Assembly: GCA_013214355.1 (NCBI GenBank)
Contig: JABSSL010000042.1
Location: 1-63,809 of the forward strand
Source: Saprospiraceae bacterium
GTDB lineage: Bacteria > Bacteroidota > Bacteroidia > Chitinophagales > Saprospiraceae
Length of the DNA stretch: 63,809 nucleotides
Reading direction: 5' to 3'
The translations under genes and the position numbers were made by a program. Positions 1 through 63,809 of the stretch are shown here, in pieces (position 1 is the first letter of the stretch; each line of letters starts with the position of its first letter). The notes under the pieces were generated by a model, which searched no databases, had not been told where the DNA came from, and was given only the letters and a program-made list of their open reading frames with translations.

Positions 1-1511
1 AAGGGGAAAGTAGTCATGTACTCAAACTTCCCAGGCGGAACGGTTTTCTTATCCACCACTTCCATTTTCCAGGTATCGATGATTTCCATTTGGTAGTCTG
101 CTTCTCCCGGTAATTCCAAGGAGATGATCTGAGCGGAATCTGCTACGTAGGTCAGGTAATATTCCTGCTCTTTGGCTAGTATATGGATATTATTACTCAG
201 CTCCGTGGAGTCTCCCAAGATGACTTGGCGGGGAGACATTTCATGAATCGGAGCCTCTTCCATGATTTGACGGAAAAATCGAATCGGCTCAATACTACCC
301 CCCATCAATGTACCACCTTTGGCCCACCAACGTACTTCCGTGGAATCATCAGAATCGTTGTGAAGCGTTTCGCCATGGGTCGGGTAGCTGCCGCTCAATC
401 CAGCCATCCAGAAATAGCTAGCCATCTCTTCGGCAGTAAGATTGCCCCAACCACTTGGCACATCCCCTTCGTAACGCATTTCATCGAAAAGTACTGGCTT
501 CTGGTATTTATCTCGCCAACGAGGAATATTAAAAAACTGCGAAGCTTGTATACTGGAATGGGTCAGCCATGGGCGTGAATGATCATAAAAATGGTCTTCT
601 GTGTTGTACCAATTATGAATCCCTACCAGGCGTTGGTGAGGATCTTCTTTTTGTAATAAAGTACCAATGCCTTCCCAATCAATAGCCACCTTAATCTTAG
701 GGATGTCCCATTCGTTAGCCAATGACCACCATACATTGCGATAGGCAGATATTCGGGCGATCATATAACGTACATACCGTTCATTCATTTCATCTCCCAT
801 TAAGAAGTAGCCCCACTCGGTATCATAGGGATGAAAAAGAATGACGTCTGCCTCAATGCCAAGCTCCAAAAGTTGCTGAATCCGTTTATCGAAGTTTTGA
901 AAGAAATCGAAATTGGGTTGGCTGTAGTCGTTTTCTCCATTTTCCCTTTTGAAGGCATACTGCCAGGGCTCGGTGTCATTTCCGTACTTATAGGTCTTCG
1001 GAAAAACACACATCCGTATCTTGTTGAAGGGCGCTGCCATTAAGGTTTCTATCGTTTTTTCTTGCACGCTTTGTTTGACACTGGTCCACTGGTAGGCTGT
1101 AGTCCCAACAGCGTAGAATGGAGTGCCATCAGCATATTGTAGGTAAAAGGTATTTACTACTCGGAGCGGGCCATGGTTATCACCAGTGGGAGAAACACAT
1201 TCGAAGCTACCGGATTGCTCGTTCAGCGAGGGGTCATTGCTAGTCGTTGTATAAGTCCATTTCCCTTTCTTCGCCGAGGAGAAGCGAATCCGATAAGTAC
1301 CCTCTCCATCATAAAAGCCAGGGACTTTAATTTTTTCTTCCCCTGAAGTAAATTCAGCACTCAATTGGATGTCAAAAAAGGGGCTACCTTCTGATGGCCC
1401 TTGCAATTCAATTTCATATACATCCCATTGTTCTACCTGTACTAAAACTTCTTGTTGCGTACATGAAAGGAGAAAGAGGAACGCTATGCAAAGCATCACT
1501 AACTTATTCAT
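1..1511 (-). CDS. DUF5060/DUF4038 GH140-like lipoprotein, 3' end outside window
   Basis: The reading frame opens at ATG 1511 and runs off the left edge without a stop, so the C-terminus is missing. The first 17 residues are a lipoprotein signal ending in LLSC, so the product should be a surface or periplasmic lipoprotein. The next ~90 residues are an immunoglobulin-like DUF5060 domain (EGSPFFDIQL, KVPGFYDGEGTYRIRF, GKWTY), followed by a TIM-barrel region of the DUF4038/GH140 kind (YAVGTTAYQWTS, WWSLANEWD, FDEMRYEGDVPSGWGN). The N-terminal domain resembles that of the lipoprotein at 12289-14160, so the two are probably distant paralogues. Family members cleave pectic or algal side chains; the actual substrate is unknown. 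Context suggests polysaccharide use. Confidence 0.8.
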   Translation of the reverse strand, partial: MNKLVMLCIAFLFLLSCTQQEVLVQVEQWDVYEIELQGPSEGSPFFDIQLSAEFTSGEEKIKVPGFYDGEGTYRIRFSSAKKGKWTYTTTSNDPSLNEQSGSFECVSPTGDNHGPLRVVNTFYLQYADGTPFYAVGTTAYQWTSVKQSVQEKTIETLMAAPFNKIRMCVFPKTYKYGNDTEPWQYAFKRENGENDYSQPNFDFFQNFDKRIQQLLELGIEADVILFHPYDTEWGYFLMGDEMNERYVRYMIARISAYRNVWWSLANEWDIPKIKVAIDWEGIGTLLQKEDPHQRLVGIHNWYNTEDHFYDHSRPWLTHSSIQASQFFNIPRWRDKYQKPVLFDEMRYEGDVPSGWGNLTAEEMASYFWMAGLSGSYPTHGETLHNDSDDSTEVRWWAKGGTLMGGSIEPIRFFRQIMEEAPIHEMSPRQVILGDSTELSNNIHILAKEQEYYLTYVADSAQIISLELPGEADYQMEIIDTWKMEVVDKKTVPPGKFEYMTTFP

Positions 1512-1719
1512 CTTGTTTTGGTTTTACGTTTTGTTGATCGGGAATTAAAGGTGGTTTATCATCCTACAATCCACTCTAGAAAATTAAGCATTTTCTACTA
1601 AAGCACCATCCTGTCCTATCCAAGTTGAATTCAGGATTGGGGAAGAATTCACAAAGCAGACTACTACTTAGGTATAGATGCGGGGAAGGAACCGAAGGGT
1701 ATATTGACGAAATTCAAAT

Positions 1720-2475
1720 TCAAGATCTGCCCATGCTGCGATGGTCTATAAAAGCCTTAAAGGATTTGCGGTAGGTATCACTGATGGGAAGCTGCTGCTC
1801 TCCAATTTCCAATCTGTCTCGATGGATCACATCAATCCACTCAAGGGCGACAATATAGGAATGATGAATGCGGAAGAAGGCGTCACTGGGCAGTTGATTT
1901 TCCAGGGCCTTAAGTCGCTGCAAGCTTGTGATCCTACCTTTGGGGGTATGAATGCGAACGTAGTCCTTTAGTCCTTCAATAAACTGAATGTCTTTAATCC
2001 GGACTTTGACCATTTTAGCACCATCTTTCACAAAAATAAAATCCACTCCGGTAGCGTCAACTTGAGCCGTAGGGGTGGGAACGACTTCCGGTGTACTTTG
2101 CTGTAAGGCTATACTGGCCTGCTTTCGTTCCGTAGCCCGATCAACAGCCTTAAGGAATCGTTCAAAAGTGACAGGCTTAAGCAAATAGTCGGTCACATCT
2201 AATTCAAACCCTTCAATGGCGTATTCGGAGTAGGCAGTAGACATGATCACGATCGGCTTCCGTTTCAGGATCTTTAGCAAGGAAATTCCAGTGATTTCAG
2301 GCATTTGCACATCTAGAAATAAGACATCTGGCTCATGCTCCTTCAAAAACTCCAAGGCTTCTAATGGGTTCTGGAAAGTAGCTAATAATTCTAGGGAAGG
2401 AACTTTGGCAATATACTGCGACAATAAGTCCCGCGCCATGGGTTCGTCTTCCACGATAATGCAGCTCAACTTCAT
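1720..2475 (-). CDS. LytTR-type response regulator
   Basis: A 251-residue protein with an N-terminal receiver domain (acidic ED pair near residues 10-11, phosphoacceptor Asp55 in FLDVQMPE, Lys of LLKPV) and a C-terminal LytTR DNA-binding domain from about residue 145 (VKDGAKMVKVRIKDIQFIEGL, then FFRIHHSYIV). It should bind promoter DNA after phosphorylation. Its start overlaps the stop of the histidine kinase at 2472-3521 by 4 bases, so the two are co-translated as a LytS/LytR-type pair. The target genes are not visible from the sequence. The divergent TonB-type receptor at 3813 is a candidate by position only. Confidence 0.93.
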   Translation of the reverse strand: MKLSCIIVEDEPMARDLLSQYIAKVPSLELLATFQNPLEALEFLKEHEPDVLFLDVQMPEITGISLLKILKRKPIVIMSTAYSEYAIEGFELDVTDYLLKPVTFERFLKAVDRATERKQASIALQQSTPEVVPTPTAQVDATGVDFIFVKDGAKMVKVRIKDIQFIEGLKDYVRIHTPKGRITSLQRLKALENQLPSDAFFRIHHSYIVALEWIDVIHRDRLEIGEQQLPISDTYRKSFKAFIDHRSMGRS

Positions 2476-3521
2476 ACCAGATTCAATTTTAGGTCTACAA
2501 AATAGGTATTTTCATCCTCTGTGACCTTCAACTGGTAATTGTCGGGATAGCTTAAGTCCAACCGTCTTTTCACGTTTTGTAAACCGATACCTGATTTTTC
2601 AGTAACCGTCTTTCCTGACTCCGTAATTTTGCTATTAGATACCGTATAATGGCAAGTACTTTGCTGTACATCTAGGGTTACATTGATCCACGACCCCTTG
2701 CTTGAGTTGCTTACGCCATGCTTAAAAGCATTCTCCAAAAACGTAATCAATACCAATGGTACAATGGTAACGCCAGCCGTACTACCTTTGACTTCAAAAT
2801 TGATCGGCACCTCTTCATTTAGTCGCAGCTTTTCCAAGCTGATATAGTTCTCGATGTATTCAATTTCTTTATCAAGAGGTACCCGTGGATGATTGCTATC
2901 ATACAGCATGTAGCGCATCATGGTGGAAAGTTTGGCGATAACTTCCGTCGTGTTTGGGGATTGATTGAAGGCGAGGTAATAGAGGTTATTTAAGGTATTG
3001 AATAAGAAATGAGGATTGATTTGAGCTTTTAGAAACCGTAATTCTGAAGTCAGTTTTTCATTCTCGAAGGCTTTCTGTCTTGCCTCCATTTCAAACCAGT
3101 TTTCTACAAATCGCAGCAAGCCTACAAAGATGACCAGAAAAAAGGTATTCAACATCACGATAATCGTGAACCTGTCGGAATACACCATCTTTTGCATCCA
3201 GGAATTGTCATCCAGAATGGCCCGTTTACCTAAAACAACCATATAAGCCAATACTAAAAGGACGGGTATAAATTCAAGAAGGTAACGGCCAAGATTCCTA
3301 TGCTTAAAAAAACGGGGTAGGAAATAAAAGTAGTTGATATAGCTGATGACAATCATCGCGGCTACTTGAAAAGAAACGTCCTTTAATATCCGGTCCCAAT
3401 CGGGATCTTCACCTCCTCTGGAATAACTAATCCGATAGAAGAAAAAGGAGGCGTAAACACACCAAAATCCAATGTGCATCAACAGCTTCCTTTGCTGGTG
3501 AGGAAATGTAAGTGTACCCAT
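2472..3521 (-). CDS. LytS-type sensor histidine kinase
   Basis: Membrane sensor kinase of the His_kinase (LytS/YehU) family. After a short cytosolic start there are four hydrophobic segments in the first ~140 residues, then the family signature INPHFLFNTLNNLYYLA around the phosphoacceptor His, and a degenerate HATPase_c domain (FLENAFKHGV, GIGLQNVKRRL). The open frame reaches back to 3734, but the upstream 71 codons look unlike the family. I chose ATG 3521 (MGTLTFPHQQ), which gives the usual ~350 residues. The stop overlaps the regulator start (ATGA). Confidence 0.88.
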   Translation of the reverse strand: MGTLTFPHQQRKLLMHIGFWCVYASFFFYRISYSRGGEDPDWDRILKDVSFQVAAMIVISYINYFYFLPRFFKHRNLGRYLLEFIPVLLVLAYMVVLGKRAILDDNSWMQKMVYSDRFTIIVMLNTFFLVIFVGLLRFVENWFEMEARQKAFENEKLTSELRFLKAQINPHFLFNTLNNLYYLAFNQSPNTTEVIAKLSTMMRYMLYDSNHPRVPLDKEIEYIENYISLEKLRLNEEVPINFEVKGSTAGVTIVPLVLITFLENAFKHGVSNSSKGSWINVTLDVQQSTCHYTVSNSKITESGKTVTEKSGIGLQNVKRRLDLSYPDNYQLKVTEDENTYFVDLKLNLV

Positions 3522-3812
3522 CTCGTGTATCCATTTAACAATTACACTGACAAAAATACCGGGGCATCTCAAAAACGTTGCGCCTGTTCGATAATCCCCC
3601 CCTTTTTCACGATATCTCTGGTGCTTTATTCGACGCTTCGGGATCGCCGAGAAAAATAGGGGAATGGCCGATTCTAATGCAGGACCTATATAATGTAGCA
3701 ACATTTTTCCATTCCAAAGCAAGATATTTGCCATTGTACATATTTCAGAATACGAAGTAGAAACATATTAAATCATTCGCTGGAGAAATCATCCAACCAA
3801 CCCGAAACAAAA

Positions 3813-6707
3813 ATGAAGAATTGGTTTTGCTTACTAGCTCTATTACTCTTTACTACAACTGCCTGGAGTCAGATTCCAGGTAACTCCACCCGTACAAAAG
3901 GCATTGGAAAGATTGTCGGTTTTATTGTAGATGATGAAAAAGACGAGATCATCGAATTCGCCACTATCTCGCTATATCGCGGCGAAGAGTTGATCGATGG
4001 AACCATCACCGACGAAAAAGGGAAATTCACCTTGTCTGGCCTGATTGATGGGAAGTATAAACTAGAGATTTCTTTCCTTGGCTATGATAAGAAGACGATT
4101 GAAGAGGTAGAAATCAAGAAAGAGCGGACCCTCAACCTAAAGAGAATTGGATTAGTTATAGGAGCCGCCACGCTCGATGAAGTAACCGTCACTGGTCAAC
4201 GACAACTAATCGAAGAAAAGGTAGATCGAATGGTCTATAATGCGGATCAGGATAACCTTTCCAAAGGCGGAGATGCCGCCGATGTTTTGCGTAAAGTACC
4301 ACTATTGTCAGTCGACTTGGAAGGTAACATATCACTTAGAGGAAGTTCCAATATTCAAGTATTGATCAACAATAAGCCTTCTACGATTGTAGCAGCTGAT
4401 GTTTCCGATGCGCTGAAGATGTTGCCCGCCGATATCATCAAAACGGTAGAGGTGATCACTTCTCCTTCCGCAAAATACGATGCAGAAGGATCAGGCGGTA
4501 TCATCAATATCATTACCAAGAAAAACAACCTAGAGGGATACTACCTAAACATCAATTCTGGGGTTGGCTTGAGAGGTTCTAACTTAGGGCTCAATGGCAG
4601 TCTACGCACAGGAAAATTTGGGATGACCTTAGGTGGTTTCGGCCGTGCCTTCTACAATGATGCCGAAACTACCATGGACCAGCTGACGATCACAGATACA
4701 GGTACCCGCCTAACTCGCCAGTCTTCGGAAGCCGATGATAATGGAATTTTTGGTCGTTACAATATTGGTTTTGATTACGATATCGATAAGACTCAGTTTT
4801 TATCTGGTGGAGTGCGCTTCGGCATCCGCGATTTCAGTAGAGATGAGTTACAGACCACCGATATTTTTGCTGATGATCAATTGCTTCAGTATAATCTACG
4901 CAATATTGACAGCAGACGCTACTCAGGATCAACGGACTTCAATGTAGATTACTTGAAAATCTTTAGTCCGGGGCATGAGTTTAGCATTTCAACGCTTTAT
5001 AGTCGCACTGATCAAAATAGCAACTTCGTATCCGATAATTTGGATGAGAATGAGGACTTCATCAATAGCATTAAGAACCTAGATGATAATCTCAATCAGG
5101 AAATCACTCTACAAACAGATTATATTTACCCCATTGGCGATAAACAGATTTTTGAAGTAGGGGCAAAAGGGATTTTCAGAAGCGTAGATAGCGACTTTTC
5201 CTATCAGTTTGCGACGGTCCCAGGCGCTTTTGAGACGGACTTTAGAAGACCTGCTGGGACTTTGGACTATGATCAAAACGTTGCGGCTGGGTACACCTCC
5301 TACACCTTGTCTCTACCCGGTAAATACACCGTAAAGGGTGGCGTACGATTTGAACAGACTATGATCGACGCCATACAAAATGGTGAGGATATCGACATTC
5401 CCAACTACAGCAACTTAGTCCCAAGTGTCAATCTTTCCAAAACCTTCAAGGATTTCACTACGATTAAGCTAGGTTATAATAGACGTATTCAACGTCCTTG
5501 GTTGAGACAGCTGAACCCGAACGTTAATGTGCAGAATAGCCAGAACATTCAGGTTGGAAATCCAAATTTACGCCCTGAATTAGCGGATAATCTTGAGTTG
5601 GGAATTAGCAAGCTAATCAAGAAGACGTATCTGAACGTTTCTTTGTTCGGTCGTATCACTGATAATGCCATCAACCAGGTGCGATTCCCAATCGACTCGA
5701 TTCCCGGTGCCATTGTCACTACTTATGAAAACATCGGAAAGGAAAGATCTTTGGGTATGAACATCTTCGCCAACATCAATTTCACCGATAAGTGGACCAT
5801 GAATGGAGGGGTTGACCTGAGATATGCTTGGTTAGAAGGTCAGGTAACCGGCACGGATGGCACCTCAGAAACAGCTAAGAACTCCGGCTGGAATTATGGT
5901 GGTCGGGTGATGTCGCAATACAAGCTCGGCAATGGTTGGACGGCTCAAGGCTTCGCCTTCATGCGGGGCAGAAGAGTCCAGTTACAGGGTAGCCGAGGTG
6001 GATTCGGAGCCTATTCCATTGGTTTGAACAAAGATTTCAAAAACAAAAAAGGAAGCATTGGTCTAGCAGCAGAAAACTTCCTAAATCGAGGCTGGAATGT
6101 AAACACCGAATTAAACTCTGCCTTCTTCACGCAGAATAGTAATATGCTGCTCCTTAATAGAAGTGTGCGCATTAACTTTAACTATCGCTTAGGAAAAATG
6201 GACGTCCGCAGAAGTCGTAAGAAAACCCGTTCGGTGAGAAACGATGACTTAATGAGTGGTGGAGACAGCGGTGGAATGGGAGGTATGCAAAGTGGCGGTG
6301 GAGGCGGTGCCCCAAGTGGTGTATCCTCTGGAAGAAGTAGCAGTAGCCGAGGCTCTAGCAGTCGCAGCAGTCAAAGTGGTAGTAAATCTAAAACCGATGC
6401 GAAACCAGTAACGCCAGCTGATAAAGTAATAGATTTCAGTGGAAAATGGAAAGGCGTTTCTGAAACTCCGCGAGGACCTATTGAGCAAACCTTCACCTTC
6501 AATATCGAGAACAACAAACTCAGCGGATCCGTAAAGACTCCTTTTGGAGGACAAGACCTAAGTAATACCACATTGGAAGGCAATAAATTTTCCTTTGAGG
6601 TCAGCTTTGGACAGTTTACTATTTCCCAGAATGGGGTAGTGGTAGATGAAAACAAGATCGTACTAACTAGTGATCGTGGAGAATTAACCTTGACTAAAGA
6701 ACAATAA
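3813..6707 (+). CDS. TonB-dependent receptor-like outer-membrane protein with extra C-terminal domain
   Basis: A 964-residue protein. It has a signal peptide (residues 1-20, cut near AWSQ), a CarboxypepD_reg-like domain (~30-110), a plug domain (~115-240; GGDAADVLRKVPLLSVD, then AEGSGGIINIITKK) and a long beta-barrel of the OMP_b-brl_3 type up to ~810. It is of the Bacteroidota outer-membrane-receptor kind without an evident SusD partner. Residues ~812-867 are a Gly/Ser-rich linker. They are followed by ~95 residues (DFSGKWKGVSETPRGPIEQTF onward) that look like a small beta-sandwich domain found in other contexts and not usual on these barrels. The substrate is unknown. A terminator follows the stop codon. 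Confidence 0.85.
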   Translation: MKNWFCLLALLLFTTTAWSQIPGNSTRTKGIGKIVGFIVDDEKDEIIEFATISLYRGEELIDGTITDEKGKFTLSGLIDGKYKLEISFLGYDKKTIEEVEIKKERTLNLKRIGLVIGAATLDEVTVTGQRQLIEEKVDRMVYNADQDNLSKGGDAADVLRKVPLLSVDLEGNISLRGSSNIQVLINNKPSTIVAADVSDALKMLPADIIKTVEVITSPSAKYDAEGSGGIINIITKKNNLEGYYLNINSGVGLRGSNLGLNGSLRTGKFGMTLGGFGRAFYNDAETTMDQLTITDTGTRLTRQSSEADDNGIFGRYNIGFDYDIDKTQFLSGGVRFGIRDFSRDELQTTDIFADDQLLQYNLRNIDSRRYSGSTDFNVDYLKIFSPGHEFSISTLYSRTDQNSNFVSDNLDENEDFINSIKNLDDNLNQEITLQTDYIYPIGDKQIFEVGAKGIFRSVDSDFSYQFATVPGAFETDFRRPAGTLDYDQNVAAGYTSYTLSLPGKYTVKGGVRFEQTMIDAIQNGEDIDIPNYSNLVPSVNLSKTFKDFTTIKLGYNRRIQRPWLRQLNPNVNVQNSQNIQVGNPNLRPELADNLELGISKLIKKTYLNVSLFGRITDNAINQVRFPIDSIPGAIVTTYENIGKERSLGMNIFANINFTDKWTMNGGVDLRYAWLEGQVTGTDGTSETAKNSGWNYGGRVMSQYKLGNGWTAQGFAFMRGRRVQLQGSRGGFGAYSIGLNKDFKNKKGSIGLAAENFLNRGWNVNTELNSAFFTQNSNMLLLNRSVRINFNYRLGKMDVRRSRKKTRSVRNDDLMSGGDSGGMGGMQSGGGGGAPSGVSSGRSSSSRGSSSRSSQSGSKSKTDAKPVTPADKVIDFSGKWKGVSETPRGPIEQTFTFNIENNKLSGSVKTPFGGQDLSNTTLEGNKFSFEVSFGQFTISQNGVVVDENKIVLTSDRGELTLTKEQ

Positions 6708-6737
6708 AGAATTCTACAAAATCTTGTTAATGCACTT

Positions 6738-6776
6738 TGGGCTTGACCTTAAACGGGTCAAGCCCATTTCTTTTTA
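6738..6776 (+). terminator. Rho-independent terminator after the TonB-type receptor
   Basis: An 11-bp stem, TGGGCTTGACC (6738-6748) pairing with GGTCAAGCCCA (6756-6766) around a 7-base loop, is followed by TTTCTTTTT. It lies 31 bases after the stop codon of the receptor gene. Confidence 0.85.
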
Positions 6777-6885
6777 GGTAGGGAAAACAAGGTGATCAAT
6801 ACATTTATTTCGACATTTACGAAAGAAATAGTACATTGAGAGGTCTTGACTGTTACCTGTACATACAATCTAGCACCCGACAGCC

Positions 6886-9546
6886 ATGAAAAAATTGGAA
6901 TCAAAGCATGATCCTCCAAAGTGGGTCAATCGAATATTGGCTCGATTTTGCCGCCCTGAAATGTTAGAAGGCATCCTAGGAGATCTGGAGGAATTGTTTC
7001 AAGAGCGTCTTCAACGGCAAGGTCCATTCCGCGCTAAAGGATACTATTTATTTGACGCTATTGGCTTTCTTCGGCCGTTTGCATGGCGCAAACCTAAACC
7101 TAATCCATCACTCGACATGTTTATCAATCACCTACGGATAGCCTTCCGTAATCTGGCTCGCCGAAAAACTTTATCCTTAATCAATATCAGCGGATTTGCA
7201 GTCGGGATAAGCTGCTGTTTATTCCTCTTTCTATATATCCAAGATGAACTCGCCTTTGATCAGTTTCACGAGCATAAAGATCATATCGTTCGCCTGAGCA
7301 CAGATAAACAGCGAAACAATGGAGAATGGGTATCTACCGCCTTTTCGGGTGCGCCCTGGGCACCAGCCCTAAAAGCAGAGTTTCCCGAAATCAAGGCGTT
7401 TACCCGTTTTATGCGTTATCGACTAGATGTGATGATTCAGGAACAGGAAAATAGGCAAAGTTTCTATGAAAGGGACTTTGTTTGGGCCGACTCTTCGGTC
7501 TTCGATATTTTTTCCTTCCCCCTAATCAAAGGCGACCCAAAGACTGCCCTTCAGGCACCACATACCGTCGTCATAAGTGCCTCAGCCGCCAAGAAATATT
7601 TTGGGGATAAGGATCCGATTGGGAAAGTCATATCCTATGAAGGAAATCGCAATTTGACCATTACGGGAGTGATGGAGGATATTCCTAAGCATTCTCATTT
7701 CAAAGCAGATTTTTTAGCCTCCTTCAGCTCCCTATATCAGTTCTGGGATATTATCGATAATTGGAGTATCCTGTACTACTACACTTATTTACTTTTGGAT
7801 ACTCCAGCGGATCAAACGGACTTAGCCGCCAAATTTCCAGCCTTTCTGAAGCAGCATATGGCTGATGAAGAAGTTGGGCGGTACCAGGCTATCATTCAAC
7901 CCATGAATAGCATCCATCTGCGCTCCAATCGAAGAGACGAACTGGAGGCAGGAGGAAATATTCGACTACTATATCTATTTGGAGGTATTGCCCTCCTGAT
8001 CCTTCTGGTAGCCTGTGCCAACTACATTAACATGACTACGGCCAGTGCCATCAATCGAGCGAAAGAAATTGGAGTGCGAAAGGTCCTGGGCAGTGCTAAA
8101 AAAGGATTGATCGGTCAATTCCTAACCGAATCTCTGGTACAGATGCTGATGGGACTGGGACTTGCCCTTGTCATAATCTTTTGGCTTTTGCCTGCCTTCA
8201 ATCAATTATCTGATAAGACCATTTCCTTTTTTAGTAGTTCTCTGATCTTTCAATATCTCGCACTTTTGCTATTAGGCGGTAGCATAATTGCACTTTTGGC
8301 AGCAGCCTACCCAGCCTTCTATCTTTCCAGTATCAAACCTATGCGGGCGCTGAAAGAGAAGGTAAACAGTAAGCGGATGGGTATTAATTTGCGACAGCTA
8401 CTCATCTTGTTTCAATTTGCGGTCTGCACCTTACTAATAGTTGGGACCTTAGTCATACAATCTCAATTCAATTTTCTCCTAGAAAAGGATCCCGGATTTT
8501 CCAGAGATCAAGTAATGATCTTAAGTATGAATATCCCGGATGAATTCACTAGCGAGCGAATGGAATCCCTTAAGGAAGAGCTAAGTCGCTTAGATCTTGT
8601 ACAAGCCACTAGCCTTGCTTCCCATCGCTTAGTCGGGGACCAACCTTACTTTGGTTCTTATCGCTTTGATGATATCCCCTCTGTAGATGAAGCACAAACT
8701 ATGGGTCGTCTACATGTGGATTGGAATTTTGCGGAAACCTATGGCGTAGAGCTAATTGCCGGGCGTTCTTTCGACCACCAATACGGGACAGATACCAGTG
8801 CTTTTTTAATCAATGAAACAGCTGTTCAACAACTCGGTTTAAATAGTGCTGAGGAAGCCATCGGTAAGCGCATTACCTACGGGACCCGAGGGGAGAATGG
8901 GGTGTACGAGCGGCGTGGGCCAATCATTGGGGTAACCAAGGATTTCCATTTCAGATCCTTACATTATCAGGTAGATCCCATGGTAATGGATATCCAGCCC
9001 GCACGTTTCCATTTTATGGGCCTAAAAGTGAACAGCAACCACTCCTTGGCTGAGCTGGATCAACTAGAAAAATCCTGGAAAGAGAACCTTCCCGATAGCC
9101 CTTTCGATCCCACATATTTAGATGAATTGCTGGTGCAACAGTACGAGGCGGAGGAAAACATGCGTTCGGTCTTCAGCTTATTCGCTATAGTAGCCATCAT
9201 TCTGGCCTGCCTGGGCTTGTTCGGCCTTTCGACCTATATCACTGCACAGCGCACCAAAGAGATTAGTATCCGAAAGGTATTAGGGGCTTCCCTCAGTCAA
9301 ATCCTACTCTTATTATCAAAAGAGGTATTTCAACTGATTGCATTAGCCTTAATAATTGCCATCCCCCTTGGCTGGTATCTCAGTCAGCAATGGTTGGAAC
9401 AGTTTTCTTACCGTATACAGGTAGGAATAGGCTTTTTTGTACTGGCAACTCTTGTCGCACTCTCGCTGTGCTTTATCACGATAAGTCTACAAGCCTGGCG
9501 GACAGCTATTGCCAATCCTATTCATGCCTTGAAGGAAAATGATTGA
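6886..9546 (+). CDS. FtsX/MacB-type ABC transporter permease with N-terminal prefix domain
   Basis: An 886-residue membrane protein. Residues 1-75 are the soluble prefix domain seen on many Bacteroidota permeases (ILGDLEELFQERLQRQG). They are followed by a first membrane helix at ~100 and a MacB-type periplasmic domain. Then come a three-helix FtsX domain (~365-490, ANYINMTTASAINRAKEIGVRKVLG), a second periplasmic domain and a second FtsX domain (~760-885, TAQRTKEISIRKVLGAS). Such proteins work with a separate ATPase and couple ATP use to periplasmic work or efflux. No ATPase gene is adjacent, so the partner must be encoded elsewhere. The cargo cannot be told from the sequence. Confidence 0.9.
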   Translation: MKKLESKHDPPKWVNRILARFCRPEMLEGILGDLEELFQERLQRQGPFRAKGYYLFDAIGFLRPFAWRKPKPNPSLDMFINHLRIAFRNLARRKTLSLINISGFAVGISCCLFLFLYIQDELAFDQFHEHKDHIVRLSTDKQRNNGEWVSTAFSGAPWAPALKAEFPEIKAFTRFMRYRLDVMIQEQENRQSFYERDFVWADSSVFDIFSFPLIKGDPKTALQAPHTVVISASAAKKYFGDKDPIGKVISYEGNRNLTITGVMEDIPKHSHFKADFLASFSSLYQFWDIIDNWSILYYYTYLLLDTPADQTDLAAKFPAFLKQHMADEEVGRYQAIIQPMNSIHLRSNRRDELEAGGNIRLLYLFGGIALLILLVACANYINMTTASAINRAKEIGVRKVLGSAKKGLIGQFLTESLVQMLMGLGLALVIIFWLLPAFNQLSDKTISFFSSSLIFQYLALLLLGGSIIALLAAAYPAFYLSSIKPMRALKEKVNSKRMGINLRQLLILFQFAVCTLLIVGTLVIQSQFNFLLEKDPGFSRDQVMILSMNIPDEFTSERMESLKEELSRLDLVQATSLASHRLVGDQPYFGSYRFDDIPSVDEAQTMGRLHVDWNFAETYGVELIAGRSFDHQYGTDTSAFLINETAVQQLGLNSAEEAIGKRITYGTRGENGVYERRGPIIGVTKDFHFRSLHYQVDPMVMDIQPARFHFMGLKVNSNHSLAELDQLEKSWKENLPDSPFDPTYLDELLVQQYEAEENMRSVFSLFAIVAIILACLGLFGLSTYITAQRTKEISIRKVLGASLSQILLLLSKEVFQLIALALIIAIPLGWYLSQQWLEQFSYRIQVGIGFFVLATLVALSLCFITISLQAWRTAIANPIHALKEND

Positions 9547-9618
9547 GACGGGTAGCACCGAATAGACTCGAAGGAGTCGTTCACCTAATGAGGTCACTGG
9601 CCGGTTACATCTATTCTG

Positions 9619-10503
9619 TCAGTACTGCAGCTGCTTCAAATACTCCTTCGGCGTCATCCCATATTTTTTCTTAAAGGATCGGTTAAAATAAGAGGTCGAG
9701 TTAAAGCCAACGATGAAGCCAATTTCATTTAGGTTATAGTTCCCGGTTTTCATCAATTTGATGGCTTGCCGCAAGCGCACATTACGGATAAACTCCGACG
9801 AATTCTCATCACTGGTCTGCTTTATCTTGCGGTAAAGGGTACTGCGGCTAATCTTCAATTCCTGCGCTAGATCTTTAGGACTAAAGGTGCTATTCTGCAG
9901 GTTCTTTTCTATGATACGTTCGGCTGTTTGCACGAAAGAAGCACGAAGTTCCCTAGGTTGAATATCCACCTGCCCGCCATTATCTAGGCTTTCCGCTAGC
10001 ACAGATTGTCGAGCGAAGATATTTTCAATCTGGGCAAACAAAATAGATTCATCCACCGGCTTCACCAAATAGGAATCGGCTCCTCCTCGCATACTCTCTA
10101 GCTGATAGTCTTGCTCATGTAAAGCGGTGAGCATCATAACGGGGATAGGTTTGGTGTTCCGGTCACTTTTCAACTGCTTAAGTAAATTGACACCATCAAG
10201 TCCAGGCATTAAAATGTCTGTGATGATTAGATCGGGTCGTACTTCTCGAGAAATCTCTAATGCTTGGCGACCATTCTTAGCGCTTAGCACCAGATATCTT
10301 TCATTCATAATACTGACAAGGTAGTTTCGTAGTTCATCATGGTCCTCCGCAATCAGAATCACTTTGGATGGTTTACCCCGTTTCCCCGGATGATCGGAAG
10401 GAGGCATCACTTTCTGAGTATGATCGAAGTGCCATTGGTTGATGAGTTGTGCCTCGCTATATTCAAAAAGCTCGTTGATAGGAAGATGCAGAGAAAAGGT
10501 AGT
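9619..10503 (-). pseudogene. 3' remnant of a hybrid two-component regulator (REC + AraC HTH)
   Basis: A 263-codon open frame from GTG 10410 encodes a receiver domain (Asp65 in ITDILMPG, Lys in YLVKPV) and an AraC-type helix-turn-helix (LRQAIKLMKTGNYNLNEIGF, FNRSFKKKYGMTPKEYL). This is the C-terminal third of the one-protein hybrid sensors that control polysaccharide loci. The same frame stays open upstream to 10503 and still encodes the last strand of the kinase ATPase domain (TTFSLHLPI), then meets a stop at 10504-10506. The rest of the kinase, sensor propeller and membrane segment are gone. The fragment could still be translated as a stand-alone regulator. No obvious promoter was seen. It abuts the GH3 remnant. 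Confidence 0.8.
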
Positions 10504-10747
10504 TCAAATGTACATCAGGGATGACTTCGCCTCGGTAGGTAGATATCTAAAGATGCTAAAAGGCTTTGAGCGAATCAGCCTAGCACCCGGGGAAACCAAA
10601 ACTGTAACCTTTGAATTGAATGCCGATAACTTATCCATTTACAATCAGAAAATGGAGCGGGAGGTTGAGCCTGGAGATTTTACGATTTCAATTGGTTCTT
10701 CTTCCTCTGAAAATGATTTAAAAACAATTAAGCTGAGTGTCTTATAG
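10499..10747 (+). pseudogene. 3' remnant of a GH3 glycoside hydrolase (C-terminal Fn3-like domain only)
   Basis: The frame ending at the stop 10745-10747 encodes VVQMYIRDD, then KMLKGFERISLAPGETKTV, then EPGDFTISIGSSS. This is the signature of the fibronectin-III-like domain that closes GH3 beta-glucosidases/xylosidases. A normal GH3 enzyme has ~650 further residues upstream (catalytic TIM barrel and second domain); none are present. The homology starts at the very base where the divergent regulator remnant begins. The propeller lipoprotein gene follows ~58 bases downstream on the same strand, so an operon order GH3 then lyase probably existed before the loss. Confidence 0.82.
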
Positions 10748-10804
10748 GAGTGACCAATGGTTTGTGTTATCTTGAAGAAGGTTCAAGAAGCAAAACGAAA
10801 TCCA

Positions 10805-12211
10805 ATGTTTAAACAAGTAAAAGATCTTTGTCTATTTACTGCAGTATTTCTATTGGGCTGTTCTCAACAAAAGGTCCAGACAGGAATCATCATCGATGAA
10901 AGCACCAACGTCGATAGGATTGTCCAAACCATCAAAATTGATAGCGTTTGGGCCGGCCATCCCGTAGGCTTTTGTCTCTATACACATAAAAACCGGCAAT
11001 ACATCGCCTATTACAATGCCAATCGCTATACTGTGGTTGGTCAGCGCGATTTAGACCAAGATCAGTTTGATCTGCACATACTTCCCGCCACCTCTAGAGA
11101 AACCGCAGGCGGGACCAGTACCGTTCTTGGCTGGGATAGCCATAATTTTCTAACCATTGGAATGGACAAGGAGGGGTTCATCCACTTATCTGGCAATGTG
11201 CATGCCCATCCGCTCACCTATTTCCGCAGTCGTGAACCCCATGATATCTCCACCCTTGAACAGATTTTTGAAATGGTGGGGACCGAAGAGAACAGGACTA
11301 CTTATCCACACTTTATGCTGACGAAGGACAAGGAACTACTGTACCATTACCGAGATGGTGGCAGCGGAAATGGGAATGAAATTTACAACGCTTATTCTGT
11401 TGAAGAGAAGAAATGGTCCAGGATGCTAGACGTCCCTTTGACTGACGGCCAGGGCCTGATGAATGCCTATCAAACCCAGCCTACTATACGAAAGGATGGT
11501 TGGTACCATGTGTATTGGGTCTGGCGAGACACTCCAGACTGCTCGACGAATCACGATCTCTCCTACATGAAGAGTCCCGATCTGAAGAACTGGTACAATG
11601 CCTTCGGTGAGGCCTTCGAACTTCCCGCCACCATCGATAAAAAACTCCTAATCGTAGATCCCATCCCTCCCAAAGGAGGCATCATTAATCTAGCCGCTAA
11701 GCTTGTCTTGGATGATGATAATCAACCGATTTTCACTTATCACAAATACGATGCAGACGGCAACCTCCAATTGTATACCGCACATACTGAAGACGGTAAA
11801 TGGGTATATCAGCAATTGACACAATGGGATTATCGCTGGGAATTTTCCGGCCGAGGAAGCATCAATAGTGAATTTCGTCTCAAGGATTTCCGTAGGCGTG
11901 AGGATGGTAGGTATGAGATTGACTATTGGCACCTTAAATATGGAACGGGTACGCTACTGCTAGACGAAAATTTGAAAAATATTGGGAAAGTGATCAAACC
12001 CACATCTATTGCCCAAAACGGGAAGGTGGAAGGAATTTTCCCTGGTCTTCAAGTTCGAACAAGCACGGACATCGGTAAGGTTCAAGAGCAGGGCACTCGT
12101 TACCTCCTGAAATGGGAAACCATCAATCGCAACAGAGATCGACCTAGAGAAAAACCTTGGCCTCCAGCAAGTCAGCTGTATTTGTATAAACTAAAGAAAA
12201 CAAAGACTTAA
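10805..12211 (+). CDS. BNR_4 beta-propeller lipoprotein, candidate PL24/PL25-type ulvan lyase
   Basis: I start this at ATG 10805, because MFKQVKDLCLFTAVFLLGC is a clean lipoprotein signal. The open frame begins at 10757. The remaining ~450 residues read as a BNR_4-type propeller (GHPVGFCLYTHKNRQYIAYYN, YRDGGSGNGNEIYN, AYQTQPTIRKDGWYHVYWVW). Two His residues 20 apart (DSHNF and GNVHAH) and a Tyr/Arg pair 16 apart (TYPHF and YHYRDGG) match the spacing I recall for catalytic residues of PL25. That match is from memory and not an alignment. The protein would cut sulfated rhamnose-uronate polysaccharide by beta-elimination. Neighbours (sulfatase-GH78, GH140-like) fit. It could also be a non-catalytic propeller. 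Confidence 0.65.
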   Translation: MFKQVKDLCLFTAVFLLGCSQQKVQTGIIIDESTNVDRIVQTIKIDSVWAGHPVGFCLYTHKNRQYIAYYNANRYTVVGQRDLDQDQFDLHILPATSRETAGGTSTVLGWDSHNFLTIGMDKEGFIHLSGNVHAHPLTYFRSREPHDISTLEQIFEMVGTEENRTTYPHFMLTKDKELLYHYRDGGSGNGNEIYNAYSVEEKKWSRMLDVPLTDGQGLMNAYQTQPTIRKDGWYHVYWVWRDTPDCSTNHDLSYMKSPDLKNWYNAFGEAFELPATIDKKLLIVDPIPPKGGIINLAAKLVLDDDNQPIFTYHKYDADGNLQLYTAHTEDGKWVYQQLTQWDYRWEFSGRGSINSEFRLKDFRRREDGRYEIDYWHLKYGTGTLLLDENLKNIGKVIKPTSIAQNGKVEGIFPGLQVRTSTDIGKVQEQGTRYLLKWETINRNRDRPREKPWPPASQLYLYKLKKTKT

Positions 12212-12288
12212 GATACTTTCCCACTGCCTTATTAAGCTTACCAGCTAAGGATAGGAAGTAAAATGATATTCATAAACTTAGAGTAGGT

Positions 12289-14160
12289 ATGAAAATAGAT
12301 TTCAGTGAAAGAAAACAAGGACTGGCAACGCTTATCATCACCCTATTCCTATGTTCAGCTTGTCAGCAAAGTCCATCAGTTGAAATCCTTGGTGATCAGC
12401 AAAAATGGCATCGAATTACGCTACTATTCGAAGGTCCAGAAAGCAGTGAATTGGCGGAAGATAATCCGTTTCTAAATTATCGACTGGACGTTACCTTCAA
12501 GCATGACCAAAAGACCTATACTGTACCTGGTTTCTACGCTGCTGACGGTGATGCCGCCGAAACCAGCGCCGAATCAGGGAACAAATGGATGGTCCGGTTC
12601 ACCCCAGATGAGGTCGGAGAATGGACGTACAAAGTAAGCTTCAAAAAAGGGAATGAGGTAGCCATTATGGATGATGCTTCAGCAGCTGAAAGTGCGGGAT
12701 TCATGGATGGCTTGAGTGGCACCTTCACCATTGAAGAAAGTGACAAACAAGGTATGGATAACCGAGCTGAAGGCCGCTTGAATTACGTTGGTAAACACTA
12801 TCTACAGTATGAAGAAAGTGGGCGCTATTTCATCAAAGTAGGTGTCGACGCGCCAGAGAACCTCTTTGCCTACGAAGATTTTGACGCTACCACCAATGTC
12901 TTCGACTTACAGAAGAGCTGGAGCCCACATACCCAAGATTTCGATGAATCGGCGGCACCCTTCCTTTGGAAAGGGAATAAGGGCAAAAATCTATTAGGCG
13001 CCATCAACTATCTTGCCTCCGAAAATCTCAATGTCTTTTCTTTCCTCACCTTCAATGTCGATGGAGATGACAGAAATATTTTCCCTTATCTATTGAAGTC
13101 TACGCAAGCCGAATACACGGAATACGCCAATATCAAAAAGAATAGAGAGGCCTGGGTAACACATTTTCACACCACTCGATTTGATATCAGCAAACTTGAA
13201 CAGTGGGAGCGAATCTTGGCGTATGCGGAGCAGAAAGGGATGTTTCTTCATTTCAAAACTCACGAAACCGAAACCGATCACTTGATGGACGATGGCGTAT
13301 TCGGGACCGAAGGTAAGCTCTACTACCGAGAGCTGATCGCCAGATTTGGCCATCATTTGGCCCTAAACTGGAACCTTGGTGAAGAAAACAATCAACCCTT
13401 AGAGGAAGTCAAGAAGGTAGCTCGCTATGTGCAGCAATTGGACCCTTATCAACATCACTTGGTTATCCATACTTTCCCCAATAAGGATGACCGCTACGCA
13501 GGATTGATTGGTGATCAATCTCCACTAACTGGAGCTTCTTTGCAATTGCGGCATGCTGAGTTTTACGATGTGCATCCTAGAGTTTTGAAGTGGAGAGCCA
13601 AGTCTGATTCAACCGGCAAGGCCTGGGCCTTGGCTGTAGATGAACCCGGTAAGGCCAATATTGCCTTGCTGCCAGACGACGAGGACCCCACACACGATCT
13701 AGCCAGATCTAATGCATTGTGGGGCACGCTAATGGCCAGCGGATTTGGTGTGGAATGGTACTTTGGCTATGATAGCCCCAATTCAGATCTTACGTGTCAG
13801 GATTTTCGCAGTCGGGATCTCTTCTGGGATCAGAACCGCCATGCTCGCACTTTTTTTGAGGAGCAATTGCCCTACTGGGAGATGCAGCCGGCAGATCAAT
13901 TAACACCAGATACTTCTTCCTTCTGTTTAGCAAAAATAGATGCAGTATATGCTGTCTATGTAAGACCAGGTGGCAAGAAAATAGCCTTGGATTTGGGTCA
14001 AACCAATAAGAATTTTTCTATCAATTGGTACGATCCGAGGAACGGTGGATCATTGAAAGAGGGATCCATCTCCTCCATTACTGGCCCTGGGATTCAATCC
14101 TTGGGAAATCCACCAAACAAGCAAACCGAGGACTGGGTCGTCCTGGTTAAGGCAGAATAA
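12289..14160 (+). CDS. DUF5060/DUF4038 glycoside-hydrolase-like lipoprotein
   Basis: A 623-residue lipoprotein with a signal ending LFLCSAC. It has an N-terminal DUF5060 Ig-like domain (~35-155, VPGFYAADGDAAETS, VGEWTYKVSF) and a central (beta/alpha)8-like domain (FIKVGVDAPENLFAY, FLTFNVDGDDRNIFPYL, LNWNLGEENNQP, WALAVDEPGKAN). A small C-terminal beta domain follows (KIALDLGQTNKNFSINWYDPRNGG), as in the collagen-binding-like domain that often closes these proteins. It is full length, unlike its distant paralogue at 1-1511, which is cut by the window edge. It sits 77 bases after the propeller gene and 58 before the sulfatase fusion on the same strand, so it is probably one operon. The linkage specificity is unknown. 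Confidence 0.8.
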   Translation: MKIDFSERKQGLATLIITLFLCSACQQSPSVEILGDQQKWHRITLLFEGPESSELAEDNPFLNYRLDVTFKHDQKTYTVPGFYAADGDAAETSAESGNKWMVRFTPDEVGEWTYKVSFKKGNEVAIMDDASAAESAGFMDGLSGTFTIEESDKQGMDNRAEGRLNYVGKHYLQYEESGRYFIKVGVDAPENLFAYEDFDATTNVFDLQKSWSPHTQDFDESAAPFLWKGNKGKNLLGAINYLASENLNVFSFLTFNVDGDDRNIFPYLLKSTQAEYTEYANIKKNREAWVTHFHTTRFDISKLEQWERILAYAEQKGMFLHFKTHETETDHLMDDGVFGTEGKLYYRELIARFGHHLALNWNLGEENNQPLEEVKKVARYVQQLDPYQHHLVIHTFPNKDDRYAGLIGDQSPLTGASLQLRHAEFYDVHPRVLKWRAKSDSTGKAWALAVDEPGKANIALLPDDEDPTHDLARSNALWGTLMASGFGVEWYFGYDSPNSDLTCQDFRSRDLFWDQNRHARTFFEEQLPYWEMQPADQLTPDTSSFCLAKIDAVYAVYVRPGGKKIALDLGQTNKNFSINWYDPRNGGSLKEGSISSITGPGIQSLGNPPNKQTEDWVVLVKAE

Positions 14161-14218
14161 AAGCGGTAAAACCATATAGACATTTAAACAAGTTTGTATT
14201 TCACAAAAAACGGGAAAG

Positions 14219-17200
14219 ATGAAGCATAAATTAAATGCCCTCCTATTCATTCTCTTGACAACCTTAGGGCCTTCTATGCTCCAGGGACAACAAAAACCCA
14301 ACATCATTTTCATTCTCACGGATGACCAACGTTTTGATGCCCTGGGATATCAAGGGAATTCGCTAATCCATACGCCTGAGATGGATAAATTAGCGGAAAC
14401 TGGGACCTACTTCAAGAATGCCATGGTGAGTACTCCCATCTGTGCAGCCAGTAGAGTAAGCATCTTTACTGGACTATACGAGCGCACTCACCGTTTCACT
14501 TTCCAGACCGGTAATGTCCGGCAATCTTACATGGAACAAACTTACCCTAAACTCCTCAAGGAGGCTGGCTATCACACCGGCTTTTATGGCAAATTTGGCA
14601 TTCGCTACAATCGGCCAGAAGACATGTTTGATCAATACGAATCCTATGATCGTAATGGAGCCTACAAAGACCGACGAGGGTACTACTATAAGACCTTAGG
14701 TAAAGATACCGTACACCTCACGCGCTACACGGGCCAGAAAGCGCTAGACTACATTGATCAAGCCCAGCCCGGGAAGCCTTTTTGCCTCTCCTTAAGCTTT
14801 AGCGCACCACACGCCCATGATCAGGCCAAGGACCAGTATTTCTGGCAAAAGACGACGGATGGGCTGCTGCAAGATATGAAGATGCCAGGGCCAGAGTTGG
14901 GAGAGGATAAGTACTTCAATGAACAGCCAGCTTTTGTGCGGGCAGGCTTTAATCGCTTGCGTTGGACCTGGCGGTATGATACACCAGAGAAGTATCAGCA
15001 TAGCGTCAAAGGATACTATCGAATGATCTCAGGAATTGATCTTGAAATCGGAAAGATCCGGAAGAAGCTGCAAGAAAAGGGGTTGGATAAGAATACGGTT
15101 ATCATCTTAATGGGAGACAATGGCTACTTCTTAGGCGAGCGGCAATTCGCCGGAAAATGGCTTTTATACGATAATTCCATCCGTGTACCCCTAATTATCT
15201 TTGATCCACGGGAGAAACAGCATCAAGACATTGAAGAATTGGCACAAAACGTGGATGTACCTTCCACCATTGTGGACCTAGCCGGATTAGAAGTACCTAG
15301 CTCTTGGCAGGGAACCAGCCTATTACCAGTCGTGCAAAGAAAAAGCCGCAGCATTGAGCGAGATACGGTCCTGATCGAGCACTTGTGGGAGTTTGAGAAT
15401 ATTCCCCCGAGTGAGGGCGTTCGTACGAAAGAGTGGAAATATTTCCGCTATGTCAATGATCAGTCCTTTGAGGAATTATATAATCTAAATGAAGACCCCA
15501 AAGAGATTAACAACTTAGCTAAGGACCCAAAACATAGGGCTACTTTGGTGGAATTGAGACGGAAATGCAATGAGTTAATTCGCAAGCAGAGTGATGTCTA
15601 TTCTAAGCCACCTTCCGGCCTGTCCATAGAGTATATAAGAGAACCTACATCCGTTTCCATCTTGGATCATTCGCCCGAGTTCAGCTGGATCGTCCCTAAG
15701 GAATCTGTATACCAATCGGCTTACCAATTGTTGGTAGCTTCTTCCCAGCAGCAAATCAATAATAACATTGGAGATATCTGGGATAGCGGACAAGTCCGAG
15801 GAGCTACATCCACCAATATTGAATACGGTGGAACACCCTTGGAAGTAGGGAAGAAATACTATTGGAAAGTCCGAGTCTGGGATGAGGTGAATCGCTTAAC
15901 GAGTTATTCCAACCCCCAAGCTTTTCAAGTTGGTTCTAGTGAAGCTATGATCACAACACCCAACGTCTTTCAGGTAGACAAAATCAAACCCTCCATTTTT
16001 ACGGAAACAGGAAAGAATGCTTACTTTATCGACTTCGGAAAGGCCGCTTTTGCCAATATGGAAATCCATTACGAAGCAAAACGAGCCCATATGATCACCG
16101 TGCGCGTCGGGGAACAACGATTGGATGGTAAAATCAATCGCGAGCCTGGTGGGCACATCCGCTACGCAGAAGTTCAAATCCCGGTCAAGCCTGACCAAAA
16201 AGTGTACACGCTACCTCTCATTCCTGATGAACGCAATACCAAGTCGATTGCGGTTACTATGCCCGATTCATTTCCTATTCTTCTCCCTTTCAGATACGCG
16301 GAAATAGAGAATGCGCAAAGTAAATTGACCGAAAACAATTTCACCCAATTAGCCTATCATAGCTATTGGGATGATACCCAAAGTAGCTTCAATAGTTCCG
16401 ATGAAATCCTGAATGCCGTTTGGGATCTCTGCCGTTACTCCATCAAGGCCACCACCTTTGCAGGATATTATGTTGATGGCGACCGAGAGCGCATTCCCTA
16501 TGAGGCAGATGCTTATCTCAATCAACTCAGTCATTACACCACCGATCAGGAATATGCCATTGCTCGTCGGACCATTGAGTACTTCATGGAGTACCCCACC
16601 TGGCCTACGGAATGGCAGCAACACGTGGCATTAATGTTCTATGCCGATTACTTGTACACCGGCAATACGGAATTGATCGAGAAATACTATGAGCCACTCA
16701 AGCATAAAACCCTATTGGAACTGCGGAGAGAAGATGGGCTCATCAGCTCCACCAAGGTCACGCCCGAGTTTATGAAAAAACTGGGCTTCAAAGATCCCAA
16801 GATCAAACTACGGGATATCGTCGATTGGCCTCCTGCAAAATGGGGTGGAGATCCTAATGTTACGGGAGAGCGCGATGGTTTTGTGTTTAAACCGATCAGC
16901 ACTGTGATCAATAGCCTCTTCTACCAAAACATGAAGATCATGTCCACCTTCGCTGAAGTATTAGGAAAGACAGAGGAGGCAGTCGAATTTGAACTAATGG
17001 CCCTACAAGCCAAAAAATCCATCAATGAAAAGTTGTTTAACCCGCAGACAGGAGCATATGTAGATGGTGAAGGAACGGATCACTCCTCCTTGCACGCCAA
17101 TATGATGGCTTTGGCTTTCAATATTGTACCCGAACAGCACAAAAAGTCAGTCGTGGAGTTCATCAAGTCGCGAGGGATGGCTTGTAGCGTTTACGGTGCC

Positions 17201-17716
17201 CAATATCTCATGGAAGCACTATACAATGCGAACGAAGCTGATTATGCCCTAGACCTGATGACGGCTCAACATGATCGATCCTGGTATAACATGATCAACA
17301 TTGGCTCTACCATCACCTTAGAGGCTTGGGATATGAAGTACAAACCCAACGCCGACTGGAATCACGCCTGGGGTGCCGCCCCCGCCAACATTATTCCTCG
17401 TTACCTCTGGGGCATTCAACCAAAGACGGCTGGCTACGGCATCGCCTCCATCAAACCCCAGATGGGTAAGCTCAAGCATAGTACCATCAAAGTTCCTACG
17501 ATCAGAGGCACCATAGAAGGGGAGTACAGGTTTGTGAACAGAAGGCGGCAGACTTATACGATCGAGATTCCTGCTAATATGGTTGCAGAATTTGAGTTGG
17601 TACATACTATGGGAAAGGAGGTGAAAGTTAATGGAGAAAAGGTGAGTACTGCCTTTGGATCAATTCGGCTAATGCCGGGGGTAAATCAGATTGAAATGGT
17701 GATTAATTCCTTTTAA
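14219..17716 (+). CDS. bimodular S1 sulfatase - GH78 alpha-L-rhamnosidase
   Basis: A 1165-residue secreted enzyme (signal peptide 1-23). Residues ~26-460 are a type I sulfatase. Metal-binding Asp35/Asp36 lie in [12 protein letters not shown], and the formylglycine site Cys75 lies in CAASR, so it needs a maturase. From ~465 on it is a GH78 alpha-L-rhamnosidase: Ig-like N-domain ([10 protein letters not shown]), then the (alpha/alpha)6 barrel with [18 protein letters not shown], a region of the general acid. It closes with a beta-sandwich ([14 protein letters not shown]). The same domain order is known to me in an enzyme of the Formosa agariphila ulvan locus. It would remove sulfate and rhamnose from ulvan-like oligosaccharides outside the inner membrane. 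Confidence 0.92.
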
Positions 17717-17728
17717 AGGTAGCTGAGC

Positions 17729-17778
17729 AGATTATTCCACTTCTGCAAGATATCACTAGGAAAGAGGTGGAATAATCT
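17729..17778. terminator. Hairpin between convergent genes, probable bidirectional terminator
   Basis: AGATTATTCCAC (17729-17740) pairs perfectly with GTGGAATAATCT (17767-17778). The pairing continues for three more bases after one mismatch. The hairpin lies 12 bases after the sulfatase-GH78 stop and 38 bases beyond the end of the convergent nuclease gene. Confidence 0.55.
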
Positions 17779-17816
17779 ATCGCATAGAAGTAGGTGTGGG
17801 ATGCAATTAAAGTAAT

Positions 17817-18374
17817 TTATTGCTTCTCTTTGATGGCATCCCTGATCTTGGAAGCACTTTCATAGTCCTCTTTAGCTAGTACTTGTTCTAGCAGCTGTTC
17901 TAATTCTTCTAAAGAGTAATCAGAGAGTTTTCCCCGTTTATTAGCAAAGGCCTTACTAGGAGTATCCGACACCACTCCTGCTTGCTCAATAATATCAGAA
18001 GTAGTAAAAATGGGACAGCCATAGCGAACGGCCAAAGCAATAGCATCCGAGGAACGAGCGTCCACTTCCAAGGGGGAGTCGTCCGGCAATTTCCCAACCA
18101 GTTTAGCATGAAAAATACCCGCTTTCAAGTCGGTAATCATAACCTCCTCGATCTTTATGCCCGCCGCATCAAGCGTGTTTTTGAATAGATCATGTGTCAA
18201 TGGCCGGTTGGGCTGCATCTTTTCTAGGGATACCGCAATGGCCTGCGCCTCAAAAGCACCGATGATAATGGGCAAACGGCGATCCCCATTTTGCTCTTCC
18301 AAAATCAAAGCAAAATTACCTTTGCTGGACTCACTATTCGCTAGGGCAATAATGTTGAGTTCAACTTTCTTCAT
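17817..18374 (-). CDS. bifunctional nuclease family (BFN/DUF151) protein with UVR motif
   Basis: A 185-residue cytosolic protein. Residues 1-135 match the DUF151/BFN fold (LPIIIGAFEAQAIAVSLEKM, then VDARSSDAIALAVRYGCPIFTT). The last ~40 residues form a UvrB/UvrC-type helical hairpin (SLEELEQLLEQVLAKEDYESASKIRD without the helix breaker). Family members are described as having DNase/RNase activity; the cellular role in Bacteroidota is unclear. Its start overlaps the end of the 77-residue gene at 18361 by 14 bases. It is probably housekeeping and unrelated to the hydrogenase genes upstream. Confidence 0.88.
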   Translation of the reverse strand: MKKVELNIIALANSESSKGNFALILEEQNGDRRLPIIIGAFEAQAIAVSLEKMQPNRPLTHDLFKNTLDAAGIKIEEVMITDLKAGIFHAKLVGKLPDDSPLEVDARSSDAIALAVRYGCPIFTTSDIIEQAGVVSDTPSKAFANKRGKLSDYSLEELEQLLEQVLAKEDYESASKIRDAIKEKQ

Positions 18375-18594
18375 TGAGTTGCATATCCATTTTTATAAAT
18401 CTACAGAGCTCTTCCACATCTGAAAAGGGCGCGACAACCTGTCGGTCCTGCATTAACTTATAAAGTTGTTGTCCTTCCACCTCAATGGTATACGCCTGAT
18501 TCAAATACACCATCTTCCCTTCCTGCCCTTGCACTTCCAAGCCAAAGTGGTTCAAGGCAAACAATAGAAACTCTTTTGGATCAAAATCTTCCAT
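18361..18594 (-). CDS. hypothetical 77-residue protein
   Basis: A small acidic protein (MEDFDPKEFLLFALNHFGLE...), with no signal, no membrane segment and no cysteine pair. It overlaps the downstream BFN gene by 14 bases, which argues that it is translated and coupled. It follows the nickel permease gene by 79 bases that contain a short palindrome (GCCTGTCCGACAGGC at 18625-18639), so it may belong to a separate transcript. I do not recognise the family. Confidence 0.6.
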   Translation of the reverse strand: MEDFDPKEFLLFALNHFGLEVQGQEGKMVYLNQAYTIEVEGQQLYKLMQDRQVVAPFSDVEELCRFIKMDMQLNEES

Positions 18595-18624
18595 CTACGC
18601 ATATGTTTAAGCTTTCATGATTGA

Positions 18625-18639
18625 GCCTGTCCGACAGGC
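18625..18639. repeat. Short perfect palindrome (GCCTGTC-C-GACAGGC)
   Basis: A 7-bp perfect inverted repeat around one base lies in the gap between the nickel permease gene and the 77-residue gene. It has no U-tract in the minus direction, so I do not call it a terminator. The sequence resembles short intergenic palindromes scattered in Bacteroidota genomes. Confidence 0.5.
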
Positions 18640-18673
18640 AGACGGGCGAGAGAGAGGGAGTTGTAAACATAGG

Positions 18674-19294
18674 CTAGACTAGATTTTCCACCAATACATA
18701 GCCACCATAACCGATGCATAGCAAAGAGGACAATATAACTAAGACTAATTGTAGCCCCTGATTGTTCGTAATTTTCTTCGAAAAAGGCAAACTAAAAATC
18801 CCTGCCGCTACCAACATGCCTACTACCGAGCCAATTCCAAAGATCAAAAGATAGACCATACTATTGAAACTGCCCTGAATTTCGGTCATCACCAATAGGA
18901 TCATAGCACCACTCCCGGCCAGGCCATGGATTAGGCCTACTCCATAGGCCAAATGGTGGTTGCTGTCAGCATCAACCAAGTCAGCGATCCTTTTTTCCGA
19001 CCGAAAATATTGATAGAGTCTGACAATTCCCAAGACGATCAACATTAAGCCTACCCCTGCCTCGAAATAGCCAAAATAACCATTAAGGAAAGTAGCTCTG
19101 CCGATAATCATAATCAGACCAATCAAAAAGATGGTGGAGGTATGCCCTAATCCCCAATAAATGCCATCTTTTATGGCTAAGTACAGTTTATCCCGTTTGG
19201 TTACGATGTTTCCGACAGCCACCAAATGATCTGCTTCAAAAGCGTGACCAAAACCGACCACTGCTGCGAATAATAAAGGAAATGATGCCTCCAT
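18674..19294 (-). CDS. nickel permease-like protein (NiCoT/UreH-HupE type)
   Basis: A 206-residue inner-membrane protein with about six helices. The first helix carries GFGHAFEADHLVAVGN, whose HxxxxDH motif is the metal signature of the NiCoT/NicO superfamily. A second family motif is GLGHTSTIFLIGL, and a third GLIHGLAGSGAM. It should supply Ni2+ for the hydrogenase centre and is the last gene of the hypB-to-permease operon, starting 7 bases after the NHL gene. Substrate choice between Ni and Co is inferred from context only. Confidence 0.85.
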   Translation of the reverse strand: MEASFPLLFAAVVGFGHAFEADHLVAVGNIVTKRDKLYLAIKDGIYWGLGHTSTIFLIGLIMIIGRATFLNGYFGYFEAGVGLMLIVLGIVRLYQYFRSEKRIADLVDADSNHHLAYGVGLIHGLAGSGAMILLVMTEIQGSFNSMVYLLIFGIGSVVGMLVAAGIFSLPFSKKITNNQGLQLVLVILSSLLCIGYGGYVLVENLV

Positions 19295-19301
19295 ATCTGA
19301 T

Positions 19302-20405
19302 TTAAAAATTCAAATGATTAATAACTATACGGTGGTTGCCTGTGTCTGCCGCCACCATGGTTTGACCTTCTACACAGATTTGGAATGGCCAGTACAGGCT
19401 TCCTTCTGTGCTCCAGATCGTATTCTTATTTTCACTGCCCGTTGTAAAATCATCTTGTCCAAGCAGGTTATTAGCTTCCGTATTGTGCTGAGTGGGCACT
19501 TCACTGAACCACAGAATTCTACTACTACCCGTATCAGCTACCCAGAGACCGTCTTGATAAAAACAAGTATCATAGCACCAATTCAGGGTATTGGCTTTGG
19601 GAAACCAGCCAAATTGATTTTGTCCATTGGCTTCGAAGGATGGTTGCCCTATGATCACATCCGCCTTTTGAGCAAAGGCTGTTTGCCAATCTTGCCATAC
19701 CAGGACTCGGTAATATTGGGTATCCGTGATCGTCATCTGCCCATTTGGACTTACCTTGACGGAATAGGGCCAGATTGGATCATTGTGATCATAGTCTCGC
19801 TCTGTAAAAGAGGGTTTGCCGATTACTTTATCCGCCGGTACATTGTTGGTAGTGGGAATCTGATCATAATACAGTACACGTCTATTCCCAGTATCTGCAA
19901 TCCATAGCCGTTTGCCATCGGAAAAAACACCATATGGCCAATTCAAGGAATAGGCACTAGGCGAGTGGCTAATCCCCTCAATATTAGGTTGATTACTTTC
20001 AAAATCGGGTTGCCCGACTACCACATCAGCAGCTTGCCCATCTTCCGTCGGCATTTCTAGCCAGATTAGGACTCGGTGGTTCCAGGCATCGGCCACAATC
20101 AGCTTTTCCCCATCTGACCAAATCCCTGAAGGATAGAAGAGGCTGGAAGCGCTCACCGTGCCACTAGCATTCCGTCCAGTCTTGGCCTTTGCTTCTTGTC
20201 CGAGCACTATATCTGGATTTTGGAATTCCGAGGAGGGGAGTTTGTTCCAGATAAACAATCGATTTTGGGCTGTATCTGCCACCAGCAATTGGTTATTGAT
20301 CAGAAATACACCTCTCGGCGCCAGTAGCGGACTATCTTCAGCCCCTTTAAAGATCTGTATCTTACTGACTAGTTTTTCCAACTGTACCGCTTCCGTTTTA
20401 TTCAT
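19302..20405 (-). CDS. NHL-repeat beta-propeller protein of the hydrogenase operon
   Basis: A 367-residue protein with no signal peptide, so cytosolic. I count six NHL-type blades (e.g. LLVADTAQNRLFIWN, LIVADAWNHRVLIWL, LWIADTGNRRVLYYD, LWVADTGSSRILWFS, MVAADTGNHRIVI). Blades alternate with GQ-x-x-F linkers (GQPDFESNQ, GQPSFEANGQ, GQDDF). It sits one base after the globin gene and just before the nickel permease. From memory, NHL proteins also occur in extended maturation clusters of cyanobacterial HupSL and in Huc loci. A role in small-subunit assembly or as a docking scaffold is likely but unproven. Confidence 0.82.
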   Translation of the reverse strand: MNKTEAVQLEKLVSKIQIFKGAEDSPLLAPRGVFLINNQLLVADTAQNRLFIWNKLPSSEFQNPDIVLGQEAKAKTGRNASGTVSASSLFYPSGIWSDGEKLIVADAWNHRVLIWLEMPTEDGQAADVVVGQPDFESNQPNIEGISHSPSAYSLNWPYGVFSDGKRLWIADTGNRRVLYYDQIPTTNNVPADKVIGKPSFTERDYDHNDPIWPYSVKVSPNGQMTITDTQYYRVLVWQDWQTAFAQKADVIIGQPSFEANGQNQFGWFPKANTLNWCYDTCFYQDGLWVADTGSSRILWFSEVPTQHNTEANNLLGQDDFTTGSENKNTIWSTEGSLYWPFQICVEGQTMVAADTGNHRIVINHLNF

Positions 20406-20406
20406 G

Positions 20407-20808
20407 TTAATTGTTGATTTCCAACCTTCTCTGTTCGAGATTGTCGATTTTCAGTCTGATTATGGTAGCTAAAGTCGAAGCCTTCTGTTTGGCTTGTGTA
20501 GCTATATTCCCTGCAAAAAGGTCATTGACCGTTTCGTTGAAAATTTCTAGCCATTTGCTAAAGTGACTTGCGTTCAATCTATGTTGATGATGTACCTCCA
20601 AGTGCGCTTCTACCGTATCTCCCTTATAGACTCCGGCTTGAAACAGGGTACTGTCCCAAAAATCTATCAGCTTATCTAGGTGAGCTAGCATGTCCACCTC
20701 CATCACTTCCAAGAAGATGTGTTTGAAATCTTCTTCTTTGAGCAAGCGTTCGTAAAAGGAGATTACAAGCTTGCGGATGTCTGCTCGATCTTGAATATCG
20801 CTTTTCAT
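20407..20808 (-). CDS. group III truncated haemoglobin
   Basis: A 133-residue globin of the short 2/2 fold. Seen are FYERLL near residue 18 (Tyr of helix B), LDKLIDFWDSTLF (helix E), a His-rich stretch HHQH that should contain the proximal haem ligand, HFSKWLEIF with the group III helix-G Trp, and a C-terminal helix. Group III globins bind O2 and NO. Packed 2 bases after hypE and 1 base before the NHL gene, it is clearly part of the hydrogenase maturation operon. Oxygen scavenging, oxygen or NO sensing, or haem-based electron exchange with the propeller are possible roles; none is shown. Confidence 0.85.
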   Translation of the reverse strand: MKSDIQDRADIRKLVISFYERLLKEEDFKHIFLEVMEVDMLAHLDKLIDFWDSTLFQAGVYKGDTVEAHLEVHHQHRLNASHFSKWLEIFNETVNDLFAGNIATQAKQKASTLATIIRLKIDNLEQRRLEINN

Positions 20809-20810
20809 AT

Positions 20811-21884
20811 CTAACAGATTCTTGGCAGTTGCTCGCCAACCAACATATTGACTACTCTTCTACCTCCAATCTCACTTGTCAAAACCACCTGTCGTGAATG
20901 ATCTGATACCACCTCTCCGATAATCGATGCATGTTGGCTTCCTGCTTGTCCGCGTAGTTGGTCTCGAACCTTTTCCGCACACTCGGCTTCCACAATAGCG
21001 ATGAAGATGCCCTCGTTGGCTACGTAGAGGGGATCCAAGCCCAGCAGGGAGCAGGCCCCATAAACTTGTTCATCAACGGGAATATCCTTTTGTCGAATAT
21101 CAATCCCCAAAGAGGTATCTCTGGCGATTTCAGTCAACACCGTTCCAACACCCCCTCTGGTCGGATCCCGTAGTAAATGAATCTGGTCTCCAAATTCATC
21201 CAGAAGATCTCGTACAATATGGTTTAGGTTCCGAGTATCACTCTCAATGGTCGTTTCAAACTCTAGGCCTTCCCGCACCGACATAATGGCCATCCCATGG
21301 GTAGCTAGATTATCGCTAACGATTATCTTATCACCCACTTTTACTCGTGAGATATCAATGGCCGCACTGGGATGCAGTTGACCAATCCCGGTAGTATTGA
21401 TGAAGATCTTATCTCCTTTTCCTCGCTCTACTACTTTTGTATCCCCCGTCACCACCTGTACGCCAGCTTCCTCACAGGCAAACTTGATCGCTACCAGCAC
21501 ATCCCAAAAGGCTTGCATCGGTAATCCTTCTTCCAAAATGAAGCTCAAGGAGAGGTATTGAGGAATAGCCCCACACATCGCCAAATCATTCACTGTCCCA
21601 TTCACTGCTAACTCACCGATATTACCTCCTGGAAAGAAGATAGGAGAGATGACAAAGCTGTCAGTCGTAAAGGCCGTTTTGCCCTGCAATTCCAGAGTCG
21701 CACCATCATGACGCTGGTCCAACAGATCATTCTTTAATAGATCAAATACGCCGCTATCTAATAGCCTATTGGTAAGCAAACCTCCACTTCCATGCCCCAA
21801 CGTAATCATATCGAAGTCTAACTTCGGCATGGGACAGGACAGTTGCATCTTAATCTTCTTCTCTTTCTGACTGAGTACGCTCAT
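20811..21884 (-). CDS. hypE: HypE carbamoyl-phosphate dehydratase / cyanide-transfer protein
   Basis: A 357-residue PurM-like ATPase with the family features GHGSGGLLTNRLL near residue 30, TTDSFVISPIFFPGGNIGELAVNGTVNDLAM-type core (read in parts) and GDTKVVERGKGD. The C-terminus PRIC ends in the Cys that carries the thiocarbamate/thiocyanate. It accepts the carbamoyl group from HypF, dehydrates it and gives CN- to iron on HypC-HypD. A structured 159-bp repeat separates it from hypX upstream. The open frame starts at 21884; the ATG for MQLSCPMPKL 36 bases in is an alternative start. Confidence 0.96.
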   Translation of the reverse strand: MSVLSQKEKKIKMQLSCPMPKLDFDMITLGHGSGGLLTNRLLDSGVFDLLKNDLLDQRHDGATLELQGKTAFTTDSFVISPIFFPGGNIGELAVNGTVNDLAMCGAIPQYLSLSFILEEGLPMQAFWDVLVAIKFACEEAGVQVVTGDTKVVERGKGDKIFINTTGIGQLHPSAAIDISRVKVGDKIIVSDNLATHGMAIMSVREGLEFETTIESDTRNLNHIVRDLLDEFGDQIHLLRDPTRGGVGTVLTEIARDTSLGIDIRQKDIPVDEQVYGACSLLGLDPLYVANEGIFIAIVEAECAEKVRDQLRGQAGSQHASIIGEVVSDHSRQVVLTSEIGGRRVVNMLVGEQLPRIC

Positions 21885-21900
21885 GAATCATTATTTATGG

Positions 21901-22059
21901 TTCTCCGACAGTTTTTGTGTTTGTAGTCAACTAATCCCGACGACACTGTCGGGATGATCAACGCTTTCCCGATAACAAGCGTAGGAACGCTTATGAGCTG
22001 CATTTTAAGCTGCCTGTCTAGCTGTATAGCCAGATAGAACCACAAAAATTGTCGGAGAA
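21901..22059. repeat. MITE-like structured element between hypX and hypE
   Basis: TTCTCCGACAGTTTTTGTG at 21901-21919 is an inverted copy of 22041-22059 with one mismatch. Between them are a hairpin ATCCCGAC/GTCGGGAT (21934-21941/21948-21955), a second one AAGCGT/ACGCTT (~21978-21993), and a stretch TGCCTGTCTAGC...CAGATAGA (22011-22038) shared with the dispersed intergenic repeats at 45.9-46.3 kb. No protein is encoded. No convincing target-site duplication was found. It fills the only sizeable gap in an otherwise tightly packed operon. Confidence 0.65.
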
Positions 22060-22061
22060 AG

Positions 22062-23804
22062 TCATTTGTATTCAATAGATTCCCACTTTCTACGTCGATA
22101 GATTTTTCTTCGGCTACTATACCAATCGCGATCTTTAACCGATTGGTTCTGTTCGGGATCATAGATCTTATGTACGAAATGAAATCGTTTTTCTGCAAAT
22201 CCCTGGTCATCTTCATAGAAGTTTGACCACATACGTTGCAGTTCTTCTTCTCGATATTTGGCTAGGGGTTTAACGCGTTCATCTTTTTTCCGTTGGAAAG
22301 TCTTGGCAAGAAGTAGCTTGTCAAAATAGGGTAGGGCAGCGATTTCTTGCGCGAGCTCTCGAACTTGTCTTCGAAACTCCACAGCCGTTTCAGCAAAAAC
22401 ATCATCAAGTAAACCGATCTCTTTGGCCATAGCTGTCCCCCATGGCAAGCACTGTTCCGTAAAATGTGTCGCCTTTTCAATCCCAATTCTTTTGGGCAAC
22501 AGATAGGTCCAGTATTCCGAGCCATACAGCCCCATATTTTTAGTATGGGGGTTCAGCACAACACCCTTTCTAGCGACCACCTTATCGCCAGCCAATGCGA
22601 AAGCCACCCCTCCGGCTCCAGCATTGCCTTGTAGAGCCGTCATTATATAGTGATTCGGGGACTGGATAATTTCTAAGATGAGATCATCGATCGCTTGAAT
22701 GTTTGCCCAGGCTTCATCATTTGAGTATTCAGCATATTCAATCTGATTGAGATCAATTCCATTTGACCACACATCCACTCCTCCCATCAATACCAGCATC
22801 TTTATGGGACGGCGCTTTGCCTCAGCAATCGTTTCGCGCAAACGGGTACACTGATCGGTATCCATGGCTCCATTGTAAAAGTCAAAATGGAGGTATCCAA
22901 TTTCTCCTTCCTGCTCATATCGAATTTCCCGGAAGGTCGATTTAGCCTTCGTCTCAAATGGACTTAGCTCAAGATTGGGAAGCGCTTCTGCCTCCGGTCC
23001 GAGGGCAAAGGTTGCGGGCAGTTTTATAGCTCCTTCTTCGGAAGACTTCAGATGTGTAAGCCAAATGGCTTGTTCACCGGTGGCTATACAAATGGCCTTG
23101 TCTCGCCGCGCTAGCACCTTGCCAGGCTGGCCTTGCATTTCCGCTTCCAAATGTCCTCCGAAAGCATAATACTCAGCCCCAAAGAGTTCGATTAACACAC
23201 CCGGAGCGCTGTCCGCAGCACGGATCTTCCGGAGAATATGGCTAGCTTTCTCTTCCCAAGAGAACTGGAAGTCGGTTTGACGTATACTTCGGTTCCATTG
23301 TCCCCTTACGGCTGGATTGGCGTACTCCAAGGGGGTAGGGCAGAAGCTGGGATTTGTTTTGTGGTCGATTGCTTCCAACAAGCCCTTCATAGCAGCCTGC
23401 GCTACCTCATGGCGATAGAGATTGGCTTTGCTAGTATCCCGCATCGGAAAGTTGTGAGATGCCCAAATATCTCCGGCATCCATTTTCTCCGCCGCCTCCA
23501 ATATCGTCACGCCCCATTCCTTTTCTTGATTCAAGATGGCCCAATCCAATGATGAAGCTCCTCGATCTCCTACGATTCCCGGGTGGATGATTAGACACAA
23601 ATGATTCCGCCAGATGCTTTCCGGTATCTTGGCTTTTAGGAATGGAGCCACAATTAAGTTGGGTTGGAATTCCTCCACCGCTGTCAGCATAACGACCTCA
23701 TTGGAAGCAATCTGCACCTTGACTTGATGATCAAGGCGATCCAGCTCAAGCCAGGCGCGTTGAGCCATGCCGTTAAAGGCTGTGGTTAGGAACAGTATTT
23801 TCAT
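22062..23804 (-). CDS. hypX: HypX/HoxX, CO-ligand synthesis protein (formyltransferase + enoyl-CoA hydratase-like)
   Basis: A 580-residue two-domain protein. The first ~250 residues are a formyl-transferase-like domain with the HypX signature IIHPGIVGDRGASSLDWAI. Residues ~270-540 are crotonase-like (VLMGGVDVWSNGIDLNQIE, QGNAGAGGVAFALAGD, NMGLYGSEYWTYLLP). HypX makes CO for the Fe(CN)2CO centre from a formyl-folate unit through formyl-CoA, and is typical of hydrogenases matured in air. I start it at ATG 23804, which overlaps the hypD stop as ATGA. The open frame extends to 23861 but the extra residues are not family-like. Confidence 0.95.
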   Translation of the reverse strand: MKILFLTTAFNGMAQRAWLELDRLDHQVKVQIASNEVVMLTAVEEFQPNLIVAPFLKAKIPESIWRNHLCLIIHPGIVGDRGASSLDWAILNQEKEWGVTILEAAEKMDAGDIWASHNFPMRDTSKANLYRHEVAQAAMKGLLEAIDHKTNPSFCPTPLEYANPAVRGQWNRSIRQTDFQFSWEEKASHILRKIRAADSAPGVLIELFGAEYYAFGGHLEAEMQGQPGKVLARRDKAICIATGEQAIWLTHLKSSEEGAIKLPATFALGPEAEALPNLELSPFETKAKSTFREIRYEQEGEIGYLHFDFYNGAMDTDQCTRLRETIAEAKRRPIKMLVLMGGVDVWSNGIDLNQIEYAEYSNDEAWANIQAIDDLILEIIQSPNHYIMTALQGNAGAGGVAFALAGDKVVARKGVVLNPHTKNMGLYGSEYWTYLLPKRIGIEKATHFTEQCLPWGTAMAKEIGLLDDVFAETAVEFRRQVRELAQEIAALPYFDKLLLAKTFQRKKDERVKPLAKYREEELQRMWSNFYEDDQGFAEKRFHFVHKIYDPEQNQSVKDRDWYSSRRKIYRRRKWESIEYK

Positions 23805-24913
23805 ACAGTCTGCTCTTCCAACTGGTTGATCATCCCAGAAAAATGGTAATAGGCTGCGCAAGCCCCTTCGGAACTAACCATGGGTGCTCCCAGTGGGTTT
23901 TCAGGTTTGCATTTGGTACCAAAATTGGGGCACTGGAACGGCTTCTTAATGCCTTTCATGATTTCTCCAGCAATGCATTCTTCGTTTTCTGGTGCCTCGG
24001 GGATATTCACATTAAACTTCCTCTTGGCGTCAAATTCAGCATATTTCTCTTTCACTTCATAACCGCTCATGGGTATCACTTCCATCCCACGCCATAGTCG
24101 ATCCGTCACCTCAAAAACTTCATAGATCGTATCCTGTGCCATGGGATTCCCCATTTCTTTCACCATCCGCGAATATTGATTCTCCACTTTAGCCTCTCCC
24201 TTTTCCAGTTGCTTAACGGTCATCAATATCCCTTGTAAGAGATCCACCGGTTCAAAACCAGTAATGACAACTGGAACTTTGAAGCGTTCTACCAAAGGAT
24301 AGTATTCTAGCGTCCCCATAATCGTGCAAACATGGCCAGCGGCTAGGAAGGCCTGGATGTGGCTTTCCTCATCCTCCATCACCGCCTCGATGGCGGGTGG
24401 AACCAAAACGTGAGAAGCCAGAATGGAGTAATTCTTCAAGCCCAAACGGTGAGCATGGACAACTGAGAGGGCATTCGCTGGGGCGGTCGTTTCAAACCCC
24501 ACAGCAAAGAAAACAACCTGTCGATCCGGGTTTTGCTGAGCAATATTTACTGCCTCTAGCGGCGAATACAGGATTCTAATATCTGCGCCATTCGCTTTTA
24601 CTTCTAGGAGGCTCTTTTCCGATCCTGGCACCCGTAGCATATCCCCATAGGAGCACAGAATCACATCCTTCTCCTCCGCTAGGTAAACTGCTTTATCAAT
24701 TAAATGAAGAGGAGTAACACATACCGGACACCCTGGCCCGTGTACCATATTGATCTCCTTGGGCAACATATTCAGAATGCCGTTCTTCACGAGGCTATGG
24801 GTTTGCCCGCCGCAAACTTCCATGATCGTCCAGGGACGTGTGACCGACTGCTGGATTCCTTCTAAGTATCGTTTGGCGAGATCTGGATCTCTATATTCTG
24901 TTAAAAATTTCAT
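23801..24913 (-). CDS. hypD: HypD hydrogenase Fe(CN)2CO assembly scaffold
   Basis: A 370-residue protein with all HypD landmarks: CGGQTHSLVKNGI near residue 35, GPGCPVCVTP near 66, CSYGDMLRVPGS, FFAVGFETTAPANA, and the C-terminal cysteine region for the [4Fe-4S] cluster (CPNFGTKCKPENPLGAPMVSSEGAC, read in two parts). With HypC it holds iron while cyanide and CO are added. It starts 49 bases after hypC and overlaps hypX by 4 bases. Confidence 0.97.
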   Translation of the reverse strand: MKFLTEYRDPDLAKRYLEGIQQSVTRPWTIMEVCGGQTHSLVKNGILNMLPKEINMVHGPGCPVCVTPLHLIDKAVYLAEEKDVILCSYGDMLRVPGSEKSLLEVKANGADIRILYSPLEAVNIAQQNPDRQVVFFAVGFETTAPANALSVVHAHRLGLKNYSILASHVLVPPAIEAVMEDEESHIQAFLAAGHVCTIMGTLEYYPLVERFKVPVVITGFEPVDLLQGILMTVKQLEKGEAKVENQYSRMVKEMGNPMAQDTIYEVFEVTDRLWRGMEVIPMSGYEVKEKYAEFDAKRKFNVNIPEAPENEECIAGEIMKGIKKPFQCPNFGTKCKPENPLGAPMVSSEGACAAYYHFSGMINQLEEQTV

Positions 24914-24962
24914 GGCAATGTTTTAGGTCTGAGAACATTTGGATTTCAGTGTATAGCCAACA

Positions 24963-25250
24963 CTAATCGGTATACTCTTTCTTATCCGGGAGGAAATCAG
25001 AGATGTTCAGTTCTTCCTCTACCTCTCCCATTTCTTCGAGATACTGAAAGGTCTTCTTGGCTTCTACCTCGTCAACCACACTGATGGCTACGCCCACATG
25101 CACTAGCACATAATCCTCCACCTTCGCCTGTGGGACCATCTCTAAACTGGCCTCTTTGATAATGCCTCCGAAGGAGACTTTTGCCATTCGCACCAATCCA
25201 TCAAATTTAGATTCAATGGACTTGATTTTACCTGGAATCGCTAAGCACAT
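24963..25250 (-). CDS. hypC: HypC hydrogenase assembly chaperone
   Basis: A 95-residue protein starting MCLAIPGKI, with the essential Cys2 that binds iron and the large subunit, and the core DYVLVHVGVAISVVDE. The C-terminal tail is acidic and a little longer than in E. coli. It overlaps the 3' end of hypF by 23 bases and precedes hypD, the usual FCD order of aerobic hyp operons. Confidence 0.96.
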   Translation of the reverse strand: MCLAIPGKIKSIESKFDGLVRMAKVSFGGIIKEASLEMVPQAKVEDYVLVHVGVAISVVDEVEAKKTFQYLEEMGEVEEELNISDFLPDKKEYTD

Positions 25251-27573
25251 GATCGTTTGTTTTATTGTTTGTTTTACTGTTTGTTATTGCTTGCTTATGT
25301 TTTTCGATCTGATAGCAGACTACTTGCCCAAAAGAGATATTCTCATCATTGGGAGACAGTTCCTGATGGAAAAAGAGCTCAAAATCATGGCTCATATGAT
25401 GATGTATCAGATCTACTAGAATGCTATTCTGAAACACGCCGCCGCTAAAGGCTAGCTTTCTGATGTTCAGTCTTTCGGCTACGGATCGGATTAGAAGCGC
25501 TAAGGAAGAATGGAATGTAGCCGCTATAAATTCTATCGGCTTTCCAGCTTGAATATCCTCAATAATTCTACTCATCAGCGAATGGGTAGGAAGCTCGGAG
25601 GTGATTAAAGACTGATCAAAATATGATCCTACCGCATCTAGGCCCGAAGTTTTGAAAAACCGCTTCGCTGCTGCTTCCAATCGCATGGCTGCTTCTCCCT
25701 CATAGCTCTGAATGTCCAAGAACCCCAGTAAGGAGGCAACCGCGTCAAATATGCGGCCCAGGCTAGAAGTCTGTAACGCCTTGCCTTTGGTCAACAACTT
25801 GGAATAGAGTGTCCATTCTTGTTCACTGAATTTTTCGCGTAATAACGCCTTTGCCTCATCAATACCCCAGCAAACAGATAGGGCAGAAATACGAGGTTCT
25901 CGAGGCATTTTGTCTCCTAGGATAAAGTCAAAATACGCAAAGTGATGACTACGCTTAAATTCGTAGTTCTCATAAACGAAGAACTCACCCCCCCAAATCT
26001 GTTGATCCAATCCTAAACCAGTACCGTCCCAAATCAGGCCTAATATCCGCTCCTTCGTATGCACCAGATTGTGTTCTCCCAAAACCGCTCCAAAGTGCGC
26101 TTGATGATGCTGTACAGGGTACACCAATGCCCCATATTCAACTGCCAATTCCTTTCCGATCTGAGCAGAAGGGTAGGCCGGATGTTGATCGATCAAGATA
26201 ACTTCTGGCTTAGTACGAAACAGTTTTAGGAAGTGCTCGATAGTATCTTGGTAACGTAACTGCGCATCAAAATGCTCTAAATCACCGAGATACTGACTTA
26301 CATAAAGATTACCCGATTTCAACAGGCTGAAGGTGCTTTTGAGCATTGCTCCCATTGCCAAGAGTTGTTCATCAGGGAGATCTAATGCCGGATTTATGTA
26401 GGTCGGAGCCAAGCCCCTAGACCGCCGTAAGATGATCCTTTGCCGATGAAAAGGGGTATGTGTTACGACACTATCATCTTGGGGAATTACGATCTCTCGA
26501 TTATTCACCAAGACTAAATCAGCAATACCAGCTAAATCCTTGATTGCCTTATCATCCTGATATACAATCGGTGAGTTGCTAAGATTACCACTAGTAGCTA
26601 CAATCGCTCGGCCAAATCGCTGGAGAAAGCATTCAAATAGTGGGGCATAAGGTATCATCACCCCCACCTGCTCCAACCCTGGGGTTACCCCCTTGAACGC
26701 GGGCGTAGCCGAGGATTTATCTAGTAGCACAATCGGAGCAATTGGACTATCCAAAGTCTCCCATAGTTCCTTATCGATGTTGAAGTCCCGAGCTAACTTC
26801 TCCCTTGGGTACATTATCGCAAAAGGTTTGCTAGGCCGATGTTTTCGATCACGCAACAGGGCTATGGTCGACTCATTCGTAGCATCACAGGTTAGCAAAT
26901 ACCCCCCAATACCTTTGATAGCCACAATCTTACCTGCCTCCCATGCCTGTGAAACATAGTCAAGAATCTCTTTTGTTTTCTGACTAATTTCTTTACGTTT
27001 TACATCATACAAGGTCAGTAAAATGCTGCAGTCTGGATCGGAATTAGTCTGTGAGTAATAGCGTCGATCCAAGGGATCGTCATACTCCGCCTGACAGCTC
27101 GGACACATTTCAAAGGGAGCCATGGTGGTGTTAACCCGATCGTAAGGAAGCATTTTGATAATAGAAAAGCGTGGCCCGCAATTCGTACAGGTCGTAAAAG
27201 GATAATCGTACCGACGATCCTCTTTTGTTCTAAGCTCTTCGCGACAAGCAGAGCACAAAGCAAAATCGGGCGTAAGTAGTAGGTTAGGTGTTGCCGTAGT
27301 CTCACTGTGAACGATTTCAAATTGCGTGAAAGAGCGTCTAGTCTCTTCGTTCAAATGCAGGGCCGTAATCCTACTTAAGCTTGGAGCTGTTGCCAAAATC
27401 TTGTCTTTCAACGCTAGGGCTTCAGATTGCTCTGCATTGAAAACAATATGCACTCCATCAGTAGTATTATTGACCCACCCCTTCAGTCCTAGCTTGTTCG
27501 CTAGACCGAAAATAAAGGGACGAAAACCTACTCCTTGTACTTGGCCTTCAATATGGATGTGCCAGGTGTTCAT
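25228..27573 (-). CDS. hypF: HypF carbamoyltransferase
   Basis: A 781-residue protein. It has an acylphosphatase domain (HIHIEGQVQGVGFRPF at the N-terminus) and zinc-finger cysteines (CSACREEL, CTNCGPRF, CPSCQAEYDDP). A YrdC-like domain (AIKGIGGYLLTCDA, KPFAIMY) and a Kae1-like C-terminal domain (PVQHHQAHFGAVLGE, LAFSGGVFQNSIL) follow. It makes thiocarbamate on HypE from carbamoyl phosphate. The ATG at 27573 shares bases with the hypB stop (TAATG). The frame extends to 27630 but the family begins at this ATG. The last codons are a simple TTGTTT-rich repeat (25255-25285) giving an Asn/Lys/Thr-rich tail. Confidence 0.96.
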   Translation of the reverse strand: MNTWHIHIEGQVQGVGFRPFIFGLANKLGLKGWVNNTTDGVHIVFNAEQSEALALKDKILATAPSLSRITALHLNEETRRSFTQFEIVHSETTATPNLLLTPDFALCSACREELRTKEDRRYDYPFTTCTNCGPRFSIIKMLPYDRVNTTMAPFEMCPSCQAEYDDPLDRRYYSQTNSDPDCSILLTLYDVKRKEISQKTKEILDYVSQAWEAGKIVAIKGIGGYLLTCDATNESTIALLRDRKHRPSKPFAIMYPREKLARDFNIDKELWETLDSPIAPIVLLDKSSATPAFKGVTPGLEQVGVMIPYAPLFECFLQRFGRAIVATSGNLSNSPIVYQDDKAIKDLAGIADLVLVNNREIVIPQDDSVVTHTPFHRQRIILRRSRGLAPTYINPALDLPDEQLLAMGAMLKSTFSLLKSGNLYVSQYLGDLEHFDAQLRYQDTIEHFLKLFRTKPEVILIDQHPAYPSAQIGKELAVEYGALVYPVQHHQAHFGAVLGEHNLVHTKERILGLIWDGTGLGLDQQIWGGEFFVYENYEFKRSHHFAYFDFILGDKMPREPRISALSVCWGIDEAKALLREKFSEQEWTLYSKLLTKGKALQTSSLGRIFDAVASLLGFLDIQSYEGEAAMRLEAAAKRFFKTSGLDAVGSYFDQSLITSELPTHSLMSRIIEDIQAGKPIEFIAATFHSSLALLIRSVAERLNIRKLAFSGGVFQNSILVDLIHHHMSHDFELFFHQELSPNDENISFGQVVCYQIEKHKQAITNSKTNNKTNDHVLSDSR

Positions 27574-28295
27574 TACACGGCTGCTTCCTGCTTGGCGCCT
27601 TGTTTTTCCTTTACTTTTTCCAATAGCCAATTACACCATTCATCAATACCTACATCTTTGGTACTAGACACTTCCATAACCTTGATATTAGGATTGATAT
27701 CTCTGGCGTCTGCTACTACTGCATCAACAGAAAAGGGTAGATGCTCCACCAGATCCACCTTGGAGACCAGCATCATTTCACTGGTTAAAAACATGCGAGG
27801 GTACTTTTTAGGCTTATCATCACCCTCCGTCGTAGCAATCAAGGTGATCCGATAATCTTCCCCTAAGTCGAAGGAGGCCGGGCACACTAAGTTCCCTACA
27901 TTTTCAATGATTAGCAATTCTACCCCCTCTAAATCTAGGTTTTCCATTGCCTGCCATACCATTTGGGCCTCTAGGTGGCAAATACCTCCAGTGACAATCT
28001 GCAGCGCATCGGCTCCAGCTTCACGAAGTCGCTCTGCATCTCGTTCCGTTTCTAAATCTCCTACTAGGATCTTCATCTTCACCTTATCTCCAATCCTTCT
28101 AGCCGTTTCCTGCAAAAGGGTAGTCTTTCCACTTCCTGGCGAAGAAGTTATATTGAGGACCACAGTATTTTGCTCGGCCATCCGCTTACGTATACTTTCA
28201 GCCACAAAATCATTGGCTTTGAGCAAGTGCATAGTGGTGTTATCACAGGTTACCGTGCCTCGGGCAGCCCTATTTGATTTCTGTACTTTGTCCAT
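27573..28295 (-). CDS. hypB: HypB nickel-insertion GTPase
   Basis: A 240-residue GTPase with P-loop SSPGSGKTTL (51-60), KMKILVGDLETERDAERL, and the metal-site Cys/His region GGICHLEAQMVWQAM. Switch/guanine motifs (ENVGNLVCPASFDLGEDY, LVSKVDLVEHLPF) follow. With HypA it delivers nickel to the large subunit. There is no long His-rich N-terminal tail, so it should not store nickel. It is the first gene of the run hypB-F-C-D-X-E-globin-NHL-permease. The palindromic operator-like site at 28423-28440 lies 128 bases upstream. Confidence 0.96.
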   Translation of the reverse strand: MDKVQKSNRAARGTVTCDNTTMHLLKANDFVAESIRKRMAEQNTVVLNITSSPGSGKTTLLQETARRIGDKVKMKILVGDLETERDAERLREAGADALQIVTGGICHLEAQMVWQAMENLDLEGVELLIIENVGNLVCPASFDLGEDYRITLIATTEGDDKPKKYPRMFLTSEMMLVSKVDLVEHLPFSVDAVVADARDINPNIKVMEVSSTKDVGIDEWCNWLLEKVKEKQGAKQEAAV

Positions 28296-28422
28296 TTTGA
28301 ATCGCTTTTTTTACTAAAAATCTTTGTTTATAGCTTGGTACTATTTGTTGCAATTGAAGAAAAATAGCTGCAACAGCAGTAAGGTATGGAGTTGATCTGA
28401 ATTAGAAAAGAAACTCAAGAGT

Positions 28423-28440
28423 TTAGAAAACATTTTCTAA
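28423..28440. promoter_or_regulatory. TTAG-N10-CTAA palindrome upstream of hypB (putative TetR operator)
   Basis: TTAGAAAA-CA-TTTTCTAA is a perfect inverted repeat with 8-base arms, followed by TT as in the sites at 35223 and 37612. A half-site AATTAGAAAAG lies 21 bases away at 28400-28410. It sits in the 159-base gap between the membrane-protein gene and hypB. No clear TAnnTTTG promoter box was found for hypB, so the site is called from its identity with the other two copies. Confidence 0.65.
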
Positions 28441-28454
28441 TTCTTATCATCTCA

Positions 28455-29315
28455 TTAGGCCGGCCTTCTGGCACCTTCTTCCTGTAAAAAATAGTTAAAA
28501 ACGAAGGTCATCGCCAGCAAAAAGAGGGAAGCCACTATACCTAAAGCAGCATTGAGGTAAGGAGGGGCGGTGAGTGAAATACGAATGAGAACAGTAGTCA
28601 ATACGAAGGCGGAATAACGAAAAATCTTGGGGTATTCTAGGGTATACCTCAAGGCAATTAATACAATTAGAATATCGCTGAAGATCAATACGGTGTAAAA
28701 GGTATTGAACGAGCTGAGATAGCTTCCATTTTCAAAAAAAGACCACACGTCAAAAAGGCCAATAACAAGGAAGACGATCAGCAGCATAATGGCAACCAAC
28801 TTCTTGAAGTCTATAAATTGCTGATGTTCTTCCTGGCTTTCCGTGAGTCTAATCCGTTTCTGTGTCCGATAATACACCCCAATGACGATAAAGATGGCTA
28901 AACTCCCAAAGGCATCAGCGACCATCTTCAGTACCGGTCCATCGAGATTATTCCAGATGACAGGTTCTTCAAAGTGACTGAATTCCTTGAAAGCTGATCG
29001 GATTAAAATTAGGGATAGGATCTCTAATTGTTTACCTACAGATACTCCTACTGAATTGGGCAGGACAAAAATCAATGCCAATAACTCGGTCAATAATAAG
29101 AGTGTAAAGGCAAGCTCAACGGCAAAGAAATGATTGTGAATATTGTTTTCAAAGGGCAGCCAATGTCGCACCGCTAGTTCAGCGATGATCAAGCCCACGA
29201 GGAAAGCATAGACCAACAGACGACTGATCGTCTCATGGGTGTGATGCCGTTTCCAGTATACATCCAACTGATCATATACACGACTAGCGATCGGTAGTAC
29301 TAATCTTGATAGCAT
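28455..29315 (-). CDS. multi-pass membrane protein of the hydrogenase cluster, unknown function
   Basis: A 286-residue protein with about seven or eight hydrophobic helices (first near 32-48, last near 258-278) and no signal peptide. A charged, His-bearing N-terminus (YWKRHHTHETISR) precedes helix 1, and a hydrophilic loop around 150-168 carries KKRIRLTESQEEHQQ-type residues. No haem-binding CxxCH or obvious quinone motif was seen, although paired His residues near the membrane surface are present. It starts 27 bases after hypA. Group 2a hydrogenases are soluble, so this could be the membrane partner or a regulator; I do not recognise the family. Confidence 0.7.
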   Translation of the reverse strand: MLSRLVLPIASRVYDQLDVYWKRHHTHETISRLLVYAFLVGLIIAELAVRHWLPFENNIHNHFFAVELAFTLLLLTELLALIFVLPNSVGVSVGKQLEILSLILIRSAFKEFSHFEEPVIWNNLDGPVLKMVADAFGSLAIFIVIGVYYRTQKRIRLTESQEEHQQFIDFKKLVAIMLLIVFLVIGLFDVWSFFENGSYLSSFNTFYTVLIFSDILIVLIALRYTLEYPKIFRYSAFVLTTVLIRISLTAPPYLNAALGIVASLFLLAMTFVFNYFLQEEGARRPA

Positions 29316-29342
29316 AAATAGGGTAGGAGCAGCAGGTAAAAT

Positions 29343-29708
29343 CTATTTAGCGGCAAGCTCCTCTTCTTTGTCGAAATGAACCCGATGGATCAATAACTCA
29401 GTTCCTTTGACCACATTATTATTAGGCTTGCCGCAGCTGCAGACAAATTTGTAGTTTTCTACGGCAGATTGAATCTGACATTCTGAGCAAAAGACCTCAA
29501 TAGGGATCAGTTCAATATTGAGCTTTACGGTCTGATACTTTTCCTCTGCCGTAGTAACCGCTTCAAAGGCATTTTGCATCAAGATCGGTTCAACATTCGC
29601 CAGCAAACCGATCTTCATATCAATCGCCGTCATGGCTTCCAGGTCTTCCTTAGAAAACTCAGATTCAAGTGTAGCAAATATGTTTCTTACCAGTGAAATC
29701 TCGTGCAT
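29343..29708 (-). CDS. hypA: HypA nickel-delivery zinc protein
   Basis: A 121-residue protein starting MHEISLVRNI, with the Ni-binding His2. A C-terminal zinc site is made by CSEC and a tight CSC pair (VCSCGKP) where CxxC is usual. Partner of HypB. It is encoded apart from hypB, between the TPR gene and the membrane-protein gene, with 27 and 38 base gaps. Confidence 0.93.
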   Translation of the reverse strand: MHEISLVRNIFATLESEFSKEDLEAMTAIDMKIGLLANVEPILMQNAFEAVTTAEEKYQTVKLNIELIPIEVFCSECQIQSAVENYKFVCSCGKPNNNVVKGTELLIHRVHFDKEEELAAK

Positions 29709-29746
29709 GCTTAGTTTTTAATTTGCTTCTCCCACAAATATCGATT

Positions 29747-31258
29747 TTACAGGGCAACCGTTGCTCTTAGTTTCTCTAAAAGTGCAAGGTGCTTATTGGC
29801 TTCCGCAATCATTTCCTCATGATCAACCAAGGTTTTCACCTCCGCGACTTTCACCAACATATCTTGATAGCGCTCTTCATTGAAAGACTCGGGGTCATTT
29901 CCAACATCCCAACTCGCCTCTAGGAAGTTCAATAGCGTAATCGCTCTTTCGTAAGGGTAGGCCTCGGTGCGAACATCCAGGGCTTCCTGATAATAGAAGA
30001 GGGCTTTCTCGTGATTATCCGTCAGGACGGCAGCTGGGAATTTAGTAAAAGCATTGCCATAGTTATTGCAGATCATCCCGTATTGATATGGGTATCTATC
30101 TTTTGTGAAAAAGCGTAGCGCTTCATCAAAGGAAGCCACGGCAATCCCCGCCCAAATACTCTTCTTCTTCTGCTCAGATGGCATATCGCTATATAAGACG
30201 GCCAGGTTATGGTGAATATCCGCAAATACATCTGGCGCGACTTCCTTGCGGAACACCTTCAAAGCTTCTTGGTAGCTTTCTATCGCAGGTTTAAAGAATT
30301 GAGGATTTCCATTCTGAGCCCAGGTATAGAGCAGGGTCCCTTTGCGATATTGAGCATTACCAGCTAATTCCTCCAGGCCTTCCTCTGTAAAGATCTTAAT
30401 GGCTCTAGTCGAATAGCCTAAAGACTCCGAATAACTCTCCGAAATATTGGCAATATGGGCAGCATCCAGTAACAACAAGCCAGTCTCCGCCTTACGTTCT
30501 GATTGTTCATAGGATTGCAATACCCCCCAAAGCGTTGACTTTAGTTTTTCTAATAATTCCAAGTCATAAGGCACTGTCAATTGTTGCATCCAAGACTGAC
30601 ACAAGGTATGTTGCCACTCTACCTTTGCCTCTTTGGATAATCGCTCAGGGTTAATTTTTTCCAAAACCTCAGTGGCCTTGTCTGCATGTTGCAAATCAAT
30701 CAGAAGCAGGGCCAATTGACGAGCTGAAAAGGCATGGTACTCTTCGTTAGGGGAGCATTTAAGTGCCTCCTCATAAAAGTAGACCGTCTTCTCCACATCG
30801 AAATTGTCTGAGGTAGCCGCATAATGCCGAAGTATGGCATTGTTGTGCATTAACCGATATTCCTCAAAAGGAGTGTAATGGGAGATCAGCTCACTAGGAT
30901 TGACTGGAATGCCTTGCTGTAGACGATTGATGAAATCCAGCTCCTGGAATAAAGAAGGGTTTGCTTCTTGGAGATAAGCATAAGCTTTCTCGTAATTATT
31001 GAGCTTAGCAAACAGGATGCCCAGTAAATTAGCTTCTGTAAGGGCTATTTCTTCTGGTAATAGAAAGGGCGGTTGGAAATTTAGCCAATCCAATGGGAAC
31101 GCGATCTCACCATTTTTGATCAGCACGGAATGAGCACTGGGTATCGGGCGATTTTCTAACAGATCTAGCACATTTACTAGTTCATGTAAACGCTCCTCTT
31201 TATGGATAATGGCCTGGATTTGTTCATGAAAGTCAGTTGTCGCAAATATGGATAACAT
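29747..31258 (-). CDS. TPR protein of the hydrogenase accessory operon
   Basis: A 503-residue cytosolic protein. Residues 1-130 are not clearly repetitive (MLSIFATTDFHEQIQAIIHK). From ~130 on it is built of TPR-like helical pairs, with motifs such as KTVYFYEEALKCSPNEEY, SYQEALKVFRKEVAPDV, IHHNLAVLYSD, CNNYGNAFTKFPA and ALFYYQEALDVRTEAY. Its start overlaps the 107-residue gene by 26 bases. TPR proteins occur in extended cyanobacterial HupSL maturation clusters (from memory), where a role in small-subunit assembly is suspected. Here too, a scaffold for Fe-S or subunit assembly is the likeliest guess. Confidence 0.8.
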   Translation of the reverse strand: MLSIFATTDFHEQIQAIIHKEERLHELVNVLDLLENRPIPSAHSVLIKNGEIAFPLDWLNFQPPFLLPEEIALTEANLLGILFAKLNNYEKAYAYLQEANPSLFQELDFINRLQQGIPVNPSELISHYTPFEEYRLMHNNAILRHYAATSDNFDVEKTVYFYEEALKCSPNEEYHAFSARQLALLLIDLQHADKATEVLEKINPERLSKEAKVEWQHTLCQSWMQQLTVPYDLELLEKLKSTLWGVLQSYEQSERKAETGLLLLDAAHIANISESYSESLGYSTRAIKIFTEEGLEELAGNAQYRKGTLLYTWAQNGNPQFFKPAIESYQEALKVFRKEVAPDVFADIHHNLAVLYSDMPSEQKKKSIWAGIAVASFDEALRFFTKDRYPYQYGMICNNYGNAFTKFPAAVLTDNHEKALFYYQEALDVRTEAYPYERAITLLNFLEASWDVGNDPESFNEERYQDMLVKVAEVKTLVDHEEMIAEANKHLALLEKLRATVAL

Positions 31259-31556
31259 CTCTGTTTGTTTTTAAAGTTCCTCTCGCATCTTTCCGGATGC
31301 CACGTTGTAAAATACTAGCAAAGGTTTTAGCCTTCTTTTCCGAATTGTAGATATCAATCTTCCGACAAATAAGTTTGAATGGATTTTCGATCGCGATGTA
31401 AATCATGGTTAGGTGCCAGAGGCCCTTTCGCTCCAAAAGCTGATACTGCACTTCTGTATTCATCAGCCATTTATCCTCTACCAATAGCCGGAAATCCTCT
31501 CGTTTCCCAAGAAAATCGGTGCGGCCATAGAAGGGGATATCTGGAGAAATATACAT
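31233..31556 (-). CDS. hypothetical 107-residue protein, paralogue of the 118-residue protein at 37245
   Basis: A small soluble protein without signal or Cys clusters. Its C-terminal ~75 residues align without gaps to the 118-residue protein at 37245-37601. Shared positions include W-L-x-x-T-x-V, ERKGLWHL versus KRDGMWEI, and KDARGTLKTN versus KDQRGTLKVN. The pairing of one copy inside the hydrogenase operon and one between the two TetR genes suggests a shared ligand or partner. It overlaps the TPR gene by 26 bases and starts 10 bases after the 122-residue gene. I do not know the family. Confidence 0.75.
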   Translation of the reverse strand: MYISPDIPFYGRTDFLGKREDFRLLVEDKWLMNTEVQYQLLERKGLWHLTMIYIAIENPFKLICRKIDIYNSEKKAKTFASILQRGIRKDARGTLKTNRDVIHICDN

Positions 31557-31566
31557 GCGGACCCAA

Positions 31567-31935
31567 TTATAATGTCACATTCAATAGGCTCAATTCTTTC
31601 TGGTTACGGTAGGCTAGGACTCGATCGGTATGATCGATTTCATGATCAATTAGTAATTCGTGTAGAGCGATGGTTTTGTCTCCTTTGGCATTGCGCCCCT
31701 TCAGCATATGCTGTTTGGCTTTATGCAGTTGCTTGAATAGCTCGTCGCCCTCTGGTGCAATCAGCAAGGTTCGTCGATCCGGGTAATAGACTACATTGGC
31801 ATTGAGGGCATCTCCAAAGATCTCAGTCGCAATCTCATGATTAATGACGAGGTGAGAAGATTTCAATTGCACCTTACCTTCCAGGGTAGTGGCCGTTCTT
31901 AGATCTTGCTGCATCTTTTGTGGTGGAATAAACAT
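31567..31935 (-). CDS. hypothetical 122-residue hydrogenase-operon protein
   Basis: A soluble, mostly beta-type protein by residue pattern (VVYYPDRRTLLIAPEGDELF), with a His/Asp-rich C-terminal part (ALHELLIDHEIDHTDRVLAYRNQ). The DHEIDH cluster could bind a metal, but nothing proves it. It starts 3 bases after the maturation protease stop and is followed 10 bases later by the 107-residue gene, so it is translated in the same operon. Not recognised. Confidence 0.72.
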   Translation of the reverse strand: MFIPPQKMQQDLRTATTLEGKVQLKSSHLVINHEIATEIFGDALNANVVYYPDRRTLLIAPEGDELFKQLHKAKQHMLKGRNAKGDKTIALHELLIDHEIDHTDRVLAYRNQKELSLLNVTL

Positions 31936-31938
31936 GGA

Positions 31939-32433
31939 TTAAGCTTTTAATTCTTGTAAAAGCAATTCTACCACTTTATTACCTCCCGCTTTTGCTTCCT
32001 CCGTCATTCCAACATTAAATTTAGTGCTGTCGATCGCAATGAGGTAAACCACGATATCTTCAGGATAAGCATCTCCAAGCATCTTTTTTGCATAGGAAAG
32101 GGCTTGACTCCACTTTAAACTGTGCAGAAATACCAGTGGATCGTCTTCTATCTCCGCCTCGACGGCAGAGGCTGGCAGTTTATAAGCGGTTCCTACCGGT
32201 TCTCCCGTGTTGATCACAGCGTCTACCAAGATAATGCGATCATGGCCTTTCAGCTGGAAAAGCACTTCGAAAGCGGAAGTTCCCATATCAAATAGGCTGA
32301 CATTTTCAATTTCACCCATCTGCTTCTTGAGCTCCTCAATCACGTAAATTCCGACCCCATCATCGGCCCGGACAGGATTTCCGAAACCCAAAACCGCTGT
32401 TTTCTTCGTCATGGTAGTGTTTACCGTAGTCAT
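31939..32433 (-). CDS. [NiFe]-hydrogenase maturation protease (HybD/HupW type)
   Basis: A 164-residue endopeptidase of the HyaD/HybD family. LGFGNPVRADDGVGIYVIEEL near residue 15 carries the first metal-sensing Asp. A second acidic site is SLFDMGTSAFEVLF, and DRIILVDAV follows. It trims the C-terminal peptide of HupL once nickel is in place. The ATG 21 bases further in (MTKKTAVLGF) is an alternative start that fits the family better. It is separated from hupL by 78 bases holding a terminator, so it is probably expressed at a lower level than the structural genes. Confidence 0.93.
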   Translation of the reverse strand: MTTVNTTMTKKTAVLGFGNPVRADDGVGIYVIEELKKQMGEIENVSLFDMGTSAFEVLFQLKGHDRIILVDAVINTGEPVGTAYKLPASAVEAEIEDDPLVFLHSLKWSQALSYAKKMLGDAYPEDIVVYLIAIDSTKFNVGMTEEAKAGGNKVVELLLQELKA

Positions 32434-32460
32434 TCCTCCAATTTAGACATTCTAAAAAAG

Positions 32461-32488
32461 AAACCCGCCAAATAGAATTGGCGGGTTT
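32461..32488 (-). terminator. Terminator between hupL and the maturation operon
   Basis: A perfect 11-bp stem, AAACCCGCCAA (32461-32471) with TTGGCGGGTTT (32478-32488), around a 6-base loop. Read on the minus strand it is followed by CTTTTTT. It lies 23 bases after the hupL stop. Downstream genes would depend on read-through or on a weak internal promoter. A small palindrome TTTAGA-CAT-TCTAAA (32442-32456) follows directly. Confidence 0.85.
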
Positions 32489-32511
32489 ATGAAAGCTAAG
32501 ATTCTTCGATT

Positions 32512-34107
32512 TTACAGTTTGAATTTTGCTAGCTCCTCGCCAGTCTTGTTGTCATGTGCATGAACGGTACAAACCAAGCAAGAATCGAAGGAGCGAGCCA
32601 CCATTCCTACCTCTACTGGATCATGTGGATCCTCAATCTCGGTTCCCTCTAATGCTGATTCGATAGGACCTGCCTTACCTTCACTATCATTTGGACCAAC
32701 GTTCCAAGTTGTAGGGGCAATGATCTGATAATTCTCGATCACCCCATTCTTGATCTTGATCCAGTGCGCCAAAGCACCTCTAGCAGCCTCGGTTGCACCC
32801 CAACCAATACCATCTCTTTCAGTTGGCTTGATGTAGAATTCGTCATCTAAACGAACTTGACTTAGCCAGTCATTGATTAAAGTGTACAATCTAGGTGCTT
32901 CGTGTACGCGAGCTAGCACTCTGGTGAATACAGATGGGCCCATTTTCTCCATGATATCACCAAATAGGGGATCCTGGATCTGATGAGCTGCATTTGCTGG
33001 GTTAGCGTTCATGATTACCCGAGCTAAAGGTCCGGTCTCCGCTGCATGTCCCATGAATCGGGGCGCTTTGGACCAGCTGTATTTATCATTAAAATCAGAG
33101 TTCTCCAATGTCCTGGAGTCTGTAGATGCCATCGGAGCTGGTTCATCAAATGGGTGCAAGGCATCCGCTTGGTTCATATACCAAGCGTGCTTCACGTGCT
33201 CGGCTACTTGCATGTGATCTGCAGCGTGGTAGTTCTTGCCATCCCAGAATCCAGAAGAGCTGATTACAGCTGGATTTCGAGCCTCAATAGTAGGCTTATT
33301 GTACATATCCTTGTGTAGATAAGTACCCCAAGCAAGGAATTTACCTACACCCTGACCGAATTTATCCAAACCAAACTCAATTCCAGCGCGTAATAGTAGT
33401 CCCAGGTCACTATTAAAATGAGATTCATTCTCGTTCAACCACTCCATCATATCATCCCAAGACTTGATCTGCATATAGCGCTCAATAGAGCAACCTAACC
33501 ATACAGGCTCTAGCCAATCATTACGGAATTGATTCATGATGGCATGCGCACGTGTGATATCCTTCAAAGTGGGTGCACACATAACCCCACCTGGTACCAT
33601 ATAACTAGAGTGCGGCCACTGTCCACCAAATAATGCATATACTTCTACAGGACGACCAGAAGCAGTTACGCCCGTTTGGAAGGAAGTACCCACATAAGCG
33701 GCCCATCTTTTTACCACTTCTTGATATAACGGCTTGTTAGCAAACTTCTTGTTGGCCATATCCGTAGCAAAGATGGCGTAAAACCATCTTGGAATACTTT
33801 GAATAGTTTCGGCAGCCTGCCCAATCGCTCTCAATAAAAGTGCATTTGGAGACAAGGTCGTTTGCCAGGCCACGTCCAAGGCCGAAGAGGCGCAGTAAAG
33901 GTGAGAACCTCCACAGATACCACAAGCCCTAGGCGTTACAATCAAGCCAGATTGAGGGTCTTTACCTTGTAAGATTTTTTCAAAGCCGCGAAACATCGCC
34001 GCTTGGGTATGGGCTCTTGTCACTACCCCATTTTCCATGTAAACCTTCACATCCAGATCCCCTTCAACCCGGCCTACTGGAGATATATTTAATTCTTTTA
34101 AAGACAT
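32512..34107 (-). CDS. hupL: group 2a [NiFe]-hydrogenase large subunit
   Basis: A 531-residue catalytic subunit that oxidises H2. Its L1 motif is RACGICGGSH (Cys62, Cys65) after RVEGDLDV, and its L2 motif is FDSCLVCTVH (Cys510, Cys513, His516). Cleavage after His516 would release a 15-residue peptide. L2 has Ser where most families have Pro (DPC). The N-terminus (ISPVGRVEGDLDV, FRGFEKILQGKDPQSGLIVTP) closely resembles cyanobacterial HupL and the mycobacterial Huc large subunit, hence group 2a. There is no Tat or membrane signal, so cytosolic. It starts 44 bases after the second small-subunit gene and is followed by a terminator. Confidence 0.96.
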   Translation of the reverse strand: MSLKELNISPVGRVEGDLDVKVYMENGVVTRAHTQAAMFRGFEKILQGKDPQSGLIVTPRACGICGGSHLYCASSALDVAWQTTLSPNALLLRAIGQAAETIQSIPRWFYAIFATDMANKKFANKPLYQEVVKRWAAYVGTSFQTGVTASGRPVEVYALFGGQWPHSSYMVPGGVMCAPTLKDITRAHAIMNQFRNDWLEPVWLGCSIERYMQIKSWDDMMEWLNENESHFNSDLGLLLRAGIEFGLDKFGQGVGKFLAWGTYLHKDMYNKPTIEARNPAVISSSGFWDGKNYHAADHMQVAEHVKHAWYMNQADALHPFDEPAPMASTDSRTLENSDFNDKYSWSKAPRFMGHAAETGPLARVIMNANPANAAHQIQDPLFGDIMEKMGPSVFTRVLARVHEAPRLYTLINDWLSQVRLDDEFYIKPTERDGIGWGATEAARGALAHWIKIKNGVIENYQIIAPTTWNVGPNDSEGKAGPIESALEGTEIEDPHDPVEVGMVARSFDSCLVCTVHAHDNKTGEELAKFKL

Positions 34108-34151
34108 TTTGTTCTGTTTTTGAATTTTGCAAATTTGTCCGTACGCCCTGC

Positions 34152-35117
34152 CTATTTGGAGTTACCATAATTCTTAGCAGAATCAGGTGATCCCAGTACT
34201 TTACCCACTCCAGCTTTGAAATAGTAGAATAACTTAGGCTCGCCTGGAGGCGTCTCTTGCGGTAAGAATCCGAGGTACTTCATCGTTTTGAAGACAGATC
34301 CTTTCTTTAAGTCATGATGAGGGAAACCGGGTTCGGTACATCCCAAGCAAGGATGATTGGCCCTGGTCTTACTAGAATGTCGGTTCCACAGAATGCGATT
34401 ACAACTAGCTCGAGTCATTGGTCCTCTACATCCTACTTCATAGAATAAGCAGCCACCTCGTTTACCAAAGTTACCATCTACCTTTTCACTAAATGCTACG
34501 GCATTAGGGCAGCCATTCTGCACGAAATCAGTGAAGAATGTTTTTGGACGATGGTATTCATCAATCAAAACATCTCCAATCCTTCCGGTTGAAATAGCGA
34601 CTAAAATTTGAGTGATCCAATCAGGGTGAGCTGGACAACCCGGAATATTAATCACGGGCAAACCTCCTTTGGACACAAAGTCAGCACCAAGGAATCCGCC
34701 TTTCTGTTTCTTGTGGAATTGGAAACCAGTAGATTCACTCGGGTTAGGTGGAACTGCAGGGATACCTCCCCAAGTAGCACAGTCTCCCACTGCTACGACA
34801 AACTGAGCTACATCGGATAATTCCTTGATCCAATCCTGCATAGGTCGGTCCGCGAAGTAGTTCATTTTACCTGTTCCATTAGGCCCTTGTACTACCGAAC
34901 CTTCAAAAACAAAAATATCTAATTGAGTTTTGCCAGAAATGCAATCGTTCAGCAGATCACTTACTTGATGTCCAATTTCCAGGCCTACGGTTGGGTGCCA
35001 CAAGATGTTAATTCCGAAGTCTACAATTAGTTCCACAACTGTAGGTTCTTCTGCATTGAGAAAGGACATCGTGTTACCACTACACGCCCCACCCTGTAGC
35101 CATAATACATTAGCCAT
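34152..35117 (-). CDS. hupS: group 2a [NiFe]-hydrogenase small subunit, copy 2
   Basis: A 321-residue iron-sulfur subunit. ATG 35117 (MANVLWLQGGACSGNTMSF) is chosen because the family starts there; the longer frame to 35255 would run through the promoter and operator. Cluster ligands: Cys12 with Asn15 in place of the second CxxC cysteine, as in cyanobacterial HupS; then GDCATW, NIPGCPAHP, GGCLFYEVGCRGP, SCNRI and HPCLGCTEP. No Tat signal and no C-terminal anchor, so it is a soluble dimer partner of HupL. It has its own promoter with a palindromic site. It is closely similar to copy 1 except at the C-terminal ~35 residues. Confidence 0.95.
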   Translation of the reverse strand: MANVLWLQGGACSGNTMSFLNAEEPTVVELIVDFGINILWHPTVGLEIGHQVSDLLNDCISGKTQLDIFVFEGSVVQGPNGTGKMNYFADRPMQDWIKELSDVAQFVVAVGDCATWGGIPAVPPNPSESTGFQFHKKQKGGFLGADFVSKGGLPVINIPGCPAHPDWITQILVAISTGRIGDVLIDEYHRPKTFFTDFVQNGCPNAVAFSEKVDGNFGKRGGCLFYEVGCRGPMTRASCNRILWNRHSSKTRANHPCLGCTEPGFPHHDLKKGSVFKTMKYLGFLPQETPPGEPKLFYYFKAGVGKVLGSPDSAKNYGNSK

Positions 35118-35201
35118 GTTGAAAGGATGTTTTTGTTTGTCTATAATGTTTCGATCCCGTTTGAGAAACAGAAATCTTCTTCTACAAAATAGTAGGATGT
35201 C

Positions 35202-35232
35202 CAAATATAATAACTTGAAGTTAATTAGAAAA
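35202..35232 (-). promoter_or_regulatory. Bacteroidota-type promoter of hupS copy 2
   Basis: On the minus strand, TATATTTG (35202-35209) matches the TAnnTTTG -7 consensus. Nineteen bases upstream is TTTT (35229-35232) at the -33 position. The -33 box lies inside the palindrome at 35223-35244. Transcription would start near 35195, leaving a leader of about 78 bases before ATG 35117. Confidence 0.6.
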
Positions 35233-35244
35233 GGTTTTCTAATT
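35223..35244. promoter_or_regulatory. AATTAG-N10-CTAATT palindrome over the hupS2 promoter (putative TetR operator)
   Basis: A perfect inverted repeat with 10-base arms (AATTAGAAAA and TTTTCTAATT) around GG. It covers the -33 region of the hupS copy 2 promoter, the place where a repressor would block polymerase. The same outer arms recur at 37612-37633 and in shortened form at 28423-28440. Confidence 0.72.
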
Positions 35245-35264
35245 TTTTTAATCACTTACCTAAC

Positions 35265-35286
35265 TTATTGAAAACCTATTCTAATC
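35265..35286. promoter_or_regulatory. Degenerate second operator-like site upstream of hupS2
   Basis: ATTG-AAAACCTATT-CTAAT keeps the spacing and 15 of 18 core bases of the TTAGAAAA-NN-TTTTCTAA site. It lies 42 bases (about four turns) upstream of the strong site. Two TCTAGA words follow (35285-35290 and 35296-35301). It could allow cooperative binding. Confidence 0.4.
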
Positions 35287-35369
35287 TAGACTTATTCTAG
35301 ATAAGGCAGAATGACCAAGAAAACCTTAGCCTTGAGCATTTCAACAACGGGAAAAATAGGGTAGGGGAA

Positions 35370-36332
35370 TTACTTAGAAAGGTCTCTCTTTTTTGCGTTC
35401 TTAAACGGTGCGTGAAGCGCTGACTTGAAGTAATGTCCAATTTTGCTTTCTCCTTCTGGTACTTCCTTGACAAAGTGACCAAGGTACTTCATTGTCTTAA
35501 AGACACTTCCTTTTTTCAAGTCGTGATGAGGGAAGCCAGGCTCTGTACAGCCCAAGCAGGGGTGGTTAGCTCGGGTTTTTGAAGAGGTTCGATTCCAAAG
35601 AATTCGGTTGCAAGAGGCTCGAGTCATGGGTCCACGACATCCAACCTCATAAAAAAGGCAACCCCCTCTTTTACCAAATTGACCTTCTACTCGATCAGCA
35701 AAAGAAGTCGCATTGGTGCAGCCCGTCTGCACAAAATCCGTAAAAAAGGTTTTGGGGCGATGGTAATCATCCAGTAAAACATCTCCCATGCGCCCATTTG
35801 CGATGGCAACCAGAATTTGAGTCATCCAATCCGGATGGGCTGGACAACCTGGAATATTGATGACGGGGAAACCGCTTCTAGATTTGAAATCTTCGCCCAG
35901 GAAACCGCCCTTCTCCTTTTTATGGAACTGCATGCCAGTAGATTCCGACGGATTTGGAGGCACGGCCATGATTCCACCCCAAGTTGCACAATCCCCAATG
36001 GCCACTACATACTTCGCTACTTTAGCCAACTCCACTACCCAATCTTTTGTAGGCCGACCAGCAAAGAAATTCATATTTCCACTGCCATTGTGTCCCTGGA
36101 TAACGGAGCCTTCAAAAACAAAGATATCCAAAGGTACTTCCTCTGAAAGTGCTTCATTGAGTACCTCATTCACCTGTTCCCCGATTTCCAATCCGATCGA
36201 AGGGTGATATAGAATACGGATACCAAAATCCGTCACCAATTCAATAACCGACGGTTGTTCGGCATTGAGAAAGGACATGGTATTTCCGCTACATGCGCCC
36301 CCCTTTAACCAGATCAGGTTTGTCATAGGCAT
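35370..36332 (-). CDS. hupS: group 2a [NiFe]-hydrogenase small subunit, copy 1
   Basis: A 320-residue second complete small subunit. All cluster motifs of copy 2 are kept (ACSGN, GDCATWGG, IPGCPAHPDW, GGCLFYEVGCRGPMTRASC, HPCLGCTEPGFP), including Asn in the proximal site. It therefore looks functional and not a relic. The two differ mainly at the N-terminal third (RILYHPSIGLEIGEQV versus NILWHPTVGLEIGHQV) and in the C-terminal tail. The start could be 36332 or the second Met at 36326. It is the first gene of the structural run. The 114 upstream bases of copy 2 contain a separate promoter, so copy 1 may be expressed alone or with copy 2 and hupL. No operator copy was found upstream of it. Confidence 0.95.
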   Translation of the reverse strand: MPMTNLIWLKGGACSGNTMSFLNAEQPSVIELVTDFGIRILYHPSIGLEIGEQVNEVLNEALSEEVPLDIFVFEGSVIQGHNGSGNMNFFAGRPTKDWVVELAKVAKYVVAIGDCATWGGIMAVPPNPSESTGMQFHKKEKGGFLGEDFKSRSGFPVINIPGCPAHPDWMTQILVAIANGRMGDVLLDDYHRPKTFFTDFVQTGCTNATSFADRVEGQFGKRGGCLFYEVGCRGPMTRASCNRILWNRTSSKTRANHPCLGCTEPGFPHHDLKKGSVFKTMKYLGHFVKEVPEGESKIGHYFKSALHAPFKNAKKRDLSK

Positions 36333-36481
36333 TAGTCTTGAGGATTCTCCAGTTCTGATGGATCATTAAAAGTGAACAGAAGAATAGCTTGCCTTAAAGG
36401 TATACTTAATTGCGATAAAAAGTACTATAGGAAGTTAGGACTTACTAGAAAGGAGTAAACGGAGCAAGGGCTTAACTCGCC

Positions 36482-37129
36482 CTAGCCTCCAGCTGAACGT
36501 TGTTTTAGTAAGGGTCGAATGAGTTGTTCAAATTCCGCCTGACCTTGTTCTGTGAAGTAGGGATATACCTGGTTCCAGATCATTTGTTTAAAATCTAAGA
36601 CGTTCATCGAAGCTTCCTCACCACGAATCAGATTTTGTGGAACCCAAAAGGTAATTAGAACCCATATCGCTTCAGCAATCTTATTGTACAGGCCAGCACG
36701 CGGCTCTTCGTGAATGAGTCCCCGGTTCTGGTTAAAGACAAATCTTTTGTGAATTTGGCTGATCATCTTACAAACCTGCACTTGACGTTCTGAATGCATC
36801 TCTGGATACTGCCGCTGTATTTCGAGCATATCCAAAAAATAAAAAGGGTACTTCTGGATAAAGGAATAGTACTTGGAAAGCTGATTGTCAAAGTCTATTA
36901 AATTGGGGAAAATGCGGTAAGTGGAAAGGATCTCACCGGCTTCCTCGAAGAGGTCTTCATTAACGGCCTCAATGATGGCCTCCTTATTACGGAAGTGATA
37001 GGCCAAGTTACCGGGACTAATCCCGATTTCGCTAGCAATTTGCTGCAGGCGCACATTGGCTAATCCATTCTCATTGAATAGACGAATGGAAGCCTTTATA
37101 ATTTTTTGCTTCGTATTTAAGTCCGCCAT
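36482..37129 (-). CDS. TetR-family regulator 1 of the hydrogenase island
   Basis: A 215-residue protein. Its N-terminal helix-turn-helix (TKQKIIKASIRLFNENGLANVR, read in parts, then ISPGNLAYHFRNKEAII) is typical TetR/AcrR. The C-terminal domain (~60-205) is a helical ligand domain rich in aromatic residues (KYYSFIQKYPFYFLDMLEIQ). It is paralogous to the regulator at 37669-38298 along its whole length. It lies immediately upstream of hupS copy 1, 149 bases away, on the same strand. It is a strong candidate for the protein that binds the TTAG-N10-CTAA sites; the ligand is unknown. Confidence 0.9.
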   Translation of the reverse strand: MADLNTKQKIIKASIRLFNENGLANVRLQQIASEIGISPGNLAYHFRNKEAIIEAVNEDLFEEAGEILSTYRIFPNLIDFDNQLSKYYSFIQKYPFYFLDMLEIQRQYPEMHSERQVQVCKMISQIHKRFVFNQNRGLIHEEPRAGLYNKIAEAIWVLITFWVPQNLIRGEEASMNVLDFKQMIWNQVYPYFTEQGQAEFEQLIRPLLKQRSAGG

Positions 37130-37244
37130 CAGATAGGTGATATTTTATTTCTTTCAAAGCTCGGGAAAGGATTGGGGGAAAAAGTTGTAAGTTCTTGGCC
37201 TTTCCCGGCCTTCTTATCAGTCAGTTAAACAGAAAGATCAGCGA

Positions 37245-37601
37245 TTAACTGTAACAAAAGCCAAAGTCCTCTACATTGACTTTTAGGGTTCCGCGTTGAT
37301 CTTTTGCCGCCAGTCGTCTCATGTACCAAGCACTCATTTCAGCTTTATCCTTGGATGCGTACCTAGCAATTACTTTTTTGATCAATTTTTCTGGTTGCAA
37401 GTAATGAGCAAAAACCAGGTGAATCTCCCACATCCCATCTCGCTTGACGACGTTCTCAATTACAGCAGTGTCTCTCAACCACCAATCATCAGAAAGGAAC
37501 TCCATATCAGTCTGATAACCTGCCTTTTCTACAAAATGCTGATTATTCAACAGATTCAGAAGTTCATCATAGCTGCCGTCATCTAGGTAAAATCCGTTCA
37601 T
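37245..37601 (-). CDS. hypothetical 118-residue protein, paralogue of the 107-residue hydrogenase-operon protein
   Basis: A soluble protein between the two TetR genes. From residue ~42 on (WWLRDTAVIENVVKRDGMWEI to KDQRGTLKVN, read in parts) it aligns with the 107-residue protein at 31233-31556. The N-terminal ~35 residues differ. The gene has its own promoter and a palindromic operator-like site ending 11 bases before its ATG, so it is likely a direct target of one of the flanking regulators. No family recognised. Possible roles are small-molecule binding or a regulator/assembly partner. Confidence 0.75.
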   Translation of the reverse strand: MNGFYLDDGSYDELLNLLNNQHFVEKAGYQTDMEFLSDDWWLRDTAVIENVVKRDGMWEIHLVFAHYLQPEKLIKKVIARYASKDKAEMSAWYMRRLAAKDQRGTLKVNVEDFGFCYS

Positions 37602-37611
37602 TAATTCATTG

Positions 37612-37633
37612 AATTAGAAAGCAATACCTAATT
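37612..37633. promoter_or_regulatory. AATTAG-N10-CTAATT site at the start of the 118-residue gene (putative TetR operator)
   Basis: Outer arms AATTAG and CTAATT with a 10-base spacer match the site at 35223-35244 exactly; the inner bases diverge (AAAGCAATAC). It begins 11 bases upstream of ATG 37601 and covers the predicted transcription start, a classical repressor position. Confidence 0.65.
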
Positions 37634-37643
37634 ATTTGAATTG

Positions 37644-37674
37644 CAAATCTACAGAATTTAACACAGGGCTAAAA
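37644..37674 (-). promoter_or_regulatory. Bacteroidota-type promoter of the 118-residue gene
   Basis: On the minus strand, TAGATTTG (37644-37651) matches TAnnTTTG and TTTT (37671-37674) lies 19 bases upstream, the same layout as the hupS copy 2 promoter. The -33 region overlaps the stop codon of the upstream TetR gene. Confidence 0.58.
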
Positions 37675-38298
37675 GTAAAAATCATAAGGCATTTGCAGCA
37701 TTTGTCCATATTCCAGCCTACCCATATCTGTAAAATAGGGTATAAATAGGTTCCAAACCGCACTCCGGTAGGATTGTACATTCGCCGGTTGGCTGGTTCG
37801 AATCGCATGCTGCGTCAACCATAGATCGAGGGTCATCCATATTTGCTCAGCGAGCTGCACAAAGACCCCATCCAAGGGTTCCTCCACCAATGCACCGCGT
37901 GACACATTGAAATCTACAATGACCTTCAACTGAGCCACCTGTGAAACTATACGCTTCTGGTGGGTCTCACCAATGGAGGGATAGGCTCTCATAATTTCCA
38001 AGGTATCCAAATAGAAGAAAATATAGGCTTGCTGTAGCTGGAAAGTATGATGAATTAGCCGGTCGATATTATCGAATAGTGGCACGATACGGTATTCAGC
38101 CAATAAATGATCTTGCTGCTTGGCTAATTCACCATATAAGGCCAATAGAATAGCTTCCTTGTTTTTGTAGTGATAGGCTAAATTGCCTACACTGACAAAG
38201 GCTTCGTCAGCAATATGCTGTAGTCTGACATTAACTATCCCATCTTTATTGAATAGTTTGAGGGCTGCAGTCAATATTTTTTGCTTCGTACTACTCAT
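37669..38298 (-). CDS. TetR-family regulator 2 of the hydrogenase island
   Basis: A 209-residue paralogue of the regulator at 36482-37129. Its DNA-binding part (VRLQHIADEAFVSVGNLAYHY, read in parts, then KNKEAILLAL) is very close to VRLQQIASEIGISPGNLAYHF of the other, so both may read the same operator. The ligand domain keeps FYLDTLEIMRAYPSI. Two sensors with similar DNA heads but different ligand pockets would let one site integrate two signals. It starts 38 bases after the end of the oxidoreductase gene upstream. Confidence 0.9.
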   Translation of the reverse strand: MSSTKQKILTAALKLFNKDGIVNVRLQHIADEAFVSVGNLAYHYKNKEAILLALYGELAKQQDHLLAEYRIVPLFDNIDRLIHHTFQLQQAYIFFYLDTLEIMRAYPSIGETHQKRIVSQVAQLKVIVDFNVSRGALVEEPLDGVFVQLAEQIWMTLDLWLTQHAIRTSQPANVQSYRSAVWNLFIPYFTDMGRLEYGQMLQMPYDFYF

Positions 38299-38336
38299 GC
38301 TTCTAACACAATCTCATCGTTCACCAGAAAGATGCC

Positions 38337-39563
38337 CTAGTCCAATAACTCAAAGGAAAATGTTAAGCCAGCATTCGCCTCCAGCCGGGTCAAGAGTGGT
38401 TCTCCAATAGCCACAGCAGGAGTTAACACACCAGCCACATCAGGTGTCTCGTCTTGGGCCAGAGCAATAGCCGACTCTGCCAACATTTTGCTGGTGGAGC
38501 CATAGCCAGGGTCTCGATCCCCCGTCACTTTGCCAATGGCCATCGAATCATCGTCCAAGGTCACAAAGAAGCGCAGGTTGTAAAAACCGGCTTCCCGTTT
38601 TGCCGCATCGGGGCCTTCGCCAGGACTGGGGAGTACGCGATCGACCACCCCTTTCATCATCGAACCTGGTTTTGCCATCATTAGCACACCAAGCGTGGCA
38701 GCATTGCCATACGCTTTCAATCGCCCCGCGATACCATCACCGCTCATTACGGCTTCATCATAGCGAAAATCTTCGCCGTAGGGAAAGCCTGCCAATGCAT
38801 TGCTACGCCGTACTACCTTGGTATTAATCCCCGCCATGATGAAGGGATAGATCCAGGACTTAGCGGTTTTATCATAGATAACGCTTTGTAGATCGGGCTT
38901 ATCTGGACCTTGTTGCGTTCCTTCGGGATTTAGGCTGTAAGGATTCATCAACACACCATACAGCTTCTTATTAGCCTGGGCTTTTTCGAGCGTATCATTG
39001 AGGGAAGCGTAAGTACCACCACTCATTTCCCCCTTGAAAGCACGTACACGCATTTTGATTCGCTTAGCAGGTTTACCGGTCTTGGCCATGGCCTCCCGCT
39101 GCATAAAGAACACCCCCATATCGGAAGGGATAGAATCAAACCCACAGGTATGTACGATCTTAGTTCCATTCGCCTTAGCTGCTTCATGATGCTCATCGAT
39201 CATTTGACGCATCCACAAAACCTCCCCAGCTAGATCACAGTAGTGCGTCTGGTGCGCCACGCAGGCTGCCACCAATTTTGAGCCATATTTCCCGTATGGA
39301 CCTACGGTAGTAGCGATCACCTTGGCTCGCTTCACCATAGCATTTAGACTTTCCTCATCCTGACTATCTGCAGTGATCAAAGGAATAGTAGCATCGGCTA
39401 CCTCTGCCCGTACTTTTTCCAGTTTGGCTTGATTCCGGCCGGCCATAGCCCAGCGGACGATATCCTGACCGCCATACTGCTGATAAATATATTCCGCCAC
39501 CAGTCTGCCGGTAAAGCCGGTAGCTCCCCACACAATTACGTCAAACTCTCTTTGATCACTCAT
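38337..39563 (-). CDS. saccharopine dehydrogenase-like / trans-acting enoyl-reductase family protein
   Basis: A 408-residue oxidoreductase-like protein with an N-terminal Rossmann motif (VIVWGATGFTGRLVAEYI, residues 8-25) and the family pattern TTVGPYGKYGSKLVAACVAHQTHYCDLAGE around residue 88 (read in parts). FDSIPSDMGVFFM follows and no membrane segment is evident. Bacteroidota members of this family are mostly uncharacterised; related mycobacterial proteins reduce polyketide lipids. It lies upstream of TetR 2 on the same strand, 38 bases away, so it could be co-transcribed. No link to hydrogen metabolism is visible. Confidence 0.85.
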   Translation of the reverse strand: MSDQREFDVIVWGATGFTGRLVAEYIYQQYGGQDIVRWAMAGRNQAKLEKVRAEVADATIPLITADSQDEESLNAMVKRAKVIATTVGPYGKYGSKLVAACVAHQTHYCDLAGEVLWMRQMIDEHHEAAKANGTKIVHTCGFDSIPSDMGVFFMQREAMAKTGKPAKRIKMRVRAFKGEMSGGTYASLNDTLEKAQANKKLYGVLMNPYSLNPEGTQQGPDKPDLQSVIYDKTAKSWIYPFIMAGINTKVVRRSNALAGFPYGEDFRYDEAVMSGDGIAGRLKAYGNAATLGVLMMAKPGSMMKGVVDRVLPSPGEGPDAAKREAGFYNLRFFVTLDDDSMAIGKVTGDRDPGYGSTSKMLAESAIALAQDETPDVAGVLTPAVAIGEPLLTRLEANAGLTFSFELLD

Positions 39564-39671
39564 AATAAATAGTTCAATTTGTTGAAGGCAAGGATTGTTT
39601 CTCAGAAAGATAGTCTTTTTTCTTTGCTTTTAGGGGCTTAGCAAATAGTGCTTCCGATGGCTAAAGTAATC

Positions 39672-40706
39672 TTACATCAAAACCCCTTCTTTCGCCTGAA
39701 TACCAGGGGGAAGCTCCGTTTCACCTAACATTTCTCGCAGGTCAATTTCGATTACCCGACAAAGTGACAACATCGGAATATCATTGGCCATACCCTGGAA
39801 AGGATTCTCGGAATAATCCCCGGTGACTTCCATCATCACATAAACCCATCCAATCAAGGCCGTAATCAAAATGGAGGTCCAAAAGCCCCATTCTCCCAGC
39901 TTCATCAGTTCTGGTATCATACTAAAAGGCAGCAACAGGATAAAAATCCCAACAAAGTAGCGACTGATATTTGCATACTGGCGAGGTAAAGGGAATTTCT
40001 TAATCCTTTCGCATTTCCCTTGATGTACATAAAAATCATATAGGGCTTTACTCATCTCTACATGTCTAAAATCATCGATCAAACCCTCTCCTCGCAATTG
40101 GGTTAATTCTCGTGACTGTTCATTGATTATCTGGGTAGCCGTATTGACATTAGCCACTAATCGATCATGTTCCTTTGGCGGTAGATAGTGCTTCAGTTCC
40201 GTTTTTGTAACCTCATCTGCTACTAGGCCCACTCCAAACTTCTCTTGGTAGTACTTGGCTGTCTTACCCATTAAACCGCCTTGATTCGCATGTTCCCAAG
40301 CCGTCACTACGAGGAGTTGACTACGCAAGGCGTATAGCCAGGCAATGTGTCGATAGATCAAACGCTCCTTTATTCGGTACAATTCCTCATTGGTTTTCGC
40401 CTGTTCCGCAAATTGGTTGTTCACAAAACCATCTACGTACATCCCCCAAGCTCGGCTACTATTGACAATAGCTCCCCATATCTTCCTGGCTTCCCACATC
40501 CGGTCGTAGGCACTATTGTTTTTAAAGCCTACATAAAAAGCAACCGCCGTACCAATTACGGAAATAGGTAACCATGGAATACTAAAACTGATAAATTCTA
40601 GCCGATACGCCAGGGCAATAACAGCCGACCCACCGAGCAACCACACAATATGGTGCCCGGACCAGCGCAATAGCTTCCAAATACTGATATTCTTAGTAAC
40701 AATCAT
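39672..40706 (-). CDS. bestrophin-family (UPF0187) anion channel protein
   Basis: A 344-residue membrane protein with the bestrophin signature near residue 60 (YVGFKNNSAYDRMWEARKIWG, read as FKNNSAYDRMWEAR), SRAWG and four hydrophobic segments (two near 15-55, two near 245-290). The C-terminus carries ENPFQGMANDIPM, equivalent to the calcium-clasp region. Bacterial homologues form pentameric ion channels. It has its own upstream gap. Confidence 0.92.
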   Translation of the reverse strand: MIVTKNISIWKLLRWSGHHIVWLLGGSAVIALAYRLEFISFSIPWLPISVIGTAVAFYVGFKNNSAYDRMWEARKIWGAIVNSSRAWGMYVDGFVNNQFAEQAKTNEELYRIKERLIYRHIAWLYALRSQLLVVTAWEHANQGGLMGKTAKYYQEKFGVGLVADEVTKTELKHYLPPKEHDRLVANVNTATQIINEQSRELTQLRGEGLIDDFRHVEMSKALYDFYVHQGKCERIKKFPLPRQYANISRYFVGIFILLLPFSMIPELMKLGEWGFWTSILITALIGWVYVMMEVTGDYSENPFQGMANDIPMLSLCRVIEIDLREMLGETELPPGIQAKEGVLM

Positions 40707-41148
40707 GTTGCTCTAGTTTTAGCTTATACGTTTTTTGCGTAGATGGTTAGCAATATCTTTACCAACTACCAACAGGGAAAGGACGACAATCGAGGAACTT
40801 CTACTTTCAATTATAGCACTTTTGTGGTATTTTAAATGTGTAAAACAGCATTTTATCCAATTTGATTTGCTAGGAAAGTGGAAAGCCATTAAATTTCAAG
40901 CATGATGACACTAGCTCGATTCCGTTAATCCCTACCACAATCTTCCAGTCGCGAGCTTCACATTTTCCCGTTCATAGCATAATCACCAACGAGTTATTTT
41001 TTTTGATCAGAGGTATTGCCTCCATAGAAGCCCAAACATGATAATTTATAACACCACCTTTCCTTCCGACCGATATTCATTGCATTCTTTACTCGACATG
41101 CCGCTAAAGCGTAAGTTCTTCGCCATTTAGTCACGGATCGGTTAAAAG
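40707..41148. other. Intergenic region, no gene seen
   Basis: 442 bases between divergent genes. No ORF of note, no terminator-like hairpin and no copy of the hydrogenase palindrome was seen. It must contain the promoters of the bestrophin gene (minus) and of the large regulator (plus), but I cannot place them with confidence. Confidence 0.5.
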
Positions 41149-43980
41149 ATGAAAAGTCAGCAAGCACCACCACATATAGAGCTCCCCCATTACTCCAATA
41201 CCTTTATTGGCAGATCACATCATATCCAGACTATTCTCACTAGGCTTCAAGACCAAGACACCAGACTCATCACCTTGTTAGGACCTGGCGGTATCGGCAA
41301 GACCCGCCTCGCCCTAAAAGTGGCTGAACAGGCAGAATCGATATATTCAGATGGCATTCTATTTGTTCCATTAGATACCGTCGAAGACTACCACCTTTTA
41401 GGCTTCTACATTGCCCAACAGTTGGGTATAAAATCGCAATCCAAACAAAATTGGCTGCAGGAGGTCGTAATGGAGTTGGAAGATAGGGAGATGTTACTCA
41501 TCTTGGACAATTTGGAACAGATCATTCAATCCGCCTTGCAGATTGATCAGATCGTAAAGAATTGCCCCGGAATTAGGATTCTGGTCACAAGTAGAATCGT
41601 ACTTGATCTATCCTACGAAATAGAATATCCCTTAGATGGGCTAAGCCGACCTAACGCAAAGCTCTTCCCGGGTCCTAGTGATCTACTCAAGTTCGATGCG
41701 ATTCAATTATTTGTACAAAAAGCTCAAGCCTCCAAACCAAACTTTACCTTGACGGATGAAAATGCTCGATCCATCGTGGAAATCTGTCAAAGACTGGATG
41801 GTTTGCCACTTCCCATAGAATTGGCCGCAGCCCGGGTGAAACTCTTTTCACCGGAGGTAATCCTCCAGCGCCTGGGGCAAAGTCTGCAGCTACTCAAGAC
41901 AAAATCCCGAGATGTTATTCCTCGTCATCAGACCATCCAGAATACCATTAAATGGAGCTATGACTTATTAGACCCGGAAGAGCAGCAGTTGTTCCAACAA
42001 CTCTCTTTCTTTAGATCAGGCTTCAACCTGAATACACTGGCAGCACTCTATCCCGATCTGGATGTAGTGGACCTTGTAGAATCTTTCATCAGCAAGAGTT
42101 TGATCATCACGGTAGAAGGGGTAGGAGAGGAAGCCCGCTTTCGCATGCTAAAACTCATTCGTGATTATGGGCTTCAATTGCTAGCTCAGCAGCCCCAAAC
42201 CACGACCTTCTTTCATTCATATGCTCATTTTTTTGCTCAGGTGGTGATGGAAGGTAAAATGCTAGCTGCAGGACCAAATTATCAAGATTGGATTGAAGCG
42301 GTGGGAGCAGAATATGAGGATGTCATGGCCGGACTCAATTGGCTAAGCGAGAACGATCCAAGTACAGCGGTGAAAACAGGGACAGTTCTCTGGCGTTTCC
42401 ACCTTCATCGGGGTTTTTTAGAGGAAGGCATACAAATGATCCATTCCTTGCTACGCTTACCCATCGAGGAAGAACTAGATCGGGCTCACCTACTCGAGGG
42501 AGCAGGGTTGCTGGCACAAAATCGAGGCAATTATCAACAAGCTAAGGACTTTTTCAAGGAGGGGTTGGAGTATTGGAAAAAATCGAAGGACCGGGGGCAA
42601 ATTGCCAAGGCACTCAATAACTTAGGCTGGTCCGAATGGCGGTTAGGAAATTATGGCCATAGTCGTTCCTATTCAGAGAATGCCTTGGACATTGCCAAAA
42701 TGTTGGAGAATAGACAGGGGCAAGCAAAGTCTATGAATAATTTGGCCTGGACGTATATGAATGAAGGTCGCTACGAAAAGGTCGCAGCACTCCAGCGGGA
42801 AATTCTAAGCATACAAAGGCAGGAAAATTCGAAACGTGGTATTGCCTTTGCGCAAACCAATCTGGGTTGGGCCTTATTTAGGATGGGGAAAATGGAAGAA
42901 GCCGTCCCCTTGGTTGATGAAGCCGTCGCCTTATTTGATGAATTAGAACATCAGCAACTAAAATCTTTTTCTAGAGCCATCTGTGCTGAGGGCTTGTACC
43001 TGATCCAAAAATTGCCTGCTTCGATCGCGTTACTGAAAGACCAGTGTTTGCCACAATTTCGGGAAATTGGAGATGCTTGGGCCATTGGCTTTTGCAGTTT
43101 ACTGATGGGGCGTATCTACTTTGAGCAACAGGATCATAGACAAGCTGAGCAGTATTGGAATCAAGCGCTAGCTGTCTACCAGCAGACGCAGGATCGCTTC
43201 GGCAAGGCAGGAGTCTACATCCATCTATCCAGGTTACACTGGGTGTTGAAACAAACTAAAACAGCTAATCAAGAGCTAGACCAAGGTATTGCCTTAGCCG
43301 CGGCACTAGGTGCCCTCCACCTCTTGAAGGAAGGATACGAAGAATGGGCTAAACGTAGTTTTGAACAAAAGGATTTCGCCATGTGCTTACAGCATCTCTC
43401 GGTCGCAGATCACTATGCCCAAAGTCTAGGAAGTTATCAGTATCAGCTCTTTCGAAAGGCTATCGAACCCCTACTGGTCAGGGTAAAAAGAGAATTAGGG
43501 TCCGGTTTCTCCCGACCGAGTAAAGGGATAGGCCGGCACTGGGAGCAGGCAGATCGATTCCTGGCGACTCCCATCAAAGAGCAAGAATGGCTGGATAGTG
43601 TAACTCGACTATTGGGTCCAGAAGAAGAGCGAAAAGCCATTGAAAAAGTAGATCCTATTGTTCGGCAGGTACGGCAACTAATTGAAATGCACCTAACCGA
43701 GGTGAATTATTCTATTGCTGATCTTTGTCAAGAAATCAGCATTAGTCATTCGCAGCTACACCGGCGATTGCAAGCCGAGACCGGCTTATCCATTAGCAAG
43801 TTTATTAGAAGCATCAGATTGGAGAAAGCCAAGGAGTTATTGGAGGATCCACAGATCCCCATAGCCGCAGTTGCCATCGATACCGGATTCAAAGACCCAG
43901 ATTACTTCTATCGGGTCTTTAAGCAGACTTTTCAGATCACACCTGGCGCATTTCGACGCCAACATCTCCAACAGAAATAG
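41149..43980 (+). CDS. STAND-ATPase/TPR transcription regulator with C-terminal AraC HTH
   Basis: A 943-residue cytosolic regulator. Residues ~20-330 form an NB-ARC/AfsR-like ATPase with Walker A GPGGIGKT (45-52), Walker B LLILDNLEQI and the sensor motif GLPLPIELAAARVKL. Residues ~380-760 are TPR helices (AKALNNLGWSEWRLGNYGHS, AQTNLGWALFRMGKMEEA). The C-terminal ~100 residues are an AraC DNA-binding domain (ADLCQEISISHSQLHRRLQ, AIDTGFKDPDYFYRVFKQTF). The usual DNA-binding part of such STAND proteins is LuxR or OmpR-like, so the AraC fusion is less common. The genes following on the same strand (44251-45777) are possible targets. Confidence 0.88.
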   Translation: MKSQQAPPHIELPHYSNTFIGRSHHIQTILTRLQDQDTRLITLLGPGGIGKTRLALKVAEQAESIYSDGILFVPLDTVEDYHLLGFYIAQQLGIKSQSKQNWLQEVVMELEDREMLLILDNLEQIIQSALQIDQIVKNCPGIRILVTSRIVLDLSYEIEYPLDGLSRPNAKLFPGPSDLLKFDAIQLFVQKAQASKPNFTLTDENARSIVEICQRLDGLPLPIELAAARVKLFSPEVILQRLGQSLQLLKTKSRDVIPRHQTIQNTIKWSYDLLDPEEQQLFQQLSFFRSGFNLNTLAALYPDLDVVDLVESFISKSLIITVEGVGEEARFRMLKLIRDYGLQLLAQQPQTTTFFHSYAHFFAQVVMEGKMLAAGPNYQDWIEAVGAEYEDVMAGLNWLSENDPSTAVKTGTVLWRFHLHRGFLEEGIQMIHSLLRLPIEEELDRAHLLEGAGLLAQNRGNYQQAKDFFKEGLEYWKKSKDRGQIAKALNNLGWSEWRLGNYGHSRSYSENALDIAKMLENRQGQAKSMNNLAWTYMNEGRYEKVAALQREILSIQRQENSKRGIAFAQTNLGWALFRMGKMEEAVPLVDEAVALFDELEHQQLKSFSRAICAEGLYLIQKLPASIALLKDQCLPQFREIGDAWAIGFCSLLMGRIYFEQQDHRQAEQYWNQALAVYQQTQDRFGKAGVYIHLSRLHWVLKQTKTANQELDQGIALAAALGALHLLKEGYEEWAKRSFEQKDFAMCLQHLSVADHYAQSLGSYQYQLFRKAIEPLLVRVKRELGSGFSRPSKGIGRHWEQADRFLATPIKEQEWLDSVTRLLGPEEERKAIEKVDPIVRQVRQLIEMHLTEVNYSIADLCQEISISHSQLHRRLQAETGLSISKFIRSIRLEKAKELLEDPQIPIAAVAIDTGFKDPDYFYRVFKQTFQITPGAFRRQHLQQK

Positions 43981-44250
43981 TCCTTTAAGTGGATTTTCTC
44001 TACAATCAACTGGACTGAGATTGCAATTACTGGACTGGCATTGCATACCGCTTGCAGCTTCCCATCAAAGCACTCATCTTTGAATCGAATCCAGACAACT
44101 AGATCATCAGAAGTCAGAAACGAGAAGACAGACTGCTAGGTTGACTTAAAGCCTGGGAGCACGGCATCTCACAACGAAGCGATCTGACTTCTTAATCTCT
44201 AATGTCTTGTATGTAGAAGTAAATCATTCAAAACCACCTAAAACTACCGT

Positions 44251-44649
44251 ATGAATATGCCCATCGATATTAAGACTCCTGGTGTTCACCATATCGCCGT
44301 TAGAGTCACCGACATGTCTCGTTCCAAAGCCTTTTACATTGACAAATTGGGATTCAAAGCCGTTCTCGATCAGCCAGACCTACTCATTTTCTTTGCCGGC
44401 ACCACCGCTATTGCGATTAAAGGGCCAGAAGGCAAAGTAGCCCCAAATGACCAGTTCAATCCCTTCCGAGTAGGCCTAGACCACATTGCACTAGGTTGTG
44501 ACAATCCGGAAGAATTGAATCGAGTAGCCCAAGCTCTGGCTGACCATCAGATCTGGAATACAGGTATCAAATTGGATGAAACCCTCCAAAAGAACTACGT
44601 CGCCTTCAAAGATCCCGATCGAATCTCCTGGGAGTTCTATTCCATCTAA
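44251..44649 (+). CDS. VOC (glyoxalase/bleomycin-resistance) superfamily protein
   Basis: A 132-residue protein made of the paired beta-alpha-beta-beta-beta modules (PGVHHIAVRVTDMSRSKAFYI, LDHIALGCDNPEELNRVAQAL, FKDPDRISWEFYSI). Metal-ligand candidates are His14/15, the His in LDHIAL and the Glu in WEFY. Substrate unknown; many members are dioxygenases, lyases or antibiotic-binding proteins. First of three small genes on this strand. Confidence 0.85.
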   Translation: MNMPIDIKTPGVHHIAVRVTDMSRSKAFYIDKLGFKAVLDQPDLLIFFAGTTAIAIKGPEGKVAPNDQFNPFRVGLDHIALGCDNPEELNRVAQALADHQIWNTGIKLDETLQKNYVAFKDPDRISWEFYSI

Positions 44650-44686
44650 TACTCCCTATTTCACTTACAAACAAAACACCTAAAAC

Positions 44687-45199
44687 ATGAGAATTTCAAC
44701 GCAATTGTGTCACAGTTGCCTGGGCCTGCTATGCATGAGTCTATTGCTTCTGGCATGTGGCCCCACTTCTGAACCAACAGCTGAAGCTAGCCTAGCTGGA
44801 ACTCCTGCAGCATCAGCAAAGGCAGGCAACCTCTTAGACGGAGGCTGGTATCTCGTTGCCGGAACCTACGCCGGGCAAAAACGAGAAGAGTCTAAGCCTT
44901 TCCAATTCAAACTGTTTGGAAATGGGCAGTTTGCCTTCCTCATGAAATCTGAAGGCGGAGCTTGGGACTACAGTTCTACCGGCCACTATGAACTAGATGG
45001 AAATATCTACCGAGAGACCTTTGAATTCAGCACCAACTCCGCCTTCGTCGGCGTAACGACAGAATGGGAATTCGAGTTGAAAGGGGATAGCTTATTTATC
45101 GCAGGTCCTACCAAAATCATCAATACGGATGGACAGGAAGCCCCGGAACTTGCCGGCGGCTACAATACGATGCAAGAGGTTCGCGTCAGAGCCAGATAA
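44687..45199 (+). CDS. small lipoprotein, unknown function
   Basis: A 170-residue protein with a lipoprotein signal (LLCMSLLLLACGP), a Ser/Ala/Thr-rich linker, and a lipocalin-like small beta domain starting LLDGGWYLVAGTYAGQ. Repeated aromatic strands (FQFKLFGNGQFAFLM, TTEWEFELKGDSLFI) fit that fold. It follows the VOC gene by 37 bases. It resembles the many DUF4488-like lipoproteins of Bacteroidota; I cannot assign a ligand. Confidence 0.72.
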   Translation: MRISTQLCHSCLGLLCMSLLLLACGPTSEPTAEASLAGTPAASAKAGNLLDGGWYLVAGTYAGQKREESKPFQFKLFGNGQFAFLMKSEGGAWDYSSTGHYELDGNIYRETFEFSTNSAFVGVTTEWEFELKGDSLFIAGPTKIINTDGQEAPELAGGYNTMQEVRVRAR

Positions 45200-45249
45200 C
45201 AGGAATTTCTACTTAACACATTTACCAAATTCATTAAAACCAAAAAATC

Positions 45250-45777
45250 ATGAAAATTGCAAAAGCATTTTTGCTCCTAGCATGTTTATGCCCCATTATC
45301 AGTCAAGCACAGGCTGCCCAACCCAAGCTCAGCGAAGAAGAAGCCGCTATCATGGCCGTCATCACGGAACAGACCCGCGCCTATTTCGAACGAGATTACG
45401 AGGCTTGGCTTACCACCCACGTGACCACGGAATACTACACGGAACATAAATACTGGAATGGTTGGTCAGAAAAAGTTCGCACAACTAGAGGGTGGACGGC
45501 TCACGAAGCAAAAGCCAAAAAACGCTTCGACCCTACAAAACCAAAAAACAAGTGGAACGAGGCGCAATACATTCGTAGTGATGTAAATATCCGAATTTCC
45601 AAATCGGGAGACATGGCTTGGGCTACCTATGCTCAAAAAGCTGTGGATCCTGAAACTGGCGAAATCGTTGGAAAATCTCACGAGACGCGCGTGATGGAAA
45701 AGCACGACGGTCAGTGGAAGATCGCCTATCTGGGCTACCACTACCTGCCTAAGGAGAACCTTGCAGCGAGTAACTAA
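45250..45777 (+). CDS. secreted NTF2/SnoaL-like protein
   Basis: A 175-residue protein with a signal peptide (cut after SQAQA) and one NTF2-like domain (EEAAIMAVITEQTRAYFERDYEAWL, read in parts, then WATYAQKAVDPETGE, KHDGQWKIAYLGYHYL). Such domains bind or turn over small molecules. It lies 50 bases after the lipoprotein gene and probably shares its transcript. Confidence 0.82.
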   Translation: MKIAKAFLLLACLCPIISQAQAAQPKLSEEEAAIMAVITEQTRAYFERDYEAWLTTHVTTEYYTEHKYWNGWSEKVRTTRGWTAHEAKAKKRFDPTKPKNKWNEAQYIRSDVNIRISKSGDMAWATYAQKAVDPETGEIVGKSHETRVMEKHDGQWKIAYLGYHYLPKENLAASN

Positions 45778-45794
45778 GTACGCCAAGCGTTCAT

Positions 45795-45878
45795 TCTACG
45801 GCGGCAGCCTCTTTTCTTACCAATGCCATCGCCGTTCCACAACGACAATTGGTAGCCGGGGCTTTACTTTACTTTTGA
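45795..45878 (+). pseudogene. Remnant of a paralogue of the membrane protein at 46466
   Basis: Read from 45795 the frame gives STAAASFLTNAIAVPQRQL, then VAGALLYF and a stop at 45876-45878. The intact neighbour reads YTVAASFLTNAISSPQRQL, then AAGAFLSLS. The DNA is also clearly alike (TACCAATGCCATC versus AACCAATGCCATC, CCACAACGACA in both). Only about 28 codons of a 184-codon gene remain, with no start. Confidence 0.8.
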
Positions 45879-45941
45879 AAATAGATACATCGAAGGTATC
45901 CATATGTTTTCCCCAAGCCGTGGCAGGTGCCTGCAGCAAGC

Positions 45942-46343
45942 CAGATAGATTTTCACCTAGCCGTTGCAGGTGCCTGTCTAGCTAGTCAGATAGATTTTCA
46001 CCTGCGACATTGCCGGGGTCACAAGGGGACAAAAAGAGATGGCGGTGGAAAACACCAACCATCGACTGGGGAATCGAGGAGGTGAGATGTTGCTTCCCAA
46101 GTCGTTGCAAGCGCCTGCCTGGCTAGCCAGATAGATTTTCACCTAGCCGTTGCAGGTGTTATCACCTGCGACATTGCCGGGGTCACAAGGGGACAAGAGG
46201 AGATGGTGGTAGAAAACACCAACCATCGACTGGGGAACCGAGGAGGTGAGGAGAGAAATAACCCTCAGCCGTGACTGGCAGGAGCCTGTCTAGCTAGCCA
46301 GATAGATTTTCAGCTGCGACATTGCTGGGGTCACCGAGGAGAG
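45942..46343. repeat. Tandem intergenic repeat array carrying the CAGATAGATTTTCACC core
   Basis: Four cores CAGATAGATTTTCA(C/G)C lie at 45942, 45987, 46128 and 46299, usually preceded by CTGTCTAGCTAG-like DNA and followed by CTAGCCGTTGCAGG. A longer unit (GCGACATTGCCGGGGTCACAAGG ... GACTGGGGAA ... GAGGAGGTGAG, read in parts) is repeated at ~46004-46085 and ~46168-46250 with a 164-base period; a third, shorter copy starts near 46316. No ORF in either strand looks real. Confidence 0.8.
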
Positions 46344-46465
46344 TACTTGCATAGGTTCCAATTTCCGTGCAAGCGTCCCAATTTATAATGTAGACCGAAA
46401 TCCAATCCGTATCCATGCATTTTTGCCTTGTACATTATCTCATTTATCACTAAACAGGACAAGCA

Positions 46466-47020
46466 ATGCAAAACACAGTAGTAATCCCCAAGTTCTTACG
46501 AGAAGTACACGGAGAACGATCAAATTGGATCGATATACTGAGCACACATGCCCTAGCCATCATAGCCGTGATTACCATCCTTTGGTCAGCGAGCGGCCTG
46601 GAGATGGCGCAATGGAAAGTTTGGGTATTGGGCTTCTTAGCCTACGATTTAGGGGGAGGTGTGCTAGGCAATTTTACCTACTCCACCAAATGGTACTATG
46701 ATCAAAGTAACGGTAGGCGAATTGGCTTTCTGGCCTTACATTTTCTTCAGCCCCTGCTGATGATTCTTATTTTCGATGCAGATCAAGTTATTGCAGGCTT
46801 TGCAGCATATACGGTAGCGGCCTCTTTCCTAACCAATGCCATCTCCAGTCCACAACGACAGCTAGCTGCCGGGGCTTTCCTCTCTCTAAGTGGAATCATG
46901 GTGCTCCATGCCATGCCATTAGATATAGATCAGACGATTCGCCTACTTCTAACCCTATTTCTACTTAAACTGCCCTTGTCTTTTTCGATCAGATGGTATC
47001 GTTTGGAGAAATTCCGATAA
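46466..47020 (+). CDS. small multi-pass membrane protein, unknown function
   Basis: A 184-residue protein with about five hydrophobic helices (ILSTHALAIIAVITILWSA, WVLGFLAYDLGGGVLG, and others). The loop NFTYSTKWYYDQSNGRR is polar. It ends with an Arg/Lys-rich tail. I do not recognise a family. A decayed paralogue lies 600 bases upstream. It is followed by a terminator hairpin shared with the convergent MFS gene. Confidence 0.75.
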   Translation: MQNTVVIPKFLREVHGERSNWIDILSTHALAIIAVITILWSASGLEMAQWKVWVLGFLAYDLGGGVLGNFTYSTKWYYDQSNGRRIGFLALHFLQPLLMILIFDADQVIAGFAAYTVAASFLTNAISSPQRQLAAGAFLSLSGIMVLHAMPLDIDQTIRLLLTLFLLKLPLSFSIRWYRLEKFR

Positions 47021-47048
47021 AATTTGGCAGTGGTACAATAACTATCTC

Positions 47049-47078
47049 CTGGGCTCTAGTTGATCAGCTAGGGCCCAG
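47049..47078. terminator. Hairpin between convergent genes
   Basis: CTGGGCTCTAG (47049-47059) pairs with CTAGGGCCCAG (47068-47078) with one G-T wobble and an 8-base loop. It lies 29 bases after the membrane-protein stop and 9 bases from the end of the convergent MFS gene. The U-run is weak on both sides. Confidence 0.6.
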
Positions 47079-47086
47079 TAATATTT

Positions 47087-48304
47087 CTAGCGGCTCTCCA
47101 CAGCGGTTTGAAAACTATCCTCACGTACCCCTCGCAATAGGGCCAGGGATAGCATTCCGGTCAAAGCCAAACCAATAAAAACCGGCAAGGTAGAAGCAAC
47201 AATATATTTACCAATAACCATCGAAATGAGCACACCGAGCAGCATCGACATGAAACTGTATAAAGCCGCCCCAATACCGGCCATATTACCCAAGGGGCGC
47301 ATAGCCATAGCACTCAGGTTTCCGAAAATAAACCCAAGGGTTAAGAACTGGACAGATAGGAAAGTGAGTAATACCCAGAGTGGGGGATTGATCCCATCAC
47401 CATAGAGAATGATGTACAAGAAAGCGGCGGCAGTGGACAAATACAAGGAGGCAGTGACCAAGCTTTTCATCCCATAGCGCATCACCATCGCCCCATTAAA
47501 GAAGGTGGCCATCCCCAAGACAAAGGACAGGCCAGCGAAGATATAAGGAAACTCATTCACCATTAGATATTGTTCCTGAAAGATGTGCTGGGAGTTACTG
47601 AGATACAAAATAAAACTGCCCTCTACCAAACCTGCAATCAAGGTATAAAGCACCACGTTTCGCATAGAAAAATAGGTACGAGCGCCCTCACGAAAAATAG
47701 AGCGTCGTAAGAATTTCCGCTTTTCCTTCGGCAAAGTCTCTCGCTGACGCAGGGCAAACCAAATCACCGTAAGGCCAATAAAGATCAACTGAAAATAGAA
47801 AATGGCTTGCCAATGGAAGGCATACAAAATCCATTGCCCCAAGAGGGGAGCAATCATAGGTACTACGATGAAGATCGCTTTGATAAAACTCATAATCCTC
47901 GCCATGTTCGAACCCTGATAGATATCACGAATCACGGCGATGCTGACCGTCCGGGGAGCAGATAAGCCGATTCCTTGCAATGCGCGTCCGAGCAACATCA
48001 TTTCCAAACTAGTAGCCATTACACATAGTAAACTGGCCAAGAGAAAAATACCCACCCCCACATACACAATAGGCTTCCTACCCAGCGCATCCGAAAGCGT
48101 CCCGAAGAACAACTCCCCAATACCCAAGCCGAGAAAGATCATGGTAATCATTAATTGCAGGTCCGTCGTATTGGCATGCTGCAGAGCTTGGCCGATATCC
48201 GGGAGAGCAGGTAGGATGGCATCGATGCAAAGGGCCACATTGGACATCAAAAAGGCCATCAGGAGGATAAATTCCAATTCCGAGGTTGAAGCTTTCTTTG
48301 TCAT
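47087..48304 (-). CDS. Bcr/CflA-type MFS drug exporter
   Basis: A 405-residue 12-helix transporter. The family motifs LCIDAILPALPDIGQAL near residue 26 and GLGIGELFFGTLSDALGRKPIVYVG (MFS motif A, read in parts) are present. The helix-5 region RALQGIGLSAPRTVSIAVIRD also matches the Bcr/CflA/MdtL group. It should export hydrophobic drugs in exchange for protons. Single gene, with its own promoter in the 323-base gap to the divergent regulator. Confidence 0.92.
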   Translation of the reverse strand: MTKKASTSELEFILLMAFLMSNVALCIDAILPALPDIGQALQHANTTDLQLMITMIFLGLGIGELFFGTLSDALGRKPIVYVGVGIFLLASLLCVMATSLEMMLLGRALQGIGLSAPRTVSIAVIRDIYQGSNMARIMSFIKAIFIVVPMIAPLLGQWILYAFHWQAIFYFQLIFIGLTVIWFALRQRETLPKEKRKFLRRSIFREGARTYFSMRNVVLYTLIAGLVEGSFILYLSNSQHIFQEQYLMVNEFPYIFAGLSFVLGMATFFNGAMVMRYGMKSLVTASLYLSTAAAFLYIILYGDGINPPLWVLLTFLSVQFLTLGFIFGNLSAMAMRPLGNMAGIGAALYSFMSMLLGVLISMVIGKYIVASTLPVFIGLALTGMLSLALLRGVREDSFQTAVESR

Positions 48305-48447
48305 ATTGGATAGGCCCTTACTTTTAGTGGACGAAGATAGTTGATTGTGGCTTTTAAAGGGCTAGTATATTGCCAATCTCAATGGGCAATAAGAAAGGAA
48401 CAACTTGAGCTTGGAAAAGGATTCTGGTATTTAGGATTTATATAGAA

Positions 48448-48527
48448 GTTGTCTAAAGTTATTCTGATGGTTGCCTTACAAGTCCTTGATCTCGAATACT
48501 TCAACTCAACACAGAACTTTAGACAAC
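48448..48527. repeat. 13-bp inverted repeat pair upstream of the TolB/AraC regulator
   Basis: GTTGTCTAAAGTT (48448-48460) is perfectly inverted at 48515-48527 (AACTTTAGACAAC), 54 bases apart. It ends 100 bases before the regulator start. The arms are too long and too far apart for an ordinary operator; it could be a tiny mobile element, a long hairpin or a looping pair. The rest of the 48305-48627 gap shows nothing else. Confidence 0.5.
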
Positions 48528-48627
48528 ATTATAAATATTTTGGCCATTGCTCAATCCATGTTCAAGATACAATTGCTGAACCTACACATTTATTGCATAT
48601 TTGCAGCAACCACGCTAGAACTTACGC

Positions 48628-50418
48628 ATGAATATATCTACAGATAGATCTATAGCTGTACTTCCCTTTGTGAATATGAGCAAAGATGCTGAAGATGAGT
48701 ACTTCAGTGATGGAATGACGGAGGAGATCATCAATGCACTAACCCGAGTGGAAGGCTTGCGGGTAATTGCACGCACTTCCTCCTTTGCTTTTAAGGGAAA
48801 GAACCTAGACATACGAGCTATTGGCAAACAATTGGGAGTGACCAGCATTTTGGAGGGCAGTGTTCGTAGGAGTCAGAAAAGGCTGCGCATCACTGCGCAA
48901 CTGATCAATGCTTCAGATGGAATGCATATATGGTCACAGAATTTTGACCGAGAGTGGGAAGATATTTTCGCATTGCAAGATGAAGTGAGCCTGCTCATTG
49001 CCGAGAAGCTCCGAGAAAACTTTGGTCATTTCGAACTGAAAGAACAACTCATTGAGGCTCCCACCCAGAACATCGAGGCCTATAATTTATACCTCAAGGC
49101 CCGTTATCATCATCTTAAGTGGGATGGACAAGGAATTCGCACAGCGATTGCGCTATATCAACAATGCATTGATGCCGAGCCCTCTTTCCCATTACCTTAC
49201 TTTGGAATAGGCTATTGTTTCGCCATGGCCGGCTCCTGGGGCTCTTCACCGGACCTCCTGGAGCGTGCGCAACAATTCTTGGAACAGGGATTTCAACTCG
49301 ATGACCAATCCGCCCTGGGCTATTTTGGCAAAGCCACCTTAGCTTTTTGGGGTCATTGGGACTTTGCTCAAGGGCAGGCCCATTTTCTAAAAGCGATAGA
49401 ACTAAATCCCTCCTATACCGAAGCTAAAGAGGGTTTGGCTGAGCTTTACTCGGCCGTTGGACTATTTACCGAAGCCAGCGAGATGGTAGACAGCATCCTG
49501 TCCATTAATCCACTTTCTCCCAATCATTTTTTCACACAAGCCAACATTCATTACCTGAAAGGAGAGTTTGTCAAAGCACTGGCATTCCTAGAAGCTGCCT
49601 TGCAGATTGATGCCAAGTTCGCCCATGCCATCGCCTTGAAACAATTGTGTTTGTTGCATTTGAATCGACGAGATCATCTTGAGGTCTACTTGAAGGTGGA
49701 GCCAGCGGTGGAGCAGCCGGCCGCTTGCCGTGCCCTACTCGAGCTTTTGTACCCCGGAGCTTATCCAGACATAGATCCAATATCAGTCACAGCGGAATTA
49801 GAACGGCAGCCATCCGAGACCTTATTCCCTTGGCTACTTTTCCTAAAAACTCAATTGAAGGAAGTTGAAGCAGCGCTGGATCTACTTGCCGCTGGCATCC
49901 AGACCCATACTGGCCAAATCATCAACTTCAAACATACACCATTACTGCATCCCTTACACACGGATCTCCGCTTTCAACGTTTGGTGGACACCGTTTTTTC
50001 GGCTCCCCTAACCGCGCCTCAACCAGCGGATTCTACCCAAGCGAATTCTCCCAAAAGAATCTTGCTCAGTGATCGGGAAGTAGCACAAATCCTACCAGCA
50101 CTGAAGCAATTGATAGAGGAACAAGAAATCTACTTGGATGCTAGTCTTAGTCTTCGCGCTCTGGCAGAGCGACTAGATATAAATGCGAATAAGCTTTCCT
50201 GGCTCCTGAACGAACACCTAGGGCAAAAATTCAACGAATACATCAATCATTTCCGCTTAGCAGCCTTTAAGAAATTTGCACTAGATCCGAAAAACCACCA
50301 TCTCACCTTGCTAGCTATTGCGTATGATAGTGGCTTTAACTCCAAAACGGTATTCAATGCTTTTTTTAAAAAAAGGGAGGGAATGACGCCTAGTGCTTGG
50401 GTGAAAAGGAATCGCTAG
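48628..50418 (+). CDS. TolB-like/TPR regulator with C-terminal AraC HTH
   Basis: A 596-residue protein. Residues 1-125 are the TolB-like (FlgO/CyaA-associated) domain: IAVLPFVNMSKDAEDEYFSDG, then GSVRRSQKRLRITAQLI and HIWSQNFDREWEDIFALQ. Residues ~140-400 are TPR helices (AKARYHHLKWD-type, GYFGKATLAFWGHWDFAQG). The C-terminus is an AraC domain (LRALAERLDINANKLSWLL, LAIAYDSGFNSKTVFNAFFKK). There is no DNA-binding part at the N-terminus and no signal peptide, so it is a cytosolic regulator. It lies upstream of the serine hydrolase on the same strand. Confidence 0.87.
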   Translation: MNISTDRSIAVLPFVNMSKDAEDEYFSDGMTEEIINALTRVEGLRVIARTSSFAFKGKNLDIRAIGKQLGVTSILEGSVRRSQKRLRITAQLINASDGMHIWSQNFDREWEDIFALQDEVSLLIAEKLRENFGHFELKEQLIEAPTQNIEAYNLYLKARYHHLKWDGQGIRTAIALYQQCIDAEPSFPLPYFGIGYCFAMAGSWGSSPDLLERAQQFLEQGFQLDDQSALGYFGKATLAFWGHWDFAQGQAHFLKAIELNPSYTEAKEGLAELYSAVGLFTEASEMVDSILSINPLSPNHFFTQANIHYLKGEFVKALAFLEAALQIDAKFAHAIALKQLCLLHLNRRDHLEVYLKVEPAVEQPAACRALLELLYPGAYPDIDPISVTAELERQPSETLFPWLLFLKTQLKEVEAALDLLAAGIQTHTGQIINFKHTPLLHPLHTDLRFQRLVDTVFSAPLTAPQPADSTQANSPKRILLSDREVAQILPALKQLIEEQEIYLDASLSLRALAERLDINANKLSWLLNEHLGQKFNEYINHFRLAAFKKFALDPKNHHLTLLAIAYDSGFNSKTVFNAFFKKREGMTPSAWVKRNR

Positions 50419-50517
50419 TTTAGAAGCCACCTCAAAAATGCTCCTGCCATTCGGCAAGCAGGCTTTGCCTTGCAAAAAGACCTTTTGAAGAATTACTGAG
50501 GCACTGTTTTGCAGTAA

Positions 50518-50570
50518 AAAGATGCTTTCTTCAATTGCGGACGATCTTAGGCTATGAAGTAAGCATCTTT
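50518..50570 (+). terminator. Hairpin between the regulator and the serine hydrolase
   Basis: AAAGATGCTTTCTTC (50518-50532) pairs with GAAGTAAGCATCTTT (50556-50570) with one mismatch and a 23-base loop, followed by GTCTTGTTC. It could end the regulator transcript; the loop is long for a classical terminator. Confidence 0.45.
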
Positions 50571-50602
50571 GTCTTGTTCATACCACTTTAATCTACTACA
50601 AG

Positions 50603-51709
50603 ATGAAACAGTTAATCATTCTATTATGCTTTCCTGTTGGCTTATTTTGCCAAATAGATACCATCCATCAATTGCTGAATACCAAACTTGATCATGCCGC
50701 TGCAAACCCGGTACATAGTATTTTACTACAGATAGATAGAGTAGGAGATACCAGCCTGGTTCGTACTGCTGTCGGCTGGGCAAATGGTGAACGGGAGTTA
50801 GCCCAACCCACTCATCAATTTAGAGTAGCTAGTATCACCAAGCTATTCGTTGCTACGGTAATTTTACAGTTGGTAGAGGAGAATAAGGTCAAACTCGAGG
50901 ATCGGGTGGTGGATTTATTTAGGAAGCATGCCTTTCTTCCGGCCCAGGACCTTCATATCCATCAAGAGGAGAATTTTTCGGGTGAAATCAATCTTGAACA
51001 CTTGCTTTCGCACCGCAGTGGACTTGCCGATATATTTACGGACAGATGGGAGGCTTTCTTCGCAAAAGTTTTTTCCAATCCACAGCATACCTATACGCCT
51101 AAGCAAATCGTGGAGCTATACTTTCAATATGGTTTACAAAAGGCAGCCCATTTCCGCCCCGGTGAGGGTTTTGCCTATTCGGATATGAACTACGTGATCC
51201 TGGGCCTGCTCATCGAAGAAATAGAGGGCCAACCTTTAGCCGATGTATTGCGAAAACGAATCATCACTCCACTCCAGCTAACCGATACCTACTTTGAGTT
51301 TTATGAAGAGGAGCCAAAGAATAAGCGTTTACTCCACCAATGGTACGGCGCCCAGAATATGAGTCTGGTCAATACTTCTTTTGACTGGGCGGGAGGAGGT
51401 TTGGTATCGAATCTAGCTGACCTTGGTACTTTTATCCAAGCCTTATTTTCTGACCAATTACTATCCCCTAACAGCCTCAAACAGATGATCCAAATGGGGC
51501 CATCTGTTCCTCAGGAAGATCCTTATGGTTTAGGCATCTACGCCACCACTTTTGGAGATGATCTGTACTATGGACATTTCGGATTTTATGGGAGCTATGC
51601 AGGTTACTGTCCACAGAAGAAGTTGACGCTCGTGTACAACATCAGTCAGGGAGACGCTCCTTTTCGAGCGAAAACACTAGTGGAGCAAGTATTGAAGTTG
51701 ATTAACTAA
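50603..51709 (+). CDS. serine beta-lactamase-like hydrolase (class C/AmpC-EstB family)
   Basis: A 368-residue secreted protein (signal peptide 1-16, FCQID). The catalytic SxxK is Ser77-Lys80 in VASITKLF and the YxN-type motif is YSDMNYVIL. HRSGLADIF is conserved and the C-terminal HFGFYGSYAG replaces the KTG/HxG strand. Members are D-Ala peptidases, esterases or peptide hydrolases; true beta-lactamase activity is not implied. Confidence 0.88.
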   Translation: MKQLIILLCFPVGLFCQIDTIHQLLNTKLDHAAANPVHSILLQIDRVGDTSLVRTAVGWANGERELAQPTHQFRVASITKLFVATVILQLVEENKVKLEDRVVDLFRKHAFLPAQDLHIHQEENFSGEINLEHLLSHRSGLADIFTDRWEAFFAKVFSNPQHTYTPKQIVELYFQYGLQKAAHFRPGEGFAYSDMNYVILGLLIEEIEGQPLADVLRKRIITPLQLTDTYFEFYEEEPKNKRLLHQWYGAQNMSLVNTSFDWAGGGLVSNLADLGTFIQALFSDQLLSPNSLKQMIQMGPSVPQEDPYGLGIYATTFGDDLYYGHFGFYGSYAGYCPQKKLTLVYNISQGDAPFRAKTLVEQVLKLIN

Positions 51710-51859
51710 CACCGGCATTCTCGTAGCGTTTCAGTTTTCAAAATAGCTTTGACAGCAGGCGAGAAACTCCCTGTTGTACGCCTGTGTCTATAGCTTACAA
51801 TCTATTTCTAGCACCTTTGTTCTGATAGCTTTACCTTTTTAACATTTAAATATGCTCCT

Positions 51860-52219
51860 ATGGGTGCCCTTCGAATTCTGCTCTCCCTTTTGGCCTTGGC
51901 CATTGTACCCTACACCTTCTACACCATTGCTCAAGAAGGCTTTACACTCTTTTCGGTCTTCTTTGGTGACTTGCAATCCTTGACCTGGGCAGGACAATTT
52001 AATCTGGACTTTTTAACCTACTTGATCCTTTCTAGCCTTTGGGTGGCTTGGCGACATAGCTTTTCGGGCCAAGGATTGGTATTGGCTCTATGTGCTTCCG
52101 TCCTCGGTATGTGCTTCCTGGCACCGTACCTGTTAATCAGCAGTTTTCAGGTCAAAGGAAGTATCACCCATCTACTTCTAGGGTCTGAAAGAGCAGACCT
52201 TTTGATATCGCCCAACTAG
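51860..52219 (+). CDS. small membrane protein, unknown
   Basis: A 119-residue protein with about three hydrophobic segments (LRILLSLLALAIVPYTF, FLTYLILSSLWVAWRH, LVLALCASVLGMCFLAPYL) and no recognisable motif. It precedes the SRPBCC gene by 56 bases on the same strand. Not recognised. Confidence 0.62.
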   Translation: MGALRILLSLLALAIVPYTFYTIAQEGFTLFSVFFGDLQSLTWAGQFNLDFLTYLILSSLWVAWRHSFSGQGLVLALCASVLGMCFLAPYLLISSFQVKGSITHLLLGSERADLLISPN

Positions 52220-52275
52220 CAATTTGTAACACCTACCTCCTTTTGGTATCCAATTGTCGAATCAAAAAAGCAATT

Positions 52276-52776
52276 ATGAATATCAAGAAGGAAATTATCG
52301 TGCATAAACCCATTACTCAAGTATGGGAAGTTTTGGGAAACCAGTATGGAGATGCCTATAAATGGGCTAGCGGCTTGGATCATTCTGAAGCAGTGGGATT
52401 GCCTAAGCTGGAAGGCGCACCTTGTAGTCAGCGGTCCTGTCAAACCAGCTTCGGAAAGATCACGGAAGCTGTTCGCACCTACGATGAAGCCCAATACGAA
52501 TTAGAGTATGAAGTCGTCAAAGGTTTCCCAGGTTTCATCGATACGGCTATCAACAATTGGCAGCTGAAACCTGCTGGAAAAAGTACCAAGGTTTTGATCA
52601 ACTTCAACATGACCACCAAAGGTTTTCTGGGTTTATTCATGGGCCCACTCATGAAAATGCAAATGAATAAGGTCATTACGAATGTGTTGGATGACTTCAA
52701 ACAATACGTGGAGACTGGCCAACAAAGCACTAGAAAAGCTAAAGAGACAGCTAAGCTTTTGAAGAAGGCGGCTTAG
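52276..52776 (+). CDS. SRPBCC (START-like) family protein
   Basis: A 166-residue protein. ATG 52276 (MNIKKEIIVHKPITQVWEVLG) gives the canonical SRPBCC N-terminus; the frame opens at 52243. Further family features are RTYDEAQYELEYEVVKGFPGF and the long C-terminal helix. The family binds hydrophobic ligands in a helix-grip cavity; the ligand is unknown. The C-terminal Lys/Ala-rich tail extends beyond the domain. Confidence 0.82.
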   Translation: MNIKKEIIVHKPITQVWEVLGNQYGDAYKWASGLDHSEAVGLPKLEGAPCSQRSCQTSFGKITEAVRTYDEAQYELEYEVVKGFPGFIDTAINNWQLKPAGKSTKVLINFNMTTKGFLGLFMGPLMKMQMNKVITNVLDDFKQYVETGQQSTRKAKETAKLLKKAA

Positions 52777-53047
52777 TTGCAGCCCAGTCGGATAGGCCTA
52801 TGGCTGGCCTCCTTAGGCTTATCCGTTACTCGTGCCAAAATTCATGTTCATCCGTAGTTCTACGCCTGCCCAGCACCAGATAGATGCTCGCTAACAACGG
52901 CCTTTCAAAGCCGTTGTTGCACATTTCACCAACAAACCAACCTCCATAGCCGTTGTTGTGTGTCTGTAGAGTACCAGATAGATTATCACCAACGACACCC
53001 CCGGAATGCCAATGTTTGACACTCCCTCTAATTCTTCCTAATCATCG
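52777..53047. repeat. Repeat-bearing intergenic region (CAGATAGATTATCACC family)
   Basis: It contains two copies of the dispersed core, a diverged one at 52877 (CAGATAGATGCTCGC) and a good one at 52975-52990. Near both lie inverted AGCCGTTGTTG/CAACAACGGC words (AACAACGGCCTTTCAAAGCCGTTGTT at ~52892-52917, read in two arms, forms a hairpin). No gene is seen. Confidence 0.7.
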
Positions 53048-53078
53048 TTTGAAAGGATAAGACACTCCCTTACTTTTA
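53048..53078 (+). promoter_or_regulatory. Bacteroidota-type promoter of the NarL-type regulator
   Basis: TTTG (53048-53051), 19 bases, then TACTTTTA (53071-53078, one mismatch to TAnnTTTG). Transcription would start almost at ATG 53086, giving a near-leaderless message. Confidence 0.45.
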
Positions 53079-53085
53079 GGGCTGT

Positions 53086-53745
53086 ATGGCTGACGTTACA
53101 GAGAAAAAGAAGATTATTATACTAGATGATCACCTAGTGATTATGCAGGGTGTCAAACAACTCCTATCTCAACGCCCTGATTTTGAAGTGGCCAGTATGG
53201 TTACCTCCGTTAGTCAATTACTGGAAGAACTGGCCGTCCCATTTGACATTTTGATGCTAGATCTTAATCTAAAGGGGAAAAATAGCCTTGATCACTTAGC
53301 AGATATTCGTTCAAAACAGCCCCGCTTAAAAGTGCTCATTTTCTCCTCTTATCACACCCCTTCCACCGTAAAGCGAGCGCTACAAGGGAAAGTAAATGGT
53401 TATCTGCTGAAAGATGTGGACCAACAGGGTCTGGTGGAAGCTTTACAAATCATCTCATCGGGAAAAATCTACCTTGATCCACGCCTACCCTTGGATCCAC
53501 ACATGAAGTCAGAACGGTTAGATCAAGTATTCGAGGATGACTTCATTAAGCAATCCGCACTTACGGCCAGAGAGGCAGAAATCATGCAGGCTATTGTTGA
53601 TGGATTAGACAACCAGGGCATTGCGGCGCAACTCTTTATCAGTCCGCATACCGTACAGACACATCGTAAAAAACTGTTTAAAAAACTGGGGGTACATTCT
53701 GCCGCAGAATTGATCAAGTTTGTGCTGAAACAGCGCCAGGGCTAG
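53086..53745 (+). CDS. NarL/FixJ-type response regulator
   Basis: A 219-residue protein with a receiver domain (DD at 14-15, phosphoacceptor Asp59 in MLDLNLKG, Lys in YLLKDVD) and a C-terminal LuxR-type helix-turn-helix (LTAREAEIMQAIVDGLDNQGI, read in parts, then SPHTVQTHRKKLFKKLGV). Its gene is convergent with the DISM kinase, with only 11 bases between stops. The two probably form a pair despite opposite strands. Confidence 0.92.
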   Translation: MADVTEKKKIIILDDHLVIMQGVKQLLSQRPDFEVASMVTSVSQLLEELAVPFDILMLDLNLKGKNSLDHLADIRSKQPRLKVLIFSSYHTPSTVKRALQGKVNGYLLKDVDQQGLVEALQIISSGKIYLDPRLPLDPHMKSERLDQVFEDDFIKQSALTAREAEIMQAIVDGLDNQGIAAQLFISPHTVQTHRKKLFKKLGVHSAAELIKFVLKQRQG

Positions 53746-53756
53746 GCCTTTTAACC

Positions 53757-55592
53757 TTAGAATATTAATTCAAATCGACTGCCCGCACCGCTTGAATGGA
53801 CCGCAAATGAACCGTTCAGTAATTTTGCTCTAGCTTCGATATTCTTTAAGCCCATTCCTCCTTTAATCTCAGCGGGATCAAACCCCTTTCCATTATCTTC
53901 GAAGATCAACTCAAAGCGATCCTTATTGACTAGGCTAAGCGCCACTCGGGAAGCTTCCGCGTACTTCAAGGTATTATTAAAGAGCTCTTGCAGACTTTGA
54001 AAAATAGCATGTTTTTCCTGTGTGGCTAGTGCCCCTTCATCCAGATCATCTATCCGATATTTAACTTGCAGATTTGCCTGATTTTGCACTTTCAAGATTA
54101 AGTCATCCACGGCCTCAGTGAGCGTTTGCCGATCCAAATTCAGCGGAGCGATGGCATGCGTAAAGGCACGAATATCTTGGGCAATACTTCCTACGGAGGA
54201 AATGATCTCCTTTTCTGCTGCCGTATTTTCAGTGAAGTGACTAGAAAGATTCATCTTCAACAGCGCCATTTGAATACTGATCCCGTCATGTAGTTCTCTT
54301 GAGAGGCGTTGCCGTTCTTTTTGTTGCCCCTCCAGCAGGGCGTGAGCAGCCGAAAGCTGGGTTTCGGTCAAGGCTTGTTTTAGCTGTGAATTCCTTAGGA
54401 AAGTTTGCCTAATCTGGTTGCTGAAAACAGTCAGTAGAATCAGGAAATCAAACAAAATACACAGGAGGGTACTCTCCGTCCCCCAAAAAGTATCCATAGA
54501 TCCTATTTGCTCCACTTCAAACAAGATGAGGGCTACAATGGTAAAGCTAAAACCTAACAAGAAGAAAGCACTTCCCCAAGTTCTTTTTCGATGAATAATG
54601 TAGACACAACTGAGCACAATGGCCCCGGTAATGAGGAATAAGAAGATTAGTCCTGTCCGACCCACAATCGCCTTGGCCGAATCGGGGATAATCCAGTGGG
54701 AAAGTACCAAAGGAACAAAGACCAAGGTCAATAACCACTGCGATATGGAGAAGAAGCGATGAAAACGTGGGGTAAAGCGTTTCGTTTCCATGTACAGCTG
54801 CGTCATCTGGATCATACCTAAGTAGTACAGAATGACAAAGAAATACCCCAAACCATTCCAATACGGATAATTGGGCCAGAGATACATAAAACCGTAACCC
54901 GTCATCAACAATACCATCAAAAGGCAAGCCACGCAATACAAGGCAAAACTCTTCAATAGTTTACGCCCGGTAACCATGGCAATCACCGTCGCTATCAAAG
55001 TGATACACAGCAGAGCGCCTAAGAATAGATTGAAGACAAAACTTTCATTCCGGTCCACCTCTAGAAAGGCATTTTTTTCCCAGAATAACGTATTCAAGGT
55101 AATGGTTTCTCCAAGTTTTTTGTAGCAAATGAAAATATCGTAATTCGCCCCCTGTTCCATGTTGATCGGATAGAGGAAATAGGGGTGATAGAGCGCCCGT
55201 GAAGCAAAAGGATGATAATCCCCAGTCACGCCAGAACTATCAACCAATTGGCCATCTCGGAAGGAAAAGAACTGTATTTCATTGATCCTAACCTCCCTCA
55301 CTTCCAGCAGTAAATCTCGAGCCTGCATTTCGTCATGTTGCACACTAATTTTCACCCAGATCGCCTGATCTCCGGCAAAAAAGGAGCCATCAGTCACTGA
55401 TAAGGCGGCAAAAGCCGAATCCGGCAAATGTTGTACCTCATCTGCTGTCAGCGACAGATTAGCAGTAAGGTAATACTCACCCAGTTCCAATATATTCAGC
55501 GACTCAAAATTGGGGGGCAAAAGGGTAGGGGTGGCAGAAAGACAGCAGGAGAGGAGGTGTAGTAAAAAGGTGTAGACTAGCGTTTTGTACAT
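53757..55592 (-). CDS. 7TMR-DISM sensor histidine kinase (HisKA_3 type)
   Basis: A ~611-residue inner-membrane kinase. It has a signal peptide (MYKTLVYTFLLHLLSCCLSA) and a periplasmic 7TMR-DISM extracellular domain (~30-185, LLEVREVRINEIQFFSF). A bundle of seven helices (~190-390) and a coiled linker follow. The HisKA_3 dimerisation domain has phosphoacceptor His in RLSRELHDGISIQMALL, and an HATPase_c domain (FQSLQELFNNTLKYAEAS, FDPAEIKGGMGLKNIEARA) ends the protein. The frame opens at 55721; 55592 or 55607 are the starts that give a signal peptide. It likely signals to the regulator at 53086. Confidence 0.9.
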   Translation of the reverse strand: MYKTLVYTFLLHLLSCCLSATPTLLPPNFESLNILELGEYYLTANLSLTADEVQHLPDSAFAALSVTDGSFFAGDQAIWVKISVQHDEMQARDLLLEVREVRINEIQFFSFRDGQLVDSSGVTGDYHPFASRALYHPYFLYPINMEQGANYDIFICYKKLGETITLNTLFWEKNAFLEVDRNESFVFNLFLGALLCITLIATVIAMVTGRKLLKSFALYCVACLLMVLLMTGYGFMYLWPNYPYWNGLGYFFVILYYLGMIQMTQLYMETKRFTPRFHRFFSISQWLLTLVFVPLVLSHWIIPDSAKAIVGRTGLIFLFLITGAIVLSCVYIIHRKRTWGSAFFLLGFSFTIVALILFEVEQIGSMDTFWGTESTLLCILFDFLILLTVFSNQIRQTFLRNSQLKQALTETQLSAAHALLEGQQKERQRLSRELHDGISIQMALLKMNLSSHFTENTAAEKEIISSVGSIAQDIRAFTHAIAPLNLDRQTLTEAVDDLILKVQNQANLQVKYRIDDLDEGALATQEKHAIFQSLQELFNNTLKYAEASRVALSLVNKDRFELIFEDNGKGFDPAEIKGGMGLKNIEARAKLLNGSFAVHSSGAGSRFELIF

Positions 55593-55934
55593 GGTATTTT
55601 TCGTCATTACGTGTAGCGAATCAAATATACCTTCCAGAGGGTATAGGAGATTCCTTTCTAGGCAAATAATTTTACAGCTATCAGTATTTGTCAGGATTTT
55701 ACCCAATAATCCTGCTTGCACGCGTAAAACTATGAACGAGTCCCACCTACTGATTAGAACTTTAGAAAAGCGCGAATTATAGCTAAGAAAAATCCGAAAA
55801 CCATCAGGTTCAGCCTCAGATGGAGTGGTTTTGCCATGCCGGATAAGTTGGAGACATCCTAAGTCTTCCGGAAGTCAAAGCACGATAAAACTCGGATGTT
55901 TCGCTCAGCCAACGGCCTATTCAAAACATGACTC

Positions 55935-58538
55935 ATGAAATACACAAACAGATTATTATCCCTCTGTTGGTGCCTCACGCTATGCGTAGGGGTCGCAGCA
56001 CAAGATGTTTCCGGCATTTATTGGACGGACTTTACCCACCAAACAGTCAAAAAAATTGAACTGGATGGCAGCAATGAAACACTGTTAGACCACGCCTTAG
56101 TGTACCCGGCTAGACTAGCGATACATCCTGGAACCGGAAAGCTCTACTGGACGGATACCTTCCTTAAAAAGATCGTCCGAGCCAATACGGATGGTTCCGA
56201 TTCTGAGATCATTTTTTCAGATGGAGTGGCCGAACCCAGTGCTTTTGCTATTGATACCAACAATGATAAATTATACTGGATCAACTCCTATAACAATAAG
56301 CTGTATAGATCAGCTCTAGATGGAACTAATGTAGAAGAAATTTACGCCGCGCCCCGAGCCTTTGAACTTGATCTGACGAATAACAAAATCTATGGAATCA
56401 CTAGTGGTCTCCTAAGAATTTCTGATCTAGATGGTAGTAACCAGCAATATATCACTTTAGCAATTGGAAGATCACGACAAGGAATCGCACTAGATATTCC
56501 GAACGGTAAGATCTACATGGCCAACTATACCGATGGAAAAATCGAAAGAATAGATCTAGATGGAACCAATTTGACTGATATTGTGACAGGACTGGTACTT
56601 CCAGCGGATGTAGCGATTGATCAAACCAATGATAAACTCTACTGGATAGAATCTGGAAGCAATAGAATGCAACGCTCCAACCTAGATGGCAGTTCCGTTG
56701 AAACCCTCTTATCTACCCCATTTGATGTGAGGTGTGGTATTTTCCTGGATGTTCCCAATAATAAATTGTATTGGACGACCGGCGATAGCAAAGTTCAATG
56801 CTCTGATCTAGAGGGTAATAACATCAACACCTTGGATGACGGAACGGCCGGGTTCTCCACCGTCATTGCCGATAAGATCAATGACAAGCTTTATACTTCA
56901 AATGGAAGTAAAATTTATCGATCAGGACTGCAAGGAGAAAACCCAACAGAAATCCTTAGTGGCCTCAGTAACTGTTTTGATCTCGCCCTCTCTTTAAATA
57001 CCAATAAGCTATACTGGGGCGAGCAATCACAGGTTCTGCGTGCCAACTTAGATGGCTCCAATATTGAACCATTGATTACCTCAGGTTTAAGCACTAATAG
57101 TCAACGCAGCATAGCAATCGATATCGCCAATGATAAACTTTACTTTGTCGACGATAGCAAAATCAAACGAGCAAACCTGGATGGTTCAAATGTTCTGGAA
57201 TTGATCAGTAGTGGTATCAATCCTTCCCAGTTGACCTTAGACCTATATAATGGTAAGATCTATTGGACAGATCGAAGCGGAAAAATCATGCGTGCTAATC
57301 TCGATGGTTCCAGCGCAGAAACCTACTTTAGTAATGGAATTTCTTCCTTCCCTGGCGATATCACCATTGCACTACCGTCCGTACCCTCCAACTGGTCCAA
57401 TGGGGGAAATGGAAATTGGGAAAGCAGTGGGAACTGGTCCTCAACCAACGCCCCGACTGCCAATACGGAAGTCTCCATTGACGGGAATGTCACCGTCACC
57501 TTATCCGGAGATGCCGAAGTATTATCACTGGAATTAGCCAATAATGCCCACCTCATCATCAATGGCAACCTCAACGTCCCGGATGTAAATGATATCGTAA
57601 TCCCGTCTTCCTGTAAGATCAGCGGGAGTGGTACCATTAATGGTGACATCCAGCTCAATCAAGGTAATATTTGCCTAGGCAACTCCCCAGGGAGACTATC
57701 GATAGAAGGGGATTTTGAACACGCTGATGGAACCATAGACGTAGAAATCAATGGTACAACAGTAGCCTCTTTATACGACCAATTAGCAGCTTCCGGAGCG
57801 CTCACCATCGGTGCCAATGCACGCCTCAATATTATTTTCGGAGGTGGATTTTCACCCACGGCGATGGATGAGTTTGACATCATTACCGCCGCAAGTATTA
57901 CTGGGACCTATGATCTCGCTAACATTACCTTTTCCGGTGGAAATGTGGAATCCATCGCCCTGAGCTACCCTGGTGGCAATACCGTTAGGCTTTCCGCCAC
58001 GCCAAGTGCACCTTTACCCGTTAGCTGGTTGGATTTTAGAGTCCAGGAAAAAGGAAACCAACATCTACTAGCCTGGCAGACAGCCACTGAAAGTAATAAT
58101 GCTGGCTTCCAGGTACAACGTAGTGCAGATAGCAAGAATTGGGAAAATCTGGCTTGGGTAGCGGGTGCCGGCAGTACTTTCCTACCGCAGCAATACCAAT
58201 ATCTAGCCAAGGATCCCATCGGAGGAATCAACTACTACCGACTAAAACAGATCGACTTCGATGAAACTTACGAATACAGCAAAATCGTCAGCATCAATTC
58301 CAAACAAGCCCCCAAAACCTTTTCAATTTTTCCCAATCCAAGTTCCGGACAAATCCAAGTGATCGGTGTGCAGGGCCAATTACGACTCTACAGCATACAA
58401 GGAAAACTCCTTCGCACCTTCAAGCTTACAGAAGGTCAGCAAAGGCTTTCTTTGATAGCTATACCGAAGGGTACCTATCTCTTGGAGTCCGTGCAATTAA
58501 ATGGCCAGCGTTCTATCCAAAAACTAATCAAACAATGA
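55935..58538 (+). CDS. secreted YWTD-propeller protein with T9SS sorting domain
   Basis: An 867-residue protein. It has a signal peptide (cut at VAAQD) and two YWTD/LDL-receptor-type six-blade propellers (~25-475; repeats such as GKLYWTDTFLKKIVRAN, DKLYWIESGSNRMQRSN, GKIYWTDRSGKIMRAN). A beta-helix-like stretch starting NWSNGGNGNWESSGNWS (~475-690) is typical of Bacteroidota G8/autotransporter-like repeats. A Fn-like segment (LPVSWLDFRVQEKGNQHLLAWQTATE, in parts) precedes a type A T9SS sorting signal (SIFPNPSSGQIQVIG to the end). It will be exported by the type IX system and attached or released at the surface. Probably an adhesin or binding protein. Confidence 0.88.
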   Translation: MKYTNRLLSLCWCLTLCVGVAAQDVSGIYWTDFTHQTVKKIELDGSNETLLDHALVYPARLAIHPGTGKLYWTDTFLKKIVRANTDGSDSEIIFSDGVAEPSAFAIDTNNDKLYWINSYNNKLYRSALDGTNVEEIYAAPRAFELDLTNNKIYGITSGLLRISDLDGSNQQYITLAIGRSRQGIALDIPNGKIYMANYTDGKIERIDLDGTNLTDIVTGLVLPADVAIDQTNDKLYWIESGSNRMQRSNLDGSSVETLLSTPFDVRCGIFLDVPNNKLYWTTGDSKVQCSDLEGNNINTLDDGTAGFSTVIADKINDKLYTSNGSKIYRSGLQGENPTEILSGLSNCFDLALSLNTNKLYWGEQSQVLRANLDGSNIEPLITSGLSTNSQRSIAIDIANDKLYFVDDSKIKRANLDGSNVLELISSGINPSQLTLDLYNGKIYWTDRSGKIMRANLDGSSAETYFSNGISSFPGDITIALPSVPSNWSNGGNGNWESSGNWSSTNAPTANTEVSIDGNVTVTLSGDAEVLSLELANNAHLIINGNLNVPDVNDIVIPSSCKISGSGTINGDIQLNQGNICLGNSPGRLSIEGDFEHADGTIDVEINGTTVASLYDQLAASGALTIGANARLNIIFGGGFSPTAMDEFDIITAASITGTYDLANITFSGGNVESIALSYPGGNTVRLSATPSAPLPVSWLDFRVQEKGNQHLLAWQTATESNNAGFQVQRSADSKNWENLAWVAGAGSTFLPQQYQYLAKDPIGGINYYRLKQIDFDETYEYSKIVSINSKQAPKTFSIFPNPSSGQIQVIGVQGQLRLYSIQGKLLRTFKLTEGQQRLSLIAIPKGTYLLESVQLNGQRSIQKLIKQ

Positions 58539-58633
58539 TGCATCAATTACTGTAAAGACTGATAACAACATGCGCATGGGGTTGCTCTGCAAGTTAGGGT
58601 AACCCTTTTTTCATTCGTTTTATCCACTCACAG

Positions 58634-58705
58634 TCGTTGTTGCGTGCCCGTCTAGCAACAGATAGATTATCACCCACTCCCCAGCCGTTGTTGCGTGTTA
58701 TCACC
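58634..58705. repeat. Dispersed repeat copy before the second sulfatase
   Basis: CGTTGTTGCGTGCCCGTCTAGC, then CAGATAGATTATCACC at 58659-58674, then a second AGCCGTTGTTGCGTG and TTATCACCCA. The same words as at 45.9-46.3 kb and 52.8-53.0 kb. The open frame that starts at 58637 runs through this repeat and is not used. Confidence 0.75.
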
Positions 58706-58819
58706 CACAACTATCCCGCCTGCATACAATCCCCCCTACCTACGCCCAAAACAAACCCCTGCAATCCCCAACATCTACTTATCTTACCCCATCTTCATCA
58801 ACAACGAAACCACCAACTT

Positions 58820-60292
58820 ATGAAATATCTCCTAATGGGGCTATCCGCCTTTCTCCTCCTTGCTTGCCAAACCATACCACCTACAGAAGCAGATGCCCGC
58901 CCCAACCTCATCCTCATCATTGCCGATGATATGGCCTGGGACGACTGCGGCGCCTACGGACATCCACACATCCGAACCCCAAATATCGATCGACTAGCAA
59001 AGGAGGGCATGCGCTTCAAGCAAGCTTTTCTAACCACTAGCTCTTGTAGCCCAAGCAGATCAAGTATCATCACGGGAACCTACCCACATCAAACCGATGC
59101 CGAACAATTACACTGGCCCTTACCCGGAGATCGGATCACCTTTGTCGAACAATTAAAAGCCGGTGGTTATTGGACTGCTGCTGCTGGAAAATGGCATTTA
59201 GGAGATGCCGTGCGGGATCGCTTTGATTTTATCGCAGCAGAAAATACGGCGGGCTTTGTCTTACAGAGTGGAAATGGAGGAAATGAACCCGTTCAAACAG
59301 AAAGTGATGGCAGTGGCTGTCAGCAATGGCTACCTACCTTGCAGCAACGGCCAGCAGATCAACCTTTCTTTCTTTGGCTAGCAGCCGTAGATCCGCACCG
59401 GCCTTACCAAGATAGCGCAATAGCCAAGCCACATACCCAAGCGGACGTGATTTTGCCTCCCTATATACCAGATAGCGAATCCGTTCGGAAGGATTTCGCC
59501 CTATACTATGACGAAATCCATAGAATGGATGATTACATTGGCCAAATACTGGAGGAATTGGATAAAACGGGGCAAGCAGAAAACACCTTAGTCCTATTTA
59601 TTTCTGACAACGGCCGAGCCTTCCCAAGGGAGAAAACCACCCTCTATGATGGCGGGATTAAAACCCCTTGGCTGGTGCGCTGGCCAAAGGAAGTAAAAGC
59701 AGGTGCAGTAAGCAATGCTTTAGTCAGTTCCTTGGATATCGCCCCCACCTTTTTGGAACTGGCGGGCTTGAAAGTGGGATCCAACTTCCTAGGGAAGGAT
59801 TTCAGCAAAATCTTATGGGATACTTCAGTCGCCATCAATGAATACATATTTGCAGAAGATCACTGGCACGACTTTGAAGATTATGGTCGAGCCGTCCGTA
59901 ATCAGCGATATAAGCTCATCCACAATTACTACCCCGATCTCGCCAACACCCCACCGGCAGATGCCCTGCGAAGCCCCACCTTCCAATATATGCGGGAACA
60001 GCAGGCAATGGAAAGCCTCAACCCAGCTCAACAAGCCTGCTTTTTGGCACCTAGAGCAGAGGAGGAATTATACGATCTACAACAGGATCCTCACGAACTA
60101 CAAAATCGGATCAATGATCCAAATTATGCAGATATTGCCCAGGAACTTCGTCAGGCATTACTAGATTTCAGAGCCCGCACCCTGGATAGCCTGCCCACTC
60201 GTCGCACTCCAGATGAATTCACGCGCGATACTGGGCAGCCCTTACCTGTGCGTAAGCGGCCAAGACCTTCAAAAGCGGAGATGGGATTGTAG
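58820..60292 (+). CDS. type I (S1) sulfatase lipoprotein
   Basis: A 490-residue sulfatase starting at ATG 58820, which gives a lipoprotein signal (LLLACQ). The frame opens at 58637 but runs through repeat DNA. Metal ligands lie in IIADDMAWDDCGAYG; the formylglycine Cys76 lies in CSPSR with the following SSIITGTYPHQ. Then come HLGD and VAAVDPHRPY-like segments, and the metal-binding ISDNGRAFPREK region. It is anchored in the membrane and acts on a sulfated glycan or metabolite; context is too thin to name it. It has no partner gene within the window but complements the sulfatase-GH78 at 14219. Confidence 0.92.
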   Translation: MKYLLMGLSAFLLLACQTIPPTEADARPNLILIIADDMAWDDCGAYGHPHIRTPNIDRLAKEGMRFKQAFLTTSSCSPSRSSIITGTYPHQTDAEQLHWPLPGDRITFVEQLKAGGYWTAAAGKWHLGDAVRDRFDFIAAENTAGFVLQSGNGGNEPVQTESDGSGCQQWLPTLQQRPADQPFFLWLAAVDPHRPYQDSAIAKPHTQADVILPPYIPDSESVRKDFALYYDEIHRMDDYIGQILEELDKTGQAENTLVLFISDNGRAFPREKTTLYDGGIKTPWLVRWPKEVKAGAVSNALVSSLDIAPTFLELAGLKVGSNFLGKDFSKILWDTSVAINEYIFAEDHWHDFEDYGRAVRNQRYKLIHNYYPDLANTPPADALRSPTFQYMREQQAMESLNPAQQACFLAPRAEEELYDLQQDPHELQNRINDPNYADIAQELRQALLDFRARTLDSLPTRRTPDEFTRDTGQPLPVRKRPRPSKAEMGL

Positions 60293-60333
60293 GCGTTGTT
60301 GGTCGCAGTTGCAAACTAGCGACCAACAGCGCC
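60292..60333. terminator. Hairpin right after the sulfatase stop
   Basis: GGCGTTGTTGGTCGC (60292-60306) pairs with GCGACCAACAGCGCC (60319-60333) with one mismatch and a 12-base loop. The GTTGTTG word recalls the dispersed repeats. There is no U-tract, so the terminator role is uncertain. Confidence 0.5.
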
Positions 60334-60960
60334 CAGGGACTCAGGTAAAAGAGGGAACATCCACCAAAAAATAGCGGCGTTCCCTCCTAAAACCTATTTC
60401 ACTCTTTCCGGGTAGGAGAGGGTTTCACTGGATATGGTTCCTACACCTTACAAAAAAGGCCCAGGTAGGAAGTAGGGTAAGGGTCTTCAAATTACTGTTC
60501 AAGGGATTATATCCTTACCCATTTTCATCTTGCTATGACCTTCTACCGGCAGGTACTTCTACTGGAAAAGGAAGTCGCTGAAGGTAATCCACGCCAATGT
60601 TGGTGTTCTAACCAACAAACTCCATGAATCCCCAAAGTTCCCCATCCTCCCGCAAAATTTCTTGGATTTTCGTGTCAAAAATTTGGACTATTGTTTTAGG
60701 TGCTATTTTTTTTAGACCAAGAGGAGATAAAACACACCCATTTTTCACCTACTTTTTATGGTAAAAACAATACAGTAAAAACCTATATATCAATTTGTTA
60801 CCAACTACATAAGCTACAATAACCCTCCAATTGTTGTGGTAAATGCCCAAAAATGTCTTTGGCAGAAAGGAAGCATTTATGGCATATTTGAATCATTGGA
60901 ATTGACGACAGGTTTCAGAGAACAGATATCAGACAAAGAGGACAGCTGATAGTACTTTAA
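60334..60960. other. Intergenic DNA without recognisable gene
   Basis: 627 bases with no ORF that looks coding on either strand. It becomes AT-rich from ~60650. No hairpin or promoter could be placed with confidence. Confidence 0.5.
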
Positions 60961-61265
60961 AAATTTGGTTGACGGTTAATGGTCCGTAGCTGGAGGTCAA
61001 TAGCTGTAGGTCGATAGTTAATGGTCCATAGTCGATAGTTAGTCTGTATTCCTTGGTTGGGCAAGCCGGAGGGAGAGTCCATGGTTGGAGGTCAATAGTC
61101 CATAGTTGAGTTGTCTTATGGTCGATAGTTAGTAGTCGGTATTCCTTGGTAGATAAGGTCAGAGGAAAAGAAAGCCGCAAACCATGGACCGCGGACCGTC
61201 GACCGACAACAAAGGAGTGATAATCGGCCCTCTGTGAACTATGGACCATTAACCATGGACTATCG
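60961..61265. repeat. Degenerate tandem/inverted repeat field (GGTCCATAGTCGATAGT words)
   Basis: A ~95-base unit beginning GGAGGTCAATAG and ending TATTCCTTGGT is present twice (from 60992 and from 61087). Short words GGTCGATAGTTA, GGTCCATAGT and their complements (ACCATGGACC, GGACTATCGAC) fill the remainder to 61265. The second half is rich in the complementary words, so the field can fold. Minus-strand ORFs here are repeat-encoded and not genes. Confidence 0.7.
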
Positions 61266-61724
61266 ACTCCTCTGAAATCTGACCTCCAAAAGTCTTACGT
61301 CTTACATCCAATATTCCTTTTCCCTAACAATAAATAGTCGAAAACTGCCAAATGAAAAAATCACTGCCCAAAACCTTTCATATAAAAGAAAAACATATTA
61401 GATTTAGCAGCGAGAGCTATCCTTTCCCTCTCATCATACCTATCTGACACCAAAGTCCTATTGGACACCCCCCAACAATAATTTTCGTTCTAGTCCACCA
61501 AAATTTGATCCAAAAACCTGTGAATTAAGTCCGATATCCGGTACCTCGTACCTCAGGATTCACTGTTTCTACCTAGACCATAAACACAAAAAATGCAGTT
61601 GACTAAGCCCAAAAAGAAACACAATCTGTCCCGACATTTCGTTGGGAAACCGCTAACAAAAAACCAAATCTTCCTAACTGACGGCCAGTCCTCCTGGCGC
61701 GCCTTTCCTACTTATCCTTTTGAT

Positions 61725-61764
61725 GAACTAGACTTCCGAAGTGAAGCCTTCGGAAGTCTAGTTC
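61725..61764. repeat. Perfect 16-bp hairpin
   Basis: GAACTAGACTTCCGAA (61725-61740) pairs perfectly with TTCGGAAGTCTAGTTC (61749-61764) across GTGAAGCC. No U-tract follows. It lies within the non-coding stretch before the HYR gene and next to the repeat field at 61813. Confidence 0.75.
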
Positions 61765-61812
61765 GGCCTCGGCTGCAAGCGCCATTTTACGCCAGGATTT
61801 CCCACATTGATA

Positions 61813-61976
61813 AAGGCGGAAATGCAAAGGCGGAAGGTAGAATTTCACGCCATAGTTTTCCCACTTCTGACTTCCGATTTCCCACTGACCAAGTGGGAAG
61901 TGCAAAAGCGGGAGGCGGAATATCACCCCATGGATTTCCAAATTCCGATTTCGTATTTCCCACTTGCAACATCTGA
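61813..61976. repeat. Two-copy degenerate tandem repeat of ~78 bases
   Basis: AAGGCGGAAATGCAAAGGCGG at 61813 (21-base word, read AAGGCGGAA-TGCAAA) and AAGTGGGAAGTGCAAAAGC at 61891 start two similar units. Each continues with a TTTCACGCC/TATCACCCC word and ends in TTCCGATTTC...TTTCCCAC. Both strands contain ORFs over it that change frame with the repeat and look spurious. Confidence 0.6.
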
Positions 61977-62038
61977 CTTCTACATAAATCCATAATCACA
62001 GCATGATACACTTTTATTTACCCACAATCACTCAGAAA

Positions 62039-63809
62039 ATGACTCAAGTAAAAAAACTCCTTCTATCGCTACTGTGCCTGACAGTCGGGCAGGTGCTCTT
62101 AGCACAGACCACCTATAGTACTGTACGGAACGGCAACTGGGACGTAGCCTCTACTTGGGACGCCAATGGCATTCCTCCTAATCCCATACCGGCCGATGCT
62201 ACGGTCGAAATATATTTTAGTATCCAGGATAGATCTGGTATTGGCTTGCCAAAAACCAACTATGGGACCATCAATGTAAACGCTCAATCCATTCTGATTA
62301 TTGAAGATGAATTTGATAATTACGGGACGATTGATGTAAAGGGCGGACCTACTTTCAGTGAATTTAGAGTAACTGGTACTACCTTCAACAACAAGGTAGG
62401 AGGTGTGCTAAGAACCAGCGGAAATGCGGCATACATTAGCGGATCCAGTGAGCCAATAGTAAATAACGAGGCAGGTGGCTTGATCGAGATCGGTCCCGAT
62501 GGGATATGGTTCTACAGGTTTGGAACCAATAATCGTCTAAACAACGCTGGCTCCATCGACAATCGCGGCCTTTTCACCTGTATTTGTAATTTCGTTAGTA
62601 CAGCAGGGAGTAAACTATATAACGATAATGGTATTATTCAAATGACCGGTTCCATCGTGGACATTGGTGGTGAGGTAAAACTGATTGGAGACAGCCGCTT
62701 TAGCATGGAAACCTCACGCCTCACTATGCAGACAGGCAGCTCCTTGGAATGGGTTTTGAATTCCCAGCCAAGTGGATTGAATTATCCGTACATACAGCAC
62801 TTTCGGGGAATAGGAACTTTTGGCGATGTCGACATGAAAGTTAGCTTAGCTCCTGGCTTCGAGCCCGATGAAGGAGCCGTCTATAATATCTTTCTCGATT
62901 CAAATCCTGTTCCGGCAGGTACTCTTTCCTTGCCAGCACTTAGTGGCGTAAAAACCTGGAAGGAATCCAGAGCGCCAGATTATAATGGTATAAGAATAGA
63001 AGTGGAAAACAAATCCTGCGAACCCACCCCCATCACCTGCCCAACCGATATCACCATGGACAACGACGATGGAGACTGTGGGGCTATTGTAACCTTTACC
63101 CTGCCCGATGGCGCCACTTCTACTCCAACTTCGGGTTCTTTCTTCCCAGTGGGTACCACTACCGTAGATGTTACAGGAAGCGATGGCTGTGATGGTACTT
63201 CTACTTGCAGCTTCAAGATCACTGTCAATGATACCGAACAGCCAAGCATTAGCTGTCCTTCCCATACCACGGTAGGTACCGATGAGGGCGAGTGTGGAGC
63301 CGATGTACACCTTCCTGCTCCTAGTGCTGATGATAACTGTGGCGTCACCCAGCTAAAAGGTCGCTATCGCTTGGTCGATGAAAATAATAACCCACTTAGC
63401 AGCTATACCAGCCGTAAGAATGACCCCAGTGATTATCTAGCTGTCGGCCGCTATCAAGTTAACTGGCGCGCTAAGGATGCAGCCGGCAAAAAGCGTTCGT
63501 GCTCTTACTTCCTGACCGTAGAAGATGACGAAGATCCTACCGCAGTTTGTAAAGACGTAACTGTTGAATTCAACGGTGAGGCGAGTATTGACTTGGCTGT
63601 TAGTCAGGTATGGAATGAAGCCGCCAGTGATGATAATTGCGGAACAGTATACTACGTAGGTACTTCTCCTTCTCTCAGCATCAGCTGTGCTGACCTAGGC
63701 AGTGTAGTACCATTGACGATCACCATCCGCGATGAGGCAGGTAATACCGATAACTGTACTGCTGACGTCACCGTCACCGGCCTACCGTGTGGCTGGTCAG
63801 AAGGAGCAG
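62039..63809 (+). CDS. secreted HYR-domain protein, 3' end outside window
   Basis: The frame from ATG 62039 (an in-frame ATG at 62003 is less likely) stays open to the window edge, giving at least 590 residues. It has a signal peptide (LLLSLLCLTVGQVLLAQ) and a beta-helix-like region typical of Bacteroidota surface proteins (STVRNGNWDVASTWDANG, then NAGSIDNRGLFTC). From ~residue 330 there are tandem HYR-type immunoglobulin modules (CPTDITMDNDDGDCGAIVTF, then FFPVGTTTVDVTGSDGCDGTS and CPSHTTVGTDEGECGADVHLP, in parts). Such proteins are large adhesins that usually end in a T9SS signal; that end is not in view. Confidence 0.85.
   Translation, partial: MTQVKKLLLSLLCLTVGQVLLAQTTYSTVRNGNWDVASTWDANGIPPNPIPADATVEIYFSIQDRSGIGLPKTNYGTINVNAQSILIIEDEFDNYGTIDVKGGPTFSEFRVTGTTFNNKVGGVLRTSGNAAYISGSSEPIVNNEAGGLIEIGPDGIWFYRFGTNNRLNNAGSIDNRGLFTCICNFVSTAGSKLYNDNGIIQMTGSIVDIGGEVKLIGDSRFSMETSRLTMQTGSSLEWVLNSQPSGLNYPYIQHFRGIGTFGDVDMKVSLAPGFEPDEGAVYNIFLDSNPVPAGTLSLPALSGVKTWKESRAPDYNGIRIEVENKSCEPTPITCPTDITMDNDDGDCGAIVTFTLPDGATSTPTSGSFFPVGTTTVDVTGSDGCDGTSTCSFKITVNDTEQPSISCPSHTTVGTDEGECGADVHLPAPSADDNCGVTQLKGRYRLVDENNNPLSSYTSRKNDPSDYLAVGRYQVNWRAKDAAGKKRSCSYFLTVEDDEDPTAVCKDVTVEFNGEASIDLAVSQVWNEAASDDNCGTVYYVGTSPSLSISCADLGSVVPLTITIRDEAGNTDNCTADVTVTGLPCGWSEGA

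Follow-up and report, generated by a model that had tools for sequence, protein, structure and literature searches.

A conserved inverted repeat paired with PF13972-type TetR proteins at hydrogenase genes of Bacteroidota: a likely repressor circuit for trace-gas oxidation

Enzymes for oxidising trace H2 and CO occur in Bacteroidota. Comparison of a 63,809-nucleotide stretch of a Saprospiraceae genome (contig JABSSL010000042.1; the whole stretch is called the window) with related genomes established a core word, TTAGAAAA-NN-TTTTCTAA, the places where it stands, its tandem spacing and its link with TetR genes. Paralogous TetR proteins of the PF13972 type likely repress trace-gas oxidation genes from the core promoter; binding, dimers, cooperativity and repression are inferred, with no binding or expression data. 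The word and the TetR family together point to a dedicated on/off circuit for hydrogen and, in few genomes, for carbon monoxide. The original prediction of a dedicated TetR control circuit for H2 oxidation, made from sequence alone, was supported after three corrections, with binding still inferred.

The core word and its copies in the window

Features of the window (site scores are matrix scores):
27573-28295, minus strand: hypB, a target by its position relative to the operator and by its orthologues
28402-28419: half-site TTAGAAAAGAAACTCAAG, at 21 bp from the operator of hypB; its score of 0.9 does not reach significance by itself
28423-28440: operator of the hypB transcription unit, TTAGAAAACATTTTCTAA; exact, score 31.1
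32512-34107, minus strand: hydrogenase large subunit, Huc-like (group 2a)
34152-35120, minus strand: hupS2, hydrogenase small subunit copy 2, a target (alignment)
35202-35209, minus strand: -7 box of hupS2, TATATTTG
35225-35242: operator O1 of hupS2, TTAGAAAAGGTTTTCTAA; exact, score 30.0, aligned in 15 loci
35267-35284: weak upstream operator of the hupS2 array, ATTGAAAACCTATTCTAA; 42 bp from O1, 3 mismatches, score 9.8
35285-35301: second palindrome, box A, TCTAGACTTATTCTAGA; TTAGA-N5-TCTAA type, here with 2 mismatches
35370-36332, minus strand: hupS1, hydrogenase small subunit copy 1 (PF01058, PF14720), 73% to copy 2
36482-37129, minus strand: TetR1, R1 clade by tree (PF00440 4.2e-13, PF13972 2.6e-9)
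37245-37601, minus strand: 118-residue protein, paralogue of 31233-31556 (alignment A3)
37614-37631: weak operator before the 118-residue gene, TTAGAAAGCAATACCTAA; score 10.9
37644-37651, minus strand: -7 box of the 118-residue gene, TAGATTTG
37669-38298, minus strand: TetR2, R2 clade (PF13972 1e-14, PF00440 4.6e-10; AlphaFold pLDDT 94.5)

The palindrome TTAG-N10-CTAA had been proposed as the operator, which failed as written and held as the longer core. With at most one mismatch the short repeat matched the window 23 times against 28.3 expected, and its exact form occurred four times, once outside the island (54395); it was rejected as a stand-alone motif because its window counts were at chance level. 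The exact core word was present twice in the window and nowhere else in the 11,191,412-base own genome, with about 0.008 copies expected from base composition. A large regulon in the own genome was also rejected, since matches to the core word at up to 3 mismatches were fewer than those to the reversed word (151 vs 223) and showed no excess. Among 199 family genomes, 41 exact copies were found in 29 genomes (reversed-word control: 8 in 8), and for 40 of the 41 the contig also carried hydrogenase or hyp genes; 23 copies were placed gene by gene and 18 through the contig of the HupL match. A check for equally good matches elsewhere found few, and the earlier reading passed it.

Sites were scored with a matrix derived from 55 sites at other loci (close relatives among them), and 60 Markov-shuffled windows were used as the null (score of at least 10 at 0.17 per window, maximum 18.6). 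By this distribution the sites at 28423 and 35225 were beyond chance, and those at 37614 and 35267, taken alone, were not; for these two a chance palindrome is still possible. All repeat sequences reported before hypB, hupS copy 2 and the 118-residue gene were located, but their equivalence held only in part: the first two sites are strong, and that at 37612 is only a weak member. The weaker fourth site claimed at 35265-35286 was present, but its score alone was not beyond chance. It lies within the aligned array, where its columns are conserved (alignment A1). Around O1 the longer form AATTAG..CTAATT spans 35223-35244, and the right arm of O1 occupies the -33 position of the hupS2 promoter. 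Both promoters carry the TAnnTTTG box that had been claimed for them. The gap before the 118-residue gene contained TAGnTTTG in 10 of 13 near relatives and a degenerate site (score 8.9-10.2) in 3 of the 13 (L042, L043, L046). Beside the hypB operator, a similar half-site is visible in several relatives.

The closest match to the window large subunit was the group 2a hydrogenase Huc of Mycobacterium smegmatis (7uus, 7utd), with 640 bits to 7uus as closest solved relative and 202 for the best non-Huc match. The subunit was named Huc-like on this basis; H2 oxidation is inferred, without activity data. A Bacteroidota-associated HucL clade has been described (PMC7784904). For the 118-residue protein no Pfam, NCBIfam or PDB sequence match was obtained, and its model (pLDDT 84.4) had no Foldseek match at E<=0.001.

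Conservation of the word and its pairing with TetR genes

The claim of two paralogous TetR genes in the island held. Both window proteins matched PF00440, the N-terminal TetR helix-turn-helix (HTH; 49.3 and 39.5 bits, cut-off 24), and both were above the cut-off for PF13972, the all-helical C-terminal domain. They are thus TetR family members by their domains, and the assignment of the word as their operator rests on comparative genomics only, with no binding data. Every R1 and R2 row has S, G, Y and H in the region of the recognition helix, and N is present in all R1 and 90% of R2. Redox or metal sensing through conserved TetR cysteines was rejected, no cysteine column reaching 40% in R1 or R2. 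Two further TetR kin in the own genome (L138, L140) had no positive-score site in the surrounding 3 kb. The TetR2 model resembled the PF13972-type TetR structures 3nnr (Maqu_3571) and 3rh2 (Sama_0099), with an HTH and an all-helical domain (Foldseek TM 0.83 and 0.81; sequence E 5.5e-24 and 2.4e-21; identity 21-22%). The titles of these structures name no operator or target, whereas here comparison allowed an operator to be inferred, with genes of hydrogenase and CO dehydrogenase as targets.

Across 80 related hydrogenase loci, 96 copies of the word were found at 0-1 mismatch and none of the reversed control. Nearly all (94/96) were within 500 bp upstream of hupS2 (66), hypB (16), the 118-residue gene (7), hypA (3) or tetR2 (2). 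Among these loci, all 52 with a TetR homologue had the word upstream of hupS, compared with 3 of the 23 without one, and a site preceded hypB in 18 of 30 TetR loci and 1 of 24 others. Two of the three TetR-less loci with a site (L109, L098) belong to genomes that encode a TetR at another place. In a second set, 25 of the 27 family-genome hupS2 copies with available upstream DNA had a site at up to 2 mismatches. Orthologous loci thus share the word, and its presence follows that of TetR; the earlier reading passed this check as well. Fisher values for the link were 2e-15 and smaller; they overstate independence, because only 3 changes in TetR presence occur along the hupS tree, and no more than 2-3 independent pairs exist.

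AT-rich chance palindromes are all but ruled out as an explanation, and are excluded for the two strong sites. The chance-level counts of TTAG-N10-CTAA and the lack of own-genome excess at up to 3 mismatches speak for chance; the reversed-word controls (0 vs 96 in the 80 loci, 8 vs 41 in the 199 genomes) speak against it.

Either TetR paralogue seems to be enough, because sites are kept in Phaeodactylibacter xiamenensis (L059), where of this TetR group only an R2 protein was recognised, and in Chitinophaga costaii (L120), where only an R1 protein was; Flavilitoribacter nigricans has both an R1 and an R2 gene. The 118-residue gene is not needed, since in L047, L056, L059 and L066 sites are present with no copy of it seen in the locus. 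The Flavobacteriaceae loci examined were mostly without TetR and without site, and therefore other control is required there.

The pairing has exceptions. No exact site was found in 11 of the 36 genomes with an R1-type TetR. Four of these (G013, G030, G037, G165) had one at 1 mismatch, and G094 had a mismatched site before hypD; G008, G038, G136 and G192 had no site scoring at least 14 in the stretch examined. G106 (L278) and G173 (L017) have an R1-type TetR and hupS2, with no site within 350 bp (best 7 mismatches) and in the 175 bp examined (best 5 mismatches), respectively. Conversely, no hydrogenase gene was recognised close to the exact site of G114 (L272), and Kordia (G201), which has no such TetR, has two 1-mismatch copies away from its hydrogenase. 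G020 has a site before its cox genes and no HupL2 was found there, the contig ending after coxL. In L117 the hupS copy used in the tree comparison has no site and another copy has one.

Such cases could mean that an unlinked DNA-binding protein uses the word and that TetR is a mere genomic neighbour. In favour are the few site-bearing contigs without TetR (the L098 contig, G020, G171) and the absence of a site at hupS2 in G106 and G173. However, the L098 and L109 genomes do contain a TetR, the G171 contig ends inside hupS, and the site and TetR occur as a pair in Huc-like hydrogenase, HofG-like hydrogenase and CO dehydrogenase settings; the alternative neighbour, the 118-residue gene, is missing from several site-bearing loci. 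This explanation was judged very improbable.

Promoter layout and the proposed repression

Copies of the word often stand in tandem: of 53 neighbour pairs within 70 bp, 17 were spaced by 21 bp and 21 by 23-24 bp. In 55 promoters of other loci, the -7 box was at +15/+16 from the proximal site in 24 and at the site end (-3) in 6, and the mirror-side control gave 3 of 55, none at +15/+16. The -3 class is weak, because two of the three mirror matches fall at -3. For 25 of the 55 proximal sites no TAnnTT[TG]G box was present at -3, +15 or +16, and 24 of these 25 had none within 40 bp.

The word is proposed to be the operator of one PF13972-type TetR family, with one TetR dimer on each copy. At the prevailing spacing of 21-24 bp, neighbouring dimers would lie on about the same DNA face, and therefore binding may be cooperative. 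The gene-proximal copy would often cover the -33 region and sometimes the -7 box, so that bound TetR would block RNA polymerase. An unidentified signal, whether H2, CO, the redox or carbon state, or a partner derived from hydrogenase, would release TetR, and hupSL and the hyp genes would then be expressed together.

The same proteins could instead bind the word as activators that touch polymerase from -33. The right arm of the site is at the -33 element position in 24 of the 55 promoters, and therefore the promoter may have no -33 element of its own; tandem upstream copies would fit activation too. Against it, the -7 box overlaps the site end in the six promoters of the weak class, which suits blocking, and in the window the site of the 118-residue gene is downstream of the -7 box of that gene. 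Most TetR proteins are repressors. Activation was considered unlikely, and repression is preferred.

The word could also work through nucleic-acid structure, as a hairpin, a terminator or an element of the mRNA, instead of binding a protein; only its form as a near-perfect inverted repeat speaks for this. Where a -7 box was found the sites are mostly upstream of it, and therefore not transcribed from that promoter, and regular tandem spacing and TetR dependence are unexpected for hairpins. There is little to recommend this reading over a TetR operator.

Box A is a second palindrome, located upstream of the operator sites. Its N5 spacing (TTAGA-N5-TCTAA) was enriched: 16 of the 55 upstream regions contained it, against a mean of 0.6 and a maximum of 4 after shuffling. 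Box A could not be attributed to R1 or R2.

A second hydrogenase, CO dehydrogenase and known systems

In six genomes without HupL, exact sites precede another hydrogenase, whose closest solved structure is HofG, and the TetR proteins there branch with R1. A class-wide search for its small subunit gave 0 of 395 genomes at E<=1e-90, which is uninformative because the threshold was strict and the query genome (G034) was evidently missing from the sample. A site before coxM was found in 6 of 42 coxM loci (four of these six have TetR) and in none of the 28 TetR-less loci covered through coxF; the CO dehydrogenase link involves few genomes in three genera. Separate TetR branches, beside R1 and R2, adjoin CO dehydrogenase and the second hydrogenase. 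The circuit is wider than one island, because the same word and TetR kin mark both, and the original prediction, limited to one H2-oxidation island, needs widening accordingly.

The own genome encodes a form I aerobic CO dehydrogenase, CoxL, on contig C147 (TIGR02416, 1249.7 bits, cut-off 991.15). Cox operons contain an orphan hydrogenase-like large subunit, HupL2, with one active-site cysteine lost, next to hypC and hypD. A large-subunit search of the own genome at E<=1e-60 returned only HupL and the orphan HupL2-like reading frame; kinases and response regulators were outside its scope.

Control of hydrogenases by H2 sensing is known from HoxA/HupR with the regulatory hydrogenase HupUV/HoxBC. 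As here, uptake hydrogenase genes are under dedicated control, but that system consists of a sensor hydrogenase, a kinase and a response regulator where TetR proteins are found here. CooA and RcoM are haem sensors that regulate CO dehydrogenase; they likewise control CO oxidation genes, in contrast to the TetR plus orphan large subunit of the cox operon. No TetR control of Huc was found in the open-access literature searched (relevant passages of PMC10305171, PMC12976888, PMC7784904, PMC6794299, PMC6883350, PMC9723704), nor any description of how Bacteroidota switch on trace H2 or CO oxidation. Subscription papers were outside the scope, so the novelty is only as sure as the open-access coverage.

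Together, the conserved operator and regulator family open the circuit to testing in isolates that have names (Flavilitoribacter nigricans DSM 23189, Phaeodactylibacter xiamenensis KD52, Chitinophaga costaii A37T2). They could also help to identify H2 and CO regulons in the genomes of uncultured bacteria.

Duplicates of hydrogenase parts accompany the TetR genes: many H2 loci have an extra small subunit as well as the 118-residue paralogue, and cox operons have the orphan large subunit. A bolder and rather doubtful reading has a single TetR family controlling access to aerobic trace-gas oxidation, by Huc-like hydrogenase, HofG-like hydrogenase and CO dehydrogenase alike, in some of the Bacteroidota, with hydrogenase-derived proteins supplying its signal; the orphan large subunit might possibly carry a stripped metal centre and sense gas for TetR. 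An order-wide search with HupL2 gave matches in 19 of 396 genomes, namely the query itself and 20 others at 38-44% identity.

Operator word in the hydrogenase island

The named genes of the hydrogenase island in the window are located on the minus strand throughout, and include tetR2, a 118-residue gene, tetR1, two small-subunit copies (hupS1 and hupS2), hupL, and the maturation and accessory genes to hypB and further. The two tetR genes and the gene between them are:

37669-38298, minus strand: tetR2, with PF00440 and PF13972
37245-37601, minus strand: 118-residue gene, between the tetR genes
36482-37129, minus strand: tetR1, with PF00440 and PF13972

The hydrogenase large subunit is Huc-like (group 2a type), with 7uus as its top solved relative (640 bits) and a top non-Huc match of 202 bits. 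One large subunit is accompanied by two small-subunit genes (34152-36332), both of which keep the conserved cysteines. The 118-residue protein has a paralogue of similarly unknown function in the hydrogenase operon (31233-31556); neither small protein has a sequence match in Pfam, NCBIfam or the PDB, and no fold match reached significance for either.

It had been predicted from sequence alone that the palindrome TTAG-N10-CTAA marks the promoters of hypB, hupS2 and the 118-residue gene, together with a weaker fourth site, as a candidate TetR regulon. All of these sequences were confirmed at their positions. The word as originally written failed, being at chance level (23 window matches with at most one mismatch vs 28.3 expected). 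A longer core, TTAGAAAA-NN-TTTTCTAA, is common to both strong sites, and its only two exact copies in the whole genome (11,191,412 bases) are inside the hydrogenase island, where 0.008 were expected from composition. With a matrix built from sites of other loci, the strong sites scored 31.1 and 30.0, site 37614 scored 10.9 and the fourth site (35267) 9.8, while 60 shuffled windows gave a top score of 18.6 (mean 6.7). Since shuffled windows reached 18.6, the latter two are individually not beyond chance; thus the two strong sites hold, and the site predicted at 37612 and the fourth site are weak.

Many equally good hits elsewhere would have spoken against a regulon, which was not the case: nearly all exact copies were on contigs with hydrogenase or hyp genes. 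Across 13 genomes, the core occurred at 18 places with at most one mismatch (reversed control word, 7), and by coordinates 15 of these were at hydrogenase or hyp genes, the exceptions being one in genome G206 and two in Kordia (G201). Among 199 family genomes, 41 exact copies were found in 29 genomes, vs 8 copies of the reversed word in 8 genomes. Forty of the 41 were on contigs bearing hydrogenase structural or maturation genes, as assessed gene by gene for 23 copies and by location on the HupL-matching contig for 18; the exception was in genome G114. This copy (L272:5137-5154), the only one without a recognised hydrogenase gene nearby, adjoins an HTH and nucleotidyltransferase-domain gene.

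HupL was found in 29 of the 199 genomes (G001, with only a match like HupL2, the orphan large subunit described below, was left out) and an R1-like TetR (the clade of tetR1; E<=1e-40) in 36; the site co-occurred with HupL in 22 genomes and with TetR in 25. Four site genomes lacked a TetR at this threshold. Two of them (G138, locus L284; G101, locus L271) do have a TetR, the contig of G171 ends too early, and no R1-like TetR passing E<=1e-40 was found in G114.

Conservation of the site and its association with TetR

Eighty hupS loci (L041-L120; 1,364,751 bases), the best 80 of 184 from a scan of named genomes, contained 96 copies of the core with at most one mismatch (41 exact) and no copy of the reversed word. 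The copies were upstream of hupS2 (66), hypB (16), the 118-residue gene (7), hypA (3) and tetR2 (2), with one within a hypA match and one elsewhere. Aligning 15 close upstream regions showed the core to be their best-kept stretch. Sites were also present in loci without a recognised 118-residue gene (L047, L056, L059, L066). One record titled Rickettsiales (L107) has a Bacteroidota-type locus with a TetR pair and exact sites, and is perhaps a mislabelled bin.

A locus was counted as having a site if a match with at most 2 mismatches lay no more than 350 bp from a hupS copy; two of the 80 loci (L045, L112) without enough upstream DNA were left out. The site was present in all 52 loci with a TetR homologue, in 3 of 23 TetR-less loci with at least 4 kb of upstream sequence, and in none of 3 short-flank TetR-less loci. 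As for the three site-bearing loci, the genome of L109 has a TetR on the same contig just beyond the stretch, the L098 genome carries its TetR pair on a different contig, and the L091 (Kordia) genome lacks such a TetR, its hupS site being only a 2-mismatch match. The Fisher value of 2e-15 has to be weighed against the phylogeny: because the TetR state changes only 3 times on the hupS tree, the data hold only 2-3 independent comparisons. In 200 random pairings on this tree, site and TetR were concordant in 1.9 pairs on average and discordant in 0.0. The case for TetR, which we consider likely, draws its strength from site conservation and from recurrence of the TetR link at further enzyme systems.

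A second sample consisted of the family genomes that have HupL; there, 25 of 27 hupS2 copies with upstream sequence had a site with at most 2 mismatches. No site was found at hupS2 of G106 (L278, 350 bp examined) and G173 (L017, 175 bp examined), both genomes with an R1-type TetR; because the other 25 agree, these counter-examples leave the odds of the TetR reading unchanged. Apart from them, the predicted conservation at orthologous loci held, and the site goes with TetR.

In the tree of TetR proteins, R1 and R2 (the clade of tetR2) are two old clades, each with SH-aLRT support of 99. The sole recognised protein of this group is R2 in the P. xiamenensis isolate genome (further matches have 32% identity, one with a different helix) and R1 in the C. 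costaii genome, and the sites are kept in both. Across the recognition-helix region, every row of both clades has S, G, Y and H. N is invariant in R1 and present in 90% of R2 rows; L and A reach 98-100% in R1 and 62-81% in R2. Since G-N and Y-H also occur in other PF13972-like proteins of these genomes, this region alone is insufficient to define specificity. It is inferred, without binding data, that both paralogues read one common word.

Recurrence at a second hydrogenase and CO dehydrogenase

In six exact-site genomes without HupL (G019, G034, G063, G095, G101, G149), the site precedes another hydrogenase small subunit (31-32% identity). Their TetR genes branch with R1 (support 93) and usually adjoin hypE and hypD, in some genomes on another contig. 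In locus L264, the large subunit of this second hydrogenase is nearest HofG (5aa5, 465 bits) and is followed by a Rieske gene; the sites lie between the hydrogenase and a divergent TonB-dependent receptor gene (3137-5281). A role of this receptor in metal uptake is conceivable.

The genome of the window also has a cox operon (contig C147, locus L156), whose coxL scored 1249.7 bits to TIGR02416 (cut-off 991.15). Downstream lies a TetR (43% to TetR2); next come an orphan [NiFe]-hydrogenase-like large subunit (L156:14104-15582), hypC and hypD, with no small subunit seen among these three. A site of score 15.6 is 97 bp ahead of coxM. A better operator-like site (L156:3785-3802, score 24.7) lies nearby in the divergent gap of XdhC-like and 157-residue genes, and is kept in two congeners.

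CoxM (E<=1e-80) was found in 42 of 298 family genomes, and upstream DNA was examined for all 42 loci. Six had a site of score >=15 (three from the genus of the window's genome, plus G001, G020 and G517). Four of these six loci contain a TetR; in G020 and G517 the contig breaks off early. None of 28 TetR-less loci examined through coxF had a site (top score 12.8). Within R2, the TetR proteins of the cox loci group on a single branch (support 100). Being few and related, the cox cases count as one or two events. The orphan large subunit of G517 is on another contig, and none was found in G020. In six aligned orphan large subunits the first RxCGxC cysteine is replaced by phenylalanine and the last histidine is lost, with the three other ligand cysteines kept; a gas sensor is one possibility.

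Promoter architecture and proposed mechanism

Fifty-three pairs of neighbouring sites (score >=8, at most 70 bp apart) were found, 17 with 21-bp and 21 with 23-24 bp spacing. The window is in the same register (28402 to 28423, 21 bp; 35225 to 35267, 42 bp). The -7 box has the consensus TAnnTTTG (PMC9723704); promoters also have a -33 element. Searched as TAnnTT[TG]G around the proximal site of 55 promoters, the box started 15-16 bases past the site in 24 and overlapped the site end in 6, vs 3 on the mirror side, two of which overlapped the site end; in 24 of the 55 it was not found within 40 bp. These positions place the right arm of the site at the -33 element; the -7 box may itself be reached by the site in a subset of promoters. 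Either placement would fit steric repression, an inference without expression data.

The word, its places, its spacing, its TetR link and its promoter position are shown. Repression by TetR dimers is the most likely mechanism: bound to tandem operators, the dimers would keep hupS(L) and hyp switched off, as well as cox and the genes next to their own in some cases, until a signal of unknown identity releases them. Binding, dimer, cooperativity, repression and signal are all inferred. TetR repressors with palindromic operators are already known; what appears new is the regulator group, its targets and the sharing across three enzyme systems. The open-access literature searched, whose coverage is incomplete, yielded no report of TetR acting on these hydrogenases or on CO dehydrogenase.

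Upstream in 16 of the 55 hupS promoter regions there is a second palindrome, TTAGA-N5-TCTAA (shuffled mean 0.6, largest 4). The protein reading it is unknown. Its copy in the window is:

35285-35301: second palindrome, 2 mismatches

Among spacers of 0-14, N5 and N8 (the operator itself) alone were clearly above shuffles.
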